NCBI RefSeq assembly: GCF_014635245.1
Contig: NZ_BMCP01000001.1
Span: 620,001 to 684,000, forward strand
Reading direction: 5' to 3'
DNA: 64,000 nucleotides
Origin: Agaricicola taiwanensis
GTDB lineage: Bacteria > Pseudomonadota > Alphaproteobacteria > Rhizobiales > Methylopilaceae
The position numbers were made by a program, and so were the translations under genes. The notes beneath the pieces are model-generated. The model had not been told where the DNA came from. It did not search any database and saw only the letters and a program-made list of their open reading frames with translations. Each line of letters begins with the position of its first letter. The stretch's first letter is position 1. Shown here in pieces: positions 1 through 64,000 of this stretch.

Positions 1-15
1 CCCTGGAGGTCGAAT

Positions 16-3000
16 ATGGCGAGCAGCAACTGGGGTGGTCAGGGCATGCGTGCGATCGGGGGAGGCCGTTCTGGAGCGGTTCAGTCCGCACAGTGGGATG
101 AAACGGGTGGCCACGATGAGGAGGCCGGCAAAGCTTCTGAAGGGTCTCGCGCCGCGCCGGGCAATCGCCTTGATGAGGTGACGGCCCGACTGAACGAGCT
201 GGCCAGGCAACTCGCGCCTGAGGAACCGCAAGCCCCCGCTGAGATCGCCGGAAATCCGGATCCCAAGCCCCAGGCTCAGCCCGGTCTCGATCAGATGGTG
301 GCAGATCTCGCCCGCCGCACCCAGGAAAGCGAAGACCGTATCGCCTCGGCGCTCGAGCTCCTCACCAATGTCCTGACCCAGGCCCGTCCGGCGGCAGTCC
401 CTTCGGCTCCCGGGGACGTGCAGGCGCAGCCCGAGGCGCGTGGTTTCCCGCCTCCGCCTCCTCCGGCGCCGTCGCGGGATGACAAGGTCAGCCGTTTCGA
501 GGAACGCCTCGCGCGTCTGAGCCGCAAAAGCCCGCCAAAACAGGAGGTGGCCGAAGCCGAGCCTCTGCTCCTGACCAATCCTGAAGAAGCCGCTGATGAG
601 CCGGTCTCCGCGCCTTCCATCTCGCCGCTTCCGACAAGCGCTGGTTTTACTTTCGTTCCCTATGCCGTGCCGGAACCGGAGACGCCCGCCGCATCCGACA
701 CTGTAATCCCCGAACAAACGCCGAAGCCGCGGCTGAAGGATGTTGTCTCCGAAATCAACGCCCGCCAGCGGGAACTGGCGGCTGACGCCTCCAAGGACAA
801 CTCGCTTCGTGTCCGTGCGCTAGAGGATCGGCTCGAGGCTATCGCCGCGCGCATGGAAAACGTGTCCCACGCGTCTGACGGACACAAGCCCTATGTCAGT
901 CGTGAAATGCTGGAGCTGAACAATGCGGTGGCGTCCCTCGCCCGCCGGGTCAATATCCCGCTCGCGGCGGATGGTTCGCCGGAGACGATGAGCGCGATCC
1001 ATCGCGCGCTGGGTGATCTTTCTTACCGCTTTGACGGCCAAAGCTCGGAGTTCTCGGTCGGGACGCTTGAACAGCTGCGCGACAGCATCGAAGCGCTGAC
1101 GGCGCGCCTGGACAACGCCCGCCCCGGGGAAGAGACCCGTGCCGTCTTATCCACCATCCAGTGCTCGATCGAGCAGCTGGCCGTAAGGCTTGACGAGGCT
1201 GTGCAGGCCCCCTCCACGGCGGAAGCGCTTTTCGCCATGCACGCGGCCATCGAAGGTATTGGTGAGCAGCTCAACCGCATCGGGAACCTTGCCAGCAAGA
1301 CCGAGAAGCTCGCCTCGCTGGAGAACACCATCGAAGGTCTCATCGCGGAGCTTCGGACCTCCGGCCGCGGCGATGGTGTCAGCGGGCCCGAAGTGCAGAC
1401 GCTGCAGCATTCGATCGCGAGCCTGACCAACAGGCTCGACAAGACGCCGATGCAACTGGCCACCAATGAAGCGCTGTCGAGCGTCGAGAAGGCCATTGCG
1501 GAACTGTCGCAGAAGCTGGACGGCAAATCGCCGGCCACGGATTCCGGCGCGCTCGATACGATCCAGGGCGCGATCGAAAACCTCGCCGACCGCCTTGAGC
1601 GCAACGGCGTGACCGATAATGCCCATGAAGCAAACCTTGCCATTCGCGGCGCGCTCGAATCCCTCACCAGTCGTCTTGATGTCTCCGACCAGCGCCTGCA
1701 GCGGTTGGTCGCTCTGGAGGAGACGGTCAGCCGTCTTGTCAGCCTCGTGGAAAGCAGCCACGAGACCTCCACCAAGGTGGCTCAGGACGCGGCGGTCCGT
1801 GCCGTGCGTGAGGCGCTGACCGAACTGCCGGATATGCTCGGGTCCGACAACGAGCGGCTGAACGCCCTGTCCGATATGCTCGGCGCGTTGCGGTCGCAGT
1901 CGGAAAAGGCGGAGCGCCGCACGGTTGATGCTTTCGAAAGCGTGCGGTCGACGCTGGAGCGGATCATCGCGCGCCTCGCGACCGATGAGGACACGAGCGG
2001 CAAAACCAAGGCAGAGCCGACGGCCGAGCTCGACCCGATGTCGGCGGCGCGTGCCGCGGCCCTGCGCGCCATCGAGGAAAGCAAAGAGCTCGACCTCGGC
2101 AAGACATCGGAAGCCGGCGAGGCGCGCAGCAAACGCGCGCGCTTCATCGCCGCCGCGCGCCGCGCCACCACCCCGGCGATGCCGGAGGCGGTGAACGACG
2201 ATCTGGAACAGGACCCTGCTCAGGGCGGCCGCCTGTCCTGGAATGGGCGCCGGGTGGCGGCGGTTGGCCTCGCGGGTTTGCTGCTCGTGCTCGGCTCCTT
2301 CCAGTTTGGCCGGCTCGCGCTTCAGAACGAGGAAGTTCGCACGGCACAGGCCGTTGACGGCGACAAGGCGGAGGTGCAGCCCGCAACTGTAACGGCGCCG
2401 CCTGCCGCCACTGCCGAGACCGAAACGGCAGCGCTTCGTGAGGGTGTGACCGACACCACGCCAGCGGTACCTGTCGCCGAAACCGAAGGCGTGGCGACCC
2501 CCGCGGTCGAGCCGGTGGTCACCGGCTCCATTCCCGCGCAAGTCGATGTGCCTGCCGGGATCGGTGGCCCCACCCTGATCGAAAGCGCAAGGAAAAGCGA
2601 TCCGGCCGCCTTCCATGAAATCGCGATCCGGTACTTTGACGGCGACCGGGTTCCGCAGGATCAGGCCAAGGCCGTGGGCTGGTTCGAGAAGGCCGCGGAG
2701 CTTGGCTTTGCTCCGGCGCAGTACCGCCTCGGTAACGCCTACGACAAGGGACACGGCGTCACCGCCAGCCCGGGAACCGCCGAGAGCTGGTATCGTAAGG
2801 CCGCCGATCAGGGCCACATCAAAGCCATGCACAATCTCGCCGTGCTTCTGGCCGAGGGCAGCCTTGGCAAGCCGGATTATCCGCAGGCGGCCTATTGGTT
2901 CCGCCGTGCTGCCGATCGCGGCGTGCGGGACAGCCAGTACAATCTTGGCGTCATGCTGGCGCGCGGGCTCGGTGTCAATCAAGACATGGCCGAGGCCTTC

Positions 3001-3204
3001 AAGTGGTTCGCCGTGGCCGCCACTGCCGGCGACGCCGACGCCGCCACCAAACGCGATCAGGTGGCCGCCAAGCTGAAACCTGCCACTCTGGTGGCAGCGC
3101 GCCTGGAGGCACAGACCTGGCAGCCGCTGCCCAAGGACGGGCTCGCCAATGACGAGAACGCGCCCGCCGGCGGATGGGACGGGCCGGTGGCCAAGACCTC
3201 CTGA
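16..3204 (+). CDS. PodJ-like coiled-coil membrane protein with C-terminal Sel1 repeats
   Basis: 1062 residues. The N-terminal two thirds (about residues 40-660) is acidic and rich in heptad-like segments of the type LDxxxxAIxxLxxRLD repeated many times, predicted coiled coil. One hydrophobic segment lies near residues 746-765 (VAAVGLAGLLLVLGSFQFG). After a Pro/Ala/Thr linker come about four Sel1 repeats (roughly residues 856-1022; AxxWFEKAAELGxAPAQYRLG pattern). This layout, cytoplasmic coiled coil, single membrane pass and periplasmic Sel1 repeats, is that of PodJ-type polarity factors of alphaproteobacteria; a peptidoglycan-binding tail is not obvious, so the protein is shorter than classical PodJ at the C terminus. 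GGAGG stands 7-8 nt before the ATG. The exact role is inferred from architecture, not from catalytic motifs. Confidence 0.8.
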   Translation: MASSNWGGQGMRAIGGGRSGAVQSAQWDETGGHDEEAGKASEGSRAAPGNRLDEVTARLNELARQLAPEEPQAPAEIAGNPDPKPQAQPGLDQMVADLARRTQESEDRIASALELLTNVLTQARPAAVPSAPGDVQAQPEARGFPPPPPPAPSRDDKVSRFEERLARLSRKSPPKQEVAEAEPLLLTNPEEAADEPVSAPSISPLPTSAGFTFVPYAVPEPETPAASDTVIPEQTPKPRLKDVVSEINARQRELAADASKDNSLRVRALEDRLEAIAARMENVSHASDGHKPYVSREMLELNNAVASLARRVNIPLAADGSPETMSAIHRALGDLSYRFDGQSSEFSVGTLEQLRDSIEALTARLDNARPGEETRAVLSTIQCSIEQLAVRLDEAVQAPSTAEALFAMHAAIEGIGEQLNRIGNLASKTEKLASLENTIEGLIAELRTSGRGDGVSGPEVQTLQHSIASLTNRLDKTPMQLATNEALSSVEKAIAELSQKLDGKSPATDSGALDTIQGAIENLADRLERNGVTDNAHEANLAIRGALESLTSRLDVSDQRLQRLVALEETVSRLVSLVESSHETSTKVAQDAAVRAVREALTELPDMLGSDNERLNALSDMLGALRSQSEKAERRTVDAFESVRSTLERIIARLATDEDTSGKTKAEPTAELDPMSAARAAALRAIEESKELDLGKTSEAGEARSKRARFIAAARRATTPAMPEAVNDDLEQDPAQGGRLSWNGRRVAAVGLAGLLLVLGSFQFGRLALQNEEVRTAQAVDGDKAEVQPATVTAPPAATAETETAALREGVTDTTPAVPVAETEGVATPAVEPVVTGSIPAQVDVPAGIGGPTLIESARKSDPAAFHEIAIRYFDGDRVPQDQAKAVGWFEKAAELGFAPAQYRLGNAYDKGHGVTASPGTAESWYRKAADQGHIKAMHNLAVLLAEGSLGKPDYPQAAYWFRRAADRGVRDSQYNLGVMLARGLGVNQDMAEAFKWFAVAATAGDADAATKRDQVAAKLKPATLVAARLEAQTWQPLPKDGLANDENAPAGGWDGPVAKTS

Positions 3205-3281
3205 GCCGATCACGATTGCATAAGGGTCCGTATCAACATTGACACGGGCTGCCGAGCGTCCTTTATGGCGCGGAAATTCTA

Positions 3282-4238
3282 GTGTTTCCGTGCCATTTCC
3301 CAACGGGCCCCGACGTGCTGGTCTATCTGCCCATTGCCGAGATCCCCGTGAACGTTCTGCTCGTTCTCGGCATGAGCTTGGCGGTCGGTTTCGTCTCCGG
3401 CATGTTCGGCATCGGCGGTGGCTTCCTGATGACGCCGCTTCTGATCTTTTCCGGCGTCCCGACCGCCATCGCGGTCGCCACCGAGGCCAGCCAGATCGCT
3501 GCGGCATCCGTCACCGGATCGATCGCCTACTGGCGCCGAAAGGCACTGGATCTCAAGCTTGCCGGCGTCCTTTTGATCGGAGGCATCGCCGGCACCGGGC
3601 TCGGCGTTGTCTTCGTCCGCGTCCTGTCCCGCCTCGGCCAGCTCGACCTCGTCATCGCCGTTTCCTACGTCGTCTTTCTCGGCATCGTTGGCGGCCTCAT
3701 GCTGGTGGAAAGCGCCCGCGCGATCCTGCGAACGCGGCGCGGCATCCAGGTCAAACGCCGCTCGGGGCAGCACAATTGGATCCATGGCCTGCCTCTGAAG
3801 ATGCGGTTCAAGCGGTCGATGATCTACGTCAGCGTCATTCCGCTGATCGGGCTCGGCGTCTTCATCGGCTTCGTGGGCGCGGTGCTGGGCATTGGCGGCG
3901 GCTTCATCCTGGTTCCGGCGCTGGTCTATCTCTTCCGCGTACCCACCAACGTCGTGGTCGGCACCTCACTGTTCCAGATCCTGATCACCATGCTGGTGGC
4001 GACCGTCCTTCATGCCGGCACCAACCAGGCGGTGGATGCGGTTCTCGCGCTGATGCTGATGATCGGCGGCTCCATCGGGGCGCAGTTTGGCGCACGGGCA
4101 GGCCAGAAGCTGAGGGGAGAACACCTGCGCTTCCTCCTCGCCGCCCTCCTGCTGGCCGTGGGAGCGCGTTTCGCCATCGACCTCATCACCACGCCCGAGG
4201 AGCCCTTCTCCTATTCGGTGCGAGGAGAGGTGGTATGA
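3282..4238 (+). CDS. TauE/SafE family sulfite exporter-like permease
   Basis: Integral membrane protein of up to 318 residues with the internal duplication typical of the TauE/SafE (DUF81) family: GMFGIGGGFLMTPLL in the first half and GAVLGIGGGFILVPAL in the second, each followed by more hydrophobic helices. Family members export small organosulfur or sulfite-type anions, but the substrate here is unknown. The GTG at 3282 is the longest start; an in-frame GTG at 3315 gives a start directly before LVYLPIAEIPVNVLL, which looks more like family N termini, so the true start may be there. The stop overlaps the next gene start (ATGA), implying translational coupling with the TIGR02186 gene. Confidence 0.85.
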   Translation: MFPCHFPTGPDVLVYLPIAEIPVNVLLVLGMSLAVGFVSGMFGIGGGFLMTPLLIFSGVPTAIAVATEASQIAAASVTGSIAYWRRKALDLKLAGVLLIGGIAGTGLGVVFVRVLSRLGQLDLVIAVSYVVFLGIVGGLMLVESARAILRTRRGIQVKRRSGQHNWIHGLPLKMRFKRSMIYVSVIPLIGLGVFIGFVGAVLGIGGGFILVPALVYLFRVPTNVVVGTSLFQILITMLVATVLHAGTNQAVDAVLALMLMIGGSIGAQFGARAGQKLRGEHLRFLLAALLLAVGARFAIDLITTPEEPFSYSVRGEVV

Positions 4239-4996
4239 GGCTTCCGGCGCTCATAGCCGCGCTCGTGCTGATGGCATCGCCCGCGCTTGCCGAAGGCTTG
4301 ACGGTGTCTCTCTCCTCGCACCGCATCATCATCCGGTCGAATTTCACCGGAGCCGATGTGGTGCTGTTCGGCGCCATCGGCCGCGACGCATCCACCATCT
4401 CCCGCTCCGGCTCCTACGACGTCGTCGTCACCGTGCGGGGCCCCAAGCGCGATATCGTGGTGCGTGAAAAGGAGCGTATCCTTGGGTTCTGGGTCAACTG
4501 GAGCTCGCTGACCTTTCCGCAGATCCCCGATTACCTCGCCATCTCCTCGTCCAAGCCTCTCGCCGAGATCGCGGGTGAGGCGCAACGCGAGAGCCTCCGC
4601 CTGGGCCTGGAGGAGAGCCTTCCCTTGCCGGTGTCCAAGCGGATGCCGCCGGAGGAAGTGGCTCGCAACCGGTCCTCGCTGATCCGCCTCAAGCAGATCG
4701 AGCGGCGCTACATCTACAATGCGACCGGCGTCACCTTCCTGAACGAGGCGCTTTTTCGCGCCACGGTCCCGCTTCCCGCCAATGTCCCCATCGGCGTCTT
4801 TGAGGTGGAGGTGAAGCTTTTCTCCGGCGGCGCGCTGCTCGCCACCCAGAACACGGCTCTTGAAGTGGTCAAGGCGGGGTTCGAAGCCGACATGGCCGAT
4901 GTCGCGCGCGAAAGACCCTGGACTTATGGCTTTGTCGCGGCCTTCCTCGCCGTCGCCTGTGGCTGGCTCGCCAGTGTCGCCTTCCGCCGCGACTGA
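4235..4996 (+). CDS. TIGR02186 family alphaproteobacterial membrane protein
   Basis: 253 residues. It begins with a clear signal peptide (MRLPALIAALVLMASPALA, cleavage about residue 19), has a long beta-rich periplasmic part and ends with one membrane helix (about residues 226-248, FVAAFLAVACGWLASVAF). This matches the alphaproteobacterial putative transmembrane family TIGR02186/Alph_Pro_TM. ATG at 4235 overlaps the TauE/SafE stop in ATGA, so the two are almost certainly one operon and the protein is probably an accessory of the permease (inference). A longer open frame reaches back to 3239 but the stretch before 4235 is antisense-frame shadow of the permease gene. The 3' end overlaps the convergent pdeM gene by 73 nt. 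Confidence 0.85.
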   Translation: MRLPALIAALVLMASPALAEGLTVSLSSHRIIIRSNFTGADVVLFGAIGRDASTISRSGSYDVVVTVRGPKRDIVVREKERILGFWVNWSSLTFPQIPDYLAISSSKPLAEIAGEAQRESLRLGLEESLPLPVSKRMPPEEVARNRSSLIRLKQIERRYIYNATGVTFLNEALFRATVPLPANVPIGVFEVEVKLFSGGALLATQNTALEVVKAGFEADMADVARERPWTYGFVAAFLAVACGWLASVAFRRD

Positions 4997-5736
4997 ACAG
5001 AGCGGTCCGGCAGCAGCATGTCCTGCCCGACCGGGTAGACGGCCTCATCGCCCAGCATCCAGAGCCGCATCAGCTGCCGTGCCATCACCGGCTCGAAAGC
5101 CGCATCGCAGATATTGAGCCCGCCGGTATAGGCGCCAAAGGCGGGCAGCACCGCCCGCGAGCCGTCGGTGACCACGCAGCGGCAGCGCAGCACGCGTCCG
5201 CGCACCTGGATCTTGGCGACCGGGTGAAGATGCCCGGCGATCTCTCCGGGCGCGGCCGCAGCGGTCGGCTCGTGGCGGAACACCAGCGAACCGCACCGCC
5301 ATTCGGAAAGCCAGTCCCCGCGAATGAGGGCAGGGGCTTCCCGATCATGGTTGCCGGCGATCCAGAGCCAGTCGCAGCCCTGCGACAGGCTCGCCAGCGT
5401 ATCGGCGTCGCGCGGCGCCATGCGCTCGCCGGCCCTGCGGTCGTGGAATGTGTCGCCCAGCGCGAGGACGGCTTTCGGCTGATAGCGCTGGCGCAAGGCC
5501 ACAAGGCCCGCGAGCGCCGCCGAGGTGTCATAGGGCGGCACCAGATAGCCGCGTGCGGCACGGGAGGAGCCTTTCTCCAGATGCAGATCGGCCACGATCA
5601 GCATCGCTTCCGACGGCCACCAGACGGCGCCTGTGGGATCGATCACCAGTTCATGGCCCAACACCTCGACCGCCTGCGCCCGGCGCCGGGCGGCAACCCC
5701 CGGCATGGCGGGAACAGGGCAGGCGGTGTCAGACAT
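4924..5736 (-). CDS. pdeM: Ligase-associated DNA damage response endonuclease PdeM (calcineurin-like metallophosphoesterase)
   Basis: 270 residues. The phosphoesterase metal-binding motifs are all visible: DLH (D50, H52 in ADLHLEKG), GDTFHD, GNHDRE and GHLHP. This set, together with the upstream Lhr-type helicase, identifies the ligase-associated nuclease family PdeM. ATG at 5736 overlaps the helicase stop in ATGTCTGA (8 nt), typical translational coupling; an upstream in-frame ATG at 5808 lies inside the helicase gene and adds a non-conserved 24-residue lead, so it was not chosen. No DNA ligase or LigD gene is present in this window. The C terminus ends in a basic, Ala/Gln-rich tail that runs into the convergent TIGR02186 gene. 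Confidence 0.9.
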   Translation of the reverse strand: MSDTACPVPAMPGVAARRRAQAVEVLGHELVIDPTGAVWWPSEAMLIVADLHLEKGSSRAARGYLVPPYDTSAALAGLVALRQRYQPKAVLALGDTFHDRRAGERMAPRDADTLASLSQGCDWLWIAGNHDREAPALIRGDWLSEWRCGSLVFRHEPTAAAAPGEIAGHLHPVAKIQVRGRVLRCRCVVTDGSRAVLPAFGAYTGGLNICDAAFEPVMARQLMRLWMLGDEAVYPVGQDMLLPDRSVQSRRKATLASQPQATARKAATKP

Positions 5737-8260
5737 CGGCGGATCCCATTGCCTCCTCCACCAGGGCGCTGGAGGCTTCTTCGAGCAGAGCGTTGCGTGC
5801 CTGCCCATGTACCGGCTCGCGGCCGATTTCCAAAATCACAGGCACGGCAAGGGGCGAAATTCTGTCCAGCGGCTGATGGACGATTCGCCCCTTCACGCGG
5901 GCGAGCATACTGCCGACGCGGCTGACGTCCAGAAGCCCCTTCGCCGCGTCGGCCCGCGCCGCGCGCAGAAGAAGGTGATCGGGCTCATGGCGCCGCAGGA
6001 CATCGTAGATGAGATCGGACGAGATGGTCATCTGCCGGCCGGTCTTCTCCTGCCCGGGAAAGCGCTTCTCGATCAGGCCGGCGATGATCGCGCAGTTGCG
6101 GAACATGCGCTTCATCAGCGAGGATTCCAGCAGCCATTCCTCAAGGTCGTCGCCCAGCATGTCCTCGTCGAACAATTCGTCCAGCGAGAACAACCCGGCA
6201 CCGATGCGGGCATCGATGTCACCCAGGCACCAGATGGTCAGAGCGTAATCATTGGCCACGAAGCCGAGAGGGTTGAGCCCCGCCCGCTCCATGCGCCGCG
6301 TCAGCAGCATGCCGAGCGTCTGGTGCGCGTTGCGGCCCTCGAAGGGGTAGCAGACCATCCAGTGTTTGCCCGCGCGCGGAAAGGTCTCGACCAGAAGTTC
6401 ATCATGGCCGGGCAACACGGAGCGATGCCTCTGGATCTCCAGCCATTCGCGGACCTGGCCGGGCAGTTCGGTCCAGCGCGCCGGGTTGGCGATCATGTCG
6501 CGCACCGTGGCCGCCACGTCTGTCGTCAGCGGCATGCGCCCGCCGGCATAGGAGGGCACCTTGGCATCCTGCGTGTGGGAGCGGGTGGCAAGCACCTCAT
6601 TTTCCGCAAGAGTCTCGAAGCGCAGGATTTCTCCCCCGAAAGCGAATGTGTCGCCCGGGCGTAATGTGCTGGCGAAATAGTCTTCGATCTCCCCCAGCAC
6701 GCGGCCGCCGCGCGACACGGGGCCGGTGAGGCCGGAGCGGCGGGAACGGCTGCGTGTCAGGCGCACACGAAGCATGTCGGCTTCCACGATGGTCCCGACG
6801 TTCATGCGGTACTGCTGTGCCGCGCGCGGGTTGGCAATGCGCCACAGGCCGTCCTTGGTCTGCCGGATCCGCGCGAAGCGGTCGTAGCTCTTCAGCGCAT
6901 AGCCGCCGGTGGCGACGAAGTTGACGACGTCGGTGAACTCTTCAAAACCCAGATGACGATAGGGCGCCGCGCCGGTGATCTCCGCATGAAGATCCGCCAC
7001 CTCGAATGGTGCCGCGCAGGCCATGCCAAGGACATGCTGGGCCAAGACGTCGAGGGCTCCGGCCTGCAAAGGCTCCGTGTCTTGCTGACCGGCCATGGCC
7101 GCGGAGCGCGTCGCCTCGCATTCGATCACCTCGAAACGGTTGCCCGGAACGATGATGGCTTTTGATGGCTCATCCATCCTGTGGTTGGCCCGCCCGATCC
7201 GTTGCAGCAGCCGTGATGATCCCTTGGGCGATCCCATGTGCACCACCAGATCGACATCGCCCCAGTCGATGCCGAGATCGAGCGTCGCCGTGCAGATGAC
7301 GGCGCGCAGGCGCCCCGCGGCCATGGCGGCCTCCACCTTGCGGCGTTGGTTGACGTCGAGCGATCCATGATGAAGCGCAATGGGAAGGTTGTCGTCGTTC
7401 GTTTCCCACAGCGCCTGGAACAGGAATTCGGCGATGAAGCGCGTGTTGACGAAAACCAGCGTGAGCTTGTGCTCTTTGATCGCCTGATAGATCGCCGGGA
7501 TGGCATGACGCGCCGCATGTCCCGACCAGGGCAGATGTTCGGAGGTTTCATGCACGATGATCTCGGGCCGGGCGCCGCCGGGCACGGTGATCACGGCGGC
7601 AAGCTCCTCCCCAATCCTCTGCGGCGCCAGCCAGCGGCGGAGGTCGTCGGGGTTCTTCACCGTCGCGGAAAGACCGGCGATGGAGAGCGCCGGCGACAGC
7701 CTGCGCAGCCGTGCGATGCCGAGCGCGAGAAGATCGCCGCGCTTGGTCGGCGCGATGGCGTGAAGCTCGTCGACGATGACGCGCTTGAGGTTGCCGAACA
7801 GAAATTCCGCTTCCGCGCTGGCCAGCAGCAGCGCCAGCTGTTCCGGCGTCGTCATGAGGATCTGCGGCGGATGGAGCTTCTGCCGCTGACGTTTCGCCTG
7901 GGATGTATCGCCGGTGCGGGTCTCGACCGCTATCGGCAGCTCCATCTCGGTGATGGGCGCCTCCAGGTTGCGCGCGATGTCGACGGCCAATGCCTTGAGC
8001 GGGGAGAGATAGAGGGTGTGAACCCCGCCATGCGCATCAGGCGCGTCCGCGAGATCGATCAGCGAGGGAAGGAAGCCGGCCAGCGTCTTGCCCGCGCCGG
8101 TGGGCGCGATCAGCAGCACCGAACCGCCGGGTTTGGTCTCCGCGATCAGATCAAGTTGGTGCGAACGCGGGCGCCAGCCGCGCTTTTTAAACCAGCGACG
8201 GAAGCGATCCGGCAGGGCGGTTGTCGCGTCAGTGGAGGGGGGACCGGCTTTTGCGCTCAC
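5729..8260 (-). CDS. Ligase-associated DNA damage response DEXH-box helicase (Lhr family)
   Basis: 843 residues. Superfamily 2 helicase with Walker A APTGAGKT (residues 52-59), motif II VDELH (163-167), motif Ia SPLKALA, and motif VI QRIGRANHR. After the two RecA lobes comes the large Lhr-specific C-terminal region (winged helix and Lhr-core), ending near the PdeM start. Known members of this pair act with an ATP-dependent DNA ligase in repair. The gene precedes pdeM in the same operon with an 8-nt overlap. ATG at 8260 preceded by GGAGACG; it is about 53 nt downstream of the E1 gene stop, so the three minus-strand genes may be cotranscribed. Confidence 0.92.
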   Translation of the reverse strand: MSAKAGPPSTDATTALPDRFRRWFKKRGWRPRSHQLDLIAETKPGGSVLLIAPTGAGKTLAGFLPSLIDLADAPDAHGGVHTLYLSPLKALAVDIARNLEAPITEMELPIAVETRTGDTSQAKRQRQKLHPPQILMTTPEQLALLLASAEAEFLFGNLKRVIVDELHAIAPTKRGDLLALGIARLRRLSPALSIAGLSATVKNPDDLRRWLAPQRIGEELAAVITVPGGARPEIIVHETSEHLPWSGHAARHAIPAIYQAIKEHKLTLVFVNTRFIAEFLFQALWETNDDNLPIALHHGSLDVNQRRKVEAAMAAGRLRAVICTATLDLGIDWGDVDLVVHMGSPKGSSRLLQRIGRANHRMDEPSKAIIVPGNRFEVIECEATRSAAMAGQQDTEPLQAGALDVLAQHVLGMACAAPFEVADLHAEITGAAPYRHLGFEEFTDVVNFVATGGYALKSYDRFARIRQTKDGLWRIANPRAAQQYRMNVGTIVEADMLRVRLTRSRSRRSGLTGPVSRGGRVLGEIEDYFASTLRPGDTFAFGGEILRFETLAENEVLATRSHTQDAKVPSYAGGRMPLTTDVAATVRDMIANPARWTELPGQVREWLEIQRHRSVLPGHDELLVETFPRAGKHWMVCYPFEGRNAHQTLGMLLTRRMERAGLNPLGFVANDYALTIWCLGDIDARIGAGLFSLDELFDEDMLGDDLEEWLLESSLMKRMFRNCAIIAGLIEKRFPGQEKTGRQMTISSDLIYDVLRRHEPDHLLLRAARADAAKGLLDVSRVGSMLARVKGRIVHQPLDRISPLAVPVILEIGREPVHGQARNALLEEASSALVEEAMGSADV

Positions 8261-8313
8261 GTCTCCTTATATGTGATTTGTGCCCCGCTTGGGCGAGACC
8301 CTCTTGCCCATCC

Positions 8314-10707
8314 TCAGTTCACCACCCGCAGGTGCCGGATCGGGGGCCCCGGAGCGATGGCTTCGGCCGCGGAAATGATCCCTTGCGCATCGATGCCGAA
8401 GTGGCGGTAGAGATCGGCGACGGTGCCGGTCTGGCCGAAATGTTCGACACCGAGGGAGCGGGTCCTGTGCCCTTCCACCGAGCCCAGCCAGGCGAGCGTT
8501 GCCGGATGTCCGTCGATAACGGTCAGGAGCGCGCAGTTGCGCGGAACATCGGCCAGCAGCCGCTCCACATGGCTGCGCGCCTGTGCCTCTCCCTGTTCCC
8601 GCGCGCGTTGGGCGGCGCTCCATCCGGCGTTGAGCCGGTCGGCGGAGGTGATGGCGAGCAGTCCGATGTCGCGGCGGTCTTCGCTCATCAGGCCGACGGC
8701 TTCGATCGCCTCGGGAGCGACGGCGCCTGTGTAGCAGACGACGACCTGCGCGTTGGGGCCTGGGCGACGCAGCCAATAGGCGCCATCGATCATGTCCTGT
8801 GAAAGCTCTGGTGTCATGGTGCGTTGCGGCTGTTCCACCATGCGTGTCGAGAGCCTCAGGTAGACCGAGCCGCCGCTGTCGTCGCGCAGCCAATTGCCTG
8901 CCGCCGGCTCCTCACCGCCGGAGCGCTGCATGTAGTCGAAGCCCCAGCGCATGATGACCGCGAGCTCATCGACGAAGGCCGGTTCGAAGGCGGCCAGACC
9001 GTCTTGCCCCATGCCGATGAGCGGCGTCGCGATGGATTGATGCGCGCCGCCCTCCGGCGCCAGTGTCACTCCAGAAGGCGTCGCGACCAACAGGAACCGG
9101 GCATCCTGATAGCAGGCGTAATTGAGAGCATCGAGGCCGCGCTCGATGAAGGGATCATAGAGGGTCCCGACCGGCAGCAGCCGCTCGCCGAAGAGGGAGT
9201 GCGAGAGCCCCAGCGCCGACAGCATGAGAAAGAGGTTCATCTCGGCGATGCCCAGCTCCATATGCTGGCCTTGCGGCGAGAAGTTCCAGTTGTAGGTCGA
9301 GGGAATACGCTCCTTCCTGAAGAGATCCGCCATCTCCTCGCGTGCAAAGAGGCCCCTCCGGTTGACCCAGGCACCGAGGTTCGTCGAGACGGTCACATCC
9401 GGCGAGGCTGTGACGATGCGCCTGGCGAACTCCGTGTCACTTTTGGCGATCTCGTGCATGACGAGCCCGAAACCCGCCTGTGTCGACATCGCAGGCTGGA
9501 GTGACACATCCAGCGACACCGGAACGGTGACAGGTTTCGCCTCGTAGCGCCGGCGGCCGCGGCTGATGAAGGGAGCGGATGCGATCGCCGCGCGAAGATC
9601 GTCCTCCGGCAGGCCAAGGCCTTCGAATTCATCCCACTCGTGGCCCTCACGCACATTCATGGCCTGCCGCAGGACGTCGATCTGGGACGGGGTCATCAGC
9701 CCGGCATGATTGTCCTTGTGGCCGGCGAGGGGCAGGCCGAAGCCCTTGATGGTATAGGCGATGAAGCAAACCGGTCGATCATGTTGGCGCGCCTCCTCGA
9801 AGGCCTTGAGAAGCGATGGCATGTCGTGGCCACCGAGATTGCTCATCAGGCGGGCGAGCTCTTCATCCGAGCGTCGTTCGATCAGGGCCGTCACGAGGCC
9901 TTGGTCGCCGAGATCATCCAGCAGGCGCTTCCGCCAGGCTGCACCGCCCTGGAAGGTGAGCGCTGAATAGAGCTGATTCGGGCAGGCCTCGATCCAGCCT
10001 CGCAGGGCCTCACCTCCTGGTTCGGCGAAGGCGGCCTCCATCAGTGCGCCATGCTTCAGGATCACCACGTCCCAGCCGAAGTTGCGGAAGATCGCCTCGA
10101 AGCGCGACCAGAGACCGTCACGCACCACCGCGTCCAGGCTCTGCCTGTTGTAGTCGACGATCCACCAGGTGTTGCGCAGCCCGTGCTTCCAGCCTTCCAT
10201 CAGGGCTTCGAAGATATTGCCCTCGTCCATCTCGGCATCGCCGATCAGCGCCACCATCCGGCCTTCCGGCCGGTCGGCAGCCATGTTCTTGGCCCGGATG
10301 TAGTCCTGCACCAAGGAGGAGAACAGCGTCTGCGCGACCCCCAGCCCGACCGATCCGGTGGAGAAATCCACATCGTCGGCATCCTTGGTGCGTGAGGGAT
10401 AGGATTGGGCGCCACCATAGGCGCGAAACCCTTCCAGCTTGGCGCGGCTCTGCTGCCCGAAGAGGTATTGGATGGCGTGGAAGATCGGGCCTGCGTGCGG
10501 CTTGACGGCGACCCTGTCCTCAGGTTTGAGCACCGCGAAATAAAGCGCGGTCATGATCGCCGCCAGGGAGGCCGACGAGGCCTGATGCCCTCCAACCTTC
10601 ATGCCGTCGCCATTGGGTCGGAGATGATTGGCGTGATGGATCATCCAAGTGGATAGCCAGAGCACCTTGCGCTCCAGTTCGACCAGGGCAGGAAGGCGCT
10701 TGTCCAT
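8314..10707 (-). CDS. Homodimeric E1-type thiamine diphosphate 2-oxoacid dehydrogenase / transketolase-like protein
   Basis: 797 residues, related to homodimeric AceE (pyruvate dehydrogenase E1) and transketolase. The thiamine diphosphate motif is seen as GDAEMDEG (156-163) with the closing Asn at 187 (DYNRQS); GHQASSAS at 40-47 and a pyrimidine-binding domain in the middle (ELGIAEMNLFLMLSALG) are also typical. It is about 90 residues shorter than E. coli AceE (887 aa). No E2 or E3 gene is nearby. It diverges from an Lrp/AsnC gene, the same pairing as Pseudomonas putida mdeB/mdeR, where the E1 acts on 2-ketobutyrate from methionine breakdown; that substrate is only a hypothesis here. ATG at 10707; stop about 53 nt before the helicase gene. 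Confidence 0.8.
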   Translation of the reverse strand: MDKRLPALVELERKVLWLSTWMIHHANHLRPNGDGMKVGGHQASSASLAAIMTALYFAVLKPEDRVAVKPHAGPIFHAIQYLFGQQSRAKLEGFRAYGGAQSYPSRTKDADDVDFSTGSVGLGVAQTLFSSLVQDYIRAKNMAADRPEGRMVALIGDAEMDEGNIFEALMEGWKHGLRNTWWIVDYNRQSLDAVVRDGLWSRFEAIFRNFGWDVVILKHGALMEAAFAEPGGEALRGWIEACPNQLYSALTFQGGAAWRKRLLDDLGDQGLVTALIERRSDEELARLMSNLGGHDMPSLLKAFEEARQHDRPVCFIAYTIKGFGLPLAGHKDNHAGLMTPSQIDVLRQAMNVREGHEWDEFEGLGLPEDDLRAAIASAPFISRGRRRYEAKPVTVPVSLDVSLQPAMSTQAGFGLVMHEIAKSDTEFARRIVTASPDVTVSTNLGAWVNRRGLFAREEMADLFRKERIPSTYNWNFSPQGQHMELGIAEMNLFLMLSALGLSHSLFGERLLPVGTLYDPFIERGLDALNYACYQDARFLLVATPSGVTLAPEGGAHQSIATPLIGMGQDGLAAFEPAFVDELAVIMRWGFDYMQRSGGEEPAAGNWLRDDSGGSVYLRLSTRMVEQPQRTMTPELSQDMIDGAYWLRRPGPNAQVVVCYTGAVAPEAIEAVGLMSEDRRDIGLLAITSADRLNAGWSAAQRAREQGEAQARSHVERLLADVPRNCALLTVIDGHPATLAWLGSVEGHRTRSLGVEHFGQTGTVADLYRHFGIDAQGIISAAEAIAPGPPIRHLRVVN

Positions 10708-10792
10708 GATGCGTTTCCCCTATCTTGTTTCCCCATCTTAGGGTTGCGCGCGCGAGAAAAGTGGCCAAAGTATTAGGTTCAACGCACATAAA

Positions 10793-10809
10793 TTAGCTGC
10801 TGCAGCTAA
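10793..10809. promoter_or_regulatory. Perfect 8-1-8 palindrome, candidate Lrp/AsnC operator
   Basis: TTAGCTGCTGCAGCTAA is a perfect inverted repeat (arms TTAGCTGC/GCAGCTAA around one T), set in an AT-rich stretch of the 126-nt divergent region between the E1 gene and the Lrp-family gene. It ends 24 nt before the regulator ATG, a usual place for an autoregulatory site. Binding is inferred. Confidence 0.55.
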
Positions 10810-10833
10810 AAACAGCATCTCACGAGGGAAAAT

Positions 10834-11304
10834 ATGCCAACGCAGCCGCTCGACGGCATCGACCGGCGTATACTGGTCGCCTTGCAGGGAAACGCTCGGC
10901 TGACGCTGCAGGAACTCGCGGCGCTGGTGGGATTGTCGCCATCGCCCTGTGCTCGCCGGGTGCGCCTCATGGAGGAGGCGGGCATCATCGCGGGCTATGC
11001 GGCTCTTGTCGATCAGGCGCGTGTGGGGCTGCCGATCAGCGTCTTCGCCTCGATCAAGCTGGAACGTCAGCGCGAGGAGGATCTCGATCGCTTCGCGCAA
11101 GCGGTGCGGCGTTGGCCCGAAGTGGCCGACTGCTACCTGATGACCGGCCAGCGCGACTATCTCATGAGGATCGTCGTTCAGGACATCGAGGCCTACGAGC
11201 GCTTCCTGAAGGACAAGCTCACCCGCCTCGACGGCGTTGCATCCATCGAATCAAGCTTTGCCCTCGGGCAGATCAAGCGCAGCCACATCCTTCCACTGGT
11301 CTAG
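10834..11304 (+). CDS. Lrp/AsnC family transcriptional regulator
   Basis: 156 residues, normal length for the family. N-terminal winged helix-turn-helix (residues about 7-55: LDGIDRRILVALQGNARLTLQELA ... SPSPCARRVRLMEEAGII in two pieces), then an AsnC/RAM ligand-binding domain (PEVADCYLMTGQRDYLMRIV region) that forms dimers and octamers and senses amino acids. It diverges from the E1-type dehydrogenase and probably controls it in response to an amino acid or keto acid. The palindrome at 10793-10809 lies just upstream. ATG at 10834 follows GAGGGAAAAT. Confidence 0.92.
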   Translation: MPTQPLDGIDRRILVALQGNARLTLQELAALVGLSPSPCARRVRLMEEAGIIAGYAALVDQARVGLPISVFASIKLERQREEDLDRFAQAVRRWPEVADCYLMTGQRDYLMRIVVQDIEAYERFLKDKLTRLDGVASIESSFALGQIKRSHILPLV

Positions 11305-11362
11305 CGCATTTGACCTCCAGGGCCCGAGAGACCATGGTGCGCCGTCTCTCGCCCCCGTAACC

Positions 11363-12403
11363 ATGAGTCCCATGGCGGTCTTTTCACCCCGCATCGCTTC
11401 CGCGCTCCTGACACTGATCGTTTCCGCTCTCGGGGGCTGGATTTTCCTTCTTCTGGATTTCCCGGCGCCTTGGCTGTCCGGCGGCACATTGGCCGTTGGC
11501 ATCCTGACGCTTGCGAGCCGTGGCGCCAATCCACCGGATCCGGTGGTCAATCTGGCCATGCTCCTCCTGGGAGCGTCCATGGGAGTGGGCGTGACCCCCG
11601 ACGCCGTCGGTCAGGCCATGACCTGGCCGGGCAGCCTCCTGGGTCTTTTCCTCAGCGTTTTCGCCATTGTCGGCCTGTCGGCCCTCTTCCTCTGGAAGGT
11701 GGCGGGGTGGGATCGTAACACCGCGCTCTATGCCTCGATCCCCGGCGCCATGCCGGTGGTGATGATGATGGCGGCTGATTCCAATGCCAATGTTCCGCGT
11801 GTCGCCATCGCTCAGGTGCTGCGGGTCTTCATCCTTGTCGCGATCATGCCTTCGCTCGTCTCCAACATCGGAGGCGGAGCACCGGTCACGGCGCCCCTGC
11901 GCACGGGAACGCTACTGGAATTTCTCATCCTCGCGGTGCTGTGTCCGATCGGCGCCTACCTCGCCTATCGGCTTCGAGTTCCGGCGGGGGTTCTGATGGG
12001 CTCCTTCATCGTCTCGGCGGTGCTCCATGTCACGGAAGTCGCCGTGGCGCCATTGCCGCCGCTCGTGGTGGTCCTGTCGTTCATCGTGCTTGGCGCGGTG
12101 GTAGGGCGCCGCTTCTCGAACGTGAGGTTGCGGGAATTGCCGGCCATCCTCGTGCCGGCCTTCGGCGCCTTCCTGGTGGCGACAGCATCGGCGCTGGCCG
12201 CGGCGCTGGCCGTCTCGCACCTCTTGAGCCTTCCCCTGGAGCAGGTCTTCCTCGCCTATGTGCCGGGAGCGCTTGAAACCATGATCCTCATGGCCTTTGC
12301 GCTTGGCATAGATCCTGTCTACGTCGGCATCCACCAGATGGCGCGTTTCGTCGGGCTCGCACTGCTGCTGCCGCTCGTCATGAAAAGCCGAAGGAAGCTT
12401 TAG
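11363..12403 (+). CDS. AbrB family membrane protein (ammonia monooxygenase-like)
   Basis: 346 residues, very hydrophobic, with about ten membrane helices in two similar halves, each carrying the AbrB-family pattern (PAPWLSGG near residue 30 and [17 protein letters not shown] in the second half; [13 protein letters not shown] near the C terminus). Proteins of this family (PF05145) are named after E. coli AbrB and putative ammonia monooxygenases, but a true enzymatic or regulatory role is unproven; a transporter is as likely. The longest open frame starts at 11237 inside the Lrp gene; ATG 11363 (or 11372) starts right before the first helix and was preferred. The stop overlaps the convergent hemA stop by 4 nt. 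Confidence 0.85.
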
Positions 12404-13626
12404 GCCGCGGCCCGGTCCTTGGTGCGCGGCAGTTCCAGCGCCGTCCAGACCTCTTCCAGCGCGTCCACCAGCGCGTCCACAAGTGCATCGTCGTGGAACG
12501 GAGTGGGGGTGATGCGCAGCCGCTCGGTGCCACGTGGCACCGTGGGATAGTTGATCGGCTGAACGTAGATCCGGTGTTTGTCGAGAAGCCGGTCCGTGGC
12601 GGCCTTGGCCTTGGCCGGGTCTCCCACCAACAGGGGCACGATATGCGTGTCGTTCGCCATCAAAGGAAGGCGCCGCGCCACGAGCGCCGCCTTGGTGGCC
12701 GCGACGCGGTCCTGCTGCGCCTTGCGCTCGATATCGCTGGTTTTCAGGTGCCTCACCGATGCCTGCGCCGCGGCGGCGATGGCCGGCGGCAGGGCGGTGG
12801 TGAAGATGAAGCCCGGCGCATAGGAGCGGATGGCATCGATCACATCGCGTTTGCCGGTCACATAGCCGCCGATCACGCCGAAGGCCTTGGCGAGGGTTCC
12901 CTCGATGACATCCACGCGGCTCATCACGCCGTCGCGCTCGGCGATGCCGCCTCCGCGCGCGCCGTACATGCCGACCGCATGGACCTCATCGAGATAGGTC
13001 ATGGCGTTGTGCCGCTCGGCGAGATCGCAGATCGCGCCGATGGGCGAGACGTCGCCATCCATGGAATAGACGCTCTCGAAGGCGATGAGCTTGGCGCGGT
13101 CGCGGCCCGCCGCCTTCAGAAGCTCTTCCAGATGGTCGAGGTCATTGTGCCGGAAGATCACCTTCTCGCAGCCGGAATGGCGCGTGCCGGCAATCATCGA
13201 TGCATGGTTCAGCTCATCCGAGAGGATGAGGCAGTCAGGCAAGAGCTTGGCGATGGTCGAGATCGCCGCCTCATTGGAGACGAAGCCCGAAGTGAAGGCG
13301 AGGCCGGCTTCCTTGCCGTGAAGATCGGCCAGCTCGGCTTCCAGCATCACCAGGGGGTGATTGTTGCCGGCGATGTTGCGGGTGCCGCCGGCGCCGGCGC
13401 CCATGCGCTCGGCCGTCTCCATGAGGGCCGAGACCACCACCGGATGCTGCCCCATGCCGAGATAGTCGTTGGAGCACCACATCACCACCTCCCGCGCCGC
13501 TCCGTCGGCGTGGTGAAGGGCATGAGGGAACCGCCCCGCCAATCGTTCCAGATCGCAGAAGACACGGTAGCGGTTTTCAGTATGGAGGCGATCGATCGCC
13601 GAACGGAAATAGTGGTCGTAGGTCAT
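12400..13626 (-). CDS. hemA: 5-aminolevulinate synthase
   Basis: 408 residues, the expected length. Catalyses glycine + succinyl-CoA to 5-aminolevulinate, first step of the C4 (Shemin) heme pathway, with pyridoxal phosphate. Family hallmarks: CSNDYLGM (51-58), [10 protein letters not shown] (77-86), [10 protein letters not shown] (213-222) and the PLP lysine in [14 protein letters not shown] (K247). C4-type HemA is characteristic of alphaproteobacteria. A 52-residue ORF lies 97 nt upstream on the same strand and could share its transcript. ATG at 13626 is directly preceded by AAACG; no strong Shine-Dalgarno is seen. Confidence 0.97.
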
Positions 13627-13723
13627 CGTTTACGTTTGGCTTTTCGCGGCCCAACGTAACGCCAACGCCGTAAAATGTCGCGGAAACTTCTCAGAAGGCG
13701 ACAGTGTGCCGCGTTGAGGCTGG

Positions 13724-13882
13724 TTATTCGGCGGCGACGGCGATCGAGGGCGAGCCGATCTGGGCGTCTGCGAAGGCGCTGTCGGTAAACACCACATAAC
13801 CGAGGATGCCGAAGGCGACCAGCAGGGTCGTGCCGAGGAGGCTGCCCATGGAAAGGAGGAGAAGATTGCTTTGGCGGGTCAT
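13724..13882 (-). CDS. Small single-pass membrane protein upstream of hemA (hypothetical)
   Basis: 52 residues, too short for usual ORF cut-offs. The translation starts MTRQSNLLLLSMGSLLG, contains one convincing hydrophobic span (about residues 7-32) and ends in a short Ala/Ser-rich tail (IAVAAE). A good ribosome-binding site (GACGGAG) lies about 7 nt before the ATG, and a longer overlapping ORF in another frame (13623-14087) shows no protein-like composition. No family recognised. Same strand as hemA, 97 nt before it. Existence is supported by RBS and membrane segment only. Confidence 0.6.
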   Translation of the reverse strand: MTRQSNLLLLSMGSLLGTTLLVAFGILGYVVFTDSAFADAQIGSPSIAVAAE

Positions 13883-14277
13883 CCGACCACTCCGTCAAGA
13901 ATGCCAGGCGGCTTTCCGGTTTGAACAGAAAGGCTACGCATAAAGTTCCGCAAAGCCCGTTTTGGCGGTGCGCTTTTAGAACTCCCGCCGCGACGAAGCG
14001 GCCGGTTTTTACGATGCGGCTGGTAAACAAATCAATGCAGCGAAGGCGGGTTTTCGATCTTTCCCGAGACTGTTGTGAATCTGCCACCAGCCATAAAAGT
14101 GTCGATTTTCATGGGTGCTTGAAGACCAACTGTGAAATCTGCGACGCGCACTCGTGCCGCACCCTCCGGCTGCCGTTCGCGAGATCCGAGTGCATCCGTG
14201 TCCGGTTTTGACGCGCAAGCGAGGTCGTGGAACCCTCCCCTGCCGCCTTCCATTCAGCAGCCGTGGTGATCCTGACG
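13883..14277. other. Intergenic region between the small membrane ORF and the Mut7-C gene
   Basis: 395 nt between divergent genes. No protein-like ORF, RNA gene or clear terminator was recognised. It must hold the promoters of both directions, but no convincing -35/-10 pair could be picked by eye. Confidence 0.5.
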
Positions 14278-14778
14278 ATGCGCCTGTTGTGTGACGAGAT
14301 GCTGATCGGTCTTGCGCGCTGGCTTCGCGCCGCCGGTTATGACGCCGCGACCGTTGATCCAGGAACGCGCGACGCTGACGTCGTCAGCCGTCTCGAGGAG
14401 GAGGGGCGGTTTCTCATCACCCGTGATCGCCGGCTCGCCGAAACCGCAGGCGCCGCAGCAGCCTTTCTGCTGGCCCACGATGATCTCGATCAGCAAGCGG
14501 AGTGTCTCGCCGCCATGCTTTATATCGATTGGATGCTGCGGCCCTTCTCGCGCTGTCTCGTGGATAACACGCCGCTTCGTGACGCCGGCCCGGACGAGGT
14601 GGAGAGGATGCCCCTGTCTGCCCGCGAGCTCGGCGGCCCGTTCCGCGCTTGCCCACTCTGCGGCCGGTTCTACTGGCCCGGCAGTCATGTGAAACGCATG
14701 ATGACGAAGCTGCGGCAGTGGCGGCGGCCTGCCCGGTCCGGCGGCGGGCAGGAGGCCCTGAAAGGCACGGTGTGGTGA
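14278..14778 (+). CDS. Mut7-C PIN-like RNase domain / zinc-ribbon protein
   Basis: 166 residues. N-terminal PIN-like half with acidic residues in MRLLCDEMLIGLARWLR and TRDRRLAE; C-terminal half with the Cys pairs of the Mut7-C zinc ribbon (CPLCGRFYWPGSHV). Mut7-C proteins are presumed ribonucleases with a treble-clef/zinc-ribbon tail; no substrate known. ATG at 14278 starts just before the conserved MRLLCDEM; the upstream extension to 14227 is not protein-like. The stop shares bases with the next ATG (TGATG), so the two are translationally coupled. Confidence 0.85.
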   Translation: MRLLCDEMLIGLARWLRAAGYDAATVDPGTRDADVVSRLEEEGRFLITRDRRLAETAGAAAAFLLAHDDLDQQAECLAAMLYIDWMLRPFSRCLVDNTPLRDAGPDEVERMPLSARELGGPFRACPLCGRFYWPGSHVKRMMTKLRQWRRPARSGGGQEALKGTVW

Positions 14779-15341
14779 TGGAAAAGAGATCTCTGCTGCT
14801 GCCCGGCCTTCCCGGCTGGCGCATGGCCGGTCCGGGCGGCTTCCGTTGGATCGGCGATGGCATGGTGGAGAGCTGGGGCGGTTCGGGCCTGTTCTGGTAC
14901 GCGGCCGGGCGCTTTGACGATTTCACCCTCTGGGCTCAATGGCGCACCACCCGGCCCGAAGACAACTCAGGCGTTTTCCTTCGCGCACCCGCCCTGGACG
15001 ACAGCCCGAAGCCAGCGATCGCCGGGGGCTATGAGATCCAGATCGACGACCGCGGTCTCAATCCCCGCACGGGAAGAACCGGGGATGCGCTCCATCTGAC
15101 GGGTGCCATTTATGAATTAGCCCCGGCCAGGGCGCTGCTGTCGCGCGGTCTGGGCGAGTGGAATGAGTTTGAGATCATGGCCCAAGGAAGCTCTGTTACT
15201 GTCCGACTGAACGGGCAGGAGGTCAGCCGTCTCACCGGCGGATCGCGTCGCCGCTCCGGATACATTGGCCTGCAGAACCACCACGAGGGCTCCGCCGTGC
15301 AGTTCCGCAACATCTACATCAGTCCCGCCCAGCGAACCTGA
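14778..15341 (+). CDS. DUF1080 (3-keto-disaccharide hydrolase-like, LamG fold) protein
   Basis: 187 residues. Has the DUF1080 core: a substrate-edge pattern DDFTLWAQWRTTRPEDNSGVF, then GGYEIQIDDRG, the GEWNEFEIMAQGSSVTVRLNG segment and a closing GYIGLQNHHEGSAVQFRNIYI (given here in pieces under 20 where longer). The family contains 3-ketoglucoside hydrolases acting on 3-keto sugars in the periplasm, but no signal peptide is visible here, so a cytoplasmic protein or a misjudged start is possible. The start overlaps the Mut7-C stop. The gene converges with the SLC13 permease. Confidence 0.8.
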   Translation: MEKRSLLLPGLPGWRMAGPGGFRWIGDGMVESWGGSGLFWYAAGRFDDFTLWAQWRTTRPEDNSGVFLRAPALDDSPKPAIAGGYEIQIDDRGLNPRTGRTGDALHLTGAIYELAPARALLSRGLGEWNEFEIMAQGSSVTVRLNGQEVSRLTGGSRRRSGYIGLQNHHEGSAVQFRNIYISPAQRT

Positions 15342-15414
15342 AGATGACCAGATCGGCCGTTGTCGGCGGCTCGAGCGGCCCTACATCCATGTCGGTGCAA
15401 GCCAGCAGCGCCGG

Positions 15415-17223
15415 TCAAAAACGCCAGATCAGCGGCACGTAGAACACCGCCATGACGAAGAACCAGAGCATCAGCGGCGTGCCGAGCTTCCAGTAGCTGC
15501 TGAAGCTGTAGCCGCCCGGGCCCATCACCATCAGGTTGGTCGCGGTGGCGATCGGCGTCAGGAACGAGGCTGCGCCGGCGACGCATAGGCTCATCAGGAT
15601 CGGTCGCGGCGAGACACCCATCCCGGCGGCCGCCGCCATGGCGATCGGGATCACCAGCATGGTCGTCGCCGTATTGCTCATGATCTGCCCGAGGCTCGCT
15701 GTCAGCACGAACAGTCCGGCGAGGAAGACAAGCGGGCCGGCGCCGCCCGTCAGGGCGACGAGGTGGTCGGCGACGAGCTGGGCGGCGCCGGACTGCACCA
15801 TGGCGGTCGAGAGCGGCATCATCGCCCCGACGAGAATGACGGTCGTCCAATTTATGGCGCGATAGGATTGCTCGACGGAGACGATGCCGGCGAGGATCAG
15901 CATGCAAGCTGCTATGAGACCGGCGACCGCCGGCGGGACGACGCCGGTCGCCAGCAACAGCACAAGACCGATGAGCACCGTGACGGCGACGCCGGCACCA
16001 ACTCCCATGGGCACGGCCTGTCGCCTGACGAGATCCGGCGAGTTGACCACCAACACATCGGGATCGTCGAGCCTGAGGTCGAGAGCCCTCCAGCTGCCCT
16101 CCAGCAGGATCGTGTCGCCGGCCTGAAGCGTGTCGCCAGGTTTGAGATCAATGCCGGCGCGCTGGACAGCCAGCACGACAAGATCGCCGCTGTCGGTGAT
16201 CATGCCTGGGAACATCGCGCTGCCGATCAGCGCCGAGCGCGGCGGGATGACGACTTCGGCGAGGCCGGAATGGCGGCTGAAGAGGCTTTGCCCAGCCTCC
16301 TCATCGGCGCCGTCTCGCAGGGCAAGGTGCTGCTCGGCCGCGAGGTTCGCGACAGCCTCGGCCTCGCCCCTCACCAGGAGATAATCGCCTTCGGACACCG
16401 CCGCCGCGCGCAGCGGCATCGCCGATGCCCCGGCCTGAACGGCCATCAGCTCGAGCCGCGGATCGTTCATAAGGTTCACATCCGTCGGCGCCATGCCGAC
16501 ATAGGGCGAACTGGCACGGACGCGCAGCCGGAAAACTCCGTCACGGAGGCCATAGTGCTCGACGAGCGTCTGGGCATGCCGGCTGAAATCCGCGGGCAGC
16601 CGCGCATCGCTCTGCTCCGGCAGCAAGCGCCTCCCGAGCAGCAGGATGATCGCGATCGTGCCGGCAAGCAGGGGAAGGCCCACGAGCGCGAATTCGGCGA
16701 AGCCGAAGCCTTGCAGGCCGGCATCCTCGAGCGCCTCGGAGACCAAGATGTTCTTGGGCGCGCCGGTGAGCAGCAGGTTGGAGCCGGCGTGAGCCGAGAA
16801 GGCGAGCGGCATCAGGAGCTGCGAGGGGGACTGACGCAATCGGATCGAGGCCATCACCACGACGGGCATCAGCGCGGCGACCGCCCCGCCGCCGCTGATC
16901 AGGGCGGTCAGGCAGCCGGTAGCCGTCATGATGATGATCAGGAGGCGGGTGCGTCTGTTCTCGCCCGCCCTGGCGATCAGCAGTTGCCCCGCCCAGGCCG
17001 TCACGCCGGTCTTCTCGAGCGCGGCGCTGATGATGAACAGGCTGGCGATGAAGAGCACGGCACGGTCGCCGAAGCCCGCAAGCGCCTGCTCCAGCGTGAC
17101 GGCGCCTGCCGCCCATAGCGCCAGCGCTGCGCCGACAGCGACCACGATCACCGGCAGCCTGTTCCAGGCGAAGAGGGCGATCGTGATGGCGGTGATGACC
17201 GCTGTGCTTTCGATCGCGCTCAT
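15415..17223 (-). CDS. SLC13/DASS-family anion permease with two TrkA-C (RCK_C) domains
   Basis: 602 residues. N-terminal membrane block (helices from residue 7 on; GGGAVAALMPVVVMASIRL carries the SNARE-type anion-site region), two central soluble RCK_C modules (around residues 215-305 and 315-385: LRAAAVSEGDYLLVRGEAE and LKPGDTLQAGDTILLEG) and a C-terminal membrane block with SNTATTMLVIPIAMA, the second family signature. Such proteins carry sodium-coupled dicarboxylate or sulfate, and the RCK_C insert suggests regulation. Substrate unknown. ATG at 17223. It is separated by 289 nt without a gene from the broken AI-2E transporter gene. Confidence 0.88.
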   Translation of the reverse strand: MSAIESTAVITAITIALFAWNRLPVIVVAVGAALALWAAGAVTLEQALAGFGDRAVLFIASLFIISAALEKTGVTAWAGQLLIARAGENRRTRLLIIIMTATGCLTALISGGGAVAALMPVVVMASIRLRQSPSQLLMPLAFSAHAGSNLLLTGAPKNILVSEALEDAGLQGFGFAEFALVGLPLLAGTIAIILLLGRRLLPEQSDARLPADFSRHAQTLVEHYGLRDGVFRLRVRASSPYVGMAPTDVNLMNDPRLELMAVQAGASAMPLRAAAVSEGDYLLVRGEAEAVANLAAEQHLALRDGADEEAGQSLFSRHSGLAEVVIPPRSALIGSAMFPGMITDSGDLVVLAVQRAGIDLKPGDTLQAGDTILLEGSWRALDLRLDDPDVLVVNSPDLVRRQAVPMGVGAGVAVTVLIGLVLLLATGVVPPAVAGLIAACMLILAGIVSVEQSYRAINWTTVILVGAMMPLSTAMVQSGAAQLVADHLVALTGGAGPLVFLAGLFVLTASLGQIMSNTATTMLVIPIAMAAAAGMGVSPRPILMSLCVAGAASFLTPIATATNLMVMGPGGYSFSSYWKLGTPLMLWFFVMAVFYVPLIWRF

Positions 17224-17512
17224 GGTTCGTGTCGTCCCGTGCTGAGGAGGCTCCGGCCTTGGTCGAACCGAGGGTCAAGTGTGGTGGCGTTCGCACCAAC
17301 CATTGTATCGGAGCGCCGTTCAGGTGTCGGGGCCCTGTGCTGCGGCATGGGTCAGGCTCCGACCATCCCCAGCAAACAAACAGTCGTGATGAGCTGACAA
17401 TAAAATAGCGTTCGCCCTGTTGAGGGTCATCGACCACCTGTCCCACTTCTGTCCCGGGCGTCCCAATCTGCCCGAGGCGCGGCGCCGCCGCTCGTGAAGG
17501 AGGCGAACAGGC

Positions 17513-18586
17513 TCAGTTTTTGGGGGCCGCGTCGCCGGCAACCGGCGATGTATCTCTCCCAGATGAGCCGAAGAGTTCCGCCAGCCACAGGCTGGAGGGG
17601 TGCTGAGCGCAGAAGGTCAGGACGGCGATGGTGATCGGCACGCCGATGAAGGCCCCGAAGACGCCCCAGAGATAGCTCCAGAAGAACACCGAGAACAGGA
17701 CAATGGCCGGCGAGATCGACAGCGCGTTCCCGGCCACGCGCGGCTCGATATAGCTGCCGACGATGAACTGGATCAGGTTGAGGCAGGCGAAGACCGCGAT
17801 CACGGCTTGCCATGATCCGAACTGGCTGATCGCGAACACGGTCGGGAACACTGTCGCGACCAGCGGCCCGAGGAAGGGGATGTAGTTCAGTGAGAAAGCG
17901 ATGAAGCCCCATTCCGCCGCGAGCGGCAGGCCGACCAGTTTGGCGAAACCCCAGACGAGAAGGCCGGTGATGACGCTCATCAAGGTTCTGACCAGCATGT
18001 AACGGCGGATCTTGCTGGCGGTGGCGGCGCTGCCCCGGAACAGGACCGCACCGGCATCGCGGTTCCGCATGGCCTGCAGCTTGCGCCCGAAATCGTCGAC
18101 CTCCAGCAGCCCGAGGACCACATAGACCAGCACCACAAGCCAGAAGCTCATTGTGCTGTTGAGGCGGCCGGTGATGGTCTGCGCCGTGCGCAGCATCCAG
18201 TTGACGTTGAAGTTCTCCGACCAGACGCCCGCCAACGCGATGCCGTGTCCCTCCAGCCAGGTCGTGAGCTGGCCGTAGAAGAGCTGGAAACGCGCGGCGT
18301 CGCTGACGATCCAGCGGCCCACCCTGCCGAAGGCCCATACGATAAGCTAGCCGAAGGCTGCGAAGGCCACCACCATGATCACGATGCTGATGGCGAGCGC
18401 CAATAGCCGTGGCAGCGCGGTCTGGAGGCCCCGCTGCAGCGGCCAGACCAGGGTGATGATGAAGAGGGCGAAGGCGACAGGGGCAAAAACCGAGCTTGCC
18501 GCCGACAGGGCGGCGATCGCGATGATGGCCGCGATCAGGATCTGTGCACCTTGATGAAGCTTGCCGATGGTCATCCCCGAGTTCAA
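17513..18586 (-). pseudogene. AI-2E family transporter interrupted by an in-frame amber codon
   Basis: Two pieces in the same frame make one AI-2E (PerM/YdiK) family membrane protein: residues 1-79 end AFAAFG at a TAG codon (plus-strand cta at 18347-18349), and the frame continues without loss as LIVWAFGRVGRWIVSDAARF and on to a family-typical C terminus (NYIPFLGPLVATVFPTVFA, GSYIEPRVAGNALSISP). No frameshift or deletion is seen, only the stop, which could be a TGG-to-TAG change at a position where aromatic residues are common (inference). The second piece could restart at ATG 18322. Alternatives: a sequencing error or amber suppression. These transporters export AI-2 or, more often, unknown small molecules. 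Confidence 0.85.
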
Positions 18587-18659
18587 TGAATAAAAACAGT
18601 ATAGGGAAAGGAGAGGCGCCGGGTCTCTCCATTTATGCCGGATGCCTCACGCTTGCTGG

Positions 18660-18899
18660 CTAGCCGGCGGGGCTATGACGCGACGAAGGCCCGAAGCGAT
18701 TGTTCCCGTTGCTGCCCAGTGCCGCTGTCAAGCTGGACGCGATATCTCCCGTCGTCTCCGGGAGGACAATGTTGACCGGTTGTGCAGAGAGCCTGGCGAG
18801 GCTCCTTTCGCGCGCCTCGGTCGGGCTGTACCCGAATTCCCGCCGGAACGCTCGGCTGAAGGTCGAGTGATCGACAAAGCCCAATGTTCCGACTGACAA
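18660..18899 (-). pseudogene. C-terminal fragment of an AraC-family regulator
   Basis: On the minus strand the last half of an AraC/XylS helix-turn-helix is readable (GFVDHSTFSRAFRREFGYSP, starting about 18881) and runs to a stop at 18660 with a plausible tail. Upstream in this frame (beyond about 18900) the translation loses all similarity to the family, so only about 75 residues remain. The break coincides with the beginning of the possible ThiF-like fragment on the other strand. A rearrangement remnant; not expected to be functional. Confidence 0.5.
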
Positions 18900-18900
18900 C

Positions 18901-19308
18901 TTGGCACGAGCCGCCCAGCGGGAAGCGGCGCTGCGGGCTATGTCCGAAGCGGACCGTCGCCGGGAACTGGCGGGGAACGTGAATGACCTAGATGCCGCGA
19001 TGGCATTTCTGGCGTCGGACCAGGCCAAATGCGGGCAAATGGGTGAGCGGGACGTTAAGAGCTTCGTCGCCCGCATGCCGCCCGAGTTCTCGGTATCGTT
19101 CGTTTCCATGACGGCTGCCGTACTGGTCGCTTCCGACCTGTTTCGTCTGGTATCGGATCGGGCGACGATACGCTTACCCAAGACGATCTTCCAGTTCAAG
19201 AACCTGCTGATGGCAGGGACAGCCACGTCAAGGCGCGACGGCTGCCCGTACTGCGAGGGCCGGCGGATCGGTGGCGATGCAGATTTGGTTAAAGTGCACG
19301 CTAGTTAG
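18901..19308 (+). pseudogene. Possible C-terminal fragment of a ThiF/E1-like adenylyltransferase-family protein
   Basis: 135 residues from a TTG; the open frame runs from 18871 and has no ATG before residue 14. The sequence looks like a real protein (AFLASDQAKCGQMGER, FVSMTAAVLVASDLFRLVSD, then FQFKNLLMAGTATSRRDG and a Cys pair CPYC close to the end). A hydrophobic helix followed by a terminal Cys pair resembles the end of ThiF/E1-like proteins found in bacterial ubiquitin-like and other defence loci, but the nucleotide-binding N-terminal half is missing. The identification is tentative. Starts right where the AraC fragment on the opposite strand ends. Confidence 0.35.
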
Positions 19309-19476
19309 TTGGCAGTCCACTCCCGGAGCGCCGGCTCCGCTTATGCCTACCCATACGTGTCACCGCGTTCCGATCTGACGATGTCCGCTTTAGGAGGCCG
19401 CGTCAGCTCGTCAAACGACCGGAATGGGGGCGCATCCACGCGCAGAAGCGCTGGGCTCATGACGTTCCGGGTTACG

Positions 19477-20151
19477 CTATGGCCCGCCGTTTTTTTCCAC
19501 TTCCACGTCCTCGCCGCTCGGGTCACCAAAAAGTCCGCCCTTGTTTGTTGGCAGTGGGAGAAAGCTGGCCAAGCTACGTGCCTCCTCGGGATCGAACCCA
19601 GCGCGGCGCACCGCCGAGAAAATGCGCTCCTCGACCCAGTCGGCCCCTTCGCGCAGAAGCTCTAGCGAATCCCTGCCCTGGAAAAACCCGTCGTTCATGA
19701 GGATCGCCGGCTTCGCGACGTCGTCATCCTCCATGATCAGCAGCGACAGCTTGGGGCCACGAAACGTGCCGTCGGGCTTGATCCACGTCTCGTAAGCTCG
19801 CCATTCATATTGATGTATAACGCTGTCACGTTCCTTCCGGAGGAACTCCCAAAAGATTGCGTGCTTCTCCTTTTCGGTTCTGATCGCATGCCACTCTGCC
19901 CGTATTTCTTCGCGGATACGCGACGCGAGGCAGCTCTCGCCGTCGATCCGGAACAGATCGATGGAGGTCCTCAAGATCGTGCAGGTGCCAATCCACAGGA
20001 CCTTCCATTCGGACAGCAGCGACCGCGTAGATTTCTCCAGCTTCTCTTCGAGAAGACGCACCCCCGTCCGACCATCTGAGAGGGCACGGTAAGAAGCGAG
20101 GAAATATTTCACTGGGACATGGTGGTTGGGGTACTGGCTTGGGAGGGTCAT
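19477..20151 (-). CDS. Hypothetical protein with a HEPN-like R-x4-H motif
   Basis: 224 residues, not assigned to a named family. The N-terminal 120 residues read as a helical bundle and end in KERDSVIHQYEW, which contains R108-x4-H113, the active-site pattern of HEPN ribonucleases. The C-terminal part (LLIMEDDDVAKPAI, later AVRRAGFDPEEARSLASFLP) is of unknown type. HEPN proteins often act in toxin-antitoxin or abortive-infection systems; no partner gene is seen next to it. It sits in a decayed accessory patch beside tRNA-Thr. ATG at 20151 has only a weak ribosome-binding site. Function is inference from a short motif. Confidence 0.6.
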   Translation of the reverse strand: MTLPSQYPNHHVPVKYFLASYRALSDGRTGVRLLEEKLEKSTRSLLSEWKVLWIGTCTILRTSIDLFRIDGESCLASRIREEIRAEWHAIRTEKEKHAIFWEFLRKERDSVIHQYEWRAYETWIKPDGTFRGPKLSLLIMEDDDVAKPAILMNDGFFQGRDSLELLREGADWVEERIFSAVRRAGFDPEEARSLASFLPLPTNKGGLFGDPSGEDVEVEKNGGP

Positions 20152-20525
20152 CTCGGATGGTATTAGCTTTCGAGCCGGCGGCGGATAATAGCTTTCAAGG
20201 CGGAGAGCTGCGTGGCAGGCAAGGCTTCACAGAACGTCCGCTATTAGCAACACAAAAAGCTAGAGCGAACGACCGAGACGGGGGCGCAAAGCAGCCGCTC
20301 TGCGAACCGGTCTCCATTTATGCACAACCAGTCTCGATTATAGGACGAACAACTTTCTTGGAAAAACGCGGAAGAGGTGCCTGAGACGGAGCCGCATACT
20401 CCCGGGAAATATGTCCTCTACCCGGTGCCTGCGGTGTCTCAGCGCGCCTGGATTGTCAGCTAAGTCACGCCGCTGGCGCGACAAACGTGCACGTTCGGAA
20501 ATTGGCTGGCTATCGGCAGAATGAA
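20152..20525. other. Gene-free region between the HEPN-like gene and tRNA-Thr
   Basis: 374 nt. Several short open frames exist but none has protein-like composition. Because it touches the 3' end of tRNA-Thr, it is where an integration site (att) of a mobile element would be expected; no copy of the tRNA 3' end was recognised elsewhere by eye. Confidence 0.4.
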
Positions 20526-20600
20526 TGGTGCTGCTGGACAGGATTGAACTGTCGACCTCTCCATTACCAATGGAGTGCTCTACCACTGAGCTACAGCAGC
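20526..20600 (-). tRNA. tRNA-Thr (GGT)
   Basis: Read on the minus strand it begins GCTGCTGTAGCTCAGTGG, has anticodon stem CTCCA/TGGAG with loop TTGGTAA (anticodon GGT), T arm with GTTCAATCC and acceptor CAGCAGC, then A and an encoded CCA (20526-20528). 72 nt without CCA. Its 3' end faces the decayed accessory patch at 18.6-20.5 kb. Confidence 0.97.
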
Positions 20601-20716
20601 CAAGGGCCAATCGACGTCCCGCTGGCGGGCCGCTCGAAGCGCGCGGAAACTGCCACAAGGCAACGGCTCGTGCAACACCGCTTGCACAAACTTTTTTGCC
20701 GCGCCATCAAGGCCCC

Positions 20717-20881
20717 ATGAGCGATGATGAGAAACCAGGCCGCCAGCCCACCGAGGCCGAGCTCCGCAAGGCCCGTCTGGCGCAGCAGTTGCGCGACAAT
20801 CTCAAGCGCCGGAAGGCGCAGATGCGGGCGCGGCGGCATGATGCAGGAACGAAACAGCCGGCGAAAGACGAGAACGGATGA
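20717..20881 (+). CDS. Small basic conserved protein preceding murA
   Basis: 54 residues, highly charged: an acidic-neutral start (MSDDEKPGRQPTEAELRKAR) followed by a Lys/Arg-rich helix (LAQQLRDNLKRRKAQMRARR) and a polar tail. No catalytic features. Short proteins of this type are commonly found before murA in Hyphomicrobiales (recollection, not checked). It starts 116 nt after tRNA-Thr, on the other strand, and ends 81 nt before murA, so cotranscription with murA is likely. Confidence 0.7.
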   Translation: MSDDEKPGRQPTEAELRKARLAQQLRDNLKRRKAQMRARRHDAGTKQPAKDENG

Positions 20882-20962
20882 CCGGCCGCGTCCTTGTGCG
20901 GGAGACGGCGATCCGATAAGCCGCCCTATGACCCTCGGCCGACACGGCAGGAGACCGACAAT

Positions 20963-22252
<1,290 letters not shown>

Positions 22253-22345
22253 TCTTCCATCCGCAATCTTCCAGGGGCGCCCGTTGCACAGTGAAGGTTC
22301 GCGAACTACTTAGCCAAGGCGCTCTCTCGCCAAAACGGTTCGCCC

Positions 22346-22795
22346 ATGCCCGATACTCCGCTTCGCCTCATGGCCTTTGATGCCGAAGACCTCGCGGTTT
22401 TCTCCGCCCATTTCCAGGACGCGATCCTCAACGTTGCCGATTTCGCCTTCCTGCCGCGCGAGAGACGTTTCGCCTTCGCGGCGGATCGGTTCGACTGGGA
22501 GGGTGCCGCGCTTGGGGAAGGCAACCGGCGTCGTCGGGCGGCGGTGCATTTCGAAGGCGTCACCAACGTCCGCTCCAGGGGCGTCGACCTCTCCCAACGC
22601 GACGGGAAGCTCAATCTGCTGGCCATCGCCTTCATGCCGGGCGATGCGCCCGCGGGCGCCATCGAGCTCCATTTCTCCGGTGACGCCTGCGTGCAACTGG
22701 ATGTTGAATGCGTCGAGGCGGCCATGAAGGATCTCGGGCCCACCTGGGAATGCGAAGGCTGTCCGCAGCACCCGTTGAATGACGGAGAGGCGTGA
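22346..22795 (+). CDS. DUF2948 family protein
   Basis: 149 residues. Matches the alphaproteobacterial DUF2948 family: LRLMAFDAEDLAVFSAHFQD at the start, then FLPRERRFAFAADRFDWE and AIELHFSGDACVQLDVECVE further on. Family function unknown. It is conserved directly before hisD; the stop shares a base with the hisD start (TGATG), so the two are translationally coupled and the protein may relate to histidine synthesis or simply be co-expressed (inference). Confidence 0.9.
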   Translation: MPDTPLRLMAFDAEDLAVFSAHFQDAILNVADFAFLPRERRFAFAADRFDWEGAALGEGNRRRRAAVHFEGVTNVRSRGVDLSQRDGKLNLLAIAFMPGDAPAGAIELHFSGDACVQLDVECVEAAMKDLGPTWECEGCPQHPLNDGEA

Positions 22796-24087
22796 TGGTC
22801 ATGCGCCTCGACGCCCGGCAGGGCGATTTCGACGCGCGCTTTGCCGACCTCCTGGCGGCAAAGCGTGAGGCCTCCGCCGACGTCGATGCCGCTGTCGCCG
22901 ACATCATCGCGGCGGTCCGGGCGCGCGGCGACGATGCCCTGATCGAATATTCGGCGAGATTCGATCGGCTTGAGCTGACGCCCGAGACGCTGCGGGTGAC
23001 GCCGGATGAAATAACCGCGGCGACGCTCGCCTGCGAGGCGCGCACTCTGGAGGCGCTGACGCTTGCCCGCGACCGGATCCGGTCGCACCACGCGCGGCAG
23101 ATGCCGAAGGACGAGCGCTACACCGATGCCATCGGCGTCGAACTCGGCCATCGCTGGACCGCCATCGAATCCGTCGGCCTCTATGTGCCGGGCGGCACGG
23201 CGGCCTATCCGTCCTCGGTGCTCATGAACGCCGTGCCGGCAAAGGTCGCGGGCGTGCCGCGCGTGGTCATGGTGGTGCCGACGCCCGACGGCCGGTTAAA
23301 TCCGCTTGTCCTTGCCGCGGCCGGTCTTGCCGGCGTGGATGAGATCTATCGCATCGGCGGCGCTCAGGCGGTGGCGGCTCTCGCCCATGGCACGGCCACC
23401 ATCGCCCCGGTGGCGAAAATCGTCGGCCCCGGCAATGCCTATGTGGCGGCCGCCAAGCGGCGCGTGTTCGGCACTGTCGGCATCGATATGGTCGCCGGTC
23501 CTTCCGAAGTGGTTGTCCTCGCCGATGCCAGCGGCAATGCCGACTGGATCGCCGCCGATCTTCTGGCCCAGGCCGAGCATGACACCGCCGCGCAGTCGAT
23601 CCTGGTCACCGACAGCGCCGATCTCGCCTCGGAGGTGGAAATCGCCGTGGAGCGGCAGTTGAGCCTTCTGCCGCGCAAGGAGATCGCGGGCGCAAGCTGG
23701 CGCGATCACGGGGCCATCGTGCTGGTGGAGGATCTGAAGGCGGCGGTGCCGCTGATCGACCGCCTGGCACCGGAGCACCTGGAGATCATGGCCAGCGATG
23801 ATGAAGCTCTGGCCGGCATGATCCGCAACGCGGGCGCCATCTTCCTCGGCCGCCATACCCCCGAGGCCATCGGCGATTATGTCGGCGGCTCCAATCATGT
23901 GCTGCCCACGGCGCGTTCGGCGCGCTTCTCATCCGGCCTGTCCGTTCTCGACTTCGTCAAGCGCACATCGATCCTGCGTTGTGGGCCCGACCAGCTTCGC
24001 GCCATCGGTCCGGCCGCCATGGTGCTGGCCGAAACCGAAGGCCTTGCGGGCCATGGCCGTTCCGTCGCCCTCCGCATGAACCTGTGA
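22795..24087 (+). CDS. hisD: Histidinol dehydrogenase
   Basis: 430 residues. Zinc-dependent NAD enzyme that performs the last two oxidations of histidine synthesis (L-histidinol to L-histidine). Family motifs seen: SVGLYVPGGTAAYPSSVLMN, VAKIVGPGNAYVAAAKRRVFG (NAD-binding lip), GPSEVVVLAD, LLAQAEHDTAAQSILVT carrying the catalytic zinc-site Glu-His, and LAPEHLEIM. ATG at 22795 overlaps the DUF2948 stop; a GTG one codon earlier is also in frame. Other his genes are not in the window. Confidence 0.96.
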   Translation: MVMRLDARQGDFDARFADLLAAKREASADVDAAVADIIAAVRARGDDALIEYSARFDRLELTPETLRVTPDEITAATLACEARTLEALTLARDRIRSHHARQMPKDERYTDAIGVELGHRWTAIESVGLYVPGGTAAYPSSVLMNAVPAKVAGVPRVVMVVPTPDGRLNPLVLAAAGLAGVDEIYRIGGAQAVAALAHGTATIAPVAKIVGPGNAYVAAAKRRVFGTVGIDMVAGPSEVVVLADASGNADWIAADLLAQAEHDTAAQSILVTDSADLASEVEIAVERQLSLLPRKEIAGASWRDHGAIVLVEDLKAAVPLIDRLAPEHLEIMASDDEALAGMIRNAGAIFLGRHTPEAIGDYVGGSNHVLPTARSARFSSGLSVLDFVKRTSILRCGPDQLRAIGPAAMVLAETEGLAGHGRSVALRMNL

Positions 24088-24136
24088 CGCCGCGATGAAA
24101 CTTCGCTAGCTTGCCCGCGGACGATCAGGATCTCCC

Positions 24137-24640
24137 ATGGCAACCGGCCCCGCCAAAGATGAAAAATGCTGCCTTGTCGCGGTGACCCTCGACAAGGACA
24201 CCATCGGGCAGGGGCCGCCCGATGTGGAGCACGAGCGGCGCGTCGCCATCTATGATCTCCTGGAGAAGAACCGCTTCGTCCTGCGCGACTATGCCGATGA
24301 GGGACCCTACAACCTCCGCCTCCAGATCATCGACCGCAAACTAGTGCTCGCCGTCGACCGGCAGGATGGGGTGCCCTTGATCACGCATATCCTCTCGCTG
24401 ACGCCGCTCCGGCGTATCGTGCGGGACTACTTCCTCATCTGCGAAAGCTATTATGCCGCCATCCGCACGGCGATGCCGTCGCAGATCGAAGCCATCGATG
24501 TGGGCCGAAGGGGCCTGCACGATGAAGGCTCGCATCTCCTGATCGAGCGACTGAAAGGTAAGATCGAAGTCGATTTCGAAACGGCGCGCCGGCTGTTTAC
24601 GCTGATTTCCGTGCTGCTCTGGAAAGGGCAGGGCAGATGA
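24137..24640 (+). CDS. UPF0262 family protein
   Basis: 167 residues, typical size of UPF0262, a family of unknown function found in Alphaproteobacteria. Conserved-looking stretches: [53 protein letters not shown] and [19 protein letters not shown]. It overlaps the start of the next gene by 4 nt (ATGA at 24637-24640), so the two are one operon with hisD 49 nt upstream. Confidence 0.92.
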
Positions 24641-25071
24641 CGGATGCTGGGGCAAAGCGGCCCCAGTCGGTCCTGTTCATGTGCCGCCAGAACGCCATCA
24701 GGTCTGCCATGGCGGAAGGCCTTGCCAAACATTACTTCGGGCGCTCCCTCTATGTGCAGTCCGCCGGTGTCCTGCCTGGTGAAGCCGACGGTTTCGCCGT
24801 CGCCTGCATGGAGGAGGCGGGGCTCGATATATCCCGGCACCGGCCCAAGTCTCTGGAGGATATCGAGGACCTTGGCTTTGACCTCATCATCACGCTGGCG
24901 CCGGAAGCGCACCACAAGGCACTGGAGCTCACGCGCCACTACGCGGTTGAGGTCGAGTACTGGCCGACCCTCGACCCGACCGTGGAAACCGGCCATCGGG
25001 ACCAGCGTATGGCGGCCTACAGACAGGTACGGGACATGCTAAAAAAGCGCATAATGGAACGATTTCGCTGA
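24637..25071 (+). CDS. Low-molecular-weight phosphatase family protein (ArsC-like)
   Basis: 144 residues. Has the LMW protein tyrosine phosphatase / thioredoxin-type arsenate reductase P-loop C-x5-R-S near the N terminus (C16 to R22 in [15 protein letters not shown]) and a conserved DP near the end ([10 protein letters not shown]). Either tyrosine phosphatase or arsenate reductase activity is possible; the extra resolving cysteines of ArsC are not evident (C57 in VACMEEAG is the only other candidate). Overlaps the UPF0262 gene by 4 nt, part of the conserved block that leads to infA. Confidence 0.85.
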
Positions 25072-25119
25072 CTCAGCGTCTGCGCCGTTCACAAAGCGGT
25101 TCAATTCGGTTAGGTTCCG

Positions 25120-25141
25120 CGCGATTTTCTCCCTAATCGCG
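25120..25141 (+). promoter_or_regulatory. Short hairpin in the infA leader
   Basis: CGCGATT and AATCGCG form a perfect 7-bp stem around an 8-nt loop, ending 7 nt before the infA ATG, so it would overlap the ribosome-binding region. It could tune infA translation or be chance; no U-tract follows, so it is not a clear terminator of the upstream operon. Confidence 0.35.
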
Positions 25142-25148
25142 AGTTCAG

Positions 25149-25367
25149 ATGTCGAAAGAAGAACTGCTTGAATTTCCGGGCGTGATAACCGAGCTGCTGC
25201 CGAACGCAATGTTTCGCGTCAAGCTCGAGAACGATCATGAGATCATCGCCCATACCGCCGGCCGCATGCGCAAGAACCGCATCCGCGTTCTCGCCGGCGA
25301 CAAGGTGCTCGTCGAAATGACGCCTTACGACCTCACCAAGGGCCGTATCACCTACCGCTTCAAGTGA
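25149..25367 (+). CDS. infA: Translation initiation factor IF-1
   Basis: 72 residues, exactly the usual length. Single S1/OB-fold protein that binds the 30S A site during initiation. The family sequence is nearly complete: [20 protein letters not shown], then [19 protein letters not shown] and [16 protein letters not shown]. Preceded by a short hairpin (25120-25141) and followed by maf after 46 nt, as usual in Hyphomicrobiales. Confidence 0.98.
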
Positions 25368-25413
25368 TGCCTGCGCGGCGAGGCTGACCTCCGCGCTACC
25401 AGGATTTTCCGTC

Positions 25414-26049
25414 ATGATCGGCCGCCGCAAACTCGTTCTCGCCTCCGCCTCGCCACGCCGCCTGGCGCTGCTGGAGCAGGTGGGCGTGCGACCGGATCTT
25501 CTGCTGCCGGCCAGTCTCGATGAAACGCCGAAGCGCCTCGAGGCGCCCCGCAAGCTCGCCGTGCGTCTGGCCGATGCCAAGGCCGCGTCCGCCCGCGAGG
25601 CGGCCGACCTGCGCGAGGATTTCAAGGAAGCCTACGTGCTGGCGGCCGACACGGTGGTGGCCGTCGGCCGCCGCGTTCTGCCCAAGGCCGAAACGGTTGA
25701 GGAGGCGCTCGGCTGCCTTCGGCTTCTCTCCGGCCGCGCTCATCGGGTCTTTACCGGCGTGGCGCTGGCGGACCCCGGCGGCAAGCGGCGCACGCGCCTG
25801 GTGGAAACCCGTGTGCGCTTCAAGCGCCTGTCGGAGCAGGAGATCGAGGCCTACATCGCCTCCGGCGAGTGGCGCGGCAAAGCGGGCGGTTATGCCATTC
25901 AGGGCATCGCCGGCGGCTTTGTGGTGCGTCTGGTGGGCTCCTATTCCGGTGTCGTCGGACTGCCCCTGCGCGAGACGCTGGATCTTCTGGCGGGCAATGG
26001 CTTCCCGGTGCATCTCGGCTGGCTCAACCCGCTCGAAGGCGCGGCATGA
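25414..26049 (+). CDS. Maf-family nucleotide pyrophosphatase
   Basis: 211 residues. House-cleaning nucleoside triphosphate pyrophosphatase (dTTP/UTP or m7GTP type). Motifs: N-terminal [14 protein letters not shown], central [15 protein letters not shown] with the catalytic Asp, the Arg-rich [13 protein letters not shown], and [21 protein letters not shown] at 25414. The stop overlaps the yacG start (ATGA), a conserved arrangement. Substrate subclass cannot be set by eye. Confidence 0.93.
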
Positions 26050-26255
26050 GCGGAAACGAGGACCAGCGTCCCGCCCGGCCGCCGCGGCCCTGTCCCATCT
26101 GCTCGCGCATGTCGGTGGCGGCGTACCATCCCTTCTGTTCCAAGCGCTGCGCGGATGTGGACCTCAACCGATGGCTGGGGGGCGTCTATCGTATTCCCAC
26201 CAACGAAAGCCCCAATGATCCACCGCCGAAAAAAGAAGATGGCGAAGACGAATGA
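26046..26255 (+). CDS. yacG: DNA gyrase inhibitor YacG (zinc-ribbon protein)
   Basis: 69 residues. Four cysteines in the CxxC-x11-Cx3C order of YacG (C16, C19, C31, C35: CPIC and CSKRC) bind zinc; then [13 protein letters not shown] and an acidic-basic tail. YacG binds the GyrB C-terminal domain and inhibits gyrase. ATG overlaps the maf stop (ATGA). Confidence 0.95.
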
Positions 26256-26301
26256 TGGGTCTGGACAGCGCCTGAAAGAAGCCGCTATAACCCGCCCGCT
26301 T

Positions 26302-26320
26302 CATGAGCGACACGCTCATG
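26302..26320 (+). other. 8-bp hairpin between yacG and tRNA-Phe
   Basis: CATGAGCG, loop ACA, CGCTCATG. The stem ends one base before the mature 5' end of tRNA-Phe. It lacks a U-tract, so it may mark tRNA processing from the yacG transcript rather than termination. Confidence 0.4.
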
Positions 26321-26321
26321 C

Positions 26322-26397
26322 GCCCAGGTAGCTCAGTTGGTAGAGCATGCGACTGAAAATCGCAGTGTCGGTGGTTCGATTCCGCCCCTGGGCACCA
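26322..26397 (+). tRNA. tRNA-Phe (GAA)
   Basis: 76 nt including encoded CCA. GCCCAGGTAGCTCAGTTGG start, anticodon stem GCGAC/ATCGC-type with loop containing GAA, T arm GGTTCGATTCC, acceptor CCTGGGC, then A-CCA. It follows yacG and marks the left edge of a long accessory catabolic region. Confidence 0.97.
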
Positions 26398-26575
26398 TTT
26401 TCCCTCATCAAAATAAATTGGTTGGCTGCTGTCGGCCCGACCCGGGCGGGTGGATCGCCTGCGCGCGCTACTTCAGCGATGACTCAGTGGCTCGTAGCGC
26501 TTCGCGCGTAATCACCCGCTCCAATCCTGATTGATTCACTGCTCGTCGCCGCCGGCTAAGCGTGGATGCGGATTA

Positions 26576-26590
26576 GCTCTAGATGATTTG
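26576..26590 (+). repeat. Direct repeat copy 1 (GCTCTAGATGATTTG)
   Basis: Matches the copy at 26679-26693 in 14 of 15 positions; start-to-start distance 103 nt. Possible regulator half-sites upstream of the MmgE/PrpD operon. Confidence 0.45.
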
Positions 26591-26678
26591 TGGTAAATAC
26601 GCCTGCTCCAAGGGTCGAATTTGGATATAAAACACAATATCATAAGCAATGCTGTCCTTTTTTATTGGGCCGTTAATT

Positions 26679-26693
26679 GCTCCAGATGATTTG
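26679..26693 (+). repeat. Direct repeat copy 2 (GCTCCAGATGATTTG)
   Basis: Second copy of the 15-nt repeat. Its last three bases are the first three of the TTGACA proposed as the -35 element of the catabolic operon, a position where a bound repressor would block the promoter. Confidence 0.45.
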
Positions 26694-26718
26694 ACACTCG
26701 CACCTTATTCAGTATCGT
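26691..26718 (+). promoter_or_regulatory. Candidate sigma-70 promoter of catabolic cluster A
   Basis: TTGACA (26691-26696), 16-nt spacer, TATCGT (26713-26718), about 70 nt before the MmgE/PrpD start codon. The -35 is a perfect match, the -10 four of six. Chosen by eye. Confidence 0.4.
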
Positions 26719-26787
26719 CGAAAAATCCGGCTAAGTCGGACAGTGGAAAGCGCGCCAATTCGAGCACGCGAACAGGGGGAGCACATC

Positions 26788-28218
26788 ATGCCAGCAAATG
26801 CCTCTTCTCCCGCCATGAAGGCCGGGTATGAGGGTGCCGATTCCGCCGACGTCATCGCGGAGCATCTGGCGCAGGTGAGCTTTACCGACCTGCCGGAAAG
26901 CGTGGTCGCGGCGACCAAGAGGAACATCCTGGATACACTGGCCTGCATGATGGCCGGAACGGTCAGCGTGGACGTCAAGGCGATCCACGATCTGGTCCGC
27001 CACTGGGGCGGACGGGAAAGCTGCACCGTCGTGGGCGGGGGCGGACTGAAGATACCGCCGGAGAATGCCGTATTTGCGAACGGTGCGACCGTTCATCAAT
27101 TCGATTTCGACGACACCCATGACGTTGCCGTGTGTCATCCCACATCGGCCAGCCTCAGTTGTGCTTTGGCGGCGGCCGAAGAAAAGGGAAAGGTTTCAGG
27201 TCGCGAGCTGATCACCGCGGTGGCACTGGGCAATGATCTCATCGGCCGGATCGGCCTGGCCATTCATGGTAATACTAGCAGTTTTCCGTGGTTCCGCGCC
27301 CCGGTCATCGGATTGTTCGGCGCCACGGCTGCAGCCGCCAAGATCATGGGCGCCAGCGAGCGTCAGCACGCCGAAGCCCTTGGGCTCACCCTTCCGCAGG
27401 TCGCCGGTACATGGGCGAGCCTGCATCACGGAGGATCGAGCGTGCGCTCGATCAGGGACGGCCTGGCTTATCGGGATGGCGTGGTGGCGGCCGCGCTGGC
27501 CATGCGCGGCGTGCGCGGCGACCGGAGGGTTTTTGATGGCCCTTACGGCTATTACAATGTGTTCTTCCGCGGCGAGTATGATCGCAGCACACTCGTCGGC
27601 GATCTTGGCAAGCATTACGAAAGCGACCGGATCTCGCTGAAGCCCTGGCCGTCGATCCGGCATCTTCACGCCCTCTACACAGCTCTTACCGGCCTGATGG
27701 AAGAGCATAGGCTTGGTTTCGACGACATCGAGAGCGTGACTGCCGTCGTCGGGCGCATCAATCAGGCTCTGTGTGTTCCGACCGAGCCGGGAATGGTCCC
27801 CGACCGGCGTATCGATCTTCTGTGTAATCTGCCTTTCGGGCTCGGTGCGACGATCCTGCACGGCAATACAAAGCTCGCGATCTACAACGATCCTGCACTT
27901 GCGGACGACGTGATCGCGCGCGGCGTGCCAAAGGTTCGCTGGCGTTACGACGAGCGCCAGAACGGCCCCTGGACGTTCGAGCCTGGCCGTGTCGAGGTTG
28001 TGACGAGAGATGGCAGAAAGCTGGAAGCCACCTCGACGACAGCTTTGGGGCACCCCGACAATCCCATGTCGACCGAGCGCCGCCATGCCAAGGTTTTCGA
28101 CTGCGCCGCCAATGCCGCGACTCCCATTCCCGTGGAACGCGCGCAACAGATCATCGATCTGGTTGAGCGACTGGATGAACTCGAGGATGTCAGCAGCCTC
28201 GCGGCCTTGCTGGCATGA
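26788..28218 (+). CDS. MmgE/PrpD family protein
   Basis: 476 residues. Clear MmgE/PrpD (2-methylcitrate dehydratase/cis-aconitate decarboxylase fold) protein: ATKRNILDTLACMMAGTV, NGATVHQFDFDDTHDVAVCH with the conserved DFDD-T region, GLTLPQVAGTWAS and KPWPSIRHLHALYTAL. The family includes PrpD, cis-aconitate decarboxylase, iminodisuccinate epimerase and many unknowns, so the reaction cannot be named. ATG 26788 follows GGGGGAGC; a longer frame from 26743 lacks a site. First gene of cluster A; the stop overlaps the CoA-transferase start (ATGA). Confidence 0.9.
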   Translation: MPANASSPAMKAGYEGADSADVIAEHLAQVSFTDLPESVVAATKRNILDTLACMMAGTVSVDVKAIHDLVRHWGGRESCTVVGGGGLKIPPENAVFANGATVHQFDFDDTHDVAVCHPTSASLSCALAAAEEKGKVSGRELITAVALGNDLIGRIGLAIHGNTSSFPWFRAPVIGLFGATAAAAKIMGASERQHAEALGLTLPQVAGTWASLHHGGSSVRSIRDGLAYRDGVVAAALAMRGVRGDRRVFDGPYGYYNVFFRGEYDRSTLVGDLGKHYESDRISLKPWPSIRHLHALYTALTGLMEEHRLGFDDIESVTAVVGRINQALCVPTEPGMVPDRRIDLLCNLPFGLGATILHGNTKLAIYNDPALADDVIARGVPKVRWRYDERQNGPWTFEPGRVEVVTRDGRKLEATSTTALGHPDNPMSTERRHAKVFDCAANAATPIPVERAQQIIDLVERLDELEDVSSLAALLA

Positions 28219-29435
28219 TCGACGGGGCCGAAGACGTGGCCGCAAACGAGGCGCCCCGGCCGGTCGGCGGCATCAGGGTTGTCGATGCCTCGCGCGTGCT
28301 GGCCGCACCGTTTTGTGCGTCGATCCTTGCCGACCTCGGCGCTGACGTCGTTCATCTCGAGCACCCCTCGGCAAACGACGAGGTTCGTGCCTGGCAGCCA
28401 ATCGTCAACGGCGTGTCGGCGAGTTTCCTTGCCATGAACCACAGCAAGAAGGGTTTGGCGGTTGATCTATCCAGGCCGGAAGGTATCGCCATTCTGCGGC
28501 GGCTGCTGGAACGGGCCGATGTCTTCATCGAGAACTTCCGGCCCGGCACCATGGAACGCTATGGCCTTGGCTTCGACGCCATCCGGAAATTCAATCCTCG
28601 GCTGATCTATTGCGCCGTGCGGGCCTTTCCGGCCGGCTGCGCCTCGGAGGGAATGCCGGGCTACGAGGCTTCCACTCAGGCCTATACCGGTGTCATGAGC
28701 CTGACGGGCGAAGGCAGCGGCGATCCGGTTCGCTGTGGTCCGAGCGTCATCGATCTCGGCACGGGACTTTCCTCGGTGATTGCCATTCTGTCGGCTCTGC
28801 TGCAGCGCGACCGAACAGGGCAGGGCGCCTATGTGGAGCCATCGCTGATCAGAACGGCAACCAACTATCTCACCTACCAGATCTCGGGATATTTCATGGC
28901 TGGTGCCTTGCCGCAGCGGCGCGGCAGCGGCCATGAGGCGCTCGTTCCCTACCGCGTGTTTAATTGCTCGGACGGACCGATATTCATCGCCGGCGGAAAC
29001 GACCGGCTGTGGGCCGTTCTGGTGGGCGTGTTGGGCCTCGCCGGCGCTGGCGGGGAGGTCCCTTATCGTCTTCTGGCAGAGCGCATCGCCAATCGTGCCG
29101 AAGTCGACCAGCTTGTCTCGGAGGCCGTCGGAACCTGGAACCGCGCTGAGTTGCTCGCCGCCTTTCGGGCGAGCGGCCTGCCAGCGGCGCCGGTGAATAC
29201 GATAGCGGAATATGTTGCCGACCCCACTCTCTTCGAAGCGCATGTGCTCGAGGAGATCGAGGTGCCGGATGCCGGCCGATCGGTTTTAGCGGGGCCGCTG
29301 TTTGGAGCTGACTTTCTGGCACCCAAACGCACGGCGGCGCCGCGTCTCGGCGAGCATACCGATGAAATACTAAGCGACATCGGCTTCAGTCCTGATGATA
29401 TCGTCCGGATGAGGGAAGAGAGGCTGGTATCCTGA
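28215..29435 (+). CDS. CaiB/BaiF (class III) CoA-transferase
   Basis: 406 residues, standard size. Family III features: GIRVVDASRVLAAPFCASIL, LGADVVHLEHP, LDLSRPEG-type NHSKKGLAVDLSRPEG, VFIENFRPGTMERYGL, and the catalytic-Asp segment VIDLGTGLSSVIAIL (D180). These enzymes move CoA between carboxylic acids through an aspartyl-CoA anhydride. It overlaps the MmgE/PrpD gene by 4 nt, so the acid handled by the MmgE/PrpD protein is probably activated to its thioester here (inference). A 181-nt gap follows before the ABC importer genes. Confidence 0.92.
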   Translation: MIDGAEDVAANEAPRPVGGIRVVDASRVLAAPFCASILADLGADVVHLEHPSANDEVRAWQPIVNGVSASFLAMNHSKKGLAVDLSRPEGIAILRRLLERADVFIENFRPGTMERYGLGFDAIRKFNPRLIYCAVRAFPAGCASEGMPGYEASTQAYTGVMSLTGEGSGDPVRCGPSVIDLGTGLSSVIAILSALLQRDRTGQGAYVEPSLIRTATNYLTYQISGYFMAGALPQRRGSGHEALVPYRVFNCSDGPIFIAGGNDRLWAVLVGVLGLAGAGGEVPYRLLAERIANRAEVDQLVSEAVGTWNRAELLAAFRASGLPAAPVNTIAEYVADPTLFEAHVLEEIEVPDAGRSVLAGPLFGADFLAPKRTAAPRLGEHTDEILSDIGFSPDDIVRMREERLVS

Positions 29436-29616
29436 GAAAGCAATAAAACTGATCCTTCTGCTTGATGTCTTCGCTTTTGTGATGATTGCGGGACGGTCAT
29501 GCTTGTAAGAATTTGTCTTATGTCTTTCCGACTCGTCTAGTTATTAAATGATGTAGTGTTGACATGGGCGCGGGAGGCATATCTACTTTAAAAAAAGAAT
29601 GTCAGGAGGGGAGAAA

Positions 29617-30408
29617 ATGCATGCGCCGACGGGCAGTGTCGATGCTGGTGCAGGTTTGCGACGCCCTGCGATTGACTTCCGTGACGCAAGCGTCAGGTTT
29701 GGCGACTTCACGGCGATGGGCCCCGTTAATCTGACAGTTGAGCGGGGTGAATTTCTTGTAATCGTTGGGCCAAGTGGTTGTGGAAAATCCACATTACTGA
29801 ACCTGGTTGCTGGAACGCTGCAGCCCTTCACCGGAGAAACAATATTCAACGGTGCGCCTGTCGAAGGTCTAAACCCGGCGGTAGGCTACATCACCCAGAA
29901 GAACTATTGTCTGCCCTGGCTCACGGTCGAGGGTAACGTGCGTCTGCCGCTCGAATTTCGCAGGTTCCCCAAGGCGCAGGTCGCGAGTCTTGCCGCCAGC
30001 GCACTCGAGCGCGTGGGTCTCCGGGGTTTCGAGAAGGCATACCCGCGGCAGCTTTCAGGCGGCATGCTCCAGCGTGTCATGATCGCGCGCACGTTGGTCT
30101 ATGAGCCGGACATCTATCTGATGGATGAGCCGTTCGGCAGCCTCGATGCGTTGCTTCGGACGAAGATGCACGATGAAATCCTGCATCTTTGGAAGGACAC
30201 TGACGCCACCTTTGTCTTCGTGACGCATGACCTGGCTGAAGCCGTCACCCTGGCCGATCGCGTCGTTGTCATGTCGGGCCGTCCCGGACAAGTGAAACTG
30301 ACGTTGGATATAGATCTGCCGCGCCCGAGAGATGTGGTTGATATCCAGAGCAATCCGCGCTTCGGCGGCTATATCAAGACGCTCTGGGAGGCGCTCGACC
30401 TCAACTAG
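29617..30408 (+). CDS. ABC transporter ATP-binding protein (NitT/TauT type)
   Basis: 263 residues from ATG 29617. Walker A VGPSGCGKST, Q-loop YITQKNYCLPWLTV, signature LSGGMLQRVMIAR, Walker B DIYLMDEPFGSLDA, switch His in FVTHDLAEAV. Closest in type to SsuB/TauB/NrtD ATPases, which energise uptake of sulfonates, nitrate or other small anions. An ATG at 29599 is in frame, but its own codons form the strong ribosome-binding site AGGAGGGGAGAAA for the ATG at 29617, so the latter was chosen. Forms an importer with the next two genes. Confidence 0.92.
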   Translation: MHAPTGSVDAGAGLRRPAIDFRDASVRFGDFTAMGPVNLTVERGEFLVIVGPSGCGKSTLLNLVAGTLQPFTGETIFNGAPVEGLNPAVGYITQKNYCLPWLTVEGNVRLPLEFRRFPKAQVASLAASALERVGLRGFEKAYPRQLSGGMLQRVMIARTLVYEPDIYLMDEPFGSLDALLRTKMHDEILHLWKDTDATFVFVTHDLAEAVTLADRVVVMSGRPGQVKLTLDIDLPRPRDVVDIQSNPRFGGYIKTLWEALDLN

Positions 30409-30482
30409 ACCGGCTCGAGGCGGCGATGAGCCCGCGGTCTTCTGGTGCGAGGTTATTCTGCAAATCAAGCGGGAGTTGAACG

Positions 30483-31352
30483 ATGAGTATGAATACCGCG
30501 GCGGTCAACTCGAGAAAAGCAACGGGCGCGCATGAGGGCAGGGCGCCGACGCAACGCAAGTCATGGGCCGTTCCACTGGGTCTCCAGCAACTCCTGGTGT
30601 TCGTGTCGCTGCTGGCGACCTGGCAGATCACCTCCCTCTACTTCAGCCTGGATTTCTGGATTTCCAGCCCCGTCGCGGTGTATCAGGAGTTCATCCGATG
30701 GTACGCGTCGGGCACGCTTCTGAACGACCTGCGGATGACACTGACCGCGGCGGGAAGCGGCTTCGTCATCGGCAGCATCGGCGGCGCCATCATCGGCTTC
30801 CTGCTCGGGTGGATCCGCAAGCTCGGAGACCTTCTGGAACCGCTCATCCTGTCGCTCTACAGCCTGCCAAAGGTCGCTTTGGCACCGCTCTTCGTGCTGT
30901 GGTTTGGTATCGGCATAACCAACAAGATCATGTTTGCCGCCATCATTGTATTCTTCATGGTGTTCTTCACCACGTTTCAGGGCACCCGGCAGGTCGACCG
31001 CGACATGATCACCAACGCCCGTCTCTTGGGCGCGTCGAAGTTCCAGACCTGGACGCGAATTGCCATTCCCTATTCGTCCATCTGGGTGATCACCGGTTTG
31101 CGCATCGGTCTGCCCTACGCTTTGATCGGGGCGATCGTCGGCGAGTTTGTTGCCGCCAATGCAGGTGTCGGCTACCGGATCAAGGAGGCCACGTCCTACT
31201 TCAATACCTCCGGCGTGTTTGCGGGACTGATCATGTTGATGCTGATCAGTTTCACGCTTCTTGGAATCCTGAAGCTGATCGAAAAGCGCGTTCTTTACTG
31301 GCAGACCGCCGAGGTGGCCCTCGGAGAAGATGCGTCGAAGCATATCCCCTAG
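30483..31352 (+). CDS. ABC transporter permease (NitT/TauT type)
   Basis: 289 residues, six predicted membrane helices, with the EAA-loop signature DRDMITNARLLGASKFQTW followed by RIAIPYSSIWVITGLRIGLP, as in SsuC/TauC permeases. The N-terminal 30 residues are hydrophilic. GGGAG stands 7 nt before ATG 30483. It lies 74 nt after the ATPase gene and 36 nt before the binding-protein gene, so the three are one operon. Confidence 0.92.
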   Translation: MSMNTAAVNSRKATGAHEGRAPTQRKSWAVPLGLQQLLVFVSLLATWQITSLYFSLDFWISSPVAVYQEFIRWYASGTLLNDLRMTLTAAGSGFVIGSIGGAIIGFLLGWIRKLGDLLEPLILSLYSLPKVALAPLFVLWFGIGITNKIMFAAIIVFFMVFFTTFQGTRQVDRDMITNARLLGASKFQTWTRIAIPYSSIWVITGLRIGLPYALIGAIVGEFVAANAGVGYRIKEATSYFNTSGVFAGLIMLMLISFTLLGILKLIEKRVLYWQTAEVALGEDASKHIP

Positions 31353-31388
31353 CACTCGCTACAAAAGAAGAATCCGGGAGGAAACAAC

Positions 31389-32378
31389 ATGAGACCTATT
31401 CTTGCCTTATCCGTTCTCTGCGGCGCTTTGGCCTGCCTCGCTTCCCCAAGCGCCAAGGCCGAGACGGTGCCCCTCAAGGTTGTCATTGGCTCCAATTCCT
31501 TTGCCTATGGCGGCATGCGTGTGGCCGAGCACGCCGGAATCCTGGAGAAGAATGGCATCAAAGCGGAGATCGTCGTCGCTGAGAGCGGTAATGCGGCAAC
31601 GACGGCTCTGATCTCGGGATCCGCTGAAGTGGCGGCGTCCGGTCCCGAGCAGGTGATCGCCGCTGCCGCGCGTGGTCAGAAGATCGTTATCCTGGGCAAC
31701 CTTTACCGCGGACTGTCGGGATCCCTGGTTCTCAGCGAACCGATAGCCAAGAAAATGACCGTGAAGCGGGATGCTCCGGTCGTAGAGCGCCTGCGCGCCC
31801 TGGATGGGTTGACCATTGCAACGCCAAGCGCAACCTCAGCCTATACCGTTCCGCTCAAGACCTTCGCTGAAATGAACGATGTGAAGATCAACTTCACCTA
31901 TATGGCACAATCGGCCATGCCGGCTGCTCTGAAGACCGGCGCGATCAATGGCATGATGGCCGGCTCGCCCTACACGGATGCCGGTGTCTTGGCCAGCGGC
32001 GGAACGCTTTGGATCGACGGCACTGGTGGCGAACTTCCGGAAGAAGTGGAGCCAACAAGCTCGACTGTTCTGCAAACGACGGAGGAGTTCGCCAAGACGA
32101 ACCCGGACGTGGTGAAGCGCCTCATCAAATCTTTGGAGGATTTGAAGGAGATGATCGCGCAGGACCCTGATGGTGTGAAAGCCGCGATGTCCAAGGCCTA
32201 TCCGAAGTTGGACAAATCGACGATCGACAGCGTGTTCGAGCGGAACTCGGCCAACTGGGCGCAACCGGAGTACACGATGGCGCAGATCCAGAAGGAGCTC
32301 GGCTTCGTCAAGACACAGGGCCGGATCCAGGGCGCCGACAAGATTGTCCCGGAGTCACTGCTCTATTCCAATCCCTGA
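31389..32378 (+). CDS. ABC transporter substrate-binding protein (NMT1/THI5/SsuA-like)
   Basis: 329 residues. Sec signal peptide (MRPILALSVLCGALACLA, cleavage after KA near residue 24), then a type II periplasmic binding fold typical of NMT1/SsuA proteins: VVIGSNSFAYGGMRVAEHAG, GNAATTALISGSAEVAASGP, LDGLTIATPSATSAYTVP. The ligand is likely a small organic acid or aromatic given the surrounding CoA genes, but this is inference. GGGAGGAAAC precedes the ATG. The gene is followed by a strong UUCG-capped hairpin (32393-32421). Confidence 0.92.
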   Translation: MRPILALSVLCGALACLASPSAKAETVPLKVVIGSNSFAYGGMRVAEHAGILEKNGIKAEIVVAESGNAATTALISGSAEVAASGPEQVIAAAARGQKIVILGNLYRGLSGSLVLSEPIAKKMTVKRDAPVVERLRALDGLTIATPSATSAYTVPLKTFAEMNDVKINFTYMAQSAMPAALKTGAINGMMAGSPYTDAGVLASGGTLWIDGTGGELPEEVEPTSSTVLQTTEEFAKTNPDVVKRLIKSLEDLKEMIAQDPDGVKAAMSKAYPKLDKSTIDSVFERNSANWAQPEYTMAQIQKELGFVKTQGRIQGADKIVPESLLYSNP

Positions 32379-32392
32379 ATGTTGGACGGCGG

Positions 32393-32421
32393 CCATCGGC
32401 ACCCTTCGGGGTGTCCGATGG
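32393..32421 (+). other. UUCG-tetraloop hairpin after the binding-protein gene (cluster A)
   Basis: Arms CCATCGGCACCC and GGGTGTCCGATGG close on a TTCG tetraloop; 12 pairs with one bulged base. It begins 14 nt after the binding-protein stop and ends 23 nt before the enoyl-CoA hydratase ATG. No U-tract, so an mRNA-stabilising or attenuating hairpin is more likely than a full terminator. Confidence 0.65.
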
Positions 32422-32444
32422 GTCTGCCTCGTATAAGGACGCCA

Positions 32445-33263
32445 ATGATGCATGTGCGGAATTCATCCGAGCGGGCCGACGAGGCCTCCTCTGCTGAGGT
32501 CGTGGTGGAGAGGATTTCGGAGGGGGTCACCCAGCTCCGCCTCAATCGCCCCGAGCGGCTGAACGCGCTAGGCCTTTCGATGGTCCGCAACCTGCGTGAT
32601 GCGGTCGAAGCATTGGCGAACGATGGAACCCGCGTCCTGCTGATACGCGGGTCCGGGCGGGCATTCTGTTCCGGCGCCGATCTGAAGGAGCGCCAGACCA
32701 TGAGCGTCGACCAGCGTGTGGAGCACAATGCAGCGATCAACGCGGCGATCGATGCGATAGCGGAAACGCCAGTTCCGACCATTGCTGTTGTCAATGGCCT
32801 GGCCTTCGGCGGCGGGTGCGAAGTGGCCCTTGCCTGCGATATGCGGGTGGCCGCGCTGGATGCGCTCATTGGATTGACGGAGACGCGGATTGGCGTCATC
32901 CCCGGCGCTGGCGGGACGATGCGTCTGCCGCGGCTTATTGGCAGTGCGCTCGCCTTGGAAATGATGCTGTCGGGAGAGCCGGTAACCGCCGAGCGCGCTC
33001 GCGAGATGGGGCTCGTCAATCATGCAGTTCCCGTGGGCGAGCTCGACCACAGGGTGGCGCAGCTGGCGGCATTGATCGCGTCGCGATCGCCGCTTGGCAC
33101 GCGCGAGATTAAGCGCCTCGTGCGGGACGCGCCGGATCTCACGGCATCGGAATGTCTCCAGAACGAGCGTCGCTCATTGGTTCGCGTGGTTGCATCAGAA
33201 GATTATGCGGAAGGACTGGCTGCCTTTGCGGCACGACGCGCGCCCGTCTTCGTGGGACGCTAG
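32445..33263 (+). CDS. Enoyl-CoA hydratase/isomerase (crotonase) family protein
   Basis: 272 residues. Crotonase fold with oxyanion-hole segments FCSGADLKER and GLAFGGGCEVALACD, and VIPGAGGTMRLPRLIG. Both acid/base glutamates of true hydratases appear present: one in GGGCEVAL, one in LTETRIGVIPG. It should hydrate an enoyl-CoA made downstream of the CoA-transferase. ATG 32445 follows AAGGA at good spacing; a longer frame begins at 32379 inside the hairpin region and was rejected. Confidence 0.9.
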   Translation: MMHVRNSSERADEASSAEVVVERISEGVTQLRLNRPERLNALGLSMVRNLRDAVEALANDGTRVLLIRGSGRAFCSGADLKERQTMSVDQRVEHNAAINAAIDAIAETPVPTIAVVNGLAFGGGCEVALACDMRVAALDALIGLTETRIGVIPGAGGTMRLPRLIGSALALEMMLSGEPVTAERAREMGLVNHAVPVGELDHRVAQLAALIASRSPLGTREIKRLVRDAPDLTASECLQNERRSLVRVVASEDYAEGLAAFAARRAPVFVGR

Positions 33264-33408
33264 GTAAGGATGCGCGCTGTCGTCCTTGGTCGTCAGGGGG
33301 CGGCTTCGACGTCCAGCCACTGCCGATGCCGGAACTGGCGGAGGCTGGAGGCGCGGCAGTCTGCAGGCAAGGTCTGTATTCGGGTTGTGTGTGCTACGGG
33401 AGGCTTCC

Positions 33409-34359
33409 ATGAAGGTTGCCATACTTGATGACTATCAGGATGTGGCGATCAGCTGTGCCGATTGGGAACGGCTGGGTCCGTCCGTCGAGATCAGGGCCTT
33501 TCGCGATCCCCTGAAATCGGAAGCGGATCTTCTTGAGCATCTGATCGATTTTGACGTGATCGTCCTGATGCGCGAGCGGACGCCGTTTGGCCGGAGCGTG
33601 ATCGAAAGCTTGCCGCGGCTGCGCCTTCTGGTGACCACGGGAATGCGCAATCAATCCATTGATGTCGAGGCAGCGAAGGCTGCGGGTATCGTGGTCTCCG
33701 GCACGGACTCGGTTGGTCAATCGACGGTGGAACTGACCTGGGCACTGATCATGGCCCTGGTCCGGAATATTCCGCAGGAGCTGGAATCCTTTCGTGGGGG
33801 AGGCTGGCAGGTCGGGCTCGGCGAGCTGCTCCAGGGCAAGACGCTTGGAATTCTGGGCCTTGGCAGGCTCGGCACCCGCGTAGCTGCGCTGGCGCAGGCC
33901 TTTGAGATGAAGACGCTGGCGTGGAGCCGCAACCTCACGGTCGAACGTGCAGAGGCGGCGGGTGTTCGCCTGGCGGCAAGTCTTGATGAATTGTTGTCGG
34001 AAGCCGACGTGATCACGATCCATCTTGTACTCGGAGACGGGACACGTGGTCTGATCGGCCGCGATCAGTTCGCGAAGATGAAAGAGACCTGTTATCTGGT
34101 CAATGCATCCCGAGGCCCGATCGTGAACGAGCACGCATTGGTCGAAGCGCTGGAATCGAGGCGGATCGCGGGGGCTGCCATTGACGTCTTCGATACAGAG
34201 CCATTGCCAAGCGACCACCCGTTCCGCACCCTCAGGAACGTGGTTGCCACGCCGCACATCGGCTATGTCTCGCGGGAAAACTATATGCTGTTCTATGGCC
34301 AGGTGGTTGAGGACATCGCCGCCTTCGCAGCGGGCAATCCGATAAGACAGCTTAGTTGA
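33409..34359 (+). CDS. D-2-hydroxyacid dehydrogenase family protein
   Basis: 316 residues. NAD-binding D-isomer-specific 2-hydroxyacid dehydrogenase: N-terminal MKVAILDDYQDVAI, Rossmann motif LGILGLGRLGTRVAALAQ, and the catalytic Arg-Glu-His set in VNASRGPIVNEHAL, DVFDTEPLP and VVATPHIGYV. The group beginning MKVAILDDYQ includes many uncharacterised SerA-like enzymes; it would interconvert a 2-keto and a D-2-hydroxy acid. GGGAGG stands 7 nt before ATG 33409; the frame upstream to 33286 is not protein-like. Last gene of cluster A; its stop lies 33 nt from the stop of convergent cluster B. Confidence 0.9.
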   Translation: MKVAILDDYQDVAISCADWERLGPSVEIRAFRDPLKSEADLLEHLIDFDVIVLMRERTPFGRSVIESLPRLRLLVTTGMRNQSIDVEAAKAAGIVVSGTDSVGQSTVELTWALIMALVRNIPQELESFRGGGWQVGLGELLQGKTLGILGLGRLGTRVAALAQAFEMKTLAWSRNLTVERAEAAGVRLAASLDELLSEADVITIHLVLGDGTRGLIGRDQFAKMKETCYLVNASRGPIVNEHALVEALESRRIAGAAIDVFDTEPLPSDHPFRTLRNVVATPHIGYVSRENYMLFYGQVVEDIAAFAAGNPIRQLS

Positions 34360-34392
34360 TCCTGGCCGATTGGCAGTCCGAACGGCCGGCCG

Positions 34393-35532
34393 TTAGTCCA
34401 GCAGTTCGCGCGCAATCACCATGCGCTGGATCTCGCTGGTGCCCTCGACGATCTCCAGCACCTTGGCTTCTCCCAACAGCCCGGAGACCGGGAATTCCTC
34501 GAACACGCCATAGCCGCCGTGGACCTGGATCGCCTTCAGGGCCGCCTCGACCGCGAGCTCACTGGCGAAGAGCTTGGTCTTGGAGGTCTCGTTGCGGAAC
34601 GGACGGCCTTCGTCCACCAGTGTCGCCGAATGCCGCACCATCAGTTCGGCGGCGTGGATCTTGGTGAGGATATCGGCCAGCGGAAACGCCAGGCCCGGCT
34701 GCGCGAGAATGCTCTTGCCGAAGAGCTTGCGGTCCCGGCCGTGGGCCTTTGCGAGGTCGATGGCACGGCGCGCCAGCCCAAGGCCGGTGGCCGCGACGAG
34801 GATGCGGCCGATGCTGAGAACGCTCAGGATCTGCTTCAGGCCGTCGCCTTCCTCGCCCACCCGGTGACGGTCGGGGATCCTGACGTTCTCCAGATAGAGC
34901 TCGACGGAATCGGCAAAGCGCCAGCCGATCTTGCGGGAGGGCTTCCCCACCGAGAAACCGGGTGTACCCACCGGTACCACGAAGCAGGTCAGGCCCTTCG
35001 GCCCCTTATCTGGATCTGTGACCGCGACGATGCTGGAAAAGCCGTGCAGCGAGGTGCCGCCGTTGGTGGAGAAGATCTTCGATCCGTTCAGAACCCAGTC
35101 GCCGCCGTCGCGCACGGCGCGGGTCCGGATATTGGCGACGTCGGAACCACCATGGGGTTCGGTCACGCCGAAGGAACCGATCATACGGCCCTCGCAGACG
35201 GCCGTCAGCCATTCGCTTTTCAGCTCGTGGGAGCCGAAGCGCGCGATCAGCGAGGTCGGCGCGCTGTTGCAGAGATAGATCGCCGCGAAGGAAGGTTCGA
35301 TGCGGGCCAGCACCTCCGCGACTATCGCGGCGCCACGCGTGCCGAGCCCTGCACCGCCGTAATCGGGATCATAGGCCGTGCCGAGATAACCTAACCGGCC
35401 GAATTCCGATACGAGGTCGGCGGGAAAGAGGTGGTCGCGCAGGAACGCGGGCATGGCGGGCGCCAGGCGTTCACGGGCAAAACGGTCCACCGCCTCGCTG
35501 AGCGCGAGCTCTTCATCGTTGAGAGTGAACAT
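34393..35532 (-). CDS. Acyl-CoA dehydrogenase
   Basis: 379 residues, normal length. FAD-dependent alpha,beta-desaturation of an acyl-CoA. Motifs: GSFGVTEPHGGSDVANIRTRA (cut short of 20 in each half), GWRFADSVELYLENVRIP, FGKSILAQPGLAFPLADI, VHGGYGVFEEFPVSGLLGEA and the catalytic Glu in IVEGTSEIQRMVIAREL. Last gene of cluster B, 24 nt after the crotonase gene. Electron acceptor (ETF) genes are not in the window. Confidence 0.93.
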   Translation of the reverse strand: MFTLNDEELALSEAVDRFARERLAPAMPAFLRDHLFPADLVSEFGRLGYLGTAYDPDYGGAGLGTRGAAIVAEVLARIEPSFAAIYLCNSAPTSLIARFGSHELKSEWLTAVCEGRMIGSFGVTEPHGGSDVANIRTRAVRDGGDWVLNGSKIFSTNGGTSLHGFSSIVAVTDPDKGPKGLTCFVVPVGTPGFSVGKPSRKIGWRFADSVELYLENVRIPDRHRVGEEGDGLKQILSVLSIGRILVAATGLGLARRAIDLAKAHGRDRKLFGKSILAQPGLAFPLADILTKIHAAELMVRHSATLVDEGRPFRNETSKTKLFASELAVEAALKAIQVHGGYGVFEEFPVSGLLGEAKVLEIVEGTSEIQRMVIARELLD

Positions 35533-35556
35533 GATCCGATGTCTCCGAGCTCTCGT

Positions 35557-36300
35557 TCAGACCTTGGCGGCGAAGCGAGCGAGCGTGGCACGCGCCGTCT
35601 CATGCGCGCAGTTGTCGGCGAAGATCCGCCCTGCCGCGGCGTCCCAGGCCTCGGCCTGCACGGAGATCGCCTGCTGGAAGAATTCCTTGGTGGAGCGCAC
35701 CGCCGGGGCGGGAAGCGCCGCGATCCGCGCGGCAAGCGTCGCGGCATGGGATGCGGCCTCCCCGCTCGGCACACAGTAATCGGCCACGCCCAGCCGGCGC
35801 GCCTCCTCGCCATCAAGCGTTTCGAAGCCCCAGACCAGCCGCCGGGCATTGACAGGGCCGACCCGGGCGACCAGCGCCTGGAGGCCCCAGGGCGGCAGCC
35901 AGCCGTTCGGCACTTCCGGCAGGCTCCAGCGCGCATCGGCGCCGGTCACCACCAGATCGCAGGAGGCGGCGAGGATGAAGCCGCCGCCGAGGGCATAGCC
36001 TTCCACGGCCGCGACCACGGGCACACTGACAAGGCCGATGCGGCGCGCCATGGCGGCGGTGTCGGCCTCGTTGGCGACCATGCCCGGCACGTCCATGGTG
36101 CCGAGCTCCTTCAAATCGCTGCCGGCGCAGAAGCTGGGTGCGGCGCCGGCAAGGACCACGGCACCGACGTTCGGGTCATTGTCGAGATCGGCGAAGGCGC
36201 GGGTCAGCTTCGCCACCAGTTCGGCCGCGAGCGCGTTGCGCCGCTGCGGCCGATTGATCGTGAGGGTGGCCACGCGATTGGCAATTGTGATGTCGAGCAT
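35557..36300 (-). CDS. Enoyl-CoA hydratase/isomerase-family (crotonase) protein lacking one catalytic Glu
   Basis: 247 residues. Crotonase fold with FCAGSDLKELG and EGYALGGGFILAASCDLV. At the place where hydratases have GGGCE the sequence is GGGFI, so the first catalytic Glu is missing; the second is kept in WSLPEVPNGWLPPWGLQAL, where the usual GAGG is also changed. This argues for an isomerase, lyase or hydrolase role rather than classical hydration. Part of cluster B between dctM (45 nt) and the acyl-CoA dehydrogenase gene (24 nt). Confidence 0.85.
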   Translation of the reverse strand: MLDITIANRVATLTINRPQRRNALAAELVAKLTRAFADLDNDPNVGAVVLAGAAPSFCAGSDLKELGTMDVPGMVANEADTAAMARRIGLVSVPVVAAVEGYALGGGFILAASCDLVVTGADARWSLPEVPNGWLPPWGLQALVARVGPVNARRLVWGFETLDGEEARRLGVADYCVPSGEAASHAATLAARIAALPAPAVRSTKEFFQQAISVQAEAWDAAAGRIFADNCAHETARATLARFAAKV

Positions 36301-36345
36301 GTCGATGTCGCCTTACCTTTGGGATTGGGTGATTGACGGCGCGCG

Positions 36346-37659
36346 TTACTTCAGCAACGCCGGCAGCCAGAGTGCGATCTGGGGGAAGGACATCACCAGC
36401 GCGAGCCCGATCAGCTGAAGACCGATGAAGGGCACGACAGCGCGGAAGATATCCGACAGCGTGATTTCCGGCGGGGCGACAGCCTTCAGATAGAAAGCGG
36501 CCGCGCCAAAGGGCGGCGTCAGATAGGACACCTGCATGTTCATGGTGAAGAGGACGCCGAACCAGATCGGATCGAAACCAAGCTGGCGGATGACCGGCAC
36601 GAAGATCGGCATGGTCAGGAGCACGATGCCGATCCAGTCGATGAAGCAACCGAGCACGATCAGGATCAGCATCATGATGCCAACGGTCACGATCGGTGCC
36701 ACCGGCAGACCCGTGATGGCGCCCTGTAGGAAGCTGGTGCCGCCGGCCAGCGTATAGACCGCCACCAGCGCCGAGGCGCCGAAGAAGATCCAGGTCAGCA
36801 TGGCGACCGTGCTGCCGGTGGTCTTGACCGCGGAATAGATCATGTCCCAGGTCAGCTTCCGGTTCACCAGCGCGATGATGATCGCACCGAGCACGCCGAC
36901 GGCGGCGGTCTCGGTGGGGGTGGCGATGCCGAGATAAAGCGAGCCGAGAACGGTCGTGATCAGGGCGAGCGGAAGGAACAGCGCACGGCCGAGCAGCAGC
37001 TTCTCGCCCAGCGGCATGGAAAGCTCCTCATCGGAGGCGAGGGGCCCAAGCGCCGGATTGCGGTAGCAGCGGATCAGCACATAGGTGAGATAGAGGCCGA
37101 CCAGAAGGAAGCCCGGAAGAACCGCGGCCAGGAACAGCTCGCCGATCGATACCTGGGCGACCAGGCCATAGACGATCAGGACGATGCTCGGCGGCAGCAG
37201 GGTTCCGAGCGAGCCGCCGGCGCAGATGACGCCGACTGCAAGCCCTCGATCATACTGCCGCTTCAGCATGGCGGGGAGGCATACGAGGCCGAGCACCACG
37301 ATCTCCGCGCCGATGACGCCAACCATGGCGGCAAGCACGGTGGAGGCGAGCAGCGTTCCGACCGCAAGGCCGCCGCGCAGCCGTCCCGACCAGATGTGGA
37401 GGACGTGAAACAGTCGCTCGACGACGCCGGCTCCTTCCAGGATGCAGCCCATGAGCACGAACAGCGGCACCGAGATCAGCGCATAGTTGTTCATCAGCGT
37501 GAACATGCGGCTCGGGATGAAGTAGAGGCTTTCCGGCCCGAACAGCCAGAGGGTGAGGATCACGGCGGTGGTGCCGGTCGCGAAAGCCAGCGGAATGCCC
37601 GTCGCCAGCAGGAGAAGCAGCAGTCCGATCGTTACGAGGCTGACGATTTCACCGGACAT
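36346..37659 (-). CDS. TRAP transporter large permease (DctM)
   Basis: 437 residues, about 12 membrane helices. DctM family signatures: GIPLAFATGTTAVILTL, FVLMGCILEGAGVVERLF, CAGGSLGTLLPPSIVLIVYG, ATPTETAAVGVLGAIIIAL and GCFIDWIGIVLLTMPIFVP. Sodium-coupled importer subunit that works with DctQ and DctP. Its start overlaps dctQ by 11 nt. Confidence 0.94.
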   Translation of the reverse strand: MSGEIVSLVTIGLLLLLLATGIPLAFATGTTAVILTLWLFGPESLYFIPSRMFTLMNNYALISVPLFVLMGCILEGAGVVERLFHVLHIWSGRLRGGLAVGTLLASTVLAAMVGVIGAEIVVLGLVCLPAMLKRQYDRGLAVGVICAGGSLGTLLPPSIVLIVYGLVAQVSIGELFLAAVLPGFLLVGLYLTYVLIRCYRNPALGPLASDEELSMPLGEKLLLGRALFLPLALITTVLGSLYLGIATPTETAAVGVLGAIIIALVNRKLTWDMIYSAVKTTGSTVAMLTWIFFGASALVAVYTLAGGTSFLQGAITGLPVAPIVTVGIMMLILIVLGCFIDWIGIVLLTMPIFVPVIRQLGFDPIWFGVLFTMNMQVSYLTPPFGAAAFYLKAVAPPEITLSDIFRAVVPFIGLQLIGLALVMSFPQIALWLPALLK

Positions 37660-38146
37660 TGGAGAGCTCCCGACAGGCTTGGACGAAACAGACGATGGTC
37701 TGGAGGACCATCAGGGCGGCACCGACCGGGATCGCGATCTTCAGATACATCGGAGAGTGGGAGTTCCAGCCGGCGCCTGTGGTCTCGCCGCCGAGCACCG
37801 AAGGATAGGCTTGCTGGTAACCGTAGTAGACGACCGCAAGCAGGAAGACCAAGGCCAGCAGATGCGCAATGATCGTCATGATCATCTGCGCCCGCTTGGG
37901 AAGCAGTCGATAGATGAAATCGATTCTGACGTGGCCGTCGTTCTTGATCGCATAGGCCCCGGCGATCATGTAGTGGATGCCCGCCAGCATGATGACCAGC
38001 TCGAGACCCCAGATGGTCGGGCTGTTGAAGAAATACCGGCATGCGACGTCATAGACGGTGACGACGAAGACGACGAGATAGAGGAGACTGGAATAGTCCC
38101 CGATTTTCTGGTTGAGCGCGCTGATGGCATTGCCGATCGCGTTCAT
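37649..38146 (-). CDS. TRAP transporter small permease (DctQ)
   Basis: 165 residues, four predicted membrane helices. DctQ features: VVTVYDVACRYFFNSPTIWG and LAGIHYMIAGAYAIKNDGHVRID (conserved R-x-D at the end), YRLLPKRAQMIM. It is fused neither to DctM nor DctP; overlaps dctM by 11 nt and lies 95 nt after dctP, with a strong hairpin in between (38192-38214). Confidence 0.92.
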   Translation of the reverse strand: MNAIGNAISALNQKIGDYSSLLYLVVFVVTVYDVACRYFFNSPTIWGLELVIMLAGIHYMIAGAYAIKNDGHVRIDFIYRLLPKRAQMIMTIIAHLLALVFLLAVVYYGYQQAYPSVLGGETTGAGWNSHSPMYLKIAIPVGAALMVLQTIVCFVQACRELSNVR

Positions 38147-38191
38147 GGCCGCCTCCGGTCACGGATGTGGTGGGATCGCATGTCTTGCGGT

Positions 38192-38214
38192 GGTCCCGGC
38201 AGGATGCCGGGACC
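38192..38214 (-). other. 10-bp GC hairpin between dctP and dctQ
   Basis: Perfect inverted repeat: GGTCCCGGCA and TGCCGGGACC around a 3-nt loop, 27 nt downstream of the dctP stop on the transcribed strand. No U-tract. In binding-protein operons such hairpins commonly protect the upstream message from 3' exonucleases and give higher binding-protein expression. Confidence 0.7.
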
Positions 38215-38241
38215 ATGCGTCAGGCCGGACGAAGTCCAGCG

Positions 38242-39276
38242 TCAGTCGATCAGGCCGATCTTGCGGAGGTAGGAGACCTGTGTTTCCACGGCCCGTTTGG
38301 TCAGCTCATTCTTGCCCGCATAGGCGTTCCAGGTATCGACGGCGGCCTTGCGGAACTCACGCCGGTCCTCTTCGCTCCAGTCGACCAGTTCGACGCCCTC
38401 GGCCTTGAGCTCTTCGGCGACCTCCAGGTTCTGCTTCTCCAGGGTCTGGATCATGTCGAGGCTGAAGTCGCGGACGGCGATCTCGAGCGTCTTCTGCAGA
38501 CGCGGGCTGAGCTTTTCCCAGACCTTCAGCGGAATGGAGACATCACCGACGGGCATGGAATGCACGCCGGGATAGATCGCGAACTTAGCCTTGTCGTGGA
38601 AGCCGAGCTCCGCGTTCATGGCAAGCGTGCCCCAGTCGGTCGCCTCGATGGTGCCGTTGTCCATGGCGCTGAAGGTTTCGGAGCCCGGAAGATTGACCGG
38701 AACGGCGCCGAATTTCTCGAACAGCTCCGAGGCCATGCCCTGCGGCAGACGGATCTTCAGGCCTTTAAGATCCGCGACGCCGCCGACCCGCCGGGTGGTG
38801 GGGATGGACTCAACGCCCCACCAGGCAACGCCAATCGGATAGAGACCGAGGGGCTTGTAGGCCTCCTTGAGGATCTCCATCCCTTCGTACTTATAGAAGT
38901 ATTCCATGGCCTGGTACGGATTGTCGTAGGCCGCGTTGAGATCGCCTATCGCGGCGAAGACCGGGTTGCGGCCGGTCCAGTAGACGGTGGCGGGATGCTG
39001 TCCGTCGAGAATGCCGCGGCTGACCGCATCCAGCGTCTCGTTGACGCCGACGATCGCGCCCACGGGCAGCGGGGTGATCTTGATCTGGCCGTCGGTCATG
39101 GTGGCGACGTTCTCGGCGAAGCGCTCGAAGGCCTCCTGGTTGGCGGTCCCGGGCTGCCAGAGCGTCTGGATGCGCCAGTTGTAGGTTTCCTGCGCCAGGG
39201 CCGGCGCGGAGAAGAAGCCCACGGCCATGGCGGCGGCGGCGAGCTTCAGCGAAGTCCTGCGTGATGTGCCTTGCAT
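38242..39276 (-). CDS. TRAP transporter substrate-binding protein (DctP)
   Basis: 344 residues. Twin-arginine-like or Sec signal (MQGTSRRTSLKLAAAAMAVG, cleavage near ALAQ), then DctP family features: YNWRIQTLWQPGTANQEAFE, ITPLPVGAIVGVNETLDAVS, LKGLKIRLPQGMASELFEKF with the substrate carboxylate-binding Arg, and SGTMDNGTIEATDWG-like AMDNGTIEATDWG. The Trp-containing patterns resemble the lactate/keto-acid or mannonate-type group, but the ligand is unknown. It is bracketed by hairpins at 39362-39380 and 38192-38214. Confidence 0.93.
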   Translation of the reverse strand: MQGTSRRTSLKLAAAAMAVGFFSAPALAQETYNWRIQTLWQPGTANQEAFERFAENVATMTDGQIKITPLPVGAIVGVNETLDAVSRGILDGQHPATVYWTGRNPVFAAIGDLNAAYDNPYQAMEYFYKYEGMEILKEAYKPLGLYPIGVAWWGVESIPTTRRVGGVADLKGLKIRLPQGMASELFEKFGAVPVNLPGSETFSAMDNGTIEATDWGTLAMNAELGFHDKAKFAIYPGVHSMPVGDVSIPLKVWEKLSPRLQKTLEIAVRDFSLDMIQTLEKQNLEVAEELKAEGVELVDWSEEDRREFRKAAVDTWNAYAGKNELTKRAVETQVSYLRKIGLID

Positions 39277-39361
39277 TGAACGTTCCTCATCCTGGGGATC
39301 GCGCTTGGCCGATCCTGGTTCATTGTTGCCGGCGCTTGCCGCGCCGTTTGCTTCTTCTTAT

Positions 39362-39380
39362 CCGGCGCCGAGGGCGCCGG
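39362..39380 (-). other. 8-bp GC hairpin between the CoA-transferase gene and dctP
   Basis: CCGGCGCC and GGCGCCGG around a 3-nt loop, 16 nt after the CoA-transferase stop on the minus strand and before the dctP start. Followed by ATAAGAAGAAG rather than a U-tract, so partial termination or a processing/stability element fits better than a simple terminator. Confidence 0.6.
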
Positions 39381-39396
39381 CATTCTTCGGTGGCGG

Positions 39397-40995
39397 CTAG
39401 GCGTTTACGGTAACGGCGGCCGCGGGGGCTTCCCGGAAAAGGTCGGCATCCATCAGCGGCAAGGGGTCAAGGATGGCAGCCGGGGCATAGTCCATGCGGT
39501 CGAGCACGTCGCGCCGAACGTCGACGCCAGGCGCGATCTCCGTCAGCACGAGGCCTTCGGGGCGCACGTCGAAGACCGCGCGTTCGGTCACCACCACCGC
39601 CGTCTGGCCGCGGCCGCGAACCCCATCGGCGACGCGGTAGGTCACGCTTTCCGCCTGTGTCGCGAACTTGGAGATCTTGCCGTCACGGACGATGTCCAGC
39701 CGCCCATCCTGGCAGCGGGCATCGAGGCCGCCGGTGGTGAAGGTGCCGGTGAAGACCAGCCGCCGCGCGTTCTCCGCGATGTCGATGAAGCCGCCGGCGC
39801 CGGGATTGGCCGTGCCGAACTTGGAGACATTGACCACGCCCGCCGCGTCATATTGCGCGAAGGCGAGAGCCGCGAAGCGGCAGAGGCCGCCATCGATGGC
39901 GTCGAACTGATAGAGCCCGTCGATGATCGCTTCCGGGTTGATGTTGGCGGAGAACTGCCAGCCGGACATGACGACGCCGCCATAGGAGCCGTGCTCGGTG
40001 GTGAACCAGTAGTCGTTCAGGCCGCCGTCGTCGAACAGCCCGTCCTCGGCCATGACGAGCGGAATGTCGGCGGCCGCGCCGAAGCCGAAGATCGACAGTT
40101 CGCGCTTGCGCACCTCGCGCGCCGCGCGGCGGGCGATGACCTTGTCCGGCGACATTTCCGGCCGCGGCAGCGCCGAGAGCGGCCGGCGCGTGCCGGAGAA
40201 ATAGGCCGGGTCAAAGGCGACGTCCGTCGCCATCATCATCTCCGGGTCGATCACCACCTCGTCGACGAAATAGCCGGGAAGCCCGACCCTGGAAGCCGGC
40301 CGCTCCCCCGCCGGCACCACCCGCCGGACCTGGGCGATCACCCGGCCGCCGGATGCCTTGGCCGCCAGGATGAGCCCCATGTTGGAGGAGACCAGGGCCT
40401 CGTCCTCCCAAGAGAGGTTACCGTGTTCGTCGGCGGTGGAGGCGCGCACGATGGCGACATCGATCGGCCAGGTGGGATAGAACAGCAGGGTCTCGCCATT
40501 GACCTCGATCTTCTGCACGAGATCGTCCTTGGCGCGGGAGGTGAACCTGCCTCCCCCGAGATCGGGGTCGATGTAGGTGCCGAGGCCGACACGGGTGAAA
40601 TAGCCGGGGCTGCGGCGCGCCACCTCCCGCAGCCAATGCATGGAGGCGCCGATCGGCCAGGAGTAGGCCTCGACAAGATTCTCCCGGATCAGGCGCATCA
40701 GCTCCGGCCGTTTGCCGGTGACGGGGTCCACGGGGTTGATATAGGAGCCGGAGACGATCCGCTTCATGAGGCCTTCCTGGGCCACATGGTCCATGCCCCT
40801 GATGCCCTGGGCATCGCCGGTCCCGCAGGGAAAATAGAAGTTGAGATTGCGCGGCGCGCCGGTCTGGCGAAAGCGCTCGCCGAGGGCTTTTAGGACCGCA
40901 TCGGGGGTGATCCAGCCGATTACACCGACCGAGGCGACTGTGGCGCCGTCGGAGATGGAAGCGACCGCAGCCGCGGCAGTGGAGATCTTGGTCAT
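39397..40995 (-). CDS. Acyl-CoA:acetate/3-ketoacid CoA-transferase (fused alpha-beta, YdiF type)
   Basis: 532 residues, both halves of a family I CoA-transferase in one chain. First half: ISDGATVASVGVIGWITPDAV and NLNFYFPCGTGDAQGIRGMD; second half: catalytic Glu in YWFTTEHGSYGGVV, DAAGVVNVSKFG, NPGAGGFIDIAENARRLVFT. It transfers CoA to a carboxylic acid, presumably the one carried in by the neighbouring TRAP system. 63 nt separate it from the FAD oxidoreductase gene upstream, 120 nt with a hairpin from dctP downstream. Confidence 0.92.
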   Translation of the reverse strand: MTKISTAAAAVASISDGATVASVGVIGWITPDAVLKALGERFRQTGAPRNLNFYFPCGTGDAQGIRGMDHVAQEGLMKRIVSGSYINPVDPVTGKRPELMRLIRENLVEAYSWPIGASMHWLREVARRSPGYFTRVGLGTYIDPDLGGGRFTSRAKDDLVQKIEVNGETLLFYPTWPIDVAIVRASTADEHGNLSWEDEALVSSNMGLILAAKASGGRVIAQVRRVVPAGERPASRVGLPGYFVDEVVIDPEMMMATDVAFDPAYFSGTRRPLSALPRPEMSPDKVIARRAAREVRKRELSIFGFGAAADIPLVMAEDGLFDDGGLNDYWFTTEHGSYGGVVMSGWQFSANINPEAIIDGLYQFDAIDGGLCRFAALAFAQYDAAGVVNVSKFGTANPGAGGFIDIAENARRLVFTGTFTTGGLDARCQDGRLDIVRDGKISKFATQAESVTYRVADGVRGRGQTAVVVTERAVFDVRPEGLVLTEIAPGVDVRRDVLDRMDYAPAAILDPLPLMDADLFREAPAAAVTVNA

Positions 40996-41058
40996 GTCGG
41001 CCCTTCGTGTCGTGTAAGGCGCGGCCTCGGCCCCGCTTCTTCGAAATCTCTGGTCGGC

Positions 41059-42387
41059 TCAGTCCAGCCGTGCGCCGTCCCGGTTGAGGACGTGGCGGAG
41101 GTCGCGGCCATCGATGCTGCGCGGTGCCACCCGCTCCTTCACGGCGATGGCAGCGGCATGGCCGATGGCGTGGCCATAACCGAAGCACTGCGCGGTGACC
41201 CGGGCCGAGGCGACGGCCTCGTGCTCGGCGGAGAGGCAGCGGCCGGCAACGAGGAGGTTTTCCCCCCGGCTCGGCACAAAGCAGCCATAGGGCACCTCGT
41301 AGACGTCGTTGAGCAGCCACTCGACGCGGGGCTTGGCTCCGGAGTGCAGCTCGATCGGCCAGGGCGAGGCGGTGATGCCGTCGGCGAACTTGGTGCCGGC
41401 GACGACATCGCTGTTGGCGAGCTTGGCAACGCCCTCCACCTGCCGGGTCTGCCGCACGCCGACCTGGACCCCCGTGTCGTTCACGAAGGAGGCCTCGCAG
41501 CCCACAAGATTGTCGCGGAAGAAGCGCGCATATTCGCGCATCTGACGGCGGCCTTCGATCTCCGCGTCGGTGAAGTCGCGCCAGAACAGCGGATTGAGCT
41601 CACGGCCATCGGGGCCGACGATGCGGGTGCAGTTGCAGAGGAGTTCGCCGGGGCGGGTGGTTGCGAACAGCCAGATCTTGGCGCGCGGCAGCGCGTAGTC
41701 GCCGGCATTATGCTTGGCCAGGATCATCTCCGTGACCGAGGGCGGCATGATGGTGTCCATGCCGTAGGCTTTCTGGAAACGGTCGATGTCGACGCCGAGA
41801 AGGCGGAAGATCATGGTCGGGTTCTGGACCCGGCCGTTGTCGCCGATGAAGTTGGGAAGATCGCCCATGGCGACGAGATCGGCATCACCCGATGCATCGA
41901 TCGTGACCTTGCCCCTGATGTCGAGCGGGCCCTGCTTGGTAAAGACTGAAACCCCTTCGACCGCCTCTGCCCCATCCATATGAAGGTCGGTAGCGACAGC
42001 GTGGTAGACCACGCGCACGCCCGCTTCACGCAGGAAGCTGTCGGCGGTCTCGCGCCAGACCAGCGGATCATGGACGCGGGTGTAGGTCTTGCCGTAGGGA
42101 ACCGGGCCGGTCAGGCCGCCGAGCGAGGAGATCCGCTGAACGAACTCCTCGGCGAAGCCGAAGACCACCTGACGCGGGGGTGCGGATCGGTCATCGGTCG
42201 CTTCGTAGAGACCGCAGACCGTGCCGGAATGTCCCGCCACCGCTCCACCGCCGCAAAAGCCGTAGCGCTCCACCAGCGTTACATCGAGGCCCTGGCGCGC
42301 GGCCGTGACCGCTGCCGCCACACCGGCCGCACCGCCCCCGACAACCAGGACGTCCGTCTCCAGGCGCTCGTGAGCTCTCCGGTCCAT
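41059..42387 (-). CDS. FAD-dependent oxidoreductase (FAD_oxidored family)
   Basis: 442 residues. Starts with an FAD dinucleotide-binding fold (VLVVGGGAAGVAAAVTAARQ, Glu at the end of beta-2 in VTLVERYGFCGGGAV), contains DIRGKVTIDASGDADLVAM and ends with a second FAD contact LLVAGRCLSAEHEAVAS. Members of PF12831 oxidise or reduce unknown organic acids and sometimes act with CoA or dehalogenation pathways. No signal peptide. First gene of cluster B, reading away from the GntR-family gene; an operator-like palindrome lies just upstream at 42419-42448. Confidence 0.88.
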   Translation of the reverse strand: MDRRAHERLETDVLVVGGGAAGVAAAVTAARQGLDVTLVERYGFCGGGAVAGHSGTVCGLYEATDDRSAPPRQVVFGFAEEFVQRISSLGGLTGPVPYGKTYTRVHDPLVWRETADSFLREAGVRVVYHAVATDLHMDGAEAVEGVSVFTKQGPLDIRGKVTIDASGDADLVAMGDLPNFIGDNGRVQNPTMIFRLLGVDIDRFQKAYGMDTIMPPSVTEMILAKHNAGDYALPRAKIWLFATTRPGELLCNCTRIVGPDGRELNPLFWRDFTDAEIEGRRQMREYARFFRDNLVGCEASFVNDTGVQVGVRQTRQVEGVAKLANSDVVAGTKFADGITASPWPIELHSGAKPRVEWLLNDVYEVPYGCFVPSRGENLLVAGRCLSAEHEAVASARVTAQCFGYGHAIGHAAAIAVKERVAPRSIDGRDLRHVLNRDGARLD

Positions 42388-42418
42388 GCCCGCTTCTCCC
42401 TGTCCGATTGGTCTTTGC

Positions 42419-42448
42419 CAATCTGATAGACAACTGACATATCAATTG
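42419..42448. promoter_or_regulatory. Imperfect palindrome, candidate GntR/FCD operator
   Basis: Inverted TGATA (42424-42428) and TATCA (42440-42444), extended by CAAT and ATTG on the outside with one extra base in the left arm. It sits in the divergent region between cluster B and its GntR-type regulator, where an FCD-family repressor would be expected to bind. Site choice by eye. Confidence 0.5.
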
Positions 42449-42487
42449 CTGATGACGGGGTCAACCGGTAGGCTCGGGACGAATCTT

Positions 42488-43174
42488 ATGGAGATCGCTC
42501 AGCTCATGATTGGTAATCCCCTGCAGCCGGCTGTCCCGGAATCGCTGGCCGACGAAGCCTATCGGCGGATCGAAGACATGATCGTCATGCGAACGCTTCC
42601 ACCAGGCTCCATGATCTCCGAAAGTCAGATGAGCGAGGTCCTGCAGTGCGGCCGCACGCCGATCCGGGAGGCGCTGCTGCGGTTGAAGCTCGAGGGCTAT
42701 ATCGAGGTCCACCCCCGCCGGGGGGCGTTGGTGACGCCGGTCGACGTTCGCAAGCAGCTGGAGCTTCTGGAGGTCCGGCGGTCACTGGAGGAGCTGATGG
42801 TGCGCCTCGCGGCCCAACGGGCGAGCAAAGCGGACCGCGAGCGGTTGCTGCAGCTTTCCGACGAAATCCTCGAAGCCTCAAGGACCTTGGTAATCGCCCG
42901 GTACTTCGTCGCCAACAAGGAAATCCATCGGCTCAGCGCGGCGGCCACGCGCAATGCTACTCTGATCAAGACCATGGGCGTCATCCATGGGCTCTCCCGT
43001 CGCTTCTGGTATGCCTATATCGACGACACCCGGCTGGTGGATGCGGCGAACCTCCACAGCGAGGTGGTCAAAGCAATCGCGGCAGGGGACGCCGATGCCG
43101 CCGCGGTGCGCGCTGAAGCGCTAATGGACTTCCTGGAGGGGCTCACACGCCTTGCGGTCGAGCAGCGACTGTGA
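42488..43174 (+). CDS. GntR family transcriptional regulator (FCD domain)
   Basis: 228 residues from ATG 42488. N-terminal winged helix (SLADEAYRRIEDMIVMRTLP, ISESQMSEVLQCGRTPIREA, LRLKLEGYIEVHPRRGALV), then an all-helical FCD ligand-binding domain with the conserved metal/ligand histidine pattern (FVANKEIHRLSAAATRN; NLHSEVVKAI). Such regulators usually repress the neighbouring catabolic genes until a pathway acid binds. Starts at 42452 and 42386 are also in frame; GGGA before 42488 favours the shorter one and leaves the palindrome 42419-42448 outside the gene. Confidence 0.88.
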   Translation: MEIAQLMIGNPLQPAVPESLADEAYRRIEDMIVMRTLPPGSMISESQMSEVLQCGRTPIREALLRLKLEGYIEVHPRRGALVTPVDVRKQLELLEVRRSLEELMVRLAAQRASKADRERLLQLSDEILEASRTLVIARYFVANKEIHRLSAAATRNATLIKTMGVIHGLSRRFWYAYIDDTRLVDAANLHSEVVKAIAAGDADAAAVRAEALMDFLEGLTRLAVEQRL

Positions 43175-43190
43175 CGGCACGGTTGCGCCG

Positions 43191-43937
43191 TCAGAAGAAC
43201 AGCCTCGACATCATCTCAACCCCGAGAACAAGCAGGCAGATGAGAAACCAGCGCCGGAAGACCGCTGGGCTTACTTTATCGCGGATGATCTGTCCGGCCC
43301 ACATGCCAAGGAGGGCTGGGACGATTGCCAGAGCGGAGAGGGCGAGATTGTCGATCTCAAATGCGCCACGCCACAGGAGGCCGGCTGCCAGCGCAACGGT
43401 TGAGATGGTGAAGGAGAGGCCGAGCGCCTGCACCAGGCTGTCCTTGTCCAGCCCAAGCGCCTGAAGGTAGGGCACGGCCGGGACGACGAACACGCCGGTG
43501 CCCCCGGTGACGGCGCCGGTGATCCCCCCGATGAGGGGCGACAGCCACGGCTCCAGCCGCGCCGGCACATGGAGCTGACGCGCAAAGAGCGTGTATGTGG
43601 AATAAGCCACCAGGACAGCACCCAGCGCGCTGGTGGTAAGGCGCGTCTCACCGCTCGCCAGCAGCGATGAGCCCGTGACGGTCCCGATAAGGATTGCCAG
43701 CATCATCAGCCAGAGCCTGCGAGCGAGCGCGCCGAAGGCTGGCCCCGACAGAAGCTGCCAGACATTGGTCACGAAGGAGGGGATGAGCAGCAGGCTTGCG
43801 GCGGCAAGAGGGGAGATCAGCGCGCCCAGAACACCCATGGCGACGGTGGGCAGCCCCATGCCGGTGACGCCCTTGACCATGCCCGCGGCGAAGAAGGTCA
43901 CGCCGACAGCGGTGACAAGCCAGATCGATGCTTCCAT
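43191..43937 (-). CDS. Sulfite exporter TauE/SafE family protein
   Basis: 248 residues, about eight membrane helices with the family repeat: GMVKGVTGMGLPTVAMGVL in the first half and GGITGAVTGGTGVFVVPAVP in the second. Exporter of small anions; unrelated in detail to the TauE protein at 3.3-4.2 kb (shorter, other subfamily). It diverges from the LysR gene, with only about 100 nt between start codons, so LysR probably controls it. Converges with the GntR gene (16-nt gap). Confidence 0.88.
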   Translation of the reverse strand: MEASIWLVTAVGVTFFAAGMVKGVTGMGLPTVAMGVLGALISPLAAASLLLIPSFVTNVWQLLSGPAFGALARRLWLMMLAILIGTVTGSSLLASGETRLTTSALGAVLVAYSTYTLFARQLHVPARLEPWLSPLIGGITGAVTGGTGVFVVPAVPYLQALGLDKDSLVQALGLSFTISTVALAAGLLWRGAFEIDNLALSALAIVPALLGMWAGQIIRDKVSPAVFRRWFLICLLVLGVEMMSRLFF

Positions 43938-44035
43938 GACCTTTTGGATAGAGAGTTCGACGGCGCGGACAATGCGGATGATCCGCAGCCAGCCTTCGGC
44001 TGGCCCGAATGCTGAATATCGTGCATCTTGACCCG

Positions 44036-44962
44036 ATGCGGTTCGACCTTATCGACCTTCGCCTGTTCCTGGCCGTGGTGGATGCCGGCAGCATCACCCA
44101 CGGAGCGGCGGAGGTCGGCCTCTCGCTGCCGGCCGCAAGCGAGCGCCTCCGCGACATGGAGGCCGTGGGCCGGATCAGGCTGCTCGAGCGCGGCCGGCGC
44201 GGTGTCTCGCCAACTGAGGCCGGCGACGCCTTGGCTCATCATGCCCGATTGATCTTGCGGCAGATGGCCCGGATGCGCGGCGAACTGGGTGAACACGCCA
44301 AGGGTCTCAGGAAGACCATCCGCATTCTGGCGAACACCGCTGCCCTCACCGAATTCCTGCCGGAACGGCTCGCCCCCTGGATGGCGGCGCGCCCGACGAT
44401 CGACGTCGAGCTGAAGGAGCGCCAAAGCACCGAGATCGCAAGGGCCGTCTCATTGGGGCTGGCGGACATGGGTGTTCTGTCGGCTGCGGTCGACACCGGC
44501 GGCCTAAGTCTGCAGCCTTTCGCCACCGATCGGTTGGTCGTGCTGGTCCCTCGCCATCACGAGCTTGCAGCGAGCAAGAGTATCTTTTTCGCCGATATCG
44601 TGGACCAATATTTCGTCGGGCTGACGCATGGCGCGCTACAGGATCATCTGGATGCCCAGGCAGCAAGGATCGGCGCCAGGCTCAAGATGCGGGTGCGCGC
44701 GCGCACCTTCGAGGGCATCTGCCGCATGGCGGCTCATGGGGTTGGCCTCGGCATCGTGCCGCAGACGGCGGCCCGGCGATATGTGAAATCGGGTGAGGCC
44801 GCATGGGTCCGGCTTGCTGACGACTGGGCCACACGCCGGCTGTCGGTCTGTACCCATTCCGAGGACGAGTTGACGCCGCCGGCGCGGGATCTCCTTCAGT
44901 ATCTCGCTGATAACTCCTCGGCCTTGCCTCTCGCCCGTCACAGCCAAGAAAGTAGTTCCTAA
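44036..44962 (+). CDS. LysR family transcriptional regulator
   Basis: 308 residues from ATG 44036. N-terminal HTH (FDLIDLRLFLAVVDAGSITH, AAEVGLSLPAASERLRDMEA, LLERGRRGVSPTEAG), then the effector domain (LADMGVLSAAVDTGGL, RLVVLVPRHHELA, MAAHGVGLGIVPQTAARR). An earlier in-frame ATG at 44009 adds nine residues; family N termini start close to MRFDLIDLRLF. Divergent from a TauE/SafE gene that it likely regulates. After its stop lies the 180-nt leader of the giant secreted protein gene. Confidence 0.9.
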   Translation: MRFDLIDLRLFLAVVDAGSITHGAAEVGLSLPAASERLRDMEAVGRIRLLERGRRGVSPTEAGDALAHHARLILRQMARMRGELGEHAKGLRKTIRILANTAALTEFLPERLAPWMAARPTIDVELKERQSTEIARAVSLGLADMGVLSAAVDTGGLSLQPFATDRLVVLVPRHHELAASKSIFFADIVDQYFVGLTHGALQDHLDAQAARIGARLKMRVRARTFEGICRMAAHGVGLGIVPQTAARRYVKSGEAAWVRLADDWATRRLSVCTHSEDELTPPARDLLQYLADNSSALPLARHSQESSS

Positions 44963-44969
44963 TATTCAC

Positions 44970-45005
44970 CTGACGAAACGTTTAAACCGGCACTTGTTTT
45001 GTCAG
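44970..45005. promoter_or_regulatory. Imperfect inverted repeat upstream of the giant secreted protein gene
   Basis: CTGACGAAAC (44970-44979) and GTTTTGTCAG (44996-45005) are inverted copies with one mismatch, 16 nt apart, about 140 nt before the ATG at 45143. Too AT-rich and widely looped for a lysR terminator; a regulator site is possible. Confidence 0.35.
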
Positions 45006-45142
45006 TTGCCCCGCCCGGGGATTTGACGATCAATCAGCCCTAACAGACCGTAGACAGCCGTATTAGCACCTGACGGCAAAGCCCGGGGGCGCCGGAGCAA
45101 CGCGTCTCACGTCACGTTCAACGCTGACGAAGCGGGGTAGCC

Positions 45143-48100
45143 ATGGATCCGTTTGAAACTATCCGCCTGGAAGCGGAGACAGCCTCGGCACCAGGAAACA
45201 ACGGTGCAGGCTCGCTCACCACCGTCCCCTTGGCGATCATCTCCGCCACCGGGCCGAGCCATATTCATTTCACCAGCGAGAGCGGCGGGTCGGGTGAATA
45301 CATCGACTTTGCCGTGACGGTACCCGCCGACGGTTATTACGATCTCGGCATCGGCTATGCCGCCGCGTCCGGTACCCCGATGCGCCTCGATATCAAGCAC
45401 GGCGAAGGTGCCTTCAGGCTGTTCGACCGTATGTTCGATCTTCCGTCGACGGGCACGCCGGGCACCTATGGCGAGCGAGAGACGAGGGTGTTCCTTGCCG
45501 CCGGAGAGAACCTCCTGCGGCTGTCCTCCAACGGTTCCGGTGGCGCCGACATCGATTATCTCGAAGTGCGTGCACCGGATCCCGGCCGGATAGTGCTCCA
45601 GGCGGAGGATCTCATCTCGGGCACCACGACATCGACGCCGAAGAGCGCCAATCGCGCCATCACGGAAGCTCTGCTGACCGCCAAGAACGCGAAAGTGGCC
45701 TCAGACGAGGTCTTCCGGACCGGAGCGGAGGGCAATGCCTATCTGGATTGGGGCAGCGCAGCCGGCACGTTGAAGTTCGCAGTCGAAGCTGCCGTGGCGG
45801 GCGATTACCGCGTTGCGATCACCTATGCCAACGGGAGCTCACCCTCTGCCAGCAGTTCCGGCAACCGCGTCCTGACGCTCGGCCTGGCAGATGATGACAC
45901 CTCCGATGATCTGACCTTCGATTTCGCGCCGACGGCGGCGCCCTCCGCCTATCCCGATGATTACGAGGACATGGCCGCCAGCATCCGGCCAGCCGATGGC
46001 AAGGATGCCGGAACGACGCCTGATCCGACCAGATGGGAAGGTTGGACAACCCATACATCGGCAACGACGATCCGGCTTGAAGCAGGCAGCAATCTTCTGC
46101 AACTGCTTGGTGAAAATGGGCCGAACATCGACAAGATCGAGTTTATCCTGGTGCCGGAGACACCACCTGCCGATCCGGACGCGGATCTGTCCGCCGATGC
46201 GGATGAACGGCCCCTGTTCCTTGATGGTCCTGAGGGAGAGCTGACATCCGCCGCCGCGGCTTCCATCAACTTCCAACTGGCCGGCATCGACCCTGACATC
46301 GTCAAGATCGAGATCAGTTTCGATGGCGGGGAAACCCGGACCGACATTACCGACCGTCCGGATGCGGACGGCGATTTTACTTTCGCGGGGTCCAATCTGC
46401 CGGCGGGCATGTCGACGGTGACTGTTTTCGTCACCGATGGCGTTGGAAACGTGGCTCAGGCGAGCACGAACATCACCATTGCGGAAGCAACGAGCGGCGG
46501 TGAGACACCACCGGAGGATGAGGAAACGCCTCCCGACGACGATGCTTCTCTGGCTCTCGCGGCCCCCATCGTCATCCAGGCCGAGGACGCCACCAAGGTC
46601 ACCGTTCAGGATACCGGTACGCCGACCAGCTCCAGCTTCACCCGTGTGGTCGACGCCACGCATCCCGACGCCGGCGGCACCTATCACAGCGGCGCTGTCG
46701 ACGGCGCTTATATGGACTATGGCAGCAATGCCGGTGACGCCATCACCATCAACTTCGATGCGGCGACGGCGGGGACTTATCTTGTCACCTTCCGCTATGC
46801 CAATGGCGGCACCGCCAACCGGCCGCTGAGCCTGTCGGTCAATGGCGGCGCCACGACATCGGTGGACTTCCAACCCAGCGCAGCAACGACGAACTCTTCG
46901 GTGAAGTGGCAGACCTGGGTGGATAAGACGGTCGAGCTGGATCTTGTCGCGGGCATGAACGCCATCAAATTGGCCATACCGTCAGGTGCCACCAGCGGCC
47001 CCAATATCGACCAGATCACCTTCCAGGCCACGGAAGATCCCGGTCCTGACCCCGATCCAGATCCAGACCCCGATCCAGACCCCGATCCAGGGCCAGGCCC
47101 GGGTCCGGGCGAGCCCTTCGCGCTGACGATCCAGGGGGAAACCTTCACCCCCATCGACACCACGGGTACGGGAACACAGATCACCCAGGCACGCACGCCC
47201 TCCAATCCGGAACCCAACACTCCGCTCGCGCACGATGCGAACGGTGACAGCCTCTGGGATGGCTTCACAGGAACAGGCTACCTCGACATGGGCAGCCAGA
47301 TCGGTGATGCCGCCTCCTTCACCTTCAACGCGCCTGAGGCTGGCTTCTATACCTTCACCTTCCGCTACTCCAACGGCGGCGGAGGCGCGAGCACCGACAG
47401 GCCCATGACGCTGAGCGTGGGGTCCGAAACGGCGACGCTGTCATTTCCCGGAACAGGCTCCCAACGATGGGATATCTGGCAGACGACGACGGTGGAACTG
47501 GAGCTTGCCGCCGGTTCCAACACTCTCAAGTTGACCAATACGGTGGCCAATGGGCCGAACATTGATCGGGTCGACATCAGCCGAGGCGACGTCGAGGTGC
47601 GGGACCAGGTCAGGTTCGAACCGGTTGCCAAGATCAATTTCCAGCCGGCCAGCGGCCTCCCCTCGTCCTATACCACGCCGTCGGGCTTTTTCGCCGATAC
47701 CGGCGCGGCCTACGGCGCGCGCAGCAATGGCCAGACCTATGGCTGGGTAACGGAGGCGAGCGTCGCCGATGGAACGGCGAACGGCACCACGCCCTCGGCT
47801 CTGCCGACAAGTTCGCTGAGCTATAACAACACGATCACCAACGCGAGCAACCTGCAGAAGACTTCCGCTCTCTTCGAGACCAGCGGCGGCGCCGCCTATG
47901 CCTGGGAGATGGCGCTCGAGAACGGCACCTATCAGATCAAGCTCTCCATCGGCGAAACCTCAGGCACGCTGGGCGCCGATTACGCCGTCAACGTCGAGGG
48001 CCAGGAATTCATGCCGGACTGGTCGCCGGCCAATCCCATCGACAGCACGCAGACCAAGGGATTTCGCTCCGGCCTCGTCACCGGGATCGCCCAGGTGACA

Positions 48101-51100
48101 GACGGGCGGTTGACCATCGATTCCATCGGTGGCGTGAACACCGAGATCCAGTATCTGGAGGTCGAACGCATTCCCGACCTCACGCCCGGTGACGGACGAA
48201 CGGCCGACCTCGATTATTCCTTCTTCGAAGCGCCGGTTGCCGCCTATCTCAATGAAGCGCAGGTTTCCATCGCCATTGACGAGGACGGAGACCTTCCAAC
48301 CGACATCAACCCGCTCTCGGCCTTCGTCGTCGGCTTGAACGTCCAGGCGCCCGGCCACCGGGGTCCGAACATTTCCTATGTCGATAACGTCAAGCTGGTC
48401 GAAACCCTGACCGGCGCGGAAGTCGAGATCAACGTTCAGCTCAGCGGCGGTTCGGACTCGCTCACCATCAAGCCCGTGGAGCCGCTGAAGGAGAACACCA
48501 GCTACACGCTGCGGGTGGAGGATGTCCTCGATCTCGGAAGCATCACCGACGGCACCGCGCCGCTGCGGCAGATGCAGGACCTGACCACCACTTTCGTCAC
48601 CGGGACAACGCCGGTGGAACATCCCCGCGAGGTGGCTTTCACCACCCAGACATTGCTCGATGGCTTCACTGACGGCGCTGGCGGCTTCACCACAGTCGAA
48701 TTCAGCCCCGACGGCAAGCTCTACGTCGCGACCATCACGGGCCAGATCCATCGCTGGGATGTCAACGCCGACGGCACGATCGACAAGGCCTCCCAGGAGA
48801 CGCTGGAACTGGATTACCTTGCCCAGGGCAGCAGCCGGCGCGGCATCATTGGTCTTGCCTTCGACCCCGACGACCCCAACAAGATCTGGATCACCGACAA
48901 CTATCCGGTGCCGCGCGAGAGCAAGGCCTTCAGCACGCCTGAATTTTCCGGCCGCATCAGCACGATTACGCTGGGTGAGGGTGGATCCTTCGAGGGCGCG
49001 GTAGCGCGGGCCTACATCCAGGGTCTGCCCCGCTCGGGCGGCGATCACGTCACCAACAGCATCGAATTTCGCGCCAATCCCGATGCGGCGCTTCCCGGGC
49101 AGCCGGATCATCTCCTGTATCTCACACAGGGCTCCAACTCGGCCGCGGGTGAGAAGGATGACGCCTGGGGCAACCGGCCGGAGCGCCTGCTCAACGCCGC
49201 GGTGCTGGAAGTCGACCCCTCGCGCACGCCGCCGGCAGGAGGCTTCGACGTCCGCACCGAGCCGGTCACCACGCCGACCACGCAGAATCCCGCCTCGGCC
49301 TTCAACGCGGACGGGACCTATCCGGGCTACTACAATCCCTTCGAAACCGACGCCGTTCTGAAGATCTACGCCACCGGCGTGCGCAACGCCTACGATCTCG
49401 TGTGGCATTCCAACGGACACCTCTATGTGCCGACCAACGGCACCGCGGCAGGCGGCAAGACGCCCTTAGATCCGACGCAGCCGACCGATGACACCGTCAT
49501 CGCCAATTCGCCGAAGCAGTACGACTACCTCTTCGACGTGAAGGAGGGCGGCTATTACGGCCACCCCAATGTGCTGCGCGACGAGTATATCCTCAATGGC
49601 GGCAACCCCACCGCCGGCCTCGACAGGAACGAAGTCGTCGGCGGCAACGATGGCAACCCCTCGACCGATGGTTACAGCGTCGGGGTCGATCCGGATCCTG
49701 ATTACGACATCGAAGGCACCTACAATCTGGGCCACAACCAGTCGCCCAATGGTGCCATCGAATACAAGAGCGGTATGTTCGGCCCCAATCTGAAGGGCGC
49801 GATCCTCTTCGCCCAGTTCTCCACCGGCGACAACGTCCGCATGATCCGCCTCAATGAGAACGGCGAGATCGTGGGAGATGACGTGCTGCGCCGCCCCGAT
49901 GGATCGGTGATCGACGACTACATCGACCCGCTCGACATCATCGAACACCCCTTGACCGGTCAGCTTTACCTGATGACGCTGAACCGCAGCACCGGAGCAA
50001 GCCAGCTCGTTCTTTTGACGCCGGCACCGGGAGCTCCGAACCAGGACACGACCGCCGACGAAGGCGGTGACCTTGATCTTGTCACCTATGATCTCTCGAA
50101 TCCCGCAGCGACCATTTTCCAGCTGAACGGTCTCGATGACGACATCACCGCCGTACGTGCCCGCTTCAATGGCGGCGCGTGGCAGACGGTCAGCGTCAAC
50201 GATCAGGATCGCTTCACGGTGGATCTGAGCGCGTTCCAGGGCTCGATCACGGCCCAGATCGAGGTTACGGACGATGCCTTGAACCGCGCGTTGGACAGTC
50301 TGACCTTTACGCGCTCCGGCGGCGGAAACATCGTGGTGCAGAGCCTCGATCCGGCCTTTTTCGATAACCGGCTGCACTTCAACTATCTTGAAGATCCCGA
50401 CAGAACATTGCCGAATGCCGTTGACCGCGACTTCAAAGCCTTCGGCACGGTGCGGATCACCAACGACGGCTCGGGCCCGCTGTCCCTTCACAACTATGAG
50501 CTGACAGGCCCCTTCACGCTTGCCAACCCCAATGCACTCAACGGCGTGACCCTGGCCGCAGGCCAATCACTCGACGTGCGGGTCAATTTCAACCGGGCCG
50601 CCTACACGCCGCCCACGACCAACGTCGATCAGACCTCCACGATCTTCACCGGAGCTCTCAAGATCAACAGCAACGACGCGGGAACACCCAGTGTGGTGGT
50701 CAATCTCGCGGGCTTCTGGCAGGCCCGTGATGAAGGGGGCCAGGAACCCAACGTCAACGAGGTCTGGAGCATCTTCGGCTTCGGCAACCGCATCGAGGGT
50801 CTGAAGACCACCGACGGCGGCGGCAACTCGACGCTGAGCAAGAAGGGCGTTTTCGCCAAGACCGATTCGACGGAAATCCTGTCGCCTTATTGGAAGATCG
50901 CCGACGGTGTCACCGAAGCCAAGGTCACGCAGATCACGGGCTTTCATGGCAACGGTGGAGCCACGCTTGGGATCCACAACCTCGACACCAAGTCCGGCAA
51001 CATCACGTTCTGGAACCATCAGAGCAACGACAACCAGCGCATCCTTCCCAACGTCACCAATTCGACCTTCGCCACGAAAGTCTTCACCGCGGCGGATATT

Positions 51101-52150
51101 CCCGATACCTGGACGGGCAACGACATATTCGGAATAATGGTGGAGGAGTTTTCGTCCGACCCACGTCTCAACAAGGTCCAGGGAACGATTGTCGCGGGCG
51201 CGCAGCAGGGCCATTACGTCAAGATCTTCCAAGCTCAGGACGCCAACGGAAACAACATCCCCAACGTCTACCTCGGCATCATGGACTATGCCGGCGGCAA
51301 CTACGACTACAACGACAATATGTTCGTGATTGAGGGCGTGACGCCGATGTACTTCGGCGATGGCGTTCCGATCACGACGGACTCCAACGGCAATCCCATC
51401 CCCACGACGACCGCGGCGAGCTCCATGATGCTGGCGAGCACCGAGGAGACCCTCGCTCCCATCGCCGACGATGGAGCGGATGCGGGTGATGCCACTCCCG
51501 GTGATCCGGACGATGCCGGCATGCCGGGCGACGCGGGACCCGCAGATGGCGCTCCCCAAATGGCTGATGCAACCACCGTTGAAGCCGATGATGCCGACGG
51601 TCAGCTCGCTGACGGCGACTGGGTGGAATACACCGTCACGGTCCCTGAAGACGGCATCTATGATCTCACCCTTTCCGCAAACACGGGGGATGAGACCGCG
51701 GAAGTCACGATCTCGCTGGGTGACGGCGCCGAGCTTGCAAAAGCGACCTTGCAGCCGACAGGGGAACCATCCGCCGAGGGTGATGCGGCAATGAGCGCGG
51801 TGGCTCTGACGTTGGAGGCAGGTGAGCACACCATCCGCATCGCTTACAAGGCGGCGTCGGATGCGGGTGGCGCAGCATCCATAGACCTTCAGTCGCTCAC
51901 GCTGGATTATCGCGGTTCCGAGGCGCCCATCGACACCGGTGAGGTGTCCGCTGAGACCTCGGACACGCAAGCGCCTGAGGATCTGACCGCGGCTGAGCTG
52001 TTGTCCGATACCGATGGCACCAGCGCGGGCAGCGGTGACACCTCGGTCGGACCGAATGATCCCGCCGCCCTGGCTGACCTGCTGTCCAGCACCTCCAGTG
52101 ACGATGACGCGCCACAGGATCCGCTGTTCCACTATCACCTGGTGATCTGA
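45143..52150 (+). CDS. Giant type I-secreted protein: carbohydrate-binding-like modules plus PQQ-sugar-dehydrogenase-like propeller
   Basis: 2335 residues, no Sec/Tat signal. Approximate order: CBM6/35-like modules 6-150, 150-340, 472-632, 658-820 (recurring pattern: IRLEAE/IVIQAED start, AYMDYGSNAGD, FRYANGG, NGPNIDKIEF end); an Ig-like domain 345-450; a (DP)n linker 632-658; malectin-like module 827-1013; Ig-like 1013-1166; a PQQ glucose/sorbosone dehydrogenase-like beta-propeller 1167-1630 (RRGIIGLAFDPDDPNKIWIT, YATGVRNAYDLVWHSNGHLY); Ig- and choice-of-anchor-like region 1630-1860; DUF4114-like region about 1960-2075 (VYLGIMDYAGGNYDYNDN); a last CBM-like module about 2140-2258; acidic Ser/Asp/Ala tail ending FHYHLVI. 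No RTX nonapeptides visible. The secretion genes start 8 nt after the stop, so it is their likely cargo. Module borders are by eye. Confidence 0.85.
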   Translation: MDPFETIRLEAETASAPGNNGAGSLTTVPLAIISATGPSHIHFTSESGGSGEYIDFAVTVPADGYYDLGIGYAAASGTPMRLDIKHGEGAFRLFDRMFDLPSTGTPGTYGERETRVFLAAGENLLRLSSNGSGGADIDYLEVRAPDPGRIVLQAEDLISGTTTSTPKSANRAITEALLTAKNAKVASDEVFRTGAEGNAYLDWGSAAGTLKFAVEAAVAGDYRVAITYANGSSPSASSSGNRVLTLGLADDDTSDDLTFDFAPTAAPSAYPDDYEDMAASIRPADGKDAGTTPDPTRWEGWTTHTSATTIRLEAGSNLLQLLGENGPNIDKIEFILVPETPPADPDADLSADADERPLFLDGPEGELTSAAAASINFQLAGIDPDIVKIEISFDGGETRTDITDRPDADGDFTFAGSNLPAGMSTVTVFVTDGVGNVAQASTNITIAEATSGGETPPEDEETPPDDDASLALAAPIVIQAEDATKVTVQDTGTPTSSSFTRVVDATHPDAGGTYHSGAVDGAYMDYGSNAGDAITINFDAATAGTYLVTFRYANGGTANRPLSLSVNGGATTSVDFQPSAATTNSSVKWQTWVDKTVELDLVAGMNAIKLAIPSGATSGPNIDQITFQATEDPGPDPDPDPDPDPDPDPGPGPGPGEPFALTIQGETFTPIDTTGTGTQITQARTPSNPEPNTPLAHDANGDSLWDGFTGTGYLDMGSQIGDAASFTFNAPEAGFYTFTFRYSNGGGGASTDRPMTLSVGSETATLSFPGTGSQRWDIWQTTTVELELAAGSNTLKLTNTVANGPNIDRVDISRGDVEVRDQVRFEPVAKINFQPASGLPSSYTTPSGFFADTGAAYGARSNGQTYGWVTEASVADGTANGTTPSALPTSSLSYNNTITNASNLQKTSALFETSGGAAYAWEMALENGTYQIKLSIGETSGTLGADYAVNVEGQEFMPDWSPANPIDSTQTKGFRSGLVTGIAQVTDGRLTIDSIGGVNTEIQYLEVERIPDLTPGDGRTADLDYSFFEAPVAAYLNEAQVSIAIDEDGDLPTDINPLSAFVVGLNVQAPGHRGPNISYVDNVKLVETLTGAEVEINVQLSGGSDSLTIKPVEPLKENTSYTLRVEDVLDLGSITDGTAPLRQMQDLTTTFVTGTTPVEHPREVAFTTQTLLDGFTDGAGGFTTVEFSPDGKLYVATITGQIHRWDVNADGTIDKASQETLELDYLAQGSSRRGIIGLAFDPDDPNKIWITDNYPVPRESKAFSTPEFSGRISTITLGEGGSFEGAVARAYIQGLPRSGGDHVTNSIEFRANPDAALPGQPDHLLYLTQGSNSAAGEKDDAWGNRPERLLNAAVLEVDPSRTPPAGGFDVRTEPVTTPTTQNPASAFNADGTYPGYYNPFETDAVLKIYATGVRNAYDLVWHSNGHLYVPTNGTAAGGKTPLDPTQPTDDTVIANSPKQYDYLFDVKEGGYYGHPNVLRDEYILNGGNPTAGLDRNEVVGGNDGNPSTDGYSVGVDPDPDYDIEGTYNLGHNQSPNGAIEYKSGMFGPNLKGAILFAQFSTGDNVRMIRLNENGEIVGDDVLRRPDGSVIDDYIDPLDIIEHPLTGQLYLMTLNRSTGASQLVLLTPAPGAPNQDTTADEGGDLDLVTYDLSNPAATIFQLNGLDDDITAVRARFNGGAWQTVSVNDQDRFTVDLSAFQGSITAQIEVTDDALNRALDSLTFTRSGGGNIVVQSLDPAFFDNRLHFNYLEDPDRTLPNAVDRDFKAFGTVRITNDGSGPLSLHNYELTGPFTLANPNALNGVTLAAGQSLDVRVNFNRAAYTPPTTNVDQTSTIFTGALKINSNDAGTPSVVVNLAGFWQARDEGGQEPNVNEVWSIFGFGNRIEGLKTTDGGGNSTLSKKGVFAKTDSTEILSPYWKIADGVTEAKVTQITGFHGNGGATLGIHNLDTKSGNITFWNHQSNDNQRILPNVTNSTFATKVFTAADIPDTWTGNDIFGIMVEEFSSDPRLNKVQGTIVAGAQQGHYVKIFQAQDANGNNIPNVYLGIMDYAGGNYDYNDNMFVIEGVTPMYFGDGVPITTDSNGNPIPTTTAASSMMLASTEETLAPIADDGADAGDATPGDPDDAGMPGDAGPADGAPQMADATTVEADDADGQLADGDWVEYTVTVPEDGIYDLTLSANTGDETAEVTISLGDGAELAKATLQPTGEPSAEGDAAMSAVALTLEAGEHTIRIAYKAASDAGGAASIDLQSLTLDYRGSEAPIDTGEVSAETSDTQAPEDLTAAELLSDTDGTSAGSGDTSVGPNDPAALADLLSSTSSDDDAPQDPLFHYHLVI
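47044..47095 (+). repeat. 12-nt tandem repeat encoding an Asp-Pro linker
   Basis: Unit GACCCCGATCCA, repeated about four times with one shortened copy, encodes alternating Asp-Pro. It is an extended rigid linker between the third and fourth carbohydrate-binding-like modules and a likely place for length variation between strains. Confidence 0.75.
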
Positions 52151-52158
52151 GGCGCGTT

Positions 52159-53880
52159 ATGCAGAAGGCTACGGCCAACCTCAGTGTTCGTTCCGCGCTG
52201 CGCACCTGTCGCAGTGCCTTGCTTGGCATCTTCCTCGTCAGCGCCGTTCTCAATATCCTGATGCTGACGGGGCCGATGTTCATGCTGCAGGTCTATGATC
52301 GGGTGCTCGCCAGCAACAGCGTGCCGACCCTTGTGGTGCTGTCAGGTATCGCGCTCGCGCTCTACCTCTTTTCGGGCCTTCTCGACATCCTGCGCTCCCA
52401 GGCGCTCTCGCTGATCTCCCTGCGGGTCCACACCAGACTGTCCGTCCCGGCCTTTTTCGCCGGCGTTCAGCTGCCGCTGCTGATGGGGCGCAAGGCGGGA
52501 TCCATGGAGCCCATCCGAGACCTCGACCATGTGAAGCGCTTCCTTGGTTCGTCGGGACCAGCGGCTATCTTCGACCTGCCGTTCATGCCGTTTTATTTCG
52601 CGCTGCTGTTTCTCTTCCATCCCTGGCTCGGCGTTCTGGCCGCCGGCGGCGGGATCGTGATCTTCGTCCTCGTCGTCACCAACGAGATCACGGCCCGTGA
52701 GCCCGCCCGTGACCTCGTCACACAAACCTCCGCGCAATTGGCCGTGGTGACCAGCGCGCGGCGCAATGCCGAGGTCCTGCGTGCCATGGGCATGTTCGAC
52801 AGCTTCGCCCATCGCTTCGGCCAGCGGCTGGAGCGCTCCTATGGCGCACAGCGCCGCGTCGCCGATCGCAGTGCGTTCTTCGCGTCCATCACAAAGACAC
52901 TGCGCCTGCTGCTGCAGTCGGCCATGCTGGGGCTCGGCGCATATCTTGCGATCCTGCAGGAGATATCGCCCGGAGTGATGATCGCGGCCTCGATCATCAT
53001 GGCGCGTGCGCTGTCGCCGATTGAACAGGCGGTGGCCAACTGGCCGACATTCGTCGCCGCGCGCCAGGCGGCCGCCCGGCTGAAGGAACTGCTCGGAAAA
53101 TCCCCGCCCGCGACGGGCATGAAGGATATGCCTTTGCCCACGCAAAACCTGGCCGTTGCGCAACTGGCAACCGCCGCACCGGGAGAGCCGGGCGTCGCGC
53201 TTCAGGGCATCAATCTTTCTCTTGAAGCGGGCGATGGGCTGGGTGTGATCGGACCCTCCGGCTCGGGCAAGACCAGCTTTGTGCGAGCCCTTGTTGGCGT
53301 TTGGCCGACCGTGCGCGGGTCCGTGCGGCTGGACGGCGCCACTCTTGATCAATGGACCGACAGCGAACGCGGCCGCTTCATCGGCTATCTGCCACAGGAC
53401 GTGGAGCTCTTTGAAGGGACGGTCGCCGAAAACATCGCGCGTTTTGCACCGGATCCGCCCGTCGTCGAGATCATCCGTGCCGCCAAGCTCGCCGGCGTCC
53501 ATGGGCTCATCACCAGCTTGCCCGACGGCTACAACTGCATGATCGGAGAGGCCGGCGCGCGGCTTTCTGCCGGCCAGCGCCAGCGTATCGGCCTCGCTCG
53601 TGCCCTCTTCGGAAAGCCCTTCCTTATCGTCCTGGACGAGCCCAACTCCAACCTGGACGCGGAGGGGGAGCGGGCGCTCTCGGAAGCTGTTCTTGAGGTC
53701 CGTAAACAGGGGTCGATCGTTGTCATGGTCGCCCATCGCTCCAGCGCGCTTTCCGCCGTCAACAAGATGCTGGTGATCCGGGACGGGCAGCAGGTCGATT
53801 TCGGCCCGCGCGACAAGGTCTTGACCAGCATCGCGCCCGTGCTGGTCGAGGGCGGTCCAAGGAGGACGGCGCATGCATAG
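52159..53880 (+). CDS. Type I secretion system permease/ATPase (PrtD/HlyB family)
   Basis: 573 residues. N-terminal membrane domain (about 20-300) without a C39 or CLD-like extension, then an ABC ATPase: Walker A IGPSGSGKTSFVRAL, Q-loop GYLPQDVELFEGTVAENIA, signature RLSAGQRQRIGLARALF, Walker B PFLIVLDEPNSNLD, switch His in VAHRSSALS. Inner-membrane motor of a type I secretion system; the size is that of PrtD/RsaD exporters. It starts 8 nt after the giant protein stop with GAGGCG as ribosome-binding site, and overlaps the adaptor gene by 8 nt. Confidence 0.94.
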   Translation: MQKATANLSVRSALRTCRSALLGIFLVSAVLNILMLTGPMFMLQVYDRVLASNSVPTLVVLSGIALALYLFSGLLDILRSQALSLISLRVHTRLSVPAFFAGVQLPLLMGRKAGSMEPIRDLDHVKRFLGSSGPAAIFDLPFMPFYFALLFLFHPWLGVLAAGGGIVIFVLVVTNEITAREPARDLVTQTSAQLAVVTSARRNAEVLRAMGMFDSFAHRFGQRLERSYGAQRRVADRSAFFASITKTLRLLLQSAMLGLGAYLAILQEISPGVMIAASIIMARALSPIEQAVANWPTFVAARQAAARLKELLGKSPPATGMKDMPLPTQNLAVAQLATAAPGEPGVALQGINLSLEAGDGLGVIGPSGSGKTSFVRALVGVWPTVRGSVRLDGATLDQWTDSERGRFIGYLPQDVELFEGTVAENIARFAPDPPVVEIIRAAKLAGVHGLITSLPDGYNCMIGEAGARLSAGQRQRIGLARALFGKPFLIVLDEPNSNLDAEGERALSEAVLEVRKQGSIVVMVAHRSSALSAVNKMLVIRDGQQVDFGPRDKVLTSIAPVLVEGGPRRTAHA

Positions 53881-55180
53881 CGAGCAGATCGAAACCAGCA
53901 TCAGCCGCTCGCTCCGGATGCAGCTTTTCGGGGCGCTGGCCGTTGTCACCGCTCTGGCCGGTGGGTTTGGCGGCGTGGCCGCCTATGCCGAGATTTCCGG
54001 TGCCGTGATCGGATCTGGCACCATCATCGTCGCGGGGAGGGCGAAGGAGGTCCAGCATGCCGAGGGCGGGATCATCGGCACCATCTCCGTGCGTGAGGGC
54101 GAACGGGTCGAAGCGGGCAAAACGCTGTTCCAGCTCGATGGAACCGCGGTACGGGCCAACCTTGGGATCGTGGAGAGCCAGCTGAAGCAGCTCCTTGCTC
54201 AGGAGGCCCGCCTTCTCACCGAACAGGGAAGGCTGGACGCCATCTCCTTTCCCGAGGAGCTGGCAGGGGAGGAGGCCGACGTTTCCCTCCTGAGGCGCGG
54301 TCAGATCGAACTGATGAATGCGCGTCGCGCCACCCTCATCGGCCGCAAGGCGCAGGTTGATGAGCAGGCGCGCCAGTTTGAGGAGAAGATCGCCGCCCTT
54401 ACGGCCGAGCAGGAGGCCGTCAACGAGAACATAAGCCTCCTGGATGAGCAGCTTGTCGATGTCTCCTACCTGAACAAGCGCGGACTCCTGGTGGACTCGC
54501 AACTGATCGCGGTGAAACGCGAGCGCGCCTCTCTGATGGGAAAGCTCGCCTCGCTGAAAGCGGAGGTCGTGGAGGCCAAACAGGCGATCAGCGAGCGGAA
54601 GATCCAGAAAGCCCAGATCGACGAAGAGTTCCTGGAACAGGTCCTCACGGAACTTGATCAGAAACGCGTCGAGATCGCCCGTCTGCGCCAGGAGAAGGTG
54701 GCTGCCCTCGATCGCCTGGAGCGGATCGACATAAGGTCCCCCATGGCCGGTTATGTGCATCAACTGGCCGTCCACACCGTGGGGCGTGTCATCACGCCGG
54801 GCGAAACCCTGCTGCAGATCATACCCGATGACGATGACCTCCTGATCGAGGCCAAACTCAACCCCACGGATATCGATTCCGTGCATCGCGGCCAGATCGC
54901 GCGGGTGCGGATGACCGGCCTCGATCAGCGCATCACGCCACAACTGACAACGTCGGTGCTGAGTGTTTCGCCGGATCTGACCATGGATCCAAAGACGGGC
55001 ATGTCCTACTACACGGCGCGCCTGGCACTGGCGGAAGGCGAACTCGCCAAGCTGGAGAGACAAGAACTGCGCCCGGGCATGCCGGTCGAAGTCTTTGTCG
55101 AGACCAATATGCGCACGGTTCTATCCTATCTCGCCAAACCGTTGCAGGATCAGATTGCTCACGCCATGCGGGAGAACTGA
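53873..55180 (+). CDS. HlyD family type I secretion periplasmic adaptor
   Basis: 435 residues. One N-terminal membrane helix (FGALAVVTALAGGFGGVAAYA), a lipoyl/barrel-sandwich segment EVQHAEGGIIGTISVREGERVEAGKTLFQLDG (in parts under 20), a long coiled-coil hairpin (about 95-290) and a C-terminal RSPMAGYVHQLAVHTVGRVI, GETLLQIIPDDDDLLIEA, LRPGMPVEVFVET. Links the ABC exporter to the outer-membrane TolC protein, which is not encoded in the window. Overlaps the exporter gene by 8 nt. Confidence 0.94.
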   Translation: MHSEQIETSISRSLRMQLFGALAVVTALAGGFGGVAAYAEISGAVIGSGTIIVAGRAKEVQHAEGGIIGTISVREGERVEAGKTLFQLDGTAVRANLGIVESQLKQLLAQEARLLTEQGRLDAISFPEELAGEEADVSLLRRGQIELMNARRATLIGRKAQVDEQARQFEEKIAALTAEQEAVNENISLLDEQLVDVSYLNKRGLLVDSQLIAVKRERASLMGKLASLKAEVVEAKQAISERKIQKAQIDEEFLEQVLTELDQKRVEIARLRQEKVAALDRLERIDIRSPMAGYVHQLAVHTVGRVITPGETLLQIIPDDDDLLIEAKLNPTDIDSVHRGQIARVRMTGLDQRITPQLTTSVLSVSPDLTMDPKTGMSYYTARLALAEGELAKLERQELRPGMPVEVFVETNMRTVLSYLAKPLQDQIAHAMREN

Positions 55181-55182
55181 CT

Positions 55183-55785
55183 ATGAACACCGAGGAAGAG
55201 GTCCCTGCGGCTCTGGAGGTGCCCGCCGCAACGAAGGGCGGCGCCGCGCCGGTACGCCTGCCGCAGATGCAGCCCTTCGTTGCGGCGGTAGGCACGTCCG
55301 AAGAGGCCACGCCGGCGGTTGTCCCGTTGCACGCTACGGACGGACGGCTGCGCATCAGGGGAACGCCCGTCGCCGGAGGTAACGCCATTTATGCCGCATC
55401 GGAGGAGATCCTTTCCCAGCTCGCCTCCCTCTCAGTAAACCTTCGAGAGCTGCGGGCGGAGCATGATCCGGACATCGCCGCCGCGCTACGCAGGGACATG
55501 GCTGTCGTCAAGGAAAGCGTGGAGCAGTTGGAAGCCTTCGTGACGATCACCTTCGCGGCGAAAATCGACGAAGCCATCAATCAGAAACTGACTACCGCCC
55601 GGCAGGCCCAGGAGGCGCATCAGCGGGTCAGGCGATGGCTCATCGGCTTCATTGGCCTCAGCGCCGTTCTCATGCTCGGCTTCTGGGCGGAAGCTGAGAC
55701 AGGGCAAGTCATTCCCGCCCTGCGGGACGGGATCACTCATATCGCCGAACTCGCACGCAACGCCCTTGGGCGCCTAGGACGCTAG
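55183..55785 (+). CDS. Hypothetical coiled-coil, single-pass membrane protein of the secretion operon
   Basis: 200 residues, no family recognised. N-terminal 70 residues are low-complexity Ala/Pro/Glu-rich; residues about 70-145 are an amphipathic coiled coil (ILSQLASLSVNLRELRAEHD; VVKESVEQLEAFVTITFAAK); one membrane helix near 150-167 (WLIGFIGLSAVLMLGFW) and a short periplasmic or cytoplasmic tail. It begins 2 nt after the adaptor stop, so it belongs to the secretion operon and may be an accessory or anchoring factor (inference). The last 4 nt overlap the convergent LuxR gene. Confidence 0.75.
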   Translation: MNTEEEVPAALEVPAATKGGAAPVRLPQMQPFVAAVGTSEEATPAVVPLHATDGRLRIRGTPVAGGNAIYAASEEILSQLASLSVNLRELRAEHDPDIAAALRRDMAVVKESVEQLEAFVTITFAAKIDEAINQKLTTARQAQEAHQRVRRWLIGFIGLSAVLMLGFWAEAETGQVIPALRDGITHIAELARNALGRLGR

Positions 55786-56537
55786 ATGAGGCCGCGGGCG
55801 ACCGACAGCGCGACCTGCGTCCGGTTCTCCGCACCTAATTTGCGCATGATCGAGCGCATGTGCAGACGAACTGTCGTATCGGAGATGCTCAGCTCGCCGG
55901 CAATGCGCTTGTTGCCGAGGCCTCTTCCTACCGCCTTCAGAACATCCCGCTCGCGCTTGGAAAGAAGGGCGATCTTTTCATCGATCCCGATCGACGATGC
56001 CGCGGCTCGCTCTGGTCTCCGGTCGGTGACCGAAGCATCGGGGCCCGGACGCGGGCAGGCTTCCGCCGGCCAGACGACATGTCCTGCCAGGACCATCTTG
56101 ATGATGCTCTCGATCATATGCGGCGGCGTGTCGTGGGTGATGCAGCCCAGGGCACCTGCGGCGATGGCTTCTCCCATCTCGGAATGGGCCGCTTGCGGGA
56201 CCATCAGGATCGCTCGCCACGTCGAACAATGTGCAGCGAGCATATTGAGCTCGCTGATGGCCAGCGTCTTTGCCGACGGTTCGATGAAGACGATCAGGCC
56301 GCGATCATTATCGTCGCGCGCGATCAGAAGCGCGTCGAGATGGTCGAAAGCCTGGATCTGCCTGACCAGCGGTGCCAGAAGCCGGCAGATGCCATGGCCA
56401 AGCAGTCCACGGCTGATGACAGCCACCTCCACGGATGCAAGAGCGGTTGCCTTCAACCCTCCTGCCGGGTAGCTGGCCAAGGCCCTGTCAAGGGGAAGGG
56501 GTTGCGCCTCCTGTTCCTCAAAACGCCATTGCAGCAT
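55782..56537 (-). CDS. LuxR family transcriptional regulator with a degenerate receiver-like domain
   Basis: 251 residues. C-terminal LuxR/FixJ HTH is clear (LLSKRERDVLKAVGRGLGNK, IAGELSISDTTVRLHMRSI, MRKLGAENRTQVALSVARG). The N-terminal 150 residues look like a receiver fold, but at the end of the presumed third strand, where an Asp would be phosphorylated, the sequence reads LIVFIEPS, with Glu instead. So it may not be controlled by phosphorylation. Its stop overlaps the last gene of the type I secretion operon, the likely target. ATG at 56537 follows GGAGGCAGAC. Confidence 0.88.
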   Translation of the reverse strand: MLQWRFEEQEAQPLPLDRALASYPAGGLKATALASVEVAVISRGLLGHGICRLLAPLVRQIQAFDHLDALLIARDDNDRGLIVFIEPSAKTLAISELNMLAAHCSTWRAILMVPQAAHSEMGEAIAAGALGCITHDTPPHMIESIIKMVLAGHVVWPAEACPRPGPDASVTDRRPERAAASSIGIDEKIALLSKRERDVLKAVGRGLGNKRIAGELSISDTTVRLHMRSIMRKLGAENRTQVALSVARGLI

Positions 56538-56944
56538 GTCTGCCTCCTGATTGGCGTGGGGTTTCTGCGCTTTTCCAGCGTTTCGGATTTTGATGTCGCT
56601 CGTCCTGGTTTGAAGCCAGCGTCACCTCGTATCCCGGCGAGAAAGCGGGTGCTGCAGGCTCCACCGCCTGTCACAGCACCTACCGGGAGATCATAAACAT
56701 TACACCATTCAGCAATGTTATCGAGATCTCTACTTCTTCCTGAGTCGCGCATCTTCCGTAAAGAGGCAACGTGGATGATGTCGGGATCAGCTACAATGAG
56801 ACCCTATAATCCAATTCAACTATTATATGTTCCAGATCATCTGGAACTTCTGTCGCTGAGCTAGAGAGAACACAACATCGGCTGCACCATTACGGGGCCG
56901 CACCGGCGAAACTGAGGCCGCGGGCGCCCGTATTTATCAGGCTC
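56538..56944. other. Gene-free region between the LuxR gene and the ZIP transporter gene
   Basis: 407 nt between divergent genes; AT-richer from about 56690 to 56870. No ORF or RNA gene recognised. It contains the perfect 9-1-9 palindrome at 56829-56847. Confidence 0.6.
56829..56847. promoter_or_regulatory. Perfect 9-1-9 palindrome (LuxR-box-like)
   Basis: GTTCCAGATCATCTGGAAC: arms of nine bases around one C. Length and symmetry suit a dimeric regulator such as the LuxR-type protein encoded 290 nt away; it is about 100 nt before the ZIP gene. A hairpin (7-bp stem, 5-nt loop) is possible but no gene on that strand ends here, so a terminator is unlikely. Confidence 0.55.
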
Positions 56945-57787
56945 GTGAACTATTCCCCGCCGCGACACGTTGGTCAGCTTGATCTTAAGCCTATCGGATC
57001 CGCACCATTGCATTCATCGTTCTTGATGGTCCTTGGCATTGCGCTCGCGGCAGCGCTGGCCTCACCCGCCGGCGGCATGCTCGCCATCTGGTTGCGGCCG
57101 ACAAGCCTGCTGCTGTCGATCACGGTTGGGCTCGCCGGCGGCGTGCTGCTCGGTACTTTCGCCTTTGAGATGATGCCCAGGGCGCTGGAACTGGCATCGA
57201 TGCCATTGGCAGCCGGTGGGTTCATTCTTGGGCTCGGCCTTGTCTATCTGCTGGATCTGTATGTGAACCGGTGGCAACTCGCCGGGCCCGAAGCCGATCA
57301 GAGGGACCGCGTCGGACGAGCCCACAGGCGCCGTAAGCCGCGGGGCAGTGATACGTCGGTTCTGGCGGGCGGCACCAGTGTGGAGGAACTGATTGAAGGG
57401 CTCACCATCGGCGTCGGCGCCGCTCTGGAGCCCAGTACCGCTTTCATCGTGGGTCTCGCCATCTTCATCGACAACCTCAGTGAGGCAATGAGCATCGGAG
57501 AGCTGGTGATCAGCGAGGGCGGCCCCGGGGCCAAACGGCGAACCTTCATGTGGACCTCACTGATCGGCGTCTCGCTCTTTGCATCCGCCATGATCGGCTG
57601 GTTCCTCATGCGGAACATCCCGGAGACGTTGCAGGGCACCCTGTTCGCCATAGGCGCGGGAGGCATGTTCTATCTGACCATCACCGATCTCGTGCCGGAG
57701 GCGGAGGCGCATCAGTTTCAGCAGTCGGCGGCGCTTGCCATCGGGGCGGGCTTTCTCACGGTCATGGTGCTGTCAAACCTGATGTGA
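56945..57787 (+). CDS. ZIP family divalent metal transporter with altered ligand positions
   Basis: Up to 280 residues, eight hydrophobic segments with a His-poor basic loop (RRRKPRG) between helices 3 and 4. In the metal-site helices the usual HNxPEG is replaced by EELIEG (helix 4) and DNLSEA (helix 5): the glutamates stay but both histidines are acidic residues. Fold assignment rests on overall pattern (GVLLGTFAFEMMPRALE, VEELIEGLTIGVGAAL, DLVPEAEAHQFQQSAAL). GTG at 56945 gives the longest form; ATG 57026 (MVLGIALAAALASPAGG) is an alternative start just before helix 1. A cation importer or exporter; metal unknown. Confidence 0.75.
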   Translation: MNYSPPRHVGQLDLKPIGSAPLHSSFLMVLGIALAAALASPAGGMLAIWLRPTSLLLSITVGLAGGVLLGTFAFEMMPRALELASMPLAAGGFILGLGLVYLLDLYVNRWQLAGPEADQRDRVGRAHRRRKPRGSDTSVLAGGTSVEELIEGLTIGVGAALEPSTAFIVGLAIFIDNLSEAMSIGELVISEGGPGAKRRTFMWTSLIGVSLFASAMIGWFLMRNIPETLQGTLFAIGAGGMFYLTITDLVPEAEAHQFQQSAALAIGAGFLTVMVLSNLM

Positions 57788-57801
57788 CGGCAGCCTACGC
57801 C

Positions 57802-58692
57802 TTAAACTGCAGGCGCCCGGATGCATTGCGATACCGTCTTCAGGAAATCCCGGGCCAGGCGGGACAGCGGAATGTTCTTCGTGGTCAGCAATTCCGCGCG
57901 CAGAGGGATGTGGGGAAGGAACGGCTTCATGATGATGTCGGGGTAGATCGCGTCGAGCTGCGAAAAATTATCCACCAGAGCAACCCCGATGCCTTTGTTG
58001 ACGAGGCTCCAGGCGGTTGAGATCCAGCCCACTTCAAGTGATGGTTCCAGCTCGACACGAGCATCGGCGACCACGGCATCGATCAGGGTTCGAAGACCCT
58101 GATCTTTCGAATAGAACACCAGACGGTGCCCGACGAGATTGGCCGGCGTGATGACGTCGAGCCGCACCAGGGGGTGGTCGCGCCGCATAATGCATGTGAC
58201 GCCGCCGCGGCACAGTTCCGTGGAAGCGACGGCGGCATGCTCCAGCGCCAGAAAGGCAAAGCCCAGATCGGCTCGCTGCGTGGCGATGCTCTGTACGACG
58301 GCGCGGCGCGGGCGCACATCAAAATCAAGGGTGACGTCGGGGCGCTCGGCCATGAAGGTCGAGATCGCCTGGGGAAGAATTGCCTCCCCCAGCGTCGGAA
58401 TTGAAACGATGCTGAGCCGGCCGGATCGGGCGCTGCGGATGTCCTCGATCGACTGCCGGACCTCGCGCATCTCGTCAAAGACCCGTTCGACATCGGGAAA
58501 CAGCGCTTGGGCATCCTGCGTTGGCACCAGCCTGCCTTTCACCCGGCTGAACAGCTGAAACCGTAGCTGATCCTCCGTATGGCGCAGGATCTTCGTCACG
58601 GCGGGTTGCGTAAGATTGAGCATCCGCGCGGCCGCCGTAACGGAGCCGGTGTGCATGATGGCCTGAAAAACCTCGAGCTGACGGTAGTTCAC
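57802..58692 (-). CDS. LysR family transcriptional regulator
   Basis: 296 residues. HTH at the N terminus (MNYRQLEVFQAIMHTGSVTA, AARMLNLTQPAVTKILRHTE, LFSRVKGRLVPTQDA), then effector domain (SIPTLGEAILPQAISTFMAE, ISTAWSLVNKGIGVALVDNF). It diverges from the RraA-M20-ABC cluster (200 nt between starts) and very probably regulates it. The 200-nt gap holds GCCAAGT/ACTTGGC inverted arms at 58764-58770 and 58794-58800. Converges with the ZIP gene, 14 nt between stops. Confidence 0.92.
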   Translation of the reverse strand: MNYRQLEVFQAIMHTGSVTAAARMLNLTQPAVTKILRHTEDQLRFQLFSRVKGRLVPTQDAQALFPDVERVFDEMREVRQSIEDIRSARSGRLSIVSIPTLGEAILPQAISTFMAERPDVTLDFDVRPRRAVVQSIATQRADLGFAFLALEHAAVASTELCRGGVTCIMRRDHPLVRLDVITPANLVGHRLVFYSKDQGLRTLIDAVVADARVELEPSLEVGWISTAWSLVNKGIGVALVDNFSQLDAIYPDIIMKPFLPHIPLRAELLTTKNIPLSRLARDFLKTVSQCIRAPAV

Positions 58693-58892
58693 TGAACCCT
58701 CACCGGTTGGTGCTGCATCCCATGCCTTCAGGTTATAGATTTGGGCGGATTAGTCATTGGACAGCCAAGTTCCATCGCTCCTAGCCTACCTCCACTTGGC
58801 CTCGTGATCCCAGCCAAAGTTTCATGCTGTGTCGCAAGCCACAATCTTTCCGCCTGCAACGGGCGATGACGACATCGGACAAGAGGCAGACA

Positions 58893-59576
58893 ATGGAACA
58901 GCATTCTCTTCACGGTCAGACCATCAGCGATTTCAAGCGCGCTCCCCAATCCCTGATCGAGCGCTTCAAGATCCACGATACCGCGAAGGTGTGCGACTCC
59001 ATGGGCGGCTACGGCGCCATGGAATTCGAGATCAAGCCCCTTGAAAACAACATGCGCGTGTTCGGTTCGGCGCTGACGGTGCTGACCCGGCCGGGCGATG
59101 CGCTCTATGTGCAGAAGGCCATCGACATGACGCAGCCGGGAGACGTCATCGTCATCAACGCTGGCGGCTACAAGGACGTCAGCTGCATCGGCGAGCGTCT
59201 TGGCGGTTTCTTCAAGCAGAAGGGCGCGGTCGGCATCATCGTCGATGGCGCCGTGCGTGATGCGGCCGGCATGGTGACCGACGCACCGCCCACCTTCGCG
59301 CGCGCCAGCTGCATTCGCATCTTCGGTTCGATGGGCCCCGGCGCCATCAACGTGCCCATCACCTGCGGCGGCGTATCCGTGAACCCTGGCGACATCATCA
59401 TCGGAGACCGCGATGGCGTGGTCGTCGTGCCTCTGGCCGATGCCGAGCGCGTCGCCGATCTGGCGGACGAACACCTCGCAGGTGAGCTTGCCCGAATGGA
59501 AGAGGTCGCCAGCGGCCGGACCATCGAGGACGTGTTCTCGCTGACCCCGAAGCTTGCGCGCTGGACCGGGCGTTGA
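58893..59576 (+). CDS. RraA family protein (HMG/CHA aldolase / oxaloacetate decarboxylase-like)
   Basis: 227 residues. Same fold as RraA and 4-hydroxy-4-methyl-2-oxoglutarate aldolase. The catalytic set of the aldolase branch is visible: IVDGAVRDAAGM (D-x3-R-D, metal and substrate ligands) and SCIGERLGGFF with the Glu; GGVSVNPGDIIIGDRDGVVVVP closes the fold (quoted in part). So a lyase or decarboxylase on a 2-oxo acid is more likely than an RNase E inhibitor. ATG 58893 follows AGAGGCAGACA; the frame upstream to 58824 is not conserved. Start of cluster C; the next gene starts within 3 nt. Confidence 0.88.
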   Translation: MEQHSLHGQTISDFKRAPQSLIERFKIHDTAKVCDSMGGYGAMEFEIKPLENNMRVFGSALTVLTRPGDALYVQKAIDMTQPGDVIVINAGGYKDVSCIGERLGGFFKQKGAVGIIVDGAVRDAAGMVTDAPPTFARASCIRIFGSMGPGAINVPITCGGVSVNPGDIIIGDRDGVVVVPLADAERVADLADEHLAGELARMEEVASGRTIEDVFSLTPKLARWTGR

Positions 59577-59578
59577 TC

Positions 59579-60730
59579 ATGGCGGGCGGCAACGAGGTCC
59601 TGGATTGGCTGGGCGGGCAGCACGATGCCATGGTCGATCTCCTCGGCCGGCTCGTGAACACCGACAGCGGCAGCTACAACAAGGCCGGTGTCGACCGGGT
59701 AGGCGAGATCATCCGGGAATTCCTCTCCGGCTTCGGCATCACTTGCGAGATCATTCCGCAGGAGCGTTTCGGCGACAGCATTCGCGCCCGGATCGGCCCT
59801 ATCGGCAATACGGCGCCCATCCTCCTTCTCGGCCATCGGGACACCGTGTTTCCTGATGGCGAAGCCGCCCGCCGCCCCTTCCGGGTTGAGGGCGGCAAGG
59901 CCTACGGGCCTGGTGTCGCCGACATGAAGGCCGGTCTTGTCATGAACAGCTTCGTCATGGCGGCCTTTGCGCGGGCCGGAGCGCCCATACCCATGATCGC
60001 ACTCTATACCTCCGACGAGGAGATCGCTTCGCCGGCCTCCCGGCCGGTCATCGAGGCCGAGGCGCGCGGGGTTCGCGCCGTTTTCAATGCCGAGCCCGGA
60101 CGGCTCAACAACAACGTCGTCACCGGCCGCAAGGGCGGCGTCTTCATGAAGCTCACGGTTCGCGGCAAGGCAGCGCATTCCGGCGTCAATTTCCAGGACG
60201 GCATCAGCGCCATTGAGGAGCTGGCCCGCAAGACCACGGCGCTTCATGCGTTGACGGATCTGTCCATCGGAACCACCGTCAACGTGGGCCTCATCTCGGG
60301 CGGCCAGTCCGTCAACACTGTCGCGGCGGAGGCCTCCGCCGAGATCGATTTGCGTTACGTCGAGCCGCCTCAGCGTGAAGCGGCACTTTCCGCCATCCAG
60401 GCCATTGTGAACAGGAGCTTCGTGCCCGGCGCCTCCGCCGAACTGACGATCGCCGGAGAATTCGTGCCGCTGGTCCAGACGCCGGCCTCCGAGGCCATGT
60501 TCAATGCCTATGTTGCCGCCTCCGCCGAACTCGGCCAGACCGTTGACGGCGAATTTGCCGGCGGCTGCGCCGATTCCGGCTTTACCTCGGCCCTCGGCAC
60601 GCCGACCGTATGTTCGACCGGTCCGTGCGGCGCCAAGGTTCACAGCCCTGACGAATTCCTGCTGGTCGACACACTGGTGCCGCGCGCGCAAGCGCTGGCT
60701 CTGACGATCCAGCAGCTCGAGCCTGCTTGA
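59579..60730 (+). CDS. M20 family metallopeptidase (carboxypeptidase G2-like)
   Basis: 383 residues. Two-zinc M20 hydrolase: LLGHRDTVFPDG (His, Asp), GPGVADMKAGL (bridging Asp), YTSDEEIASPAS (catalytic and metal Glu), dimerisation domain (HSGVNFQDGISAIEELARKT), and terminal His in KVHSPDEFLLVD. The subgroup includes glutamate carboxypeptidase and N-acyl amino acid hydrolases; no signal peptide, so a cytoplasmic enzyme that would hydrolyse what the adjacent importer brings in. A TTG at 59573 overlaps the RraA stop; ATG 59579 is preferred. Confidence 0.9.
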   Translation: MAGGNEVLDWLGGQHDAMVDLLGRLVNTDSGSYNKAGVDRVGEIIREFLSGFGITCEIIPQERFGDSIRARIGPIGNTAPILLLGHRDTVFPDGEAARRPFRVEGGKAYGPGVADMKAGLVMNSFVMAAFARAGAPIPMIALYTSDEEIASPASRPVIEAEARGVRAVFNAEPGRLNNNVVTGRKGGVFMKLTVRGKAAHSGVNFQDGISAIEELARKTTALHALTDLSIGTTVNVGLISGGQSVNTVAAEASAEIDLRYVEPPQREAALSAIQAIVNRSFVPGASAELTIAGEFVPLVQTPASEAMFNAYVAASAELGQTVDGEFAGGCADSGFTSALGTPTVCSTGPCGAKVHSPDEFLLVDTLVPRAQALALTIQQLEPA

Positions 60731-60851
60731 GAACAGAAAGGACAAGACGACCTGTTCGGTTATCAATGTTCATCCAGAACGACCGTGCTGCGAAGCAAAG
60801 AAGACCACAAAAGCCGCAGCCTGATCGAAGCCAATCCAGAGGGACCCTACG

Positions 60852-61949
60852 ATGACAAAGCCAATCAACTCAGGTTTAAGTCTCAGCCGCCGCAACTTCC
60901 TTGCCGGCGCGGCCACTGTCGGCGCGGTGACGCTGTCGAAGCCCTTCATCATTTCCGCGCGGTCGGCCGACACGCTCGTTGTCAACAGCCAGGGCGGCGA
61001 ATTCCAGCCGATCATCGAAGAGACGGTGATCAAGCCTTTCGAGAAGAAGTTCGGCGTGCAGGTCATCCATGACCCCACCGGAAGCGCGTCGCAGGACTAT
61101 GCGAAAATACGCGCCGCGCGCGGCGCACCCGGCTTCGACGTGGCGCACAACCTGACCCCGCCCGAGGTCATTCTCGGCGCCAAGGAAAAGATGCTGGAGC
61201 CGGTCACCGAGCGCGAGGTGCCCAACCTCAAATACATCTGGCCACAAGGGCAAAAGGTCATCCCAGGCTTTGGTGTGCCCCACACCTACATGTACTGCGC
61301 GCTGATCTACAACAAGGAGAAGGTCAAGGCACCGACCTCCTGGGCGGACTACTGGGACCCGGCAAAGAGCGGCAACCCCGATCTGAAGGGGCATCTGATC
61401 GCCTTCCATCCCAACAATCTTTTGGCCGTTTATGCCCTGCTCCAGGCGGCAGAGCTCGGCGGTGGCGGCGCAGACAATATGGAACCCGCCTGGGAGTATC
61501 TCAAAAAGCAGAAGGAATATGTCGGCACCGTCGTGACCGGCTCATCGGAAGCGGTGCCCTATTTTGAGAATGGCGAGGTGTGGCTCGCACCCTACTGGAG
61601 CCCGCGCAGCGGCTACTACATCGAGCGTGGCATGCCCTTCGGCATGGTCATCCCCACCGAGGGCGTCAACGCCCTCTGCGACGTCGCTGCGATCCCCGTC
61701 GGCGCCACCAACAAGAAGCTGGCCTACGAGTTCCTGAACTTCCGGCTGGAAAAAGAAACCCAGCGTGCTTTCTCGCTGGCCTATCACAGCAGCCCCGGCC
61801 GCGGCGACATCGAAGACTGGCCTGCGGAATTCGCGGCAAGCCAGGTCGTCACGCAGGCACAGATGGACAAGCTCAAGTTCCCGGATTCCGCGCTGATCGG
61901 TGAAAGGCGCAAGGATTGGACCCTGCGCTGGCAGGAAATCATGGCCTGA
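60852..61949 (+). CDS. ABC transporter substrate-binding protein (spermidine/putrescine PotD type)
   Basis: 365 residues. Twin-arginine signal (SLSRRNFLAGAATVGAV), cleavage about residue 38 after ISARSA. Mature part is a PotD/iron-type binding protein: VVNSQGGEFQPIIEETVIKP, FGVQVIHDPTGSASQDYAKI, TSWADYWDP, and a C-terminal EFLNFRLEKETQRAFSLAYH. It begins 121 nt after the peptidase gene. The ligand may be a peptide-like or N-acyl compound rather than a polyamine, given its neighbours (inference). Two hairpins follow the stop. Confidence 0.92.
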   Translation: MTKPINSGLSLSRRNFLAGAATVGAVTLSKPFIISARSADTLVVNSQGGEFQPIIEETVIKPFEKKFGVQVIHDPTGSASQDYAKIRAARGAPGFDVAHNLTPPEVILGAKEKMLEPVTEREVPNLKYIWPQGQKVIPGFGVPHTYMYCALIYNKEKVKAPTSWADYWDPAKSGNPDLKGHLIAFHPNNLLAVYALLQAAELGGGGADNMEPAWEYLKKQKEYVGTVVTGSSEAVPYFENGEVWLAPYWSPRSGYYIERGMPFGMVIPTEGVNALCDVAAIPVGATNKKLAYEFLNFRLEKETQRAFSLAYHSSPGRGDIEDWPAEFAASQVVTQAQMDKLKFPDSALIGERRKDWTLRWQEIMA

Positions 61950-61963
61950 CGGCGTCAGCCGTC
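61948..61963 (+). other. 6-bp hairpin at the end of the cluster C binding-protein gene
   Basis: GACGGC, loop GTCA, GCCGTC, overlapping the stop codon. First of two hairpins between the binding-protein and permease genes. Confidence 0.45.
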
Positions 61964-61982
61964 TCGCCTGTTGCGCCGAAAT

Positions 61983-62012
61983 CTCTCCTGGGTGGAGCTC
62001 TACCCGGGAGAG
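61983..62012 (+). other. 11-bp hairpin between the cluster C binding-protein and permease genes
   Basis: CTCTCCTGGGT and ACCCGGGAGAG pair over 11 positions (one U-G wobble) around an 8-nt loop; no U-tract follows. Placed like the hairpins after the binding-protein genes of clusters A and B. Confidence 0.65.
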
Positions 62013-62032
62013 CCGATCCAACTTGAGGCATC

Positions 62033-62890
62033 ATGTCAAAAGCCGTTTCCCTCCAGGACCGTCGCCCCTGGCTTATCGCCTTTTTGCCGGCCGTTTTCCT
62101 GTTCGTTTTCTTCGGCCTGCCGAATGCGATGCTGCTGTCCATCAGTTTCCTGAAGACCGAGGCGCAACAACTCACCGGGGAGCTGACGCTCGACAACTAC
62201 GTCTTCCTCTTTACGGAGCAGACCTATCTTGAGGCCCTTCTGCGCACATTCTTTGTCGGCGTCAGCGTGGGCATACTGGATGTGGTGCTGGCTTTTCCTC
62301 TGGCCTATTTTCTCGTGCGGACCAACTCCCGCTGGCGTGGACTTCTGATCGCTTTGGCGCTCGCGCCGCTGCTCGCCAGCGTCGTGGTGCGTACCTACGG
62401 GTGGTATGTGATCCTGAACCGTTTCGGCGTCGCCAACGACGTGATGCTGTGGTTGGGCGTGATCGAGCAGCGCCTCACCTTGATGCCGTCCACCGGCGCG
62501 ATCATCATCGGGCTCGCTCATTCGCTGCTGCCCTATGCGGTTCTGACCCTGATGGGCGCCTTGGGCGGCATCAATCCGTCGCTCGAAAAGGCGGCCATGA
62601 GCCTTGGCGCCAGCCGCTTCCGCTGCTTTGTGGAAGTGGTCTTGCCGCTGGCTCTTCCGGGCCTCATCGGCGGCTTCATCCTGTCGTTCTCGGTTGCGAT
62701 CTCGGCCTATGCCACGCCCGCAATCCTCGGCGGGCCGGCCACCCAGGTCATGGCGACCGCCATCTACGGTTTCATGACGCAGCTGCTCGACTGGTCTATC
62801 GGCGCCGCCATGGCGGTTGTGTTGATCGTCTCGTCCTTGCTCCTGTTCTATCTCGCCGCCCGCGCCGGTGCGCGGACGGCGAGCTTGTGA
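62033..62890 (+). CDS. ABC transporter permease (PotB type)
   Basis: 285 residues, six membrane helices. EAA loop LEKAAMSLGASRFRCFVEVV followed by PLALPGLIGGFILSFSVAIS, as in PotB/AfuB-type permeases. N-terminal part LIAFLPAVFLFVFFGLPNAM is the first helix. GAGG stands before ATG 62033. Ends 10 nt before the second permease gene. Confidence 0.93.
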   Translation: MSKAVSLQDRRPWLIAFLPAVFLFVFFGLPNAMLLSISFLKTEAQQLTGELTLDNYVFLFTEQTYLEALLRTFFVGVSVGILDVVLAFPLAYFLVRTNSRWRGLLIALALAPLLASVVVRTYGWYVILNRFGVANDVMLWLGVIEQRLTLMPSTGAIIIGLAHSLLPYAVLTLMGALGGINPSLEKAAMSLGASRFRCFVEVVLPLALPGLIGGFILSFSVAISAYATPAILGGPATQVMATAIYGFMTQLLDWSIGAAMAVVLIVSSLLLFYLAARAGARTASL

Positions 62891-62900
62891 GGAGACCGCC

Positions 62901-63719
62901 ATGTCCTTTCTGCGTGTCTCGCCCTGGAGTGCCCTGAAGATCGCGGTCGGCGCCGTCTATGCCTTCATGCTGACGCCAATCCTGATCACCGCCGTGGTGT
63001 CGCTGAACGCGACCAATCGCTCGCTGTTTCCGCCGCAGGGCCTGTCCCTGCGCTGGTGGGGCGAGGCCTTTTCGCCGGAATGGGTCGACCCCCTGATATT
63101 CAGCCTCAAGCTGTCGGCCGTCTCGGCCGTCCTCAGCCCGTTGATGGCGCTGCCTCTGACCTTCGCCTTGGTGCGCTACACCTTCCCCGGCCGCCAGGCG
63201 CTCATGGCGCTGACGCTCGGACCACTTCTGTTGCCGGCTCTCGTCACCGGTGTCGCCTTGCTGCAGTTCTTTGATTTCATGGGGTGGCGTGCCTGGATCG
63301 GCTTTCCCGCGCTCGTCGCCGGCCATGTCGCAATCTGCCTGCCATTTGCGGTGCGCACCATCGCCATCAGCTTGACCACGCTGCCGCCAAACCTGGAGCT
63401 GGCGGCGGCAAGCCTCGGGGCATCGAAGCTGCGCACCCTCATGGAGATCACGCTGCCATACATCAAGAACGGCATCGTGGCCGGCGGTGTCTTCGCCTTC
63501 ATCCACTCCTTCACCGACATCAATCTTTCACTGTTCCTGGTGCGTCCGGGAGAGCAGCCCATCACCGTGAAGATCATGGGCTTTCTCGAATACGGCTTTG
63601 CGCCGACCTTGGCTGCGGTCTCGGTCATCACCCTGGTTCTTCCGCTGATCCTCGTCCTGATCGTCGAGCGGCTGACCGGTCTTGGCAACTTTATCTATGG
63701 GGGACGCGGCAATGGCTGA
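62901..63719 (+). CDS. ABC transporter permease (PotC type)
   Basis: 272 residues, six membrane helices; EAA loop LELAAASLGASKLRTLMEIT followed by LPYIKNGIVAGGVFAFIHSF. The PotC-like N terminus (LFPPQGLSLRWWGEAFSP) is typical. ATG 62901 follows GAGGAGACC; the frame open from 62868 overlaps the previous gene. Overlaps the ATPase gene by 8 nt (ATGGCTGA). Confidence 0.93.
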   Translation: MSFLRVSPWSALKIAVGAVYAFMLTPILITAVVSLNATNRSLFPPQGLSLRWWGEAFSPEWVDPLIFSLKLSAVSAVLSPLMALPLTFALVRYTFPGRQALMALTLGPLLLPALVTGVALLQFFDFMGWRAWIGFPALVAGHVAICLPFAVRTIAISLTTLPPNLELAAASLGASKLRTLMEITLPYIKNGIVAGGVFAFIHSFTDINLSLFLVRPGEQPITVKIMGFLEYGFAPTLAAVSVITLVLPLILVLIVERLTGLGNFIYGGRGNG

Positions 63720-64000
63720 ATTCGCGCTCGAACTGCAAGGCCTTGAAAAAACCTATGGTGCGGCCCGCGCAGTCGATGGCATCGACCTTCAGGTGCACAC
63801 CGGCGAGTTCCTGACGCTGCTGGGCCCCAGCGGCTGCGGCAAGACCACCACGCTCGGCCTTATCGCGGGCTTTTTCCCACCCACCGCCGGCGAGATCATG
63901 CTGGCCGGCAAGCCCGTGGCCGCCTTGCCGCCCTTCAAGCGTGACATCGGTGTGGTGTTCCAGGACTATGCCCTGTTTCCCCATATGACGGTGGAGCAGA
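63712..64000 (+). CDS. ABC transporter ATP-binding protein (PotA type), cut by the window end
   Basis: First 96 residues only. Walker A LLGPSGCGKTTTL and Q-loop VVFQDYALFPHMTVEQ are present; signature and Walker B lie beyond the window. Completes the importer of cluster C. ATG 63712 overlaps the permease stop by 8 nt. Confidence 0.95.
   Translation, partial: MAEFALELQGLEKTYGAARAVDGIDLQVHTGEFLTLLGPSGCGKTTTLGLIAGFFPPTAGEIMLAGKPVAALPPFKRDIGVVFQDYALFPHMTVEQ

Follow-up and report, generated by a model that had tools for sequence, protein, structure and literature searches.

The DNA analyzed here, hereafter the window, is a stretch of 64,000 nucleotides from Agaricicola taiwanensis (NZ_BMCP01000001.1, positions 620,001 to 684,000), and one of its gene sets, cluster A, raises the question of whether seven neighboring genes together serve growth on an imported organic acid and, if so, by which route. 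An earlier note had assigned them to an MmgE/PrpD protein, a class III CoA-transferase, an ABC importer, a hydratase and a D-2-hydroxyacid dehydrogenase, and the open reading frames and Pfam searches show this set and its family labels to be correct, the importer being of the SsuABC type and the hydratase a crotonase. All seven proteins belong to ordinary families, and cluster A as a whole is probably an unremarkable catabolic operon in which a single enzyme, the MmgE/PrpD protein, is mildly unusual.

Arrangement and surroundings of cluster A

The seven open reading frames lie on the plus strand, tightly packed between positions 26788 and 34359 (Table 1), and all seven proteins score far above their Pfam cut-offs. 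The mmgE gene and the CoA-transferase gene overlap by 4 bases, and the hydratase frame opens on the base directly after the binding-protein stop; the remaining gaps measure 163, 74, 36 and 145 bases, the two widest preceding the importer and the dehydrogenase, respectively. The dehydrogenase ATG is placed at 33409, which corrects the first reading. For the hydratase, a start within the open frame, at the Met residues 14, 23 or 24, is possible because homology begins near residue 38. The seven genes are likely to be co-transcribed, and no regulator gene is present within the cluster. G+C is slightly lowered over all of cluster A (0.57-0.63, versus 0.60-0.68 in the flanks).

Table 1. Features of cluster A and its upstream region (positions in the window)
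Feature	Positions	Strand	Basis or remark
tRNA-Phe (GAA)	26322..26397	+	ARAGORN
Promoter-like TTGACA-16-TATCGT	26691..26718	+	upstream of mmgE; weak; overlaps second copy of 15-nt repeat
mmgE (MmgE/PrpD protein, 476 aa)	26788..28218	+	Pfam, alignment, model
Class III (CaiB/BaiF) CoA-transferase, 406 aa	28215..29435	+	Pfam, NCBIfam, PDB match
ABC importer ATPase, TauB/SsuB type	29599..30408	+	Pfam, NCBIfam
ABC importer permease, SsuC/TauC type	30483..31352	+	Pfam, NCBIfam
Periplasmic binding protein, NMT1/SsuA type	31389..32378	+	Pfam, NCBIfam, model
Enoyl-CoA hydratase (crotonase), 294-aa open frame	32379..33263	+	Pfam, motifs
D-2-hydroxyacid dehydrogenase, 316 aa	33409..34359	+	Pfam, NCBIfam, motifs

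The scan that gave the promoter-like sequence returned three such sites, compared with 2.9 expected by chance, and found no terminator. A 15-nt direct repeat, considered as a candidate operator, precedes mmgE (copies at 26576-26590 and 26679-26693); it has no third exact copy within the window, where five matches with at most three mismatches, both copies included, compare with 2.6 expected. Among 72 loci, its 12-nt core matched only L009, itself a copy of the cluster A region.

Synteny shows that the tRNA-Phe gene closes a conserved murA-hisD-maf-yacG block and that cluster A starts on the variable side of this block. The 3' end of the tRNA gene has no second copy in the window at up to three mismatches, and hence there is no attachment-site evidence for a mobile-element origin. 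Directly downstream lies cluster B, a convergent set of the organic-acid type on the minus strand, which encodes an acyl-CoA dehydrogenase, a hydratase, a TRAP importer and a CoA-transferase of its own.

The active site of the MmgE/PrpD protein

The protein scores 206 bits with MmgE_PrpD_N (PF03972) and 69 bits with the C-terminal domain PF19305, which places it in the MmgE/PrpD superfamily, and its predicted structure (pLDDT 88), which matches 2hp0 and 7br9 at TM 0.80-0.89, confirms the fold at the level of a model. The best solved structural neighbors of the model are cis-aconitate decarboxylase and iminodisuccinate (IDS) epimerase, and the best sequence matches in the PDB are cis-aconitate decarboxylases (E 5e-31), the identity to the human enzyme being 24.6%. 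With both enzymes it has in common the fold, the catalytic His (His117) and the enolate Lys (Lys285). It differs from them in the remainder of the active site, which in the human decarboxylase we take to consist of His103, His159, Lys207 and His277. The equivalent of His103 is kept; the other three are replaced in the alignment by Phe169, Arg220 and Ile290, respectively, although the loss of His277, which is conserved in no other alignment row, carries little weight.

In PMC12290011, IDS epimerase and methylsuccinate isomerase are described as having a second base, Tyr145/148, and a His150/Lys198 (His152/Lys202) pair. The cluster A protein lacks a Tyr in the corresponding segment and has Phe and Arg in place of the pair, these positions being mapped via the human decarboxylase, as the alignment held no epimerase or isomerase sequence. 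It does not qualify as a 2-methylcitrate dehydratase (PrpD) either: the NCBIfam scores are 29 of 950, 24 of 575 and 20 of 458 bits, the second of these being against the 2-methylcitrate dehydratase/aconitate hydratase family, and the genes scanned from 26788 to 52150 encode no citrate-synthase or lyase domain. The exchange of the carboxylate-holding Lys for Arg and the loss of its paired His are also seen in the aligned relatives from Paraburkholderia, Rhizobium-type bacteria and Variovorax.

Since the active site is altered, the substrate of the enzyme is probably none of the known ones, and the replacement of the carboxylate-holding His and Lys by Phe and Arg means that a 1,4-dicarboxylate is not assured. 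It is conceivable, if rather unlikely, that the protein belongs to an outlying branch, marked by the Lys-to-Arg exchange and the lost His, that performs a new reaction on a new type of acid and feeds a CoA-recycling hydration from which a 2-oxo acid would result with no C-C lyase involved. According to PMC12290011, only four MmgE/PrpD activities have been characterized, compared with 50,344 homologues in one GTDB search; a common C2 enolate mechanism is proposed there for these enzymes, and methylsuccinate isomerase is described as inactive on the CoA ester.

Partner proteins and related loci

The other catabolic enzymes retain their catalytic motifs. The CoA-transferase (CoA_transf_3, PF02515, 353 bits) has Asp180 in VIDLGTG, the hydratase (ECH_1, 199 bits) has both Glu148 and Glu168, and the dehydrogenase (2-Hacid_dh_C, PF02826, 198 bits) has ASRGP, DTEPL and TPHIG, with the Arg, Glu and His, as well as GxGxxG; we presume these residues, those of the hydratase being recognized by motif, to have their usual catalytic roles. 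The CoA-transferase reaches none of the seven NCBIfam cut-offs of named class III families, scoring best with succinate-glutarate CoA-transferase (285 of 750 bits) and lower with the mesaconate (223), formyl-CoA (218), oxalate (216) and carnitine (104 bits) types, and its best PDB matches, succinate-HMG CoA-transferase and formyl-CoA transferase, are almost equal. Relatives of the dehydrogenase at 51-58% identity occupy many unrelated gene neighborhoods (in Agrobacterium, one lies beside prpF, a citrate symporter gene and acnA), and the dehydrogenase may therefore be a passenger in cluster A. The CoA-transferase relatives likewise lack a stable shared neighborhood.

All parts of an SsuABC/TauABC-type importer are present (ABC_tran 106, BPD_transp_1 99, NMT1_2 50 and NMT1 49 bits), and none of the NCBIfam matches listed for them reaches its cut-off. 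The binding protein has a hydrophobic N-terminus resembling a signal peptide. It has no match among PDB sequences at E<=0.01; the solved folds nearest to its model show 12-20% identity and bind differing ligands, those named among the best 50 being sulfonates, thiamine precursors, PQQ and inorganic ions, and a dicarboxylate is named for none of these 50. Its relatives are few: none among the 386 other genomes of the order (387 in all) at E<=1e-50, one of 27% in 240 genomes of the class (E<=1e-20), and matches of 24-30% in 4 of the other 60 relatives (E<=1e-10). One plasmid relative (28%) lies amid monooxygenase, VOC and fumarylacetoacetate-hydrolase genes, and these neighbors suggest another kind of substrate for the binding protein.

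The MmgE/PrpD protein is similarly isolated, its relatives elsewhere showing at most 36% identity (best 36.3%, among 31 plasmid records). At E<=1e-80, none of the 60 others among 61 relatives gave a match. Matches were obtained in one other genome of the 397 in the order (32%, E<=1e-60) and in two other genomes of the 385 in the class (34% and 32%, E<=1e-64); in both searches the four best candidates of each genome were scored, so that middling relatives could be missed, and the same applies to a species-genome scan with six exact 8-residue patterns, which gave one partial match of 30%. No close orthologous cluster was found in the genomes and plasmids searched, which does not prove its absence. 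The earlier note had proposed gene-neighborhood conservation as a check, and the outcome speaks against it: ABC ATPases aside, the neighborhoods of six outside relatives have no more than one gene type in common with cluster A. In these neighborhoods (L015 and L016 judged by incomplete annotation; L014, L051, L052 and L053 compared with 18 window proteins), L016 has a hydratase near the MmgE/PrpD relative, L051 a class III CoA-transferase at a distance of 3.3 kb, L052 an ABC ATPase immediately preceding the relative and L053, at 1.8 kb, a distant 2-hydroxyacid dehydrogenase, with another ABC ATPase in L014 and L053; none of the six contains two of the CoA-transferase, binding-protein, hydratase and dehydrogenase genes together.

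With 21 MmgE/PrpD genes, the genome of cluster A is the richest of the 101 genomes searched, and for 5 of its 12 class III CoA-transferase loci such a gene is found no farther than 5 kb away (binomial P 4e-4; 4 of 10 and P 0.002 when the window is left out and one adjacent pair is merged; a weaker P of 0.06 at 3 kb). The nearest internal relative of cluster A is the sister cluster L024 on another contig (G000:C2:911500-927500), whose hydratase (G000:C2:921981) is 57% identical to that of cluster A, the next best in the genome reaching 39%; the MmgE/PrpD proteins are 33-34% identical and the class III CoA-transferases only 30%. Unlike cluster A, L024 contains a citramalyl-CoA-lyase-like gene whose product resembles RipC/CitE lyases (182 bits to RipC, cut-off 375), a butyryl-CoA:acetate-type CoA-transferase, a GntR regulator and, close by, a gene for a TctC receptor, whereas its scanned genes include neither an ABC importer nor a 2-hydroxyacid dehydrogenase. 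Lyases of the RipC/CitE type cleave malyl- or citramalyl-type esters.

A possible pathway and its alternatives

We tentatively favor reading the seven genes as one operon for growth on an imported organic acid, with some confidence in the scheme as a whole but short of an even chance. The acid would be taken up by the SsuABC-type transporter, after which His117 of the MmgE/PrpD protein would deprotonate the free acid at C2 while Lys285 holds the enolate, giving an unsaturated acid by loss of water, loss of CO2 or a shift of the double bond. The CoA-transferase would load CoA onto one carboxylate, and the crotonase would hydrate the product to a malyl-CoA-like ester with its hydroxyl beside the free carboxylate. 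Acting like CaiB, which passes CoA on in carnitine metabolism, the CoA-transferase could then hand CoA to the next substrate molecule, freeing a 2-hydroxy acid that the dehydrogenase would oxidize to a 2-oxo acid for central metabolism. The genes with their order, the catalytic motifs, the changed MmgE/PrpD site and the similarity of the hydratase to that of a cluster with a lyase-like gene are observed; we infer the order of the reactions, the malyl-CoA-type intermediate and the CoA cycling. Points in favor of the scheme are the packing of the genes, the profile of CoA-transferase scores, the kinship of the hydratase, the C2 enolate mechanism proposed for the family and the proximity of CoA-transferase and MmgE/PrpD genes in this genome. 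Points against it are the replaced His and Lys, the ligands of the folds nearest to the binding protein and the setting of its plasmid relative, the varied neighborhoods of the dehydrogenase and of the MmgE/PrpD and CoA-transferase relatives, the low identity to the CoA-transferase of L024, the weaker statistic at 3 kb and the lack of a regulator gene in the cluster. CaiB and CaiD are a class III CoA-transferase and a crotonase that hydrate an acid with CoA recycling, and cluster A pairs the same two families; its CoA-transferase is, however, not an ortholog, with 104 bits against the 413-bit cut-off for L-carnitine CoA-transferase. The reading of the earlier note, in which an organic acid is imported, activated with CoA and hydrated, is kept as the natural one, with oxidation added; as the note had stated, no citramalyl-CoA lyase is encoded in the cluster and no named pathway was found to fit. 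Among the open-licence papers listed in literature searches, no title or beginning of an abstract describes this gene set.

The itaconate or aconitate route that the note considered conceivable, with the MmgE/PrpD protein as cis-aconitate decarboxylase or hydratase, the other proteins degrading itaconate and the sister cluster providing the lyase, is highly improbable. The PDB matches to cis-aconitate decarboxylases, the RipC-like lyase and butyryl-CoA:acetate-type CoA-transferase of L024 and the Agrobacterium neighborhood would agree with it, but the equivalents of His159, Lys207 and His277 are absent, the identity to the human enzyme is low and the score against the 2-methylcitrate dehydratase/aconitate hydratase family is far below its cut-off. 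Moreover, an itaconate degradation cluster contains Ict, Ich and Ccl, and the scanned window genes encode no lyase and no MaoC-type hydratase, the hydratase of cluster A being a crotonase. The Pseudomonas/Cupriavidus cluster for itaconate and methylsuccinate (Ict, Ich, Ccl, Mcd and Msi), which acts on branched dicarboxylic acids, also combines an MmgE/PrpD protein, a CoA-transferase and a hydratase, with a transporter in P. aeruginosa, as outlined in PMC12290011 and PMC9875883; cluster A differs in lacking the lyase, a co-directional acyl-CoA dehydrogenase and the isomerase residues, and in having a crotonase as hydratase and an additional 2-hydroxyacid dehydrogenase.

Clusters A and B might instead form one methylsuccinate-like pathway, in which a 2-substituted succinate would be isomerized by the MmgE/PrpD protein and one of its enantiomers activated by the CoA-transferase. 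The convergent acyl-CoA dehydrogenase would then yield an enoyl-CoA, the hydratases would add water and the lyase of the sister cluster would end the route. This would match the methylsuccinate arrangement of MmgE/PrpD, acyl-CoA dehydrogenase and CoA-transferase genes (described in PMC12290011 and PMC9875883), and other MmgE/PrpD genes of this genome (L025, L030, L027/L033) likewise have genes for an acyl-CoA dehydrogenase and a class III CoA-transferase together nearby, the acyl-CoA dehydrogenase of L025 being 35% identical to that of cluster B. However, neither the isomerase Tyr nor equivalents of His152 and Lys202 are present in the MmgE/PrpD protein. The acyl-CoA dehydrogenase has its highest score with acryloyl-CoA reductase (322 of 640 bits), and it is encoded on the other strand, where its unit includes a separate TRAP importer and CoA-transferase. 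We consider the combination improbable. Also rather unlikely is a mosaic without a common substrate, made up of a CoA-dependent acid unit (mmgE, CoA-transferase and hydratase), an inserted SsuABC-type importer and a generic terminal dehydrogenase. The ABC genes do separate the CoA-transferase gene from the hydratase gene, the widest gaps precede the importer and the dehydrogenase, the latter is of a type found in unrelated settings, the genes sit where a conserved block gives way to variable DNA, and the six outside neighborhoods do not repeat the combination; on the other hand, all seven genes are co-oriented, the hydratase frame abuts the binding-protein gene and the modestly low G+C extends over the whole set.

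If the substrate of the proposed operon is an ordinary one, cluster A is another organic-acid operon. Its own importer within a short operon offers, through the ligand of the binding protein, a direct route to the substrate of an outlying MmgE/PrpD branch, and a genome with 21 members of the family, several of them near CoA-transferase genes, would be suited to mapping MmgE/PrpD substrate diversity.

Gene content and genomic setting of the cluster

The earlier note had described the seven genes of cluster A as a catabolic set for the uptake, isomerisation/decarboxylation or dehydration, CoA activation and hydration of an organic acid, and both the gene content and this broad reading are upheld, with all seven proteins exceeding a Pfam cut-off. 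None of the seven reaches an NCBIfam cut-off among the matches listed (the best 25 of 185 for the ATPase and the best 25 of 73 for the hydratase). The genes are therefore real and correctly classified, without a model-assigned substrate. Neither the family libraries nor the searches made of open-licence papers, mostly at the level of titles and abstracts, gave a named pathway for these seven genes.

Features of cluster A, its surroundings and related loci. Positions are those of the window (G000:C1:620001-684000, in the 3.76-Mb source genome G000), except for L018 and L024, which are loci of the same genome with their own numbering.
Feature	Position	Strand	Remarks
Direct repeat GCTCYAGATGATTTG, first copy	26576-26590		15 nt; 5' of mmgE
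Direct repeat GCTCYAGATGATTTG, second copy	26679-26693		Spacing 103 bases; overlaps a promoter-like site
Cluster A	26788-34359	+	Seven genes
MmgE/PrpD protein	in cluster A	+	476 aa; first gene
Class III CoA-transferase	in cluster A	+	406 aa
ABC ATPase	in cluster A	+	269 aa
ABC permease	in cluster A	+	289 aa
NMT1/SsuA-type binding protein	in cluster A	+	329 aa
Crotonase-type hydratase	in cluster A	+	294 aa as open frame
D-2-hydroxyacid dehydrogenase	in cluster A, from ATG at 33409	+	316 aa
Cluster B	34393-43937	-	Convergent; acyl-CoA dehydrogenase, hydratase, TRAP transporter M/Q/P, class I CoA-transferase, FAD-dependent oxidoreductase (PF12831); accompanied by a TauE-type protein
GntR/FCD regulator	42386-43174	+	With cluster B
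Open frame with carbohydrate-binding modules	45143-52150		2335 aa; CBM6 in four stretches, CBM35, CBM13-like; likely a large protein, secreted or at the cell surface
MmgE/PrpD pair, L018 (G000:C5:137500-154500)	6288-9109		Tandem, overlapping as listed open frames; 22-25% identity to the cluster A protein
Sister cluster, L024 (G000:C2:911500-927500)	7757-14217		

A conserved block lies upstream of cluster A. All 17 other genomes of the family have a maf match, and in the stretches taken from 14 of them hisD and maf are always present and tRNA-Phe is present in 11; three stretches (L036, L039 and L045) are cut short by the end of their contig some 3 kb beyond maf. In none of the 14 stretches did the best non-overlapping tblastn matches (E<=1e-8) include the MmgE/PrpD protein, CoA-transferase, binding protein or dehydrogenase. 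Weak matches concerned ABC genes and a few of the genes at the distal end of the window; L048, one of these loci, also matched an acyl-CoA dehydrogenase (28%) and a hydratase (34%). Within the family as sampled, cluster A is specific to G000, which is the only genome of its genus among those searched and, judged by gene order, probably alphaproteobacterial. A distance of about 1-10 kb separates the tRNA from maf in 5 of the 11 stretches (L040, L041, L042, L044 and L046), and there is therefore variation on both sides of the tRNA, not on one. The G+C content of the cluster shows a modest dip (0.57-0.63 versus 0.60-0.68 in the flanking kilobases examined), and a search of the window for a tRNA-end repeat as an element boundary found none. 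The direct repeat 5' of mmgE is a possible operator, or is due to chance.

The MmgE/PrpD protein and its relatives

The AlphaFold model of the MmgE/PrpD protein (pLDDT 88, pTM 0.91) matches structures of cis-aconitate decarboxylase and IDS epimerase at TM 0.78-0.89, the same enzymes that phmmer found in the PDB (E 5e-31 and 1e-28, respectively). We aligned the protein with MAFFT to the human decarboxylase, the other 20 MmgE/PrpD proteins of G000 and five outside relatives; the alignment included neither an epimerase nor an isomerase sequence, and the residues of those enzymes were mapped via the human one. A 2025 study on methylsuccinate isomerase makes the case for a shared enolate mechanism and lists six residues that the characterised activities have in common, one the catalytic His and the other five carboxylate-coordinating (PMC12290011). 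Four of the six are retained (His103, Asp106, the catalytic His117 and Lys285 of the cluster A protein) and two are changed, with Phe169 for human His159 and Arg220 for Lys207. In addition, Ile290 stands at human His277, where no other aligned row has His, and phmmer concurs with MAFFT at all three changed positions. The epimerase Tyr is lacking as well; another paper supports the roles of this Tyr and the catalytic His, and states that the Bacillus protein does not retain His277 (PMC7347537).

Among the 21 MmgE/PrpD proteins of G000, Lys207 is retained in 19, with Arg only in the cluster A protein and Pro in one other, and His159 in 12. Of the five outside relatives, four (L010, L014, L015 and L016) likewise have Arg, and all four lack His159; two further relatives, L051 and L052, have a residue other than Arg. 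In a tree of 29 rows, the protein falls in a group of 11 (support 97/96) and, within it, in a group of eight (84/85) with the sister-cluster protein and six outside relatives, whose inner order is unsettled. The protein thus probably carries out the chemistry of its family, with a different handling of the carboxylate.

The 21 genes, spread over contigs C1, C2, C4, C5 and C7, are the highest count in the 101 genomes searched, G000 included; 54 have at least one, and the next counts are 14 (in G004, a family member) and 7. Five of the 12 class III CoA-transferase loci of G000 have an MmgE/PrpD gene at most 5 kb away (binomial P 4e-4). When the window is left out and one adjacent pair is merged, 4 of 10 do so (P 0.002), with P 0.008 at 8 kb, 0.015 at 10 kb and, for 2 of 10 loci, 0.06 at 3 kb. 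Cluster A is one of several sites that combine the two families in an unusually rich genome.

A candidate pathway and its rivals

The hydratase has both Glu residues. Its closest counterpart in G000 (57%; the next 39%) belongs to the sister cluster, whose order is MmgE/PrpD, butyryl-CoA:acetate-type CoA-transferase, hydratase, GntR, RipC/CitE-like lyase and class III CoA-transferase, and which resembles a citramalyl-CoA-type pathway in a variant form, its hydratase being a crotonase. Apart from G000, none of 289 genomes of the class has a match at E<=1e-70 among the best eight candidates scored per genome, and none was found at E<=1e-60 in 72,556 plasmid records. Lyases of the RipC/CitE family cleave malyl- or citramalyl-type esters, so the sister hydratase most likely makes one, and by kinship the cluster A hydratase may do the same. 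Since the hydroxyl of a malyl-type ester lies beside the free carboxylate, the acid released would be a 2-hydroxy acid, which would give the otherwise odd D-2-hydroxyacid dehydrogenase a role; homology and chemistry lead us to infer this activity.

We favour a scheme in which an organic acid would be imported and converted by the MmgE/PrpD protein into an unsaturated free acid, onto which the CoA-transferase would move CoA; the ester would then be hydrated, and the hydroxy acid freed by CoA exchange and oxidised to a 2-oxo acid. CaiB/CaiD is a model for the exchange step, and the CoA-transferase is not a CaiB orthologue. It has Asp180 and scores best with the succinate-glutarate family; mesaconate, formyl-CoA and oxalate transferases come next, with scores close to one another, and all are far below their cut-offs.

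One of the two main rivals is a mosaic of genes without a common substrate. Relatives of the dehydrogenase (51-58% identical among the best 25 of 76 plasmid records) have neighbours unlike cluster A in four of six plasmid neighbourhoods examined; one in Agrobacterium adjoins prpF, a citrate symporter and acnA, and one in Roseomonas adjoins a class III CoA-transferase and an acyl-CoA dehydrogenase. The other main rival is an isomerase pathway shared by cluster A and the convergent cluster B; elsewhere in G000 (L025, L030 and L027/L033) an acyl-CoA dehydrogenase adjoins the CoA-transferase, in methylsuccinate-type company. Residue or score tests place the cluster A protein outside each characterised MmgE/PrpD activity, and the itaconate- or aconitate-type route that the earlier note called conceivable is not upheld and is the least likely reading.

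Cluster A is a modestly interesting catabolic operon, and its MmgE/PrpD enzyme seems to belong to an uncharacterised branch.
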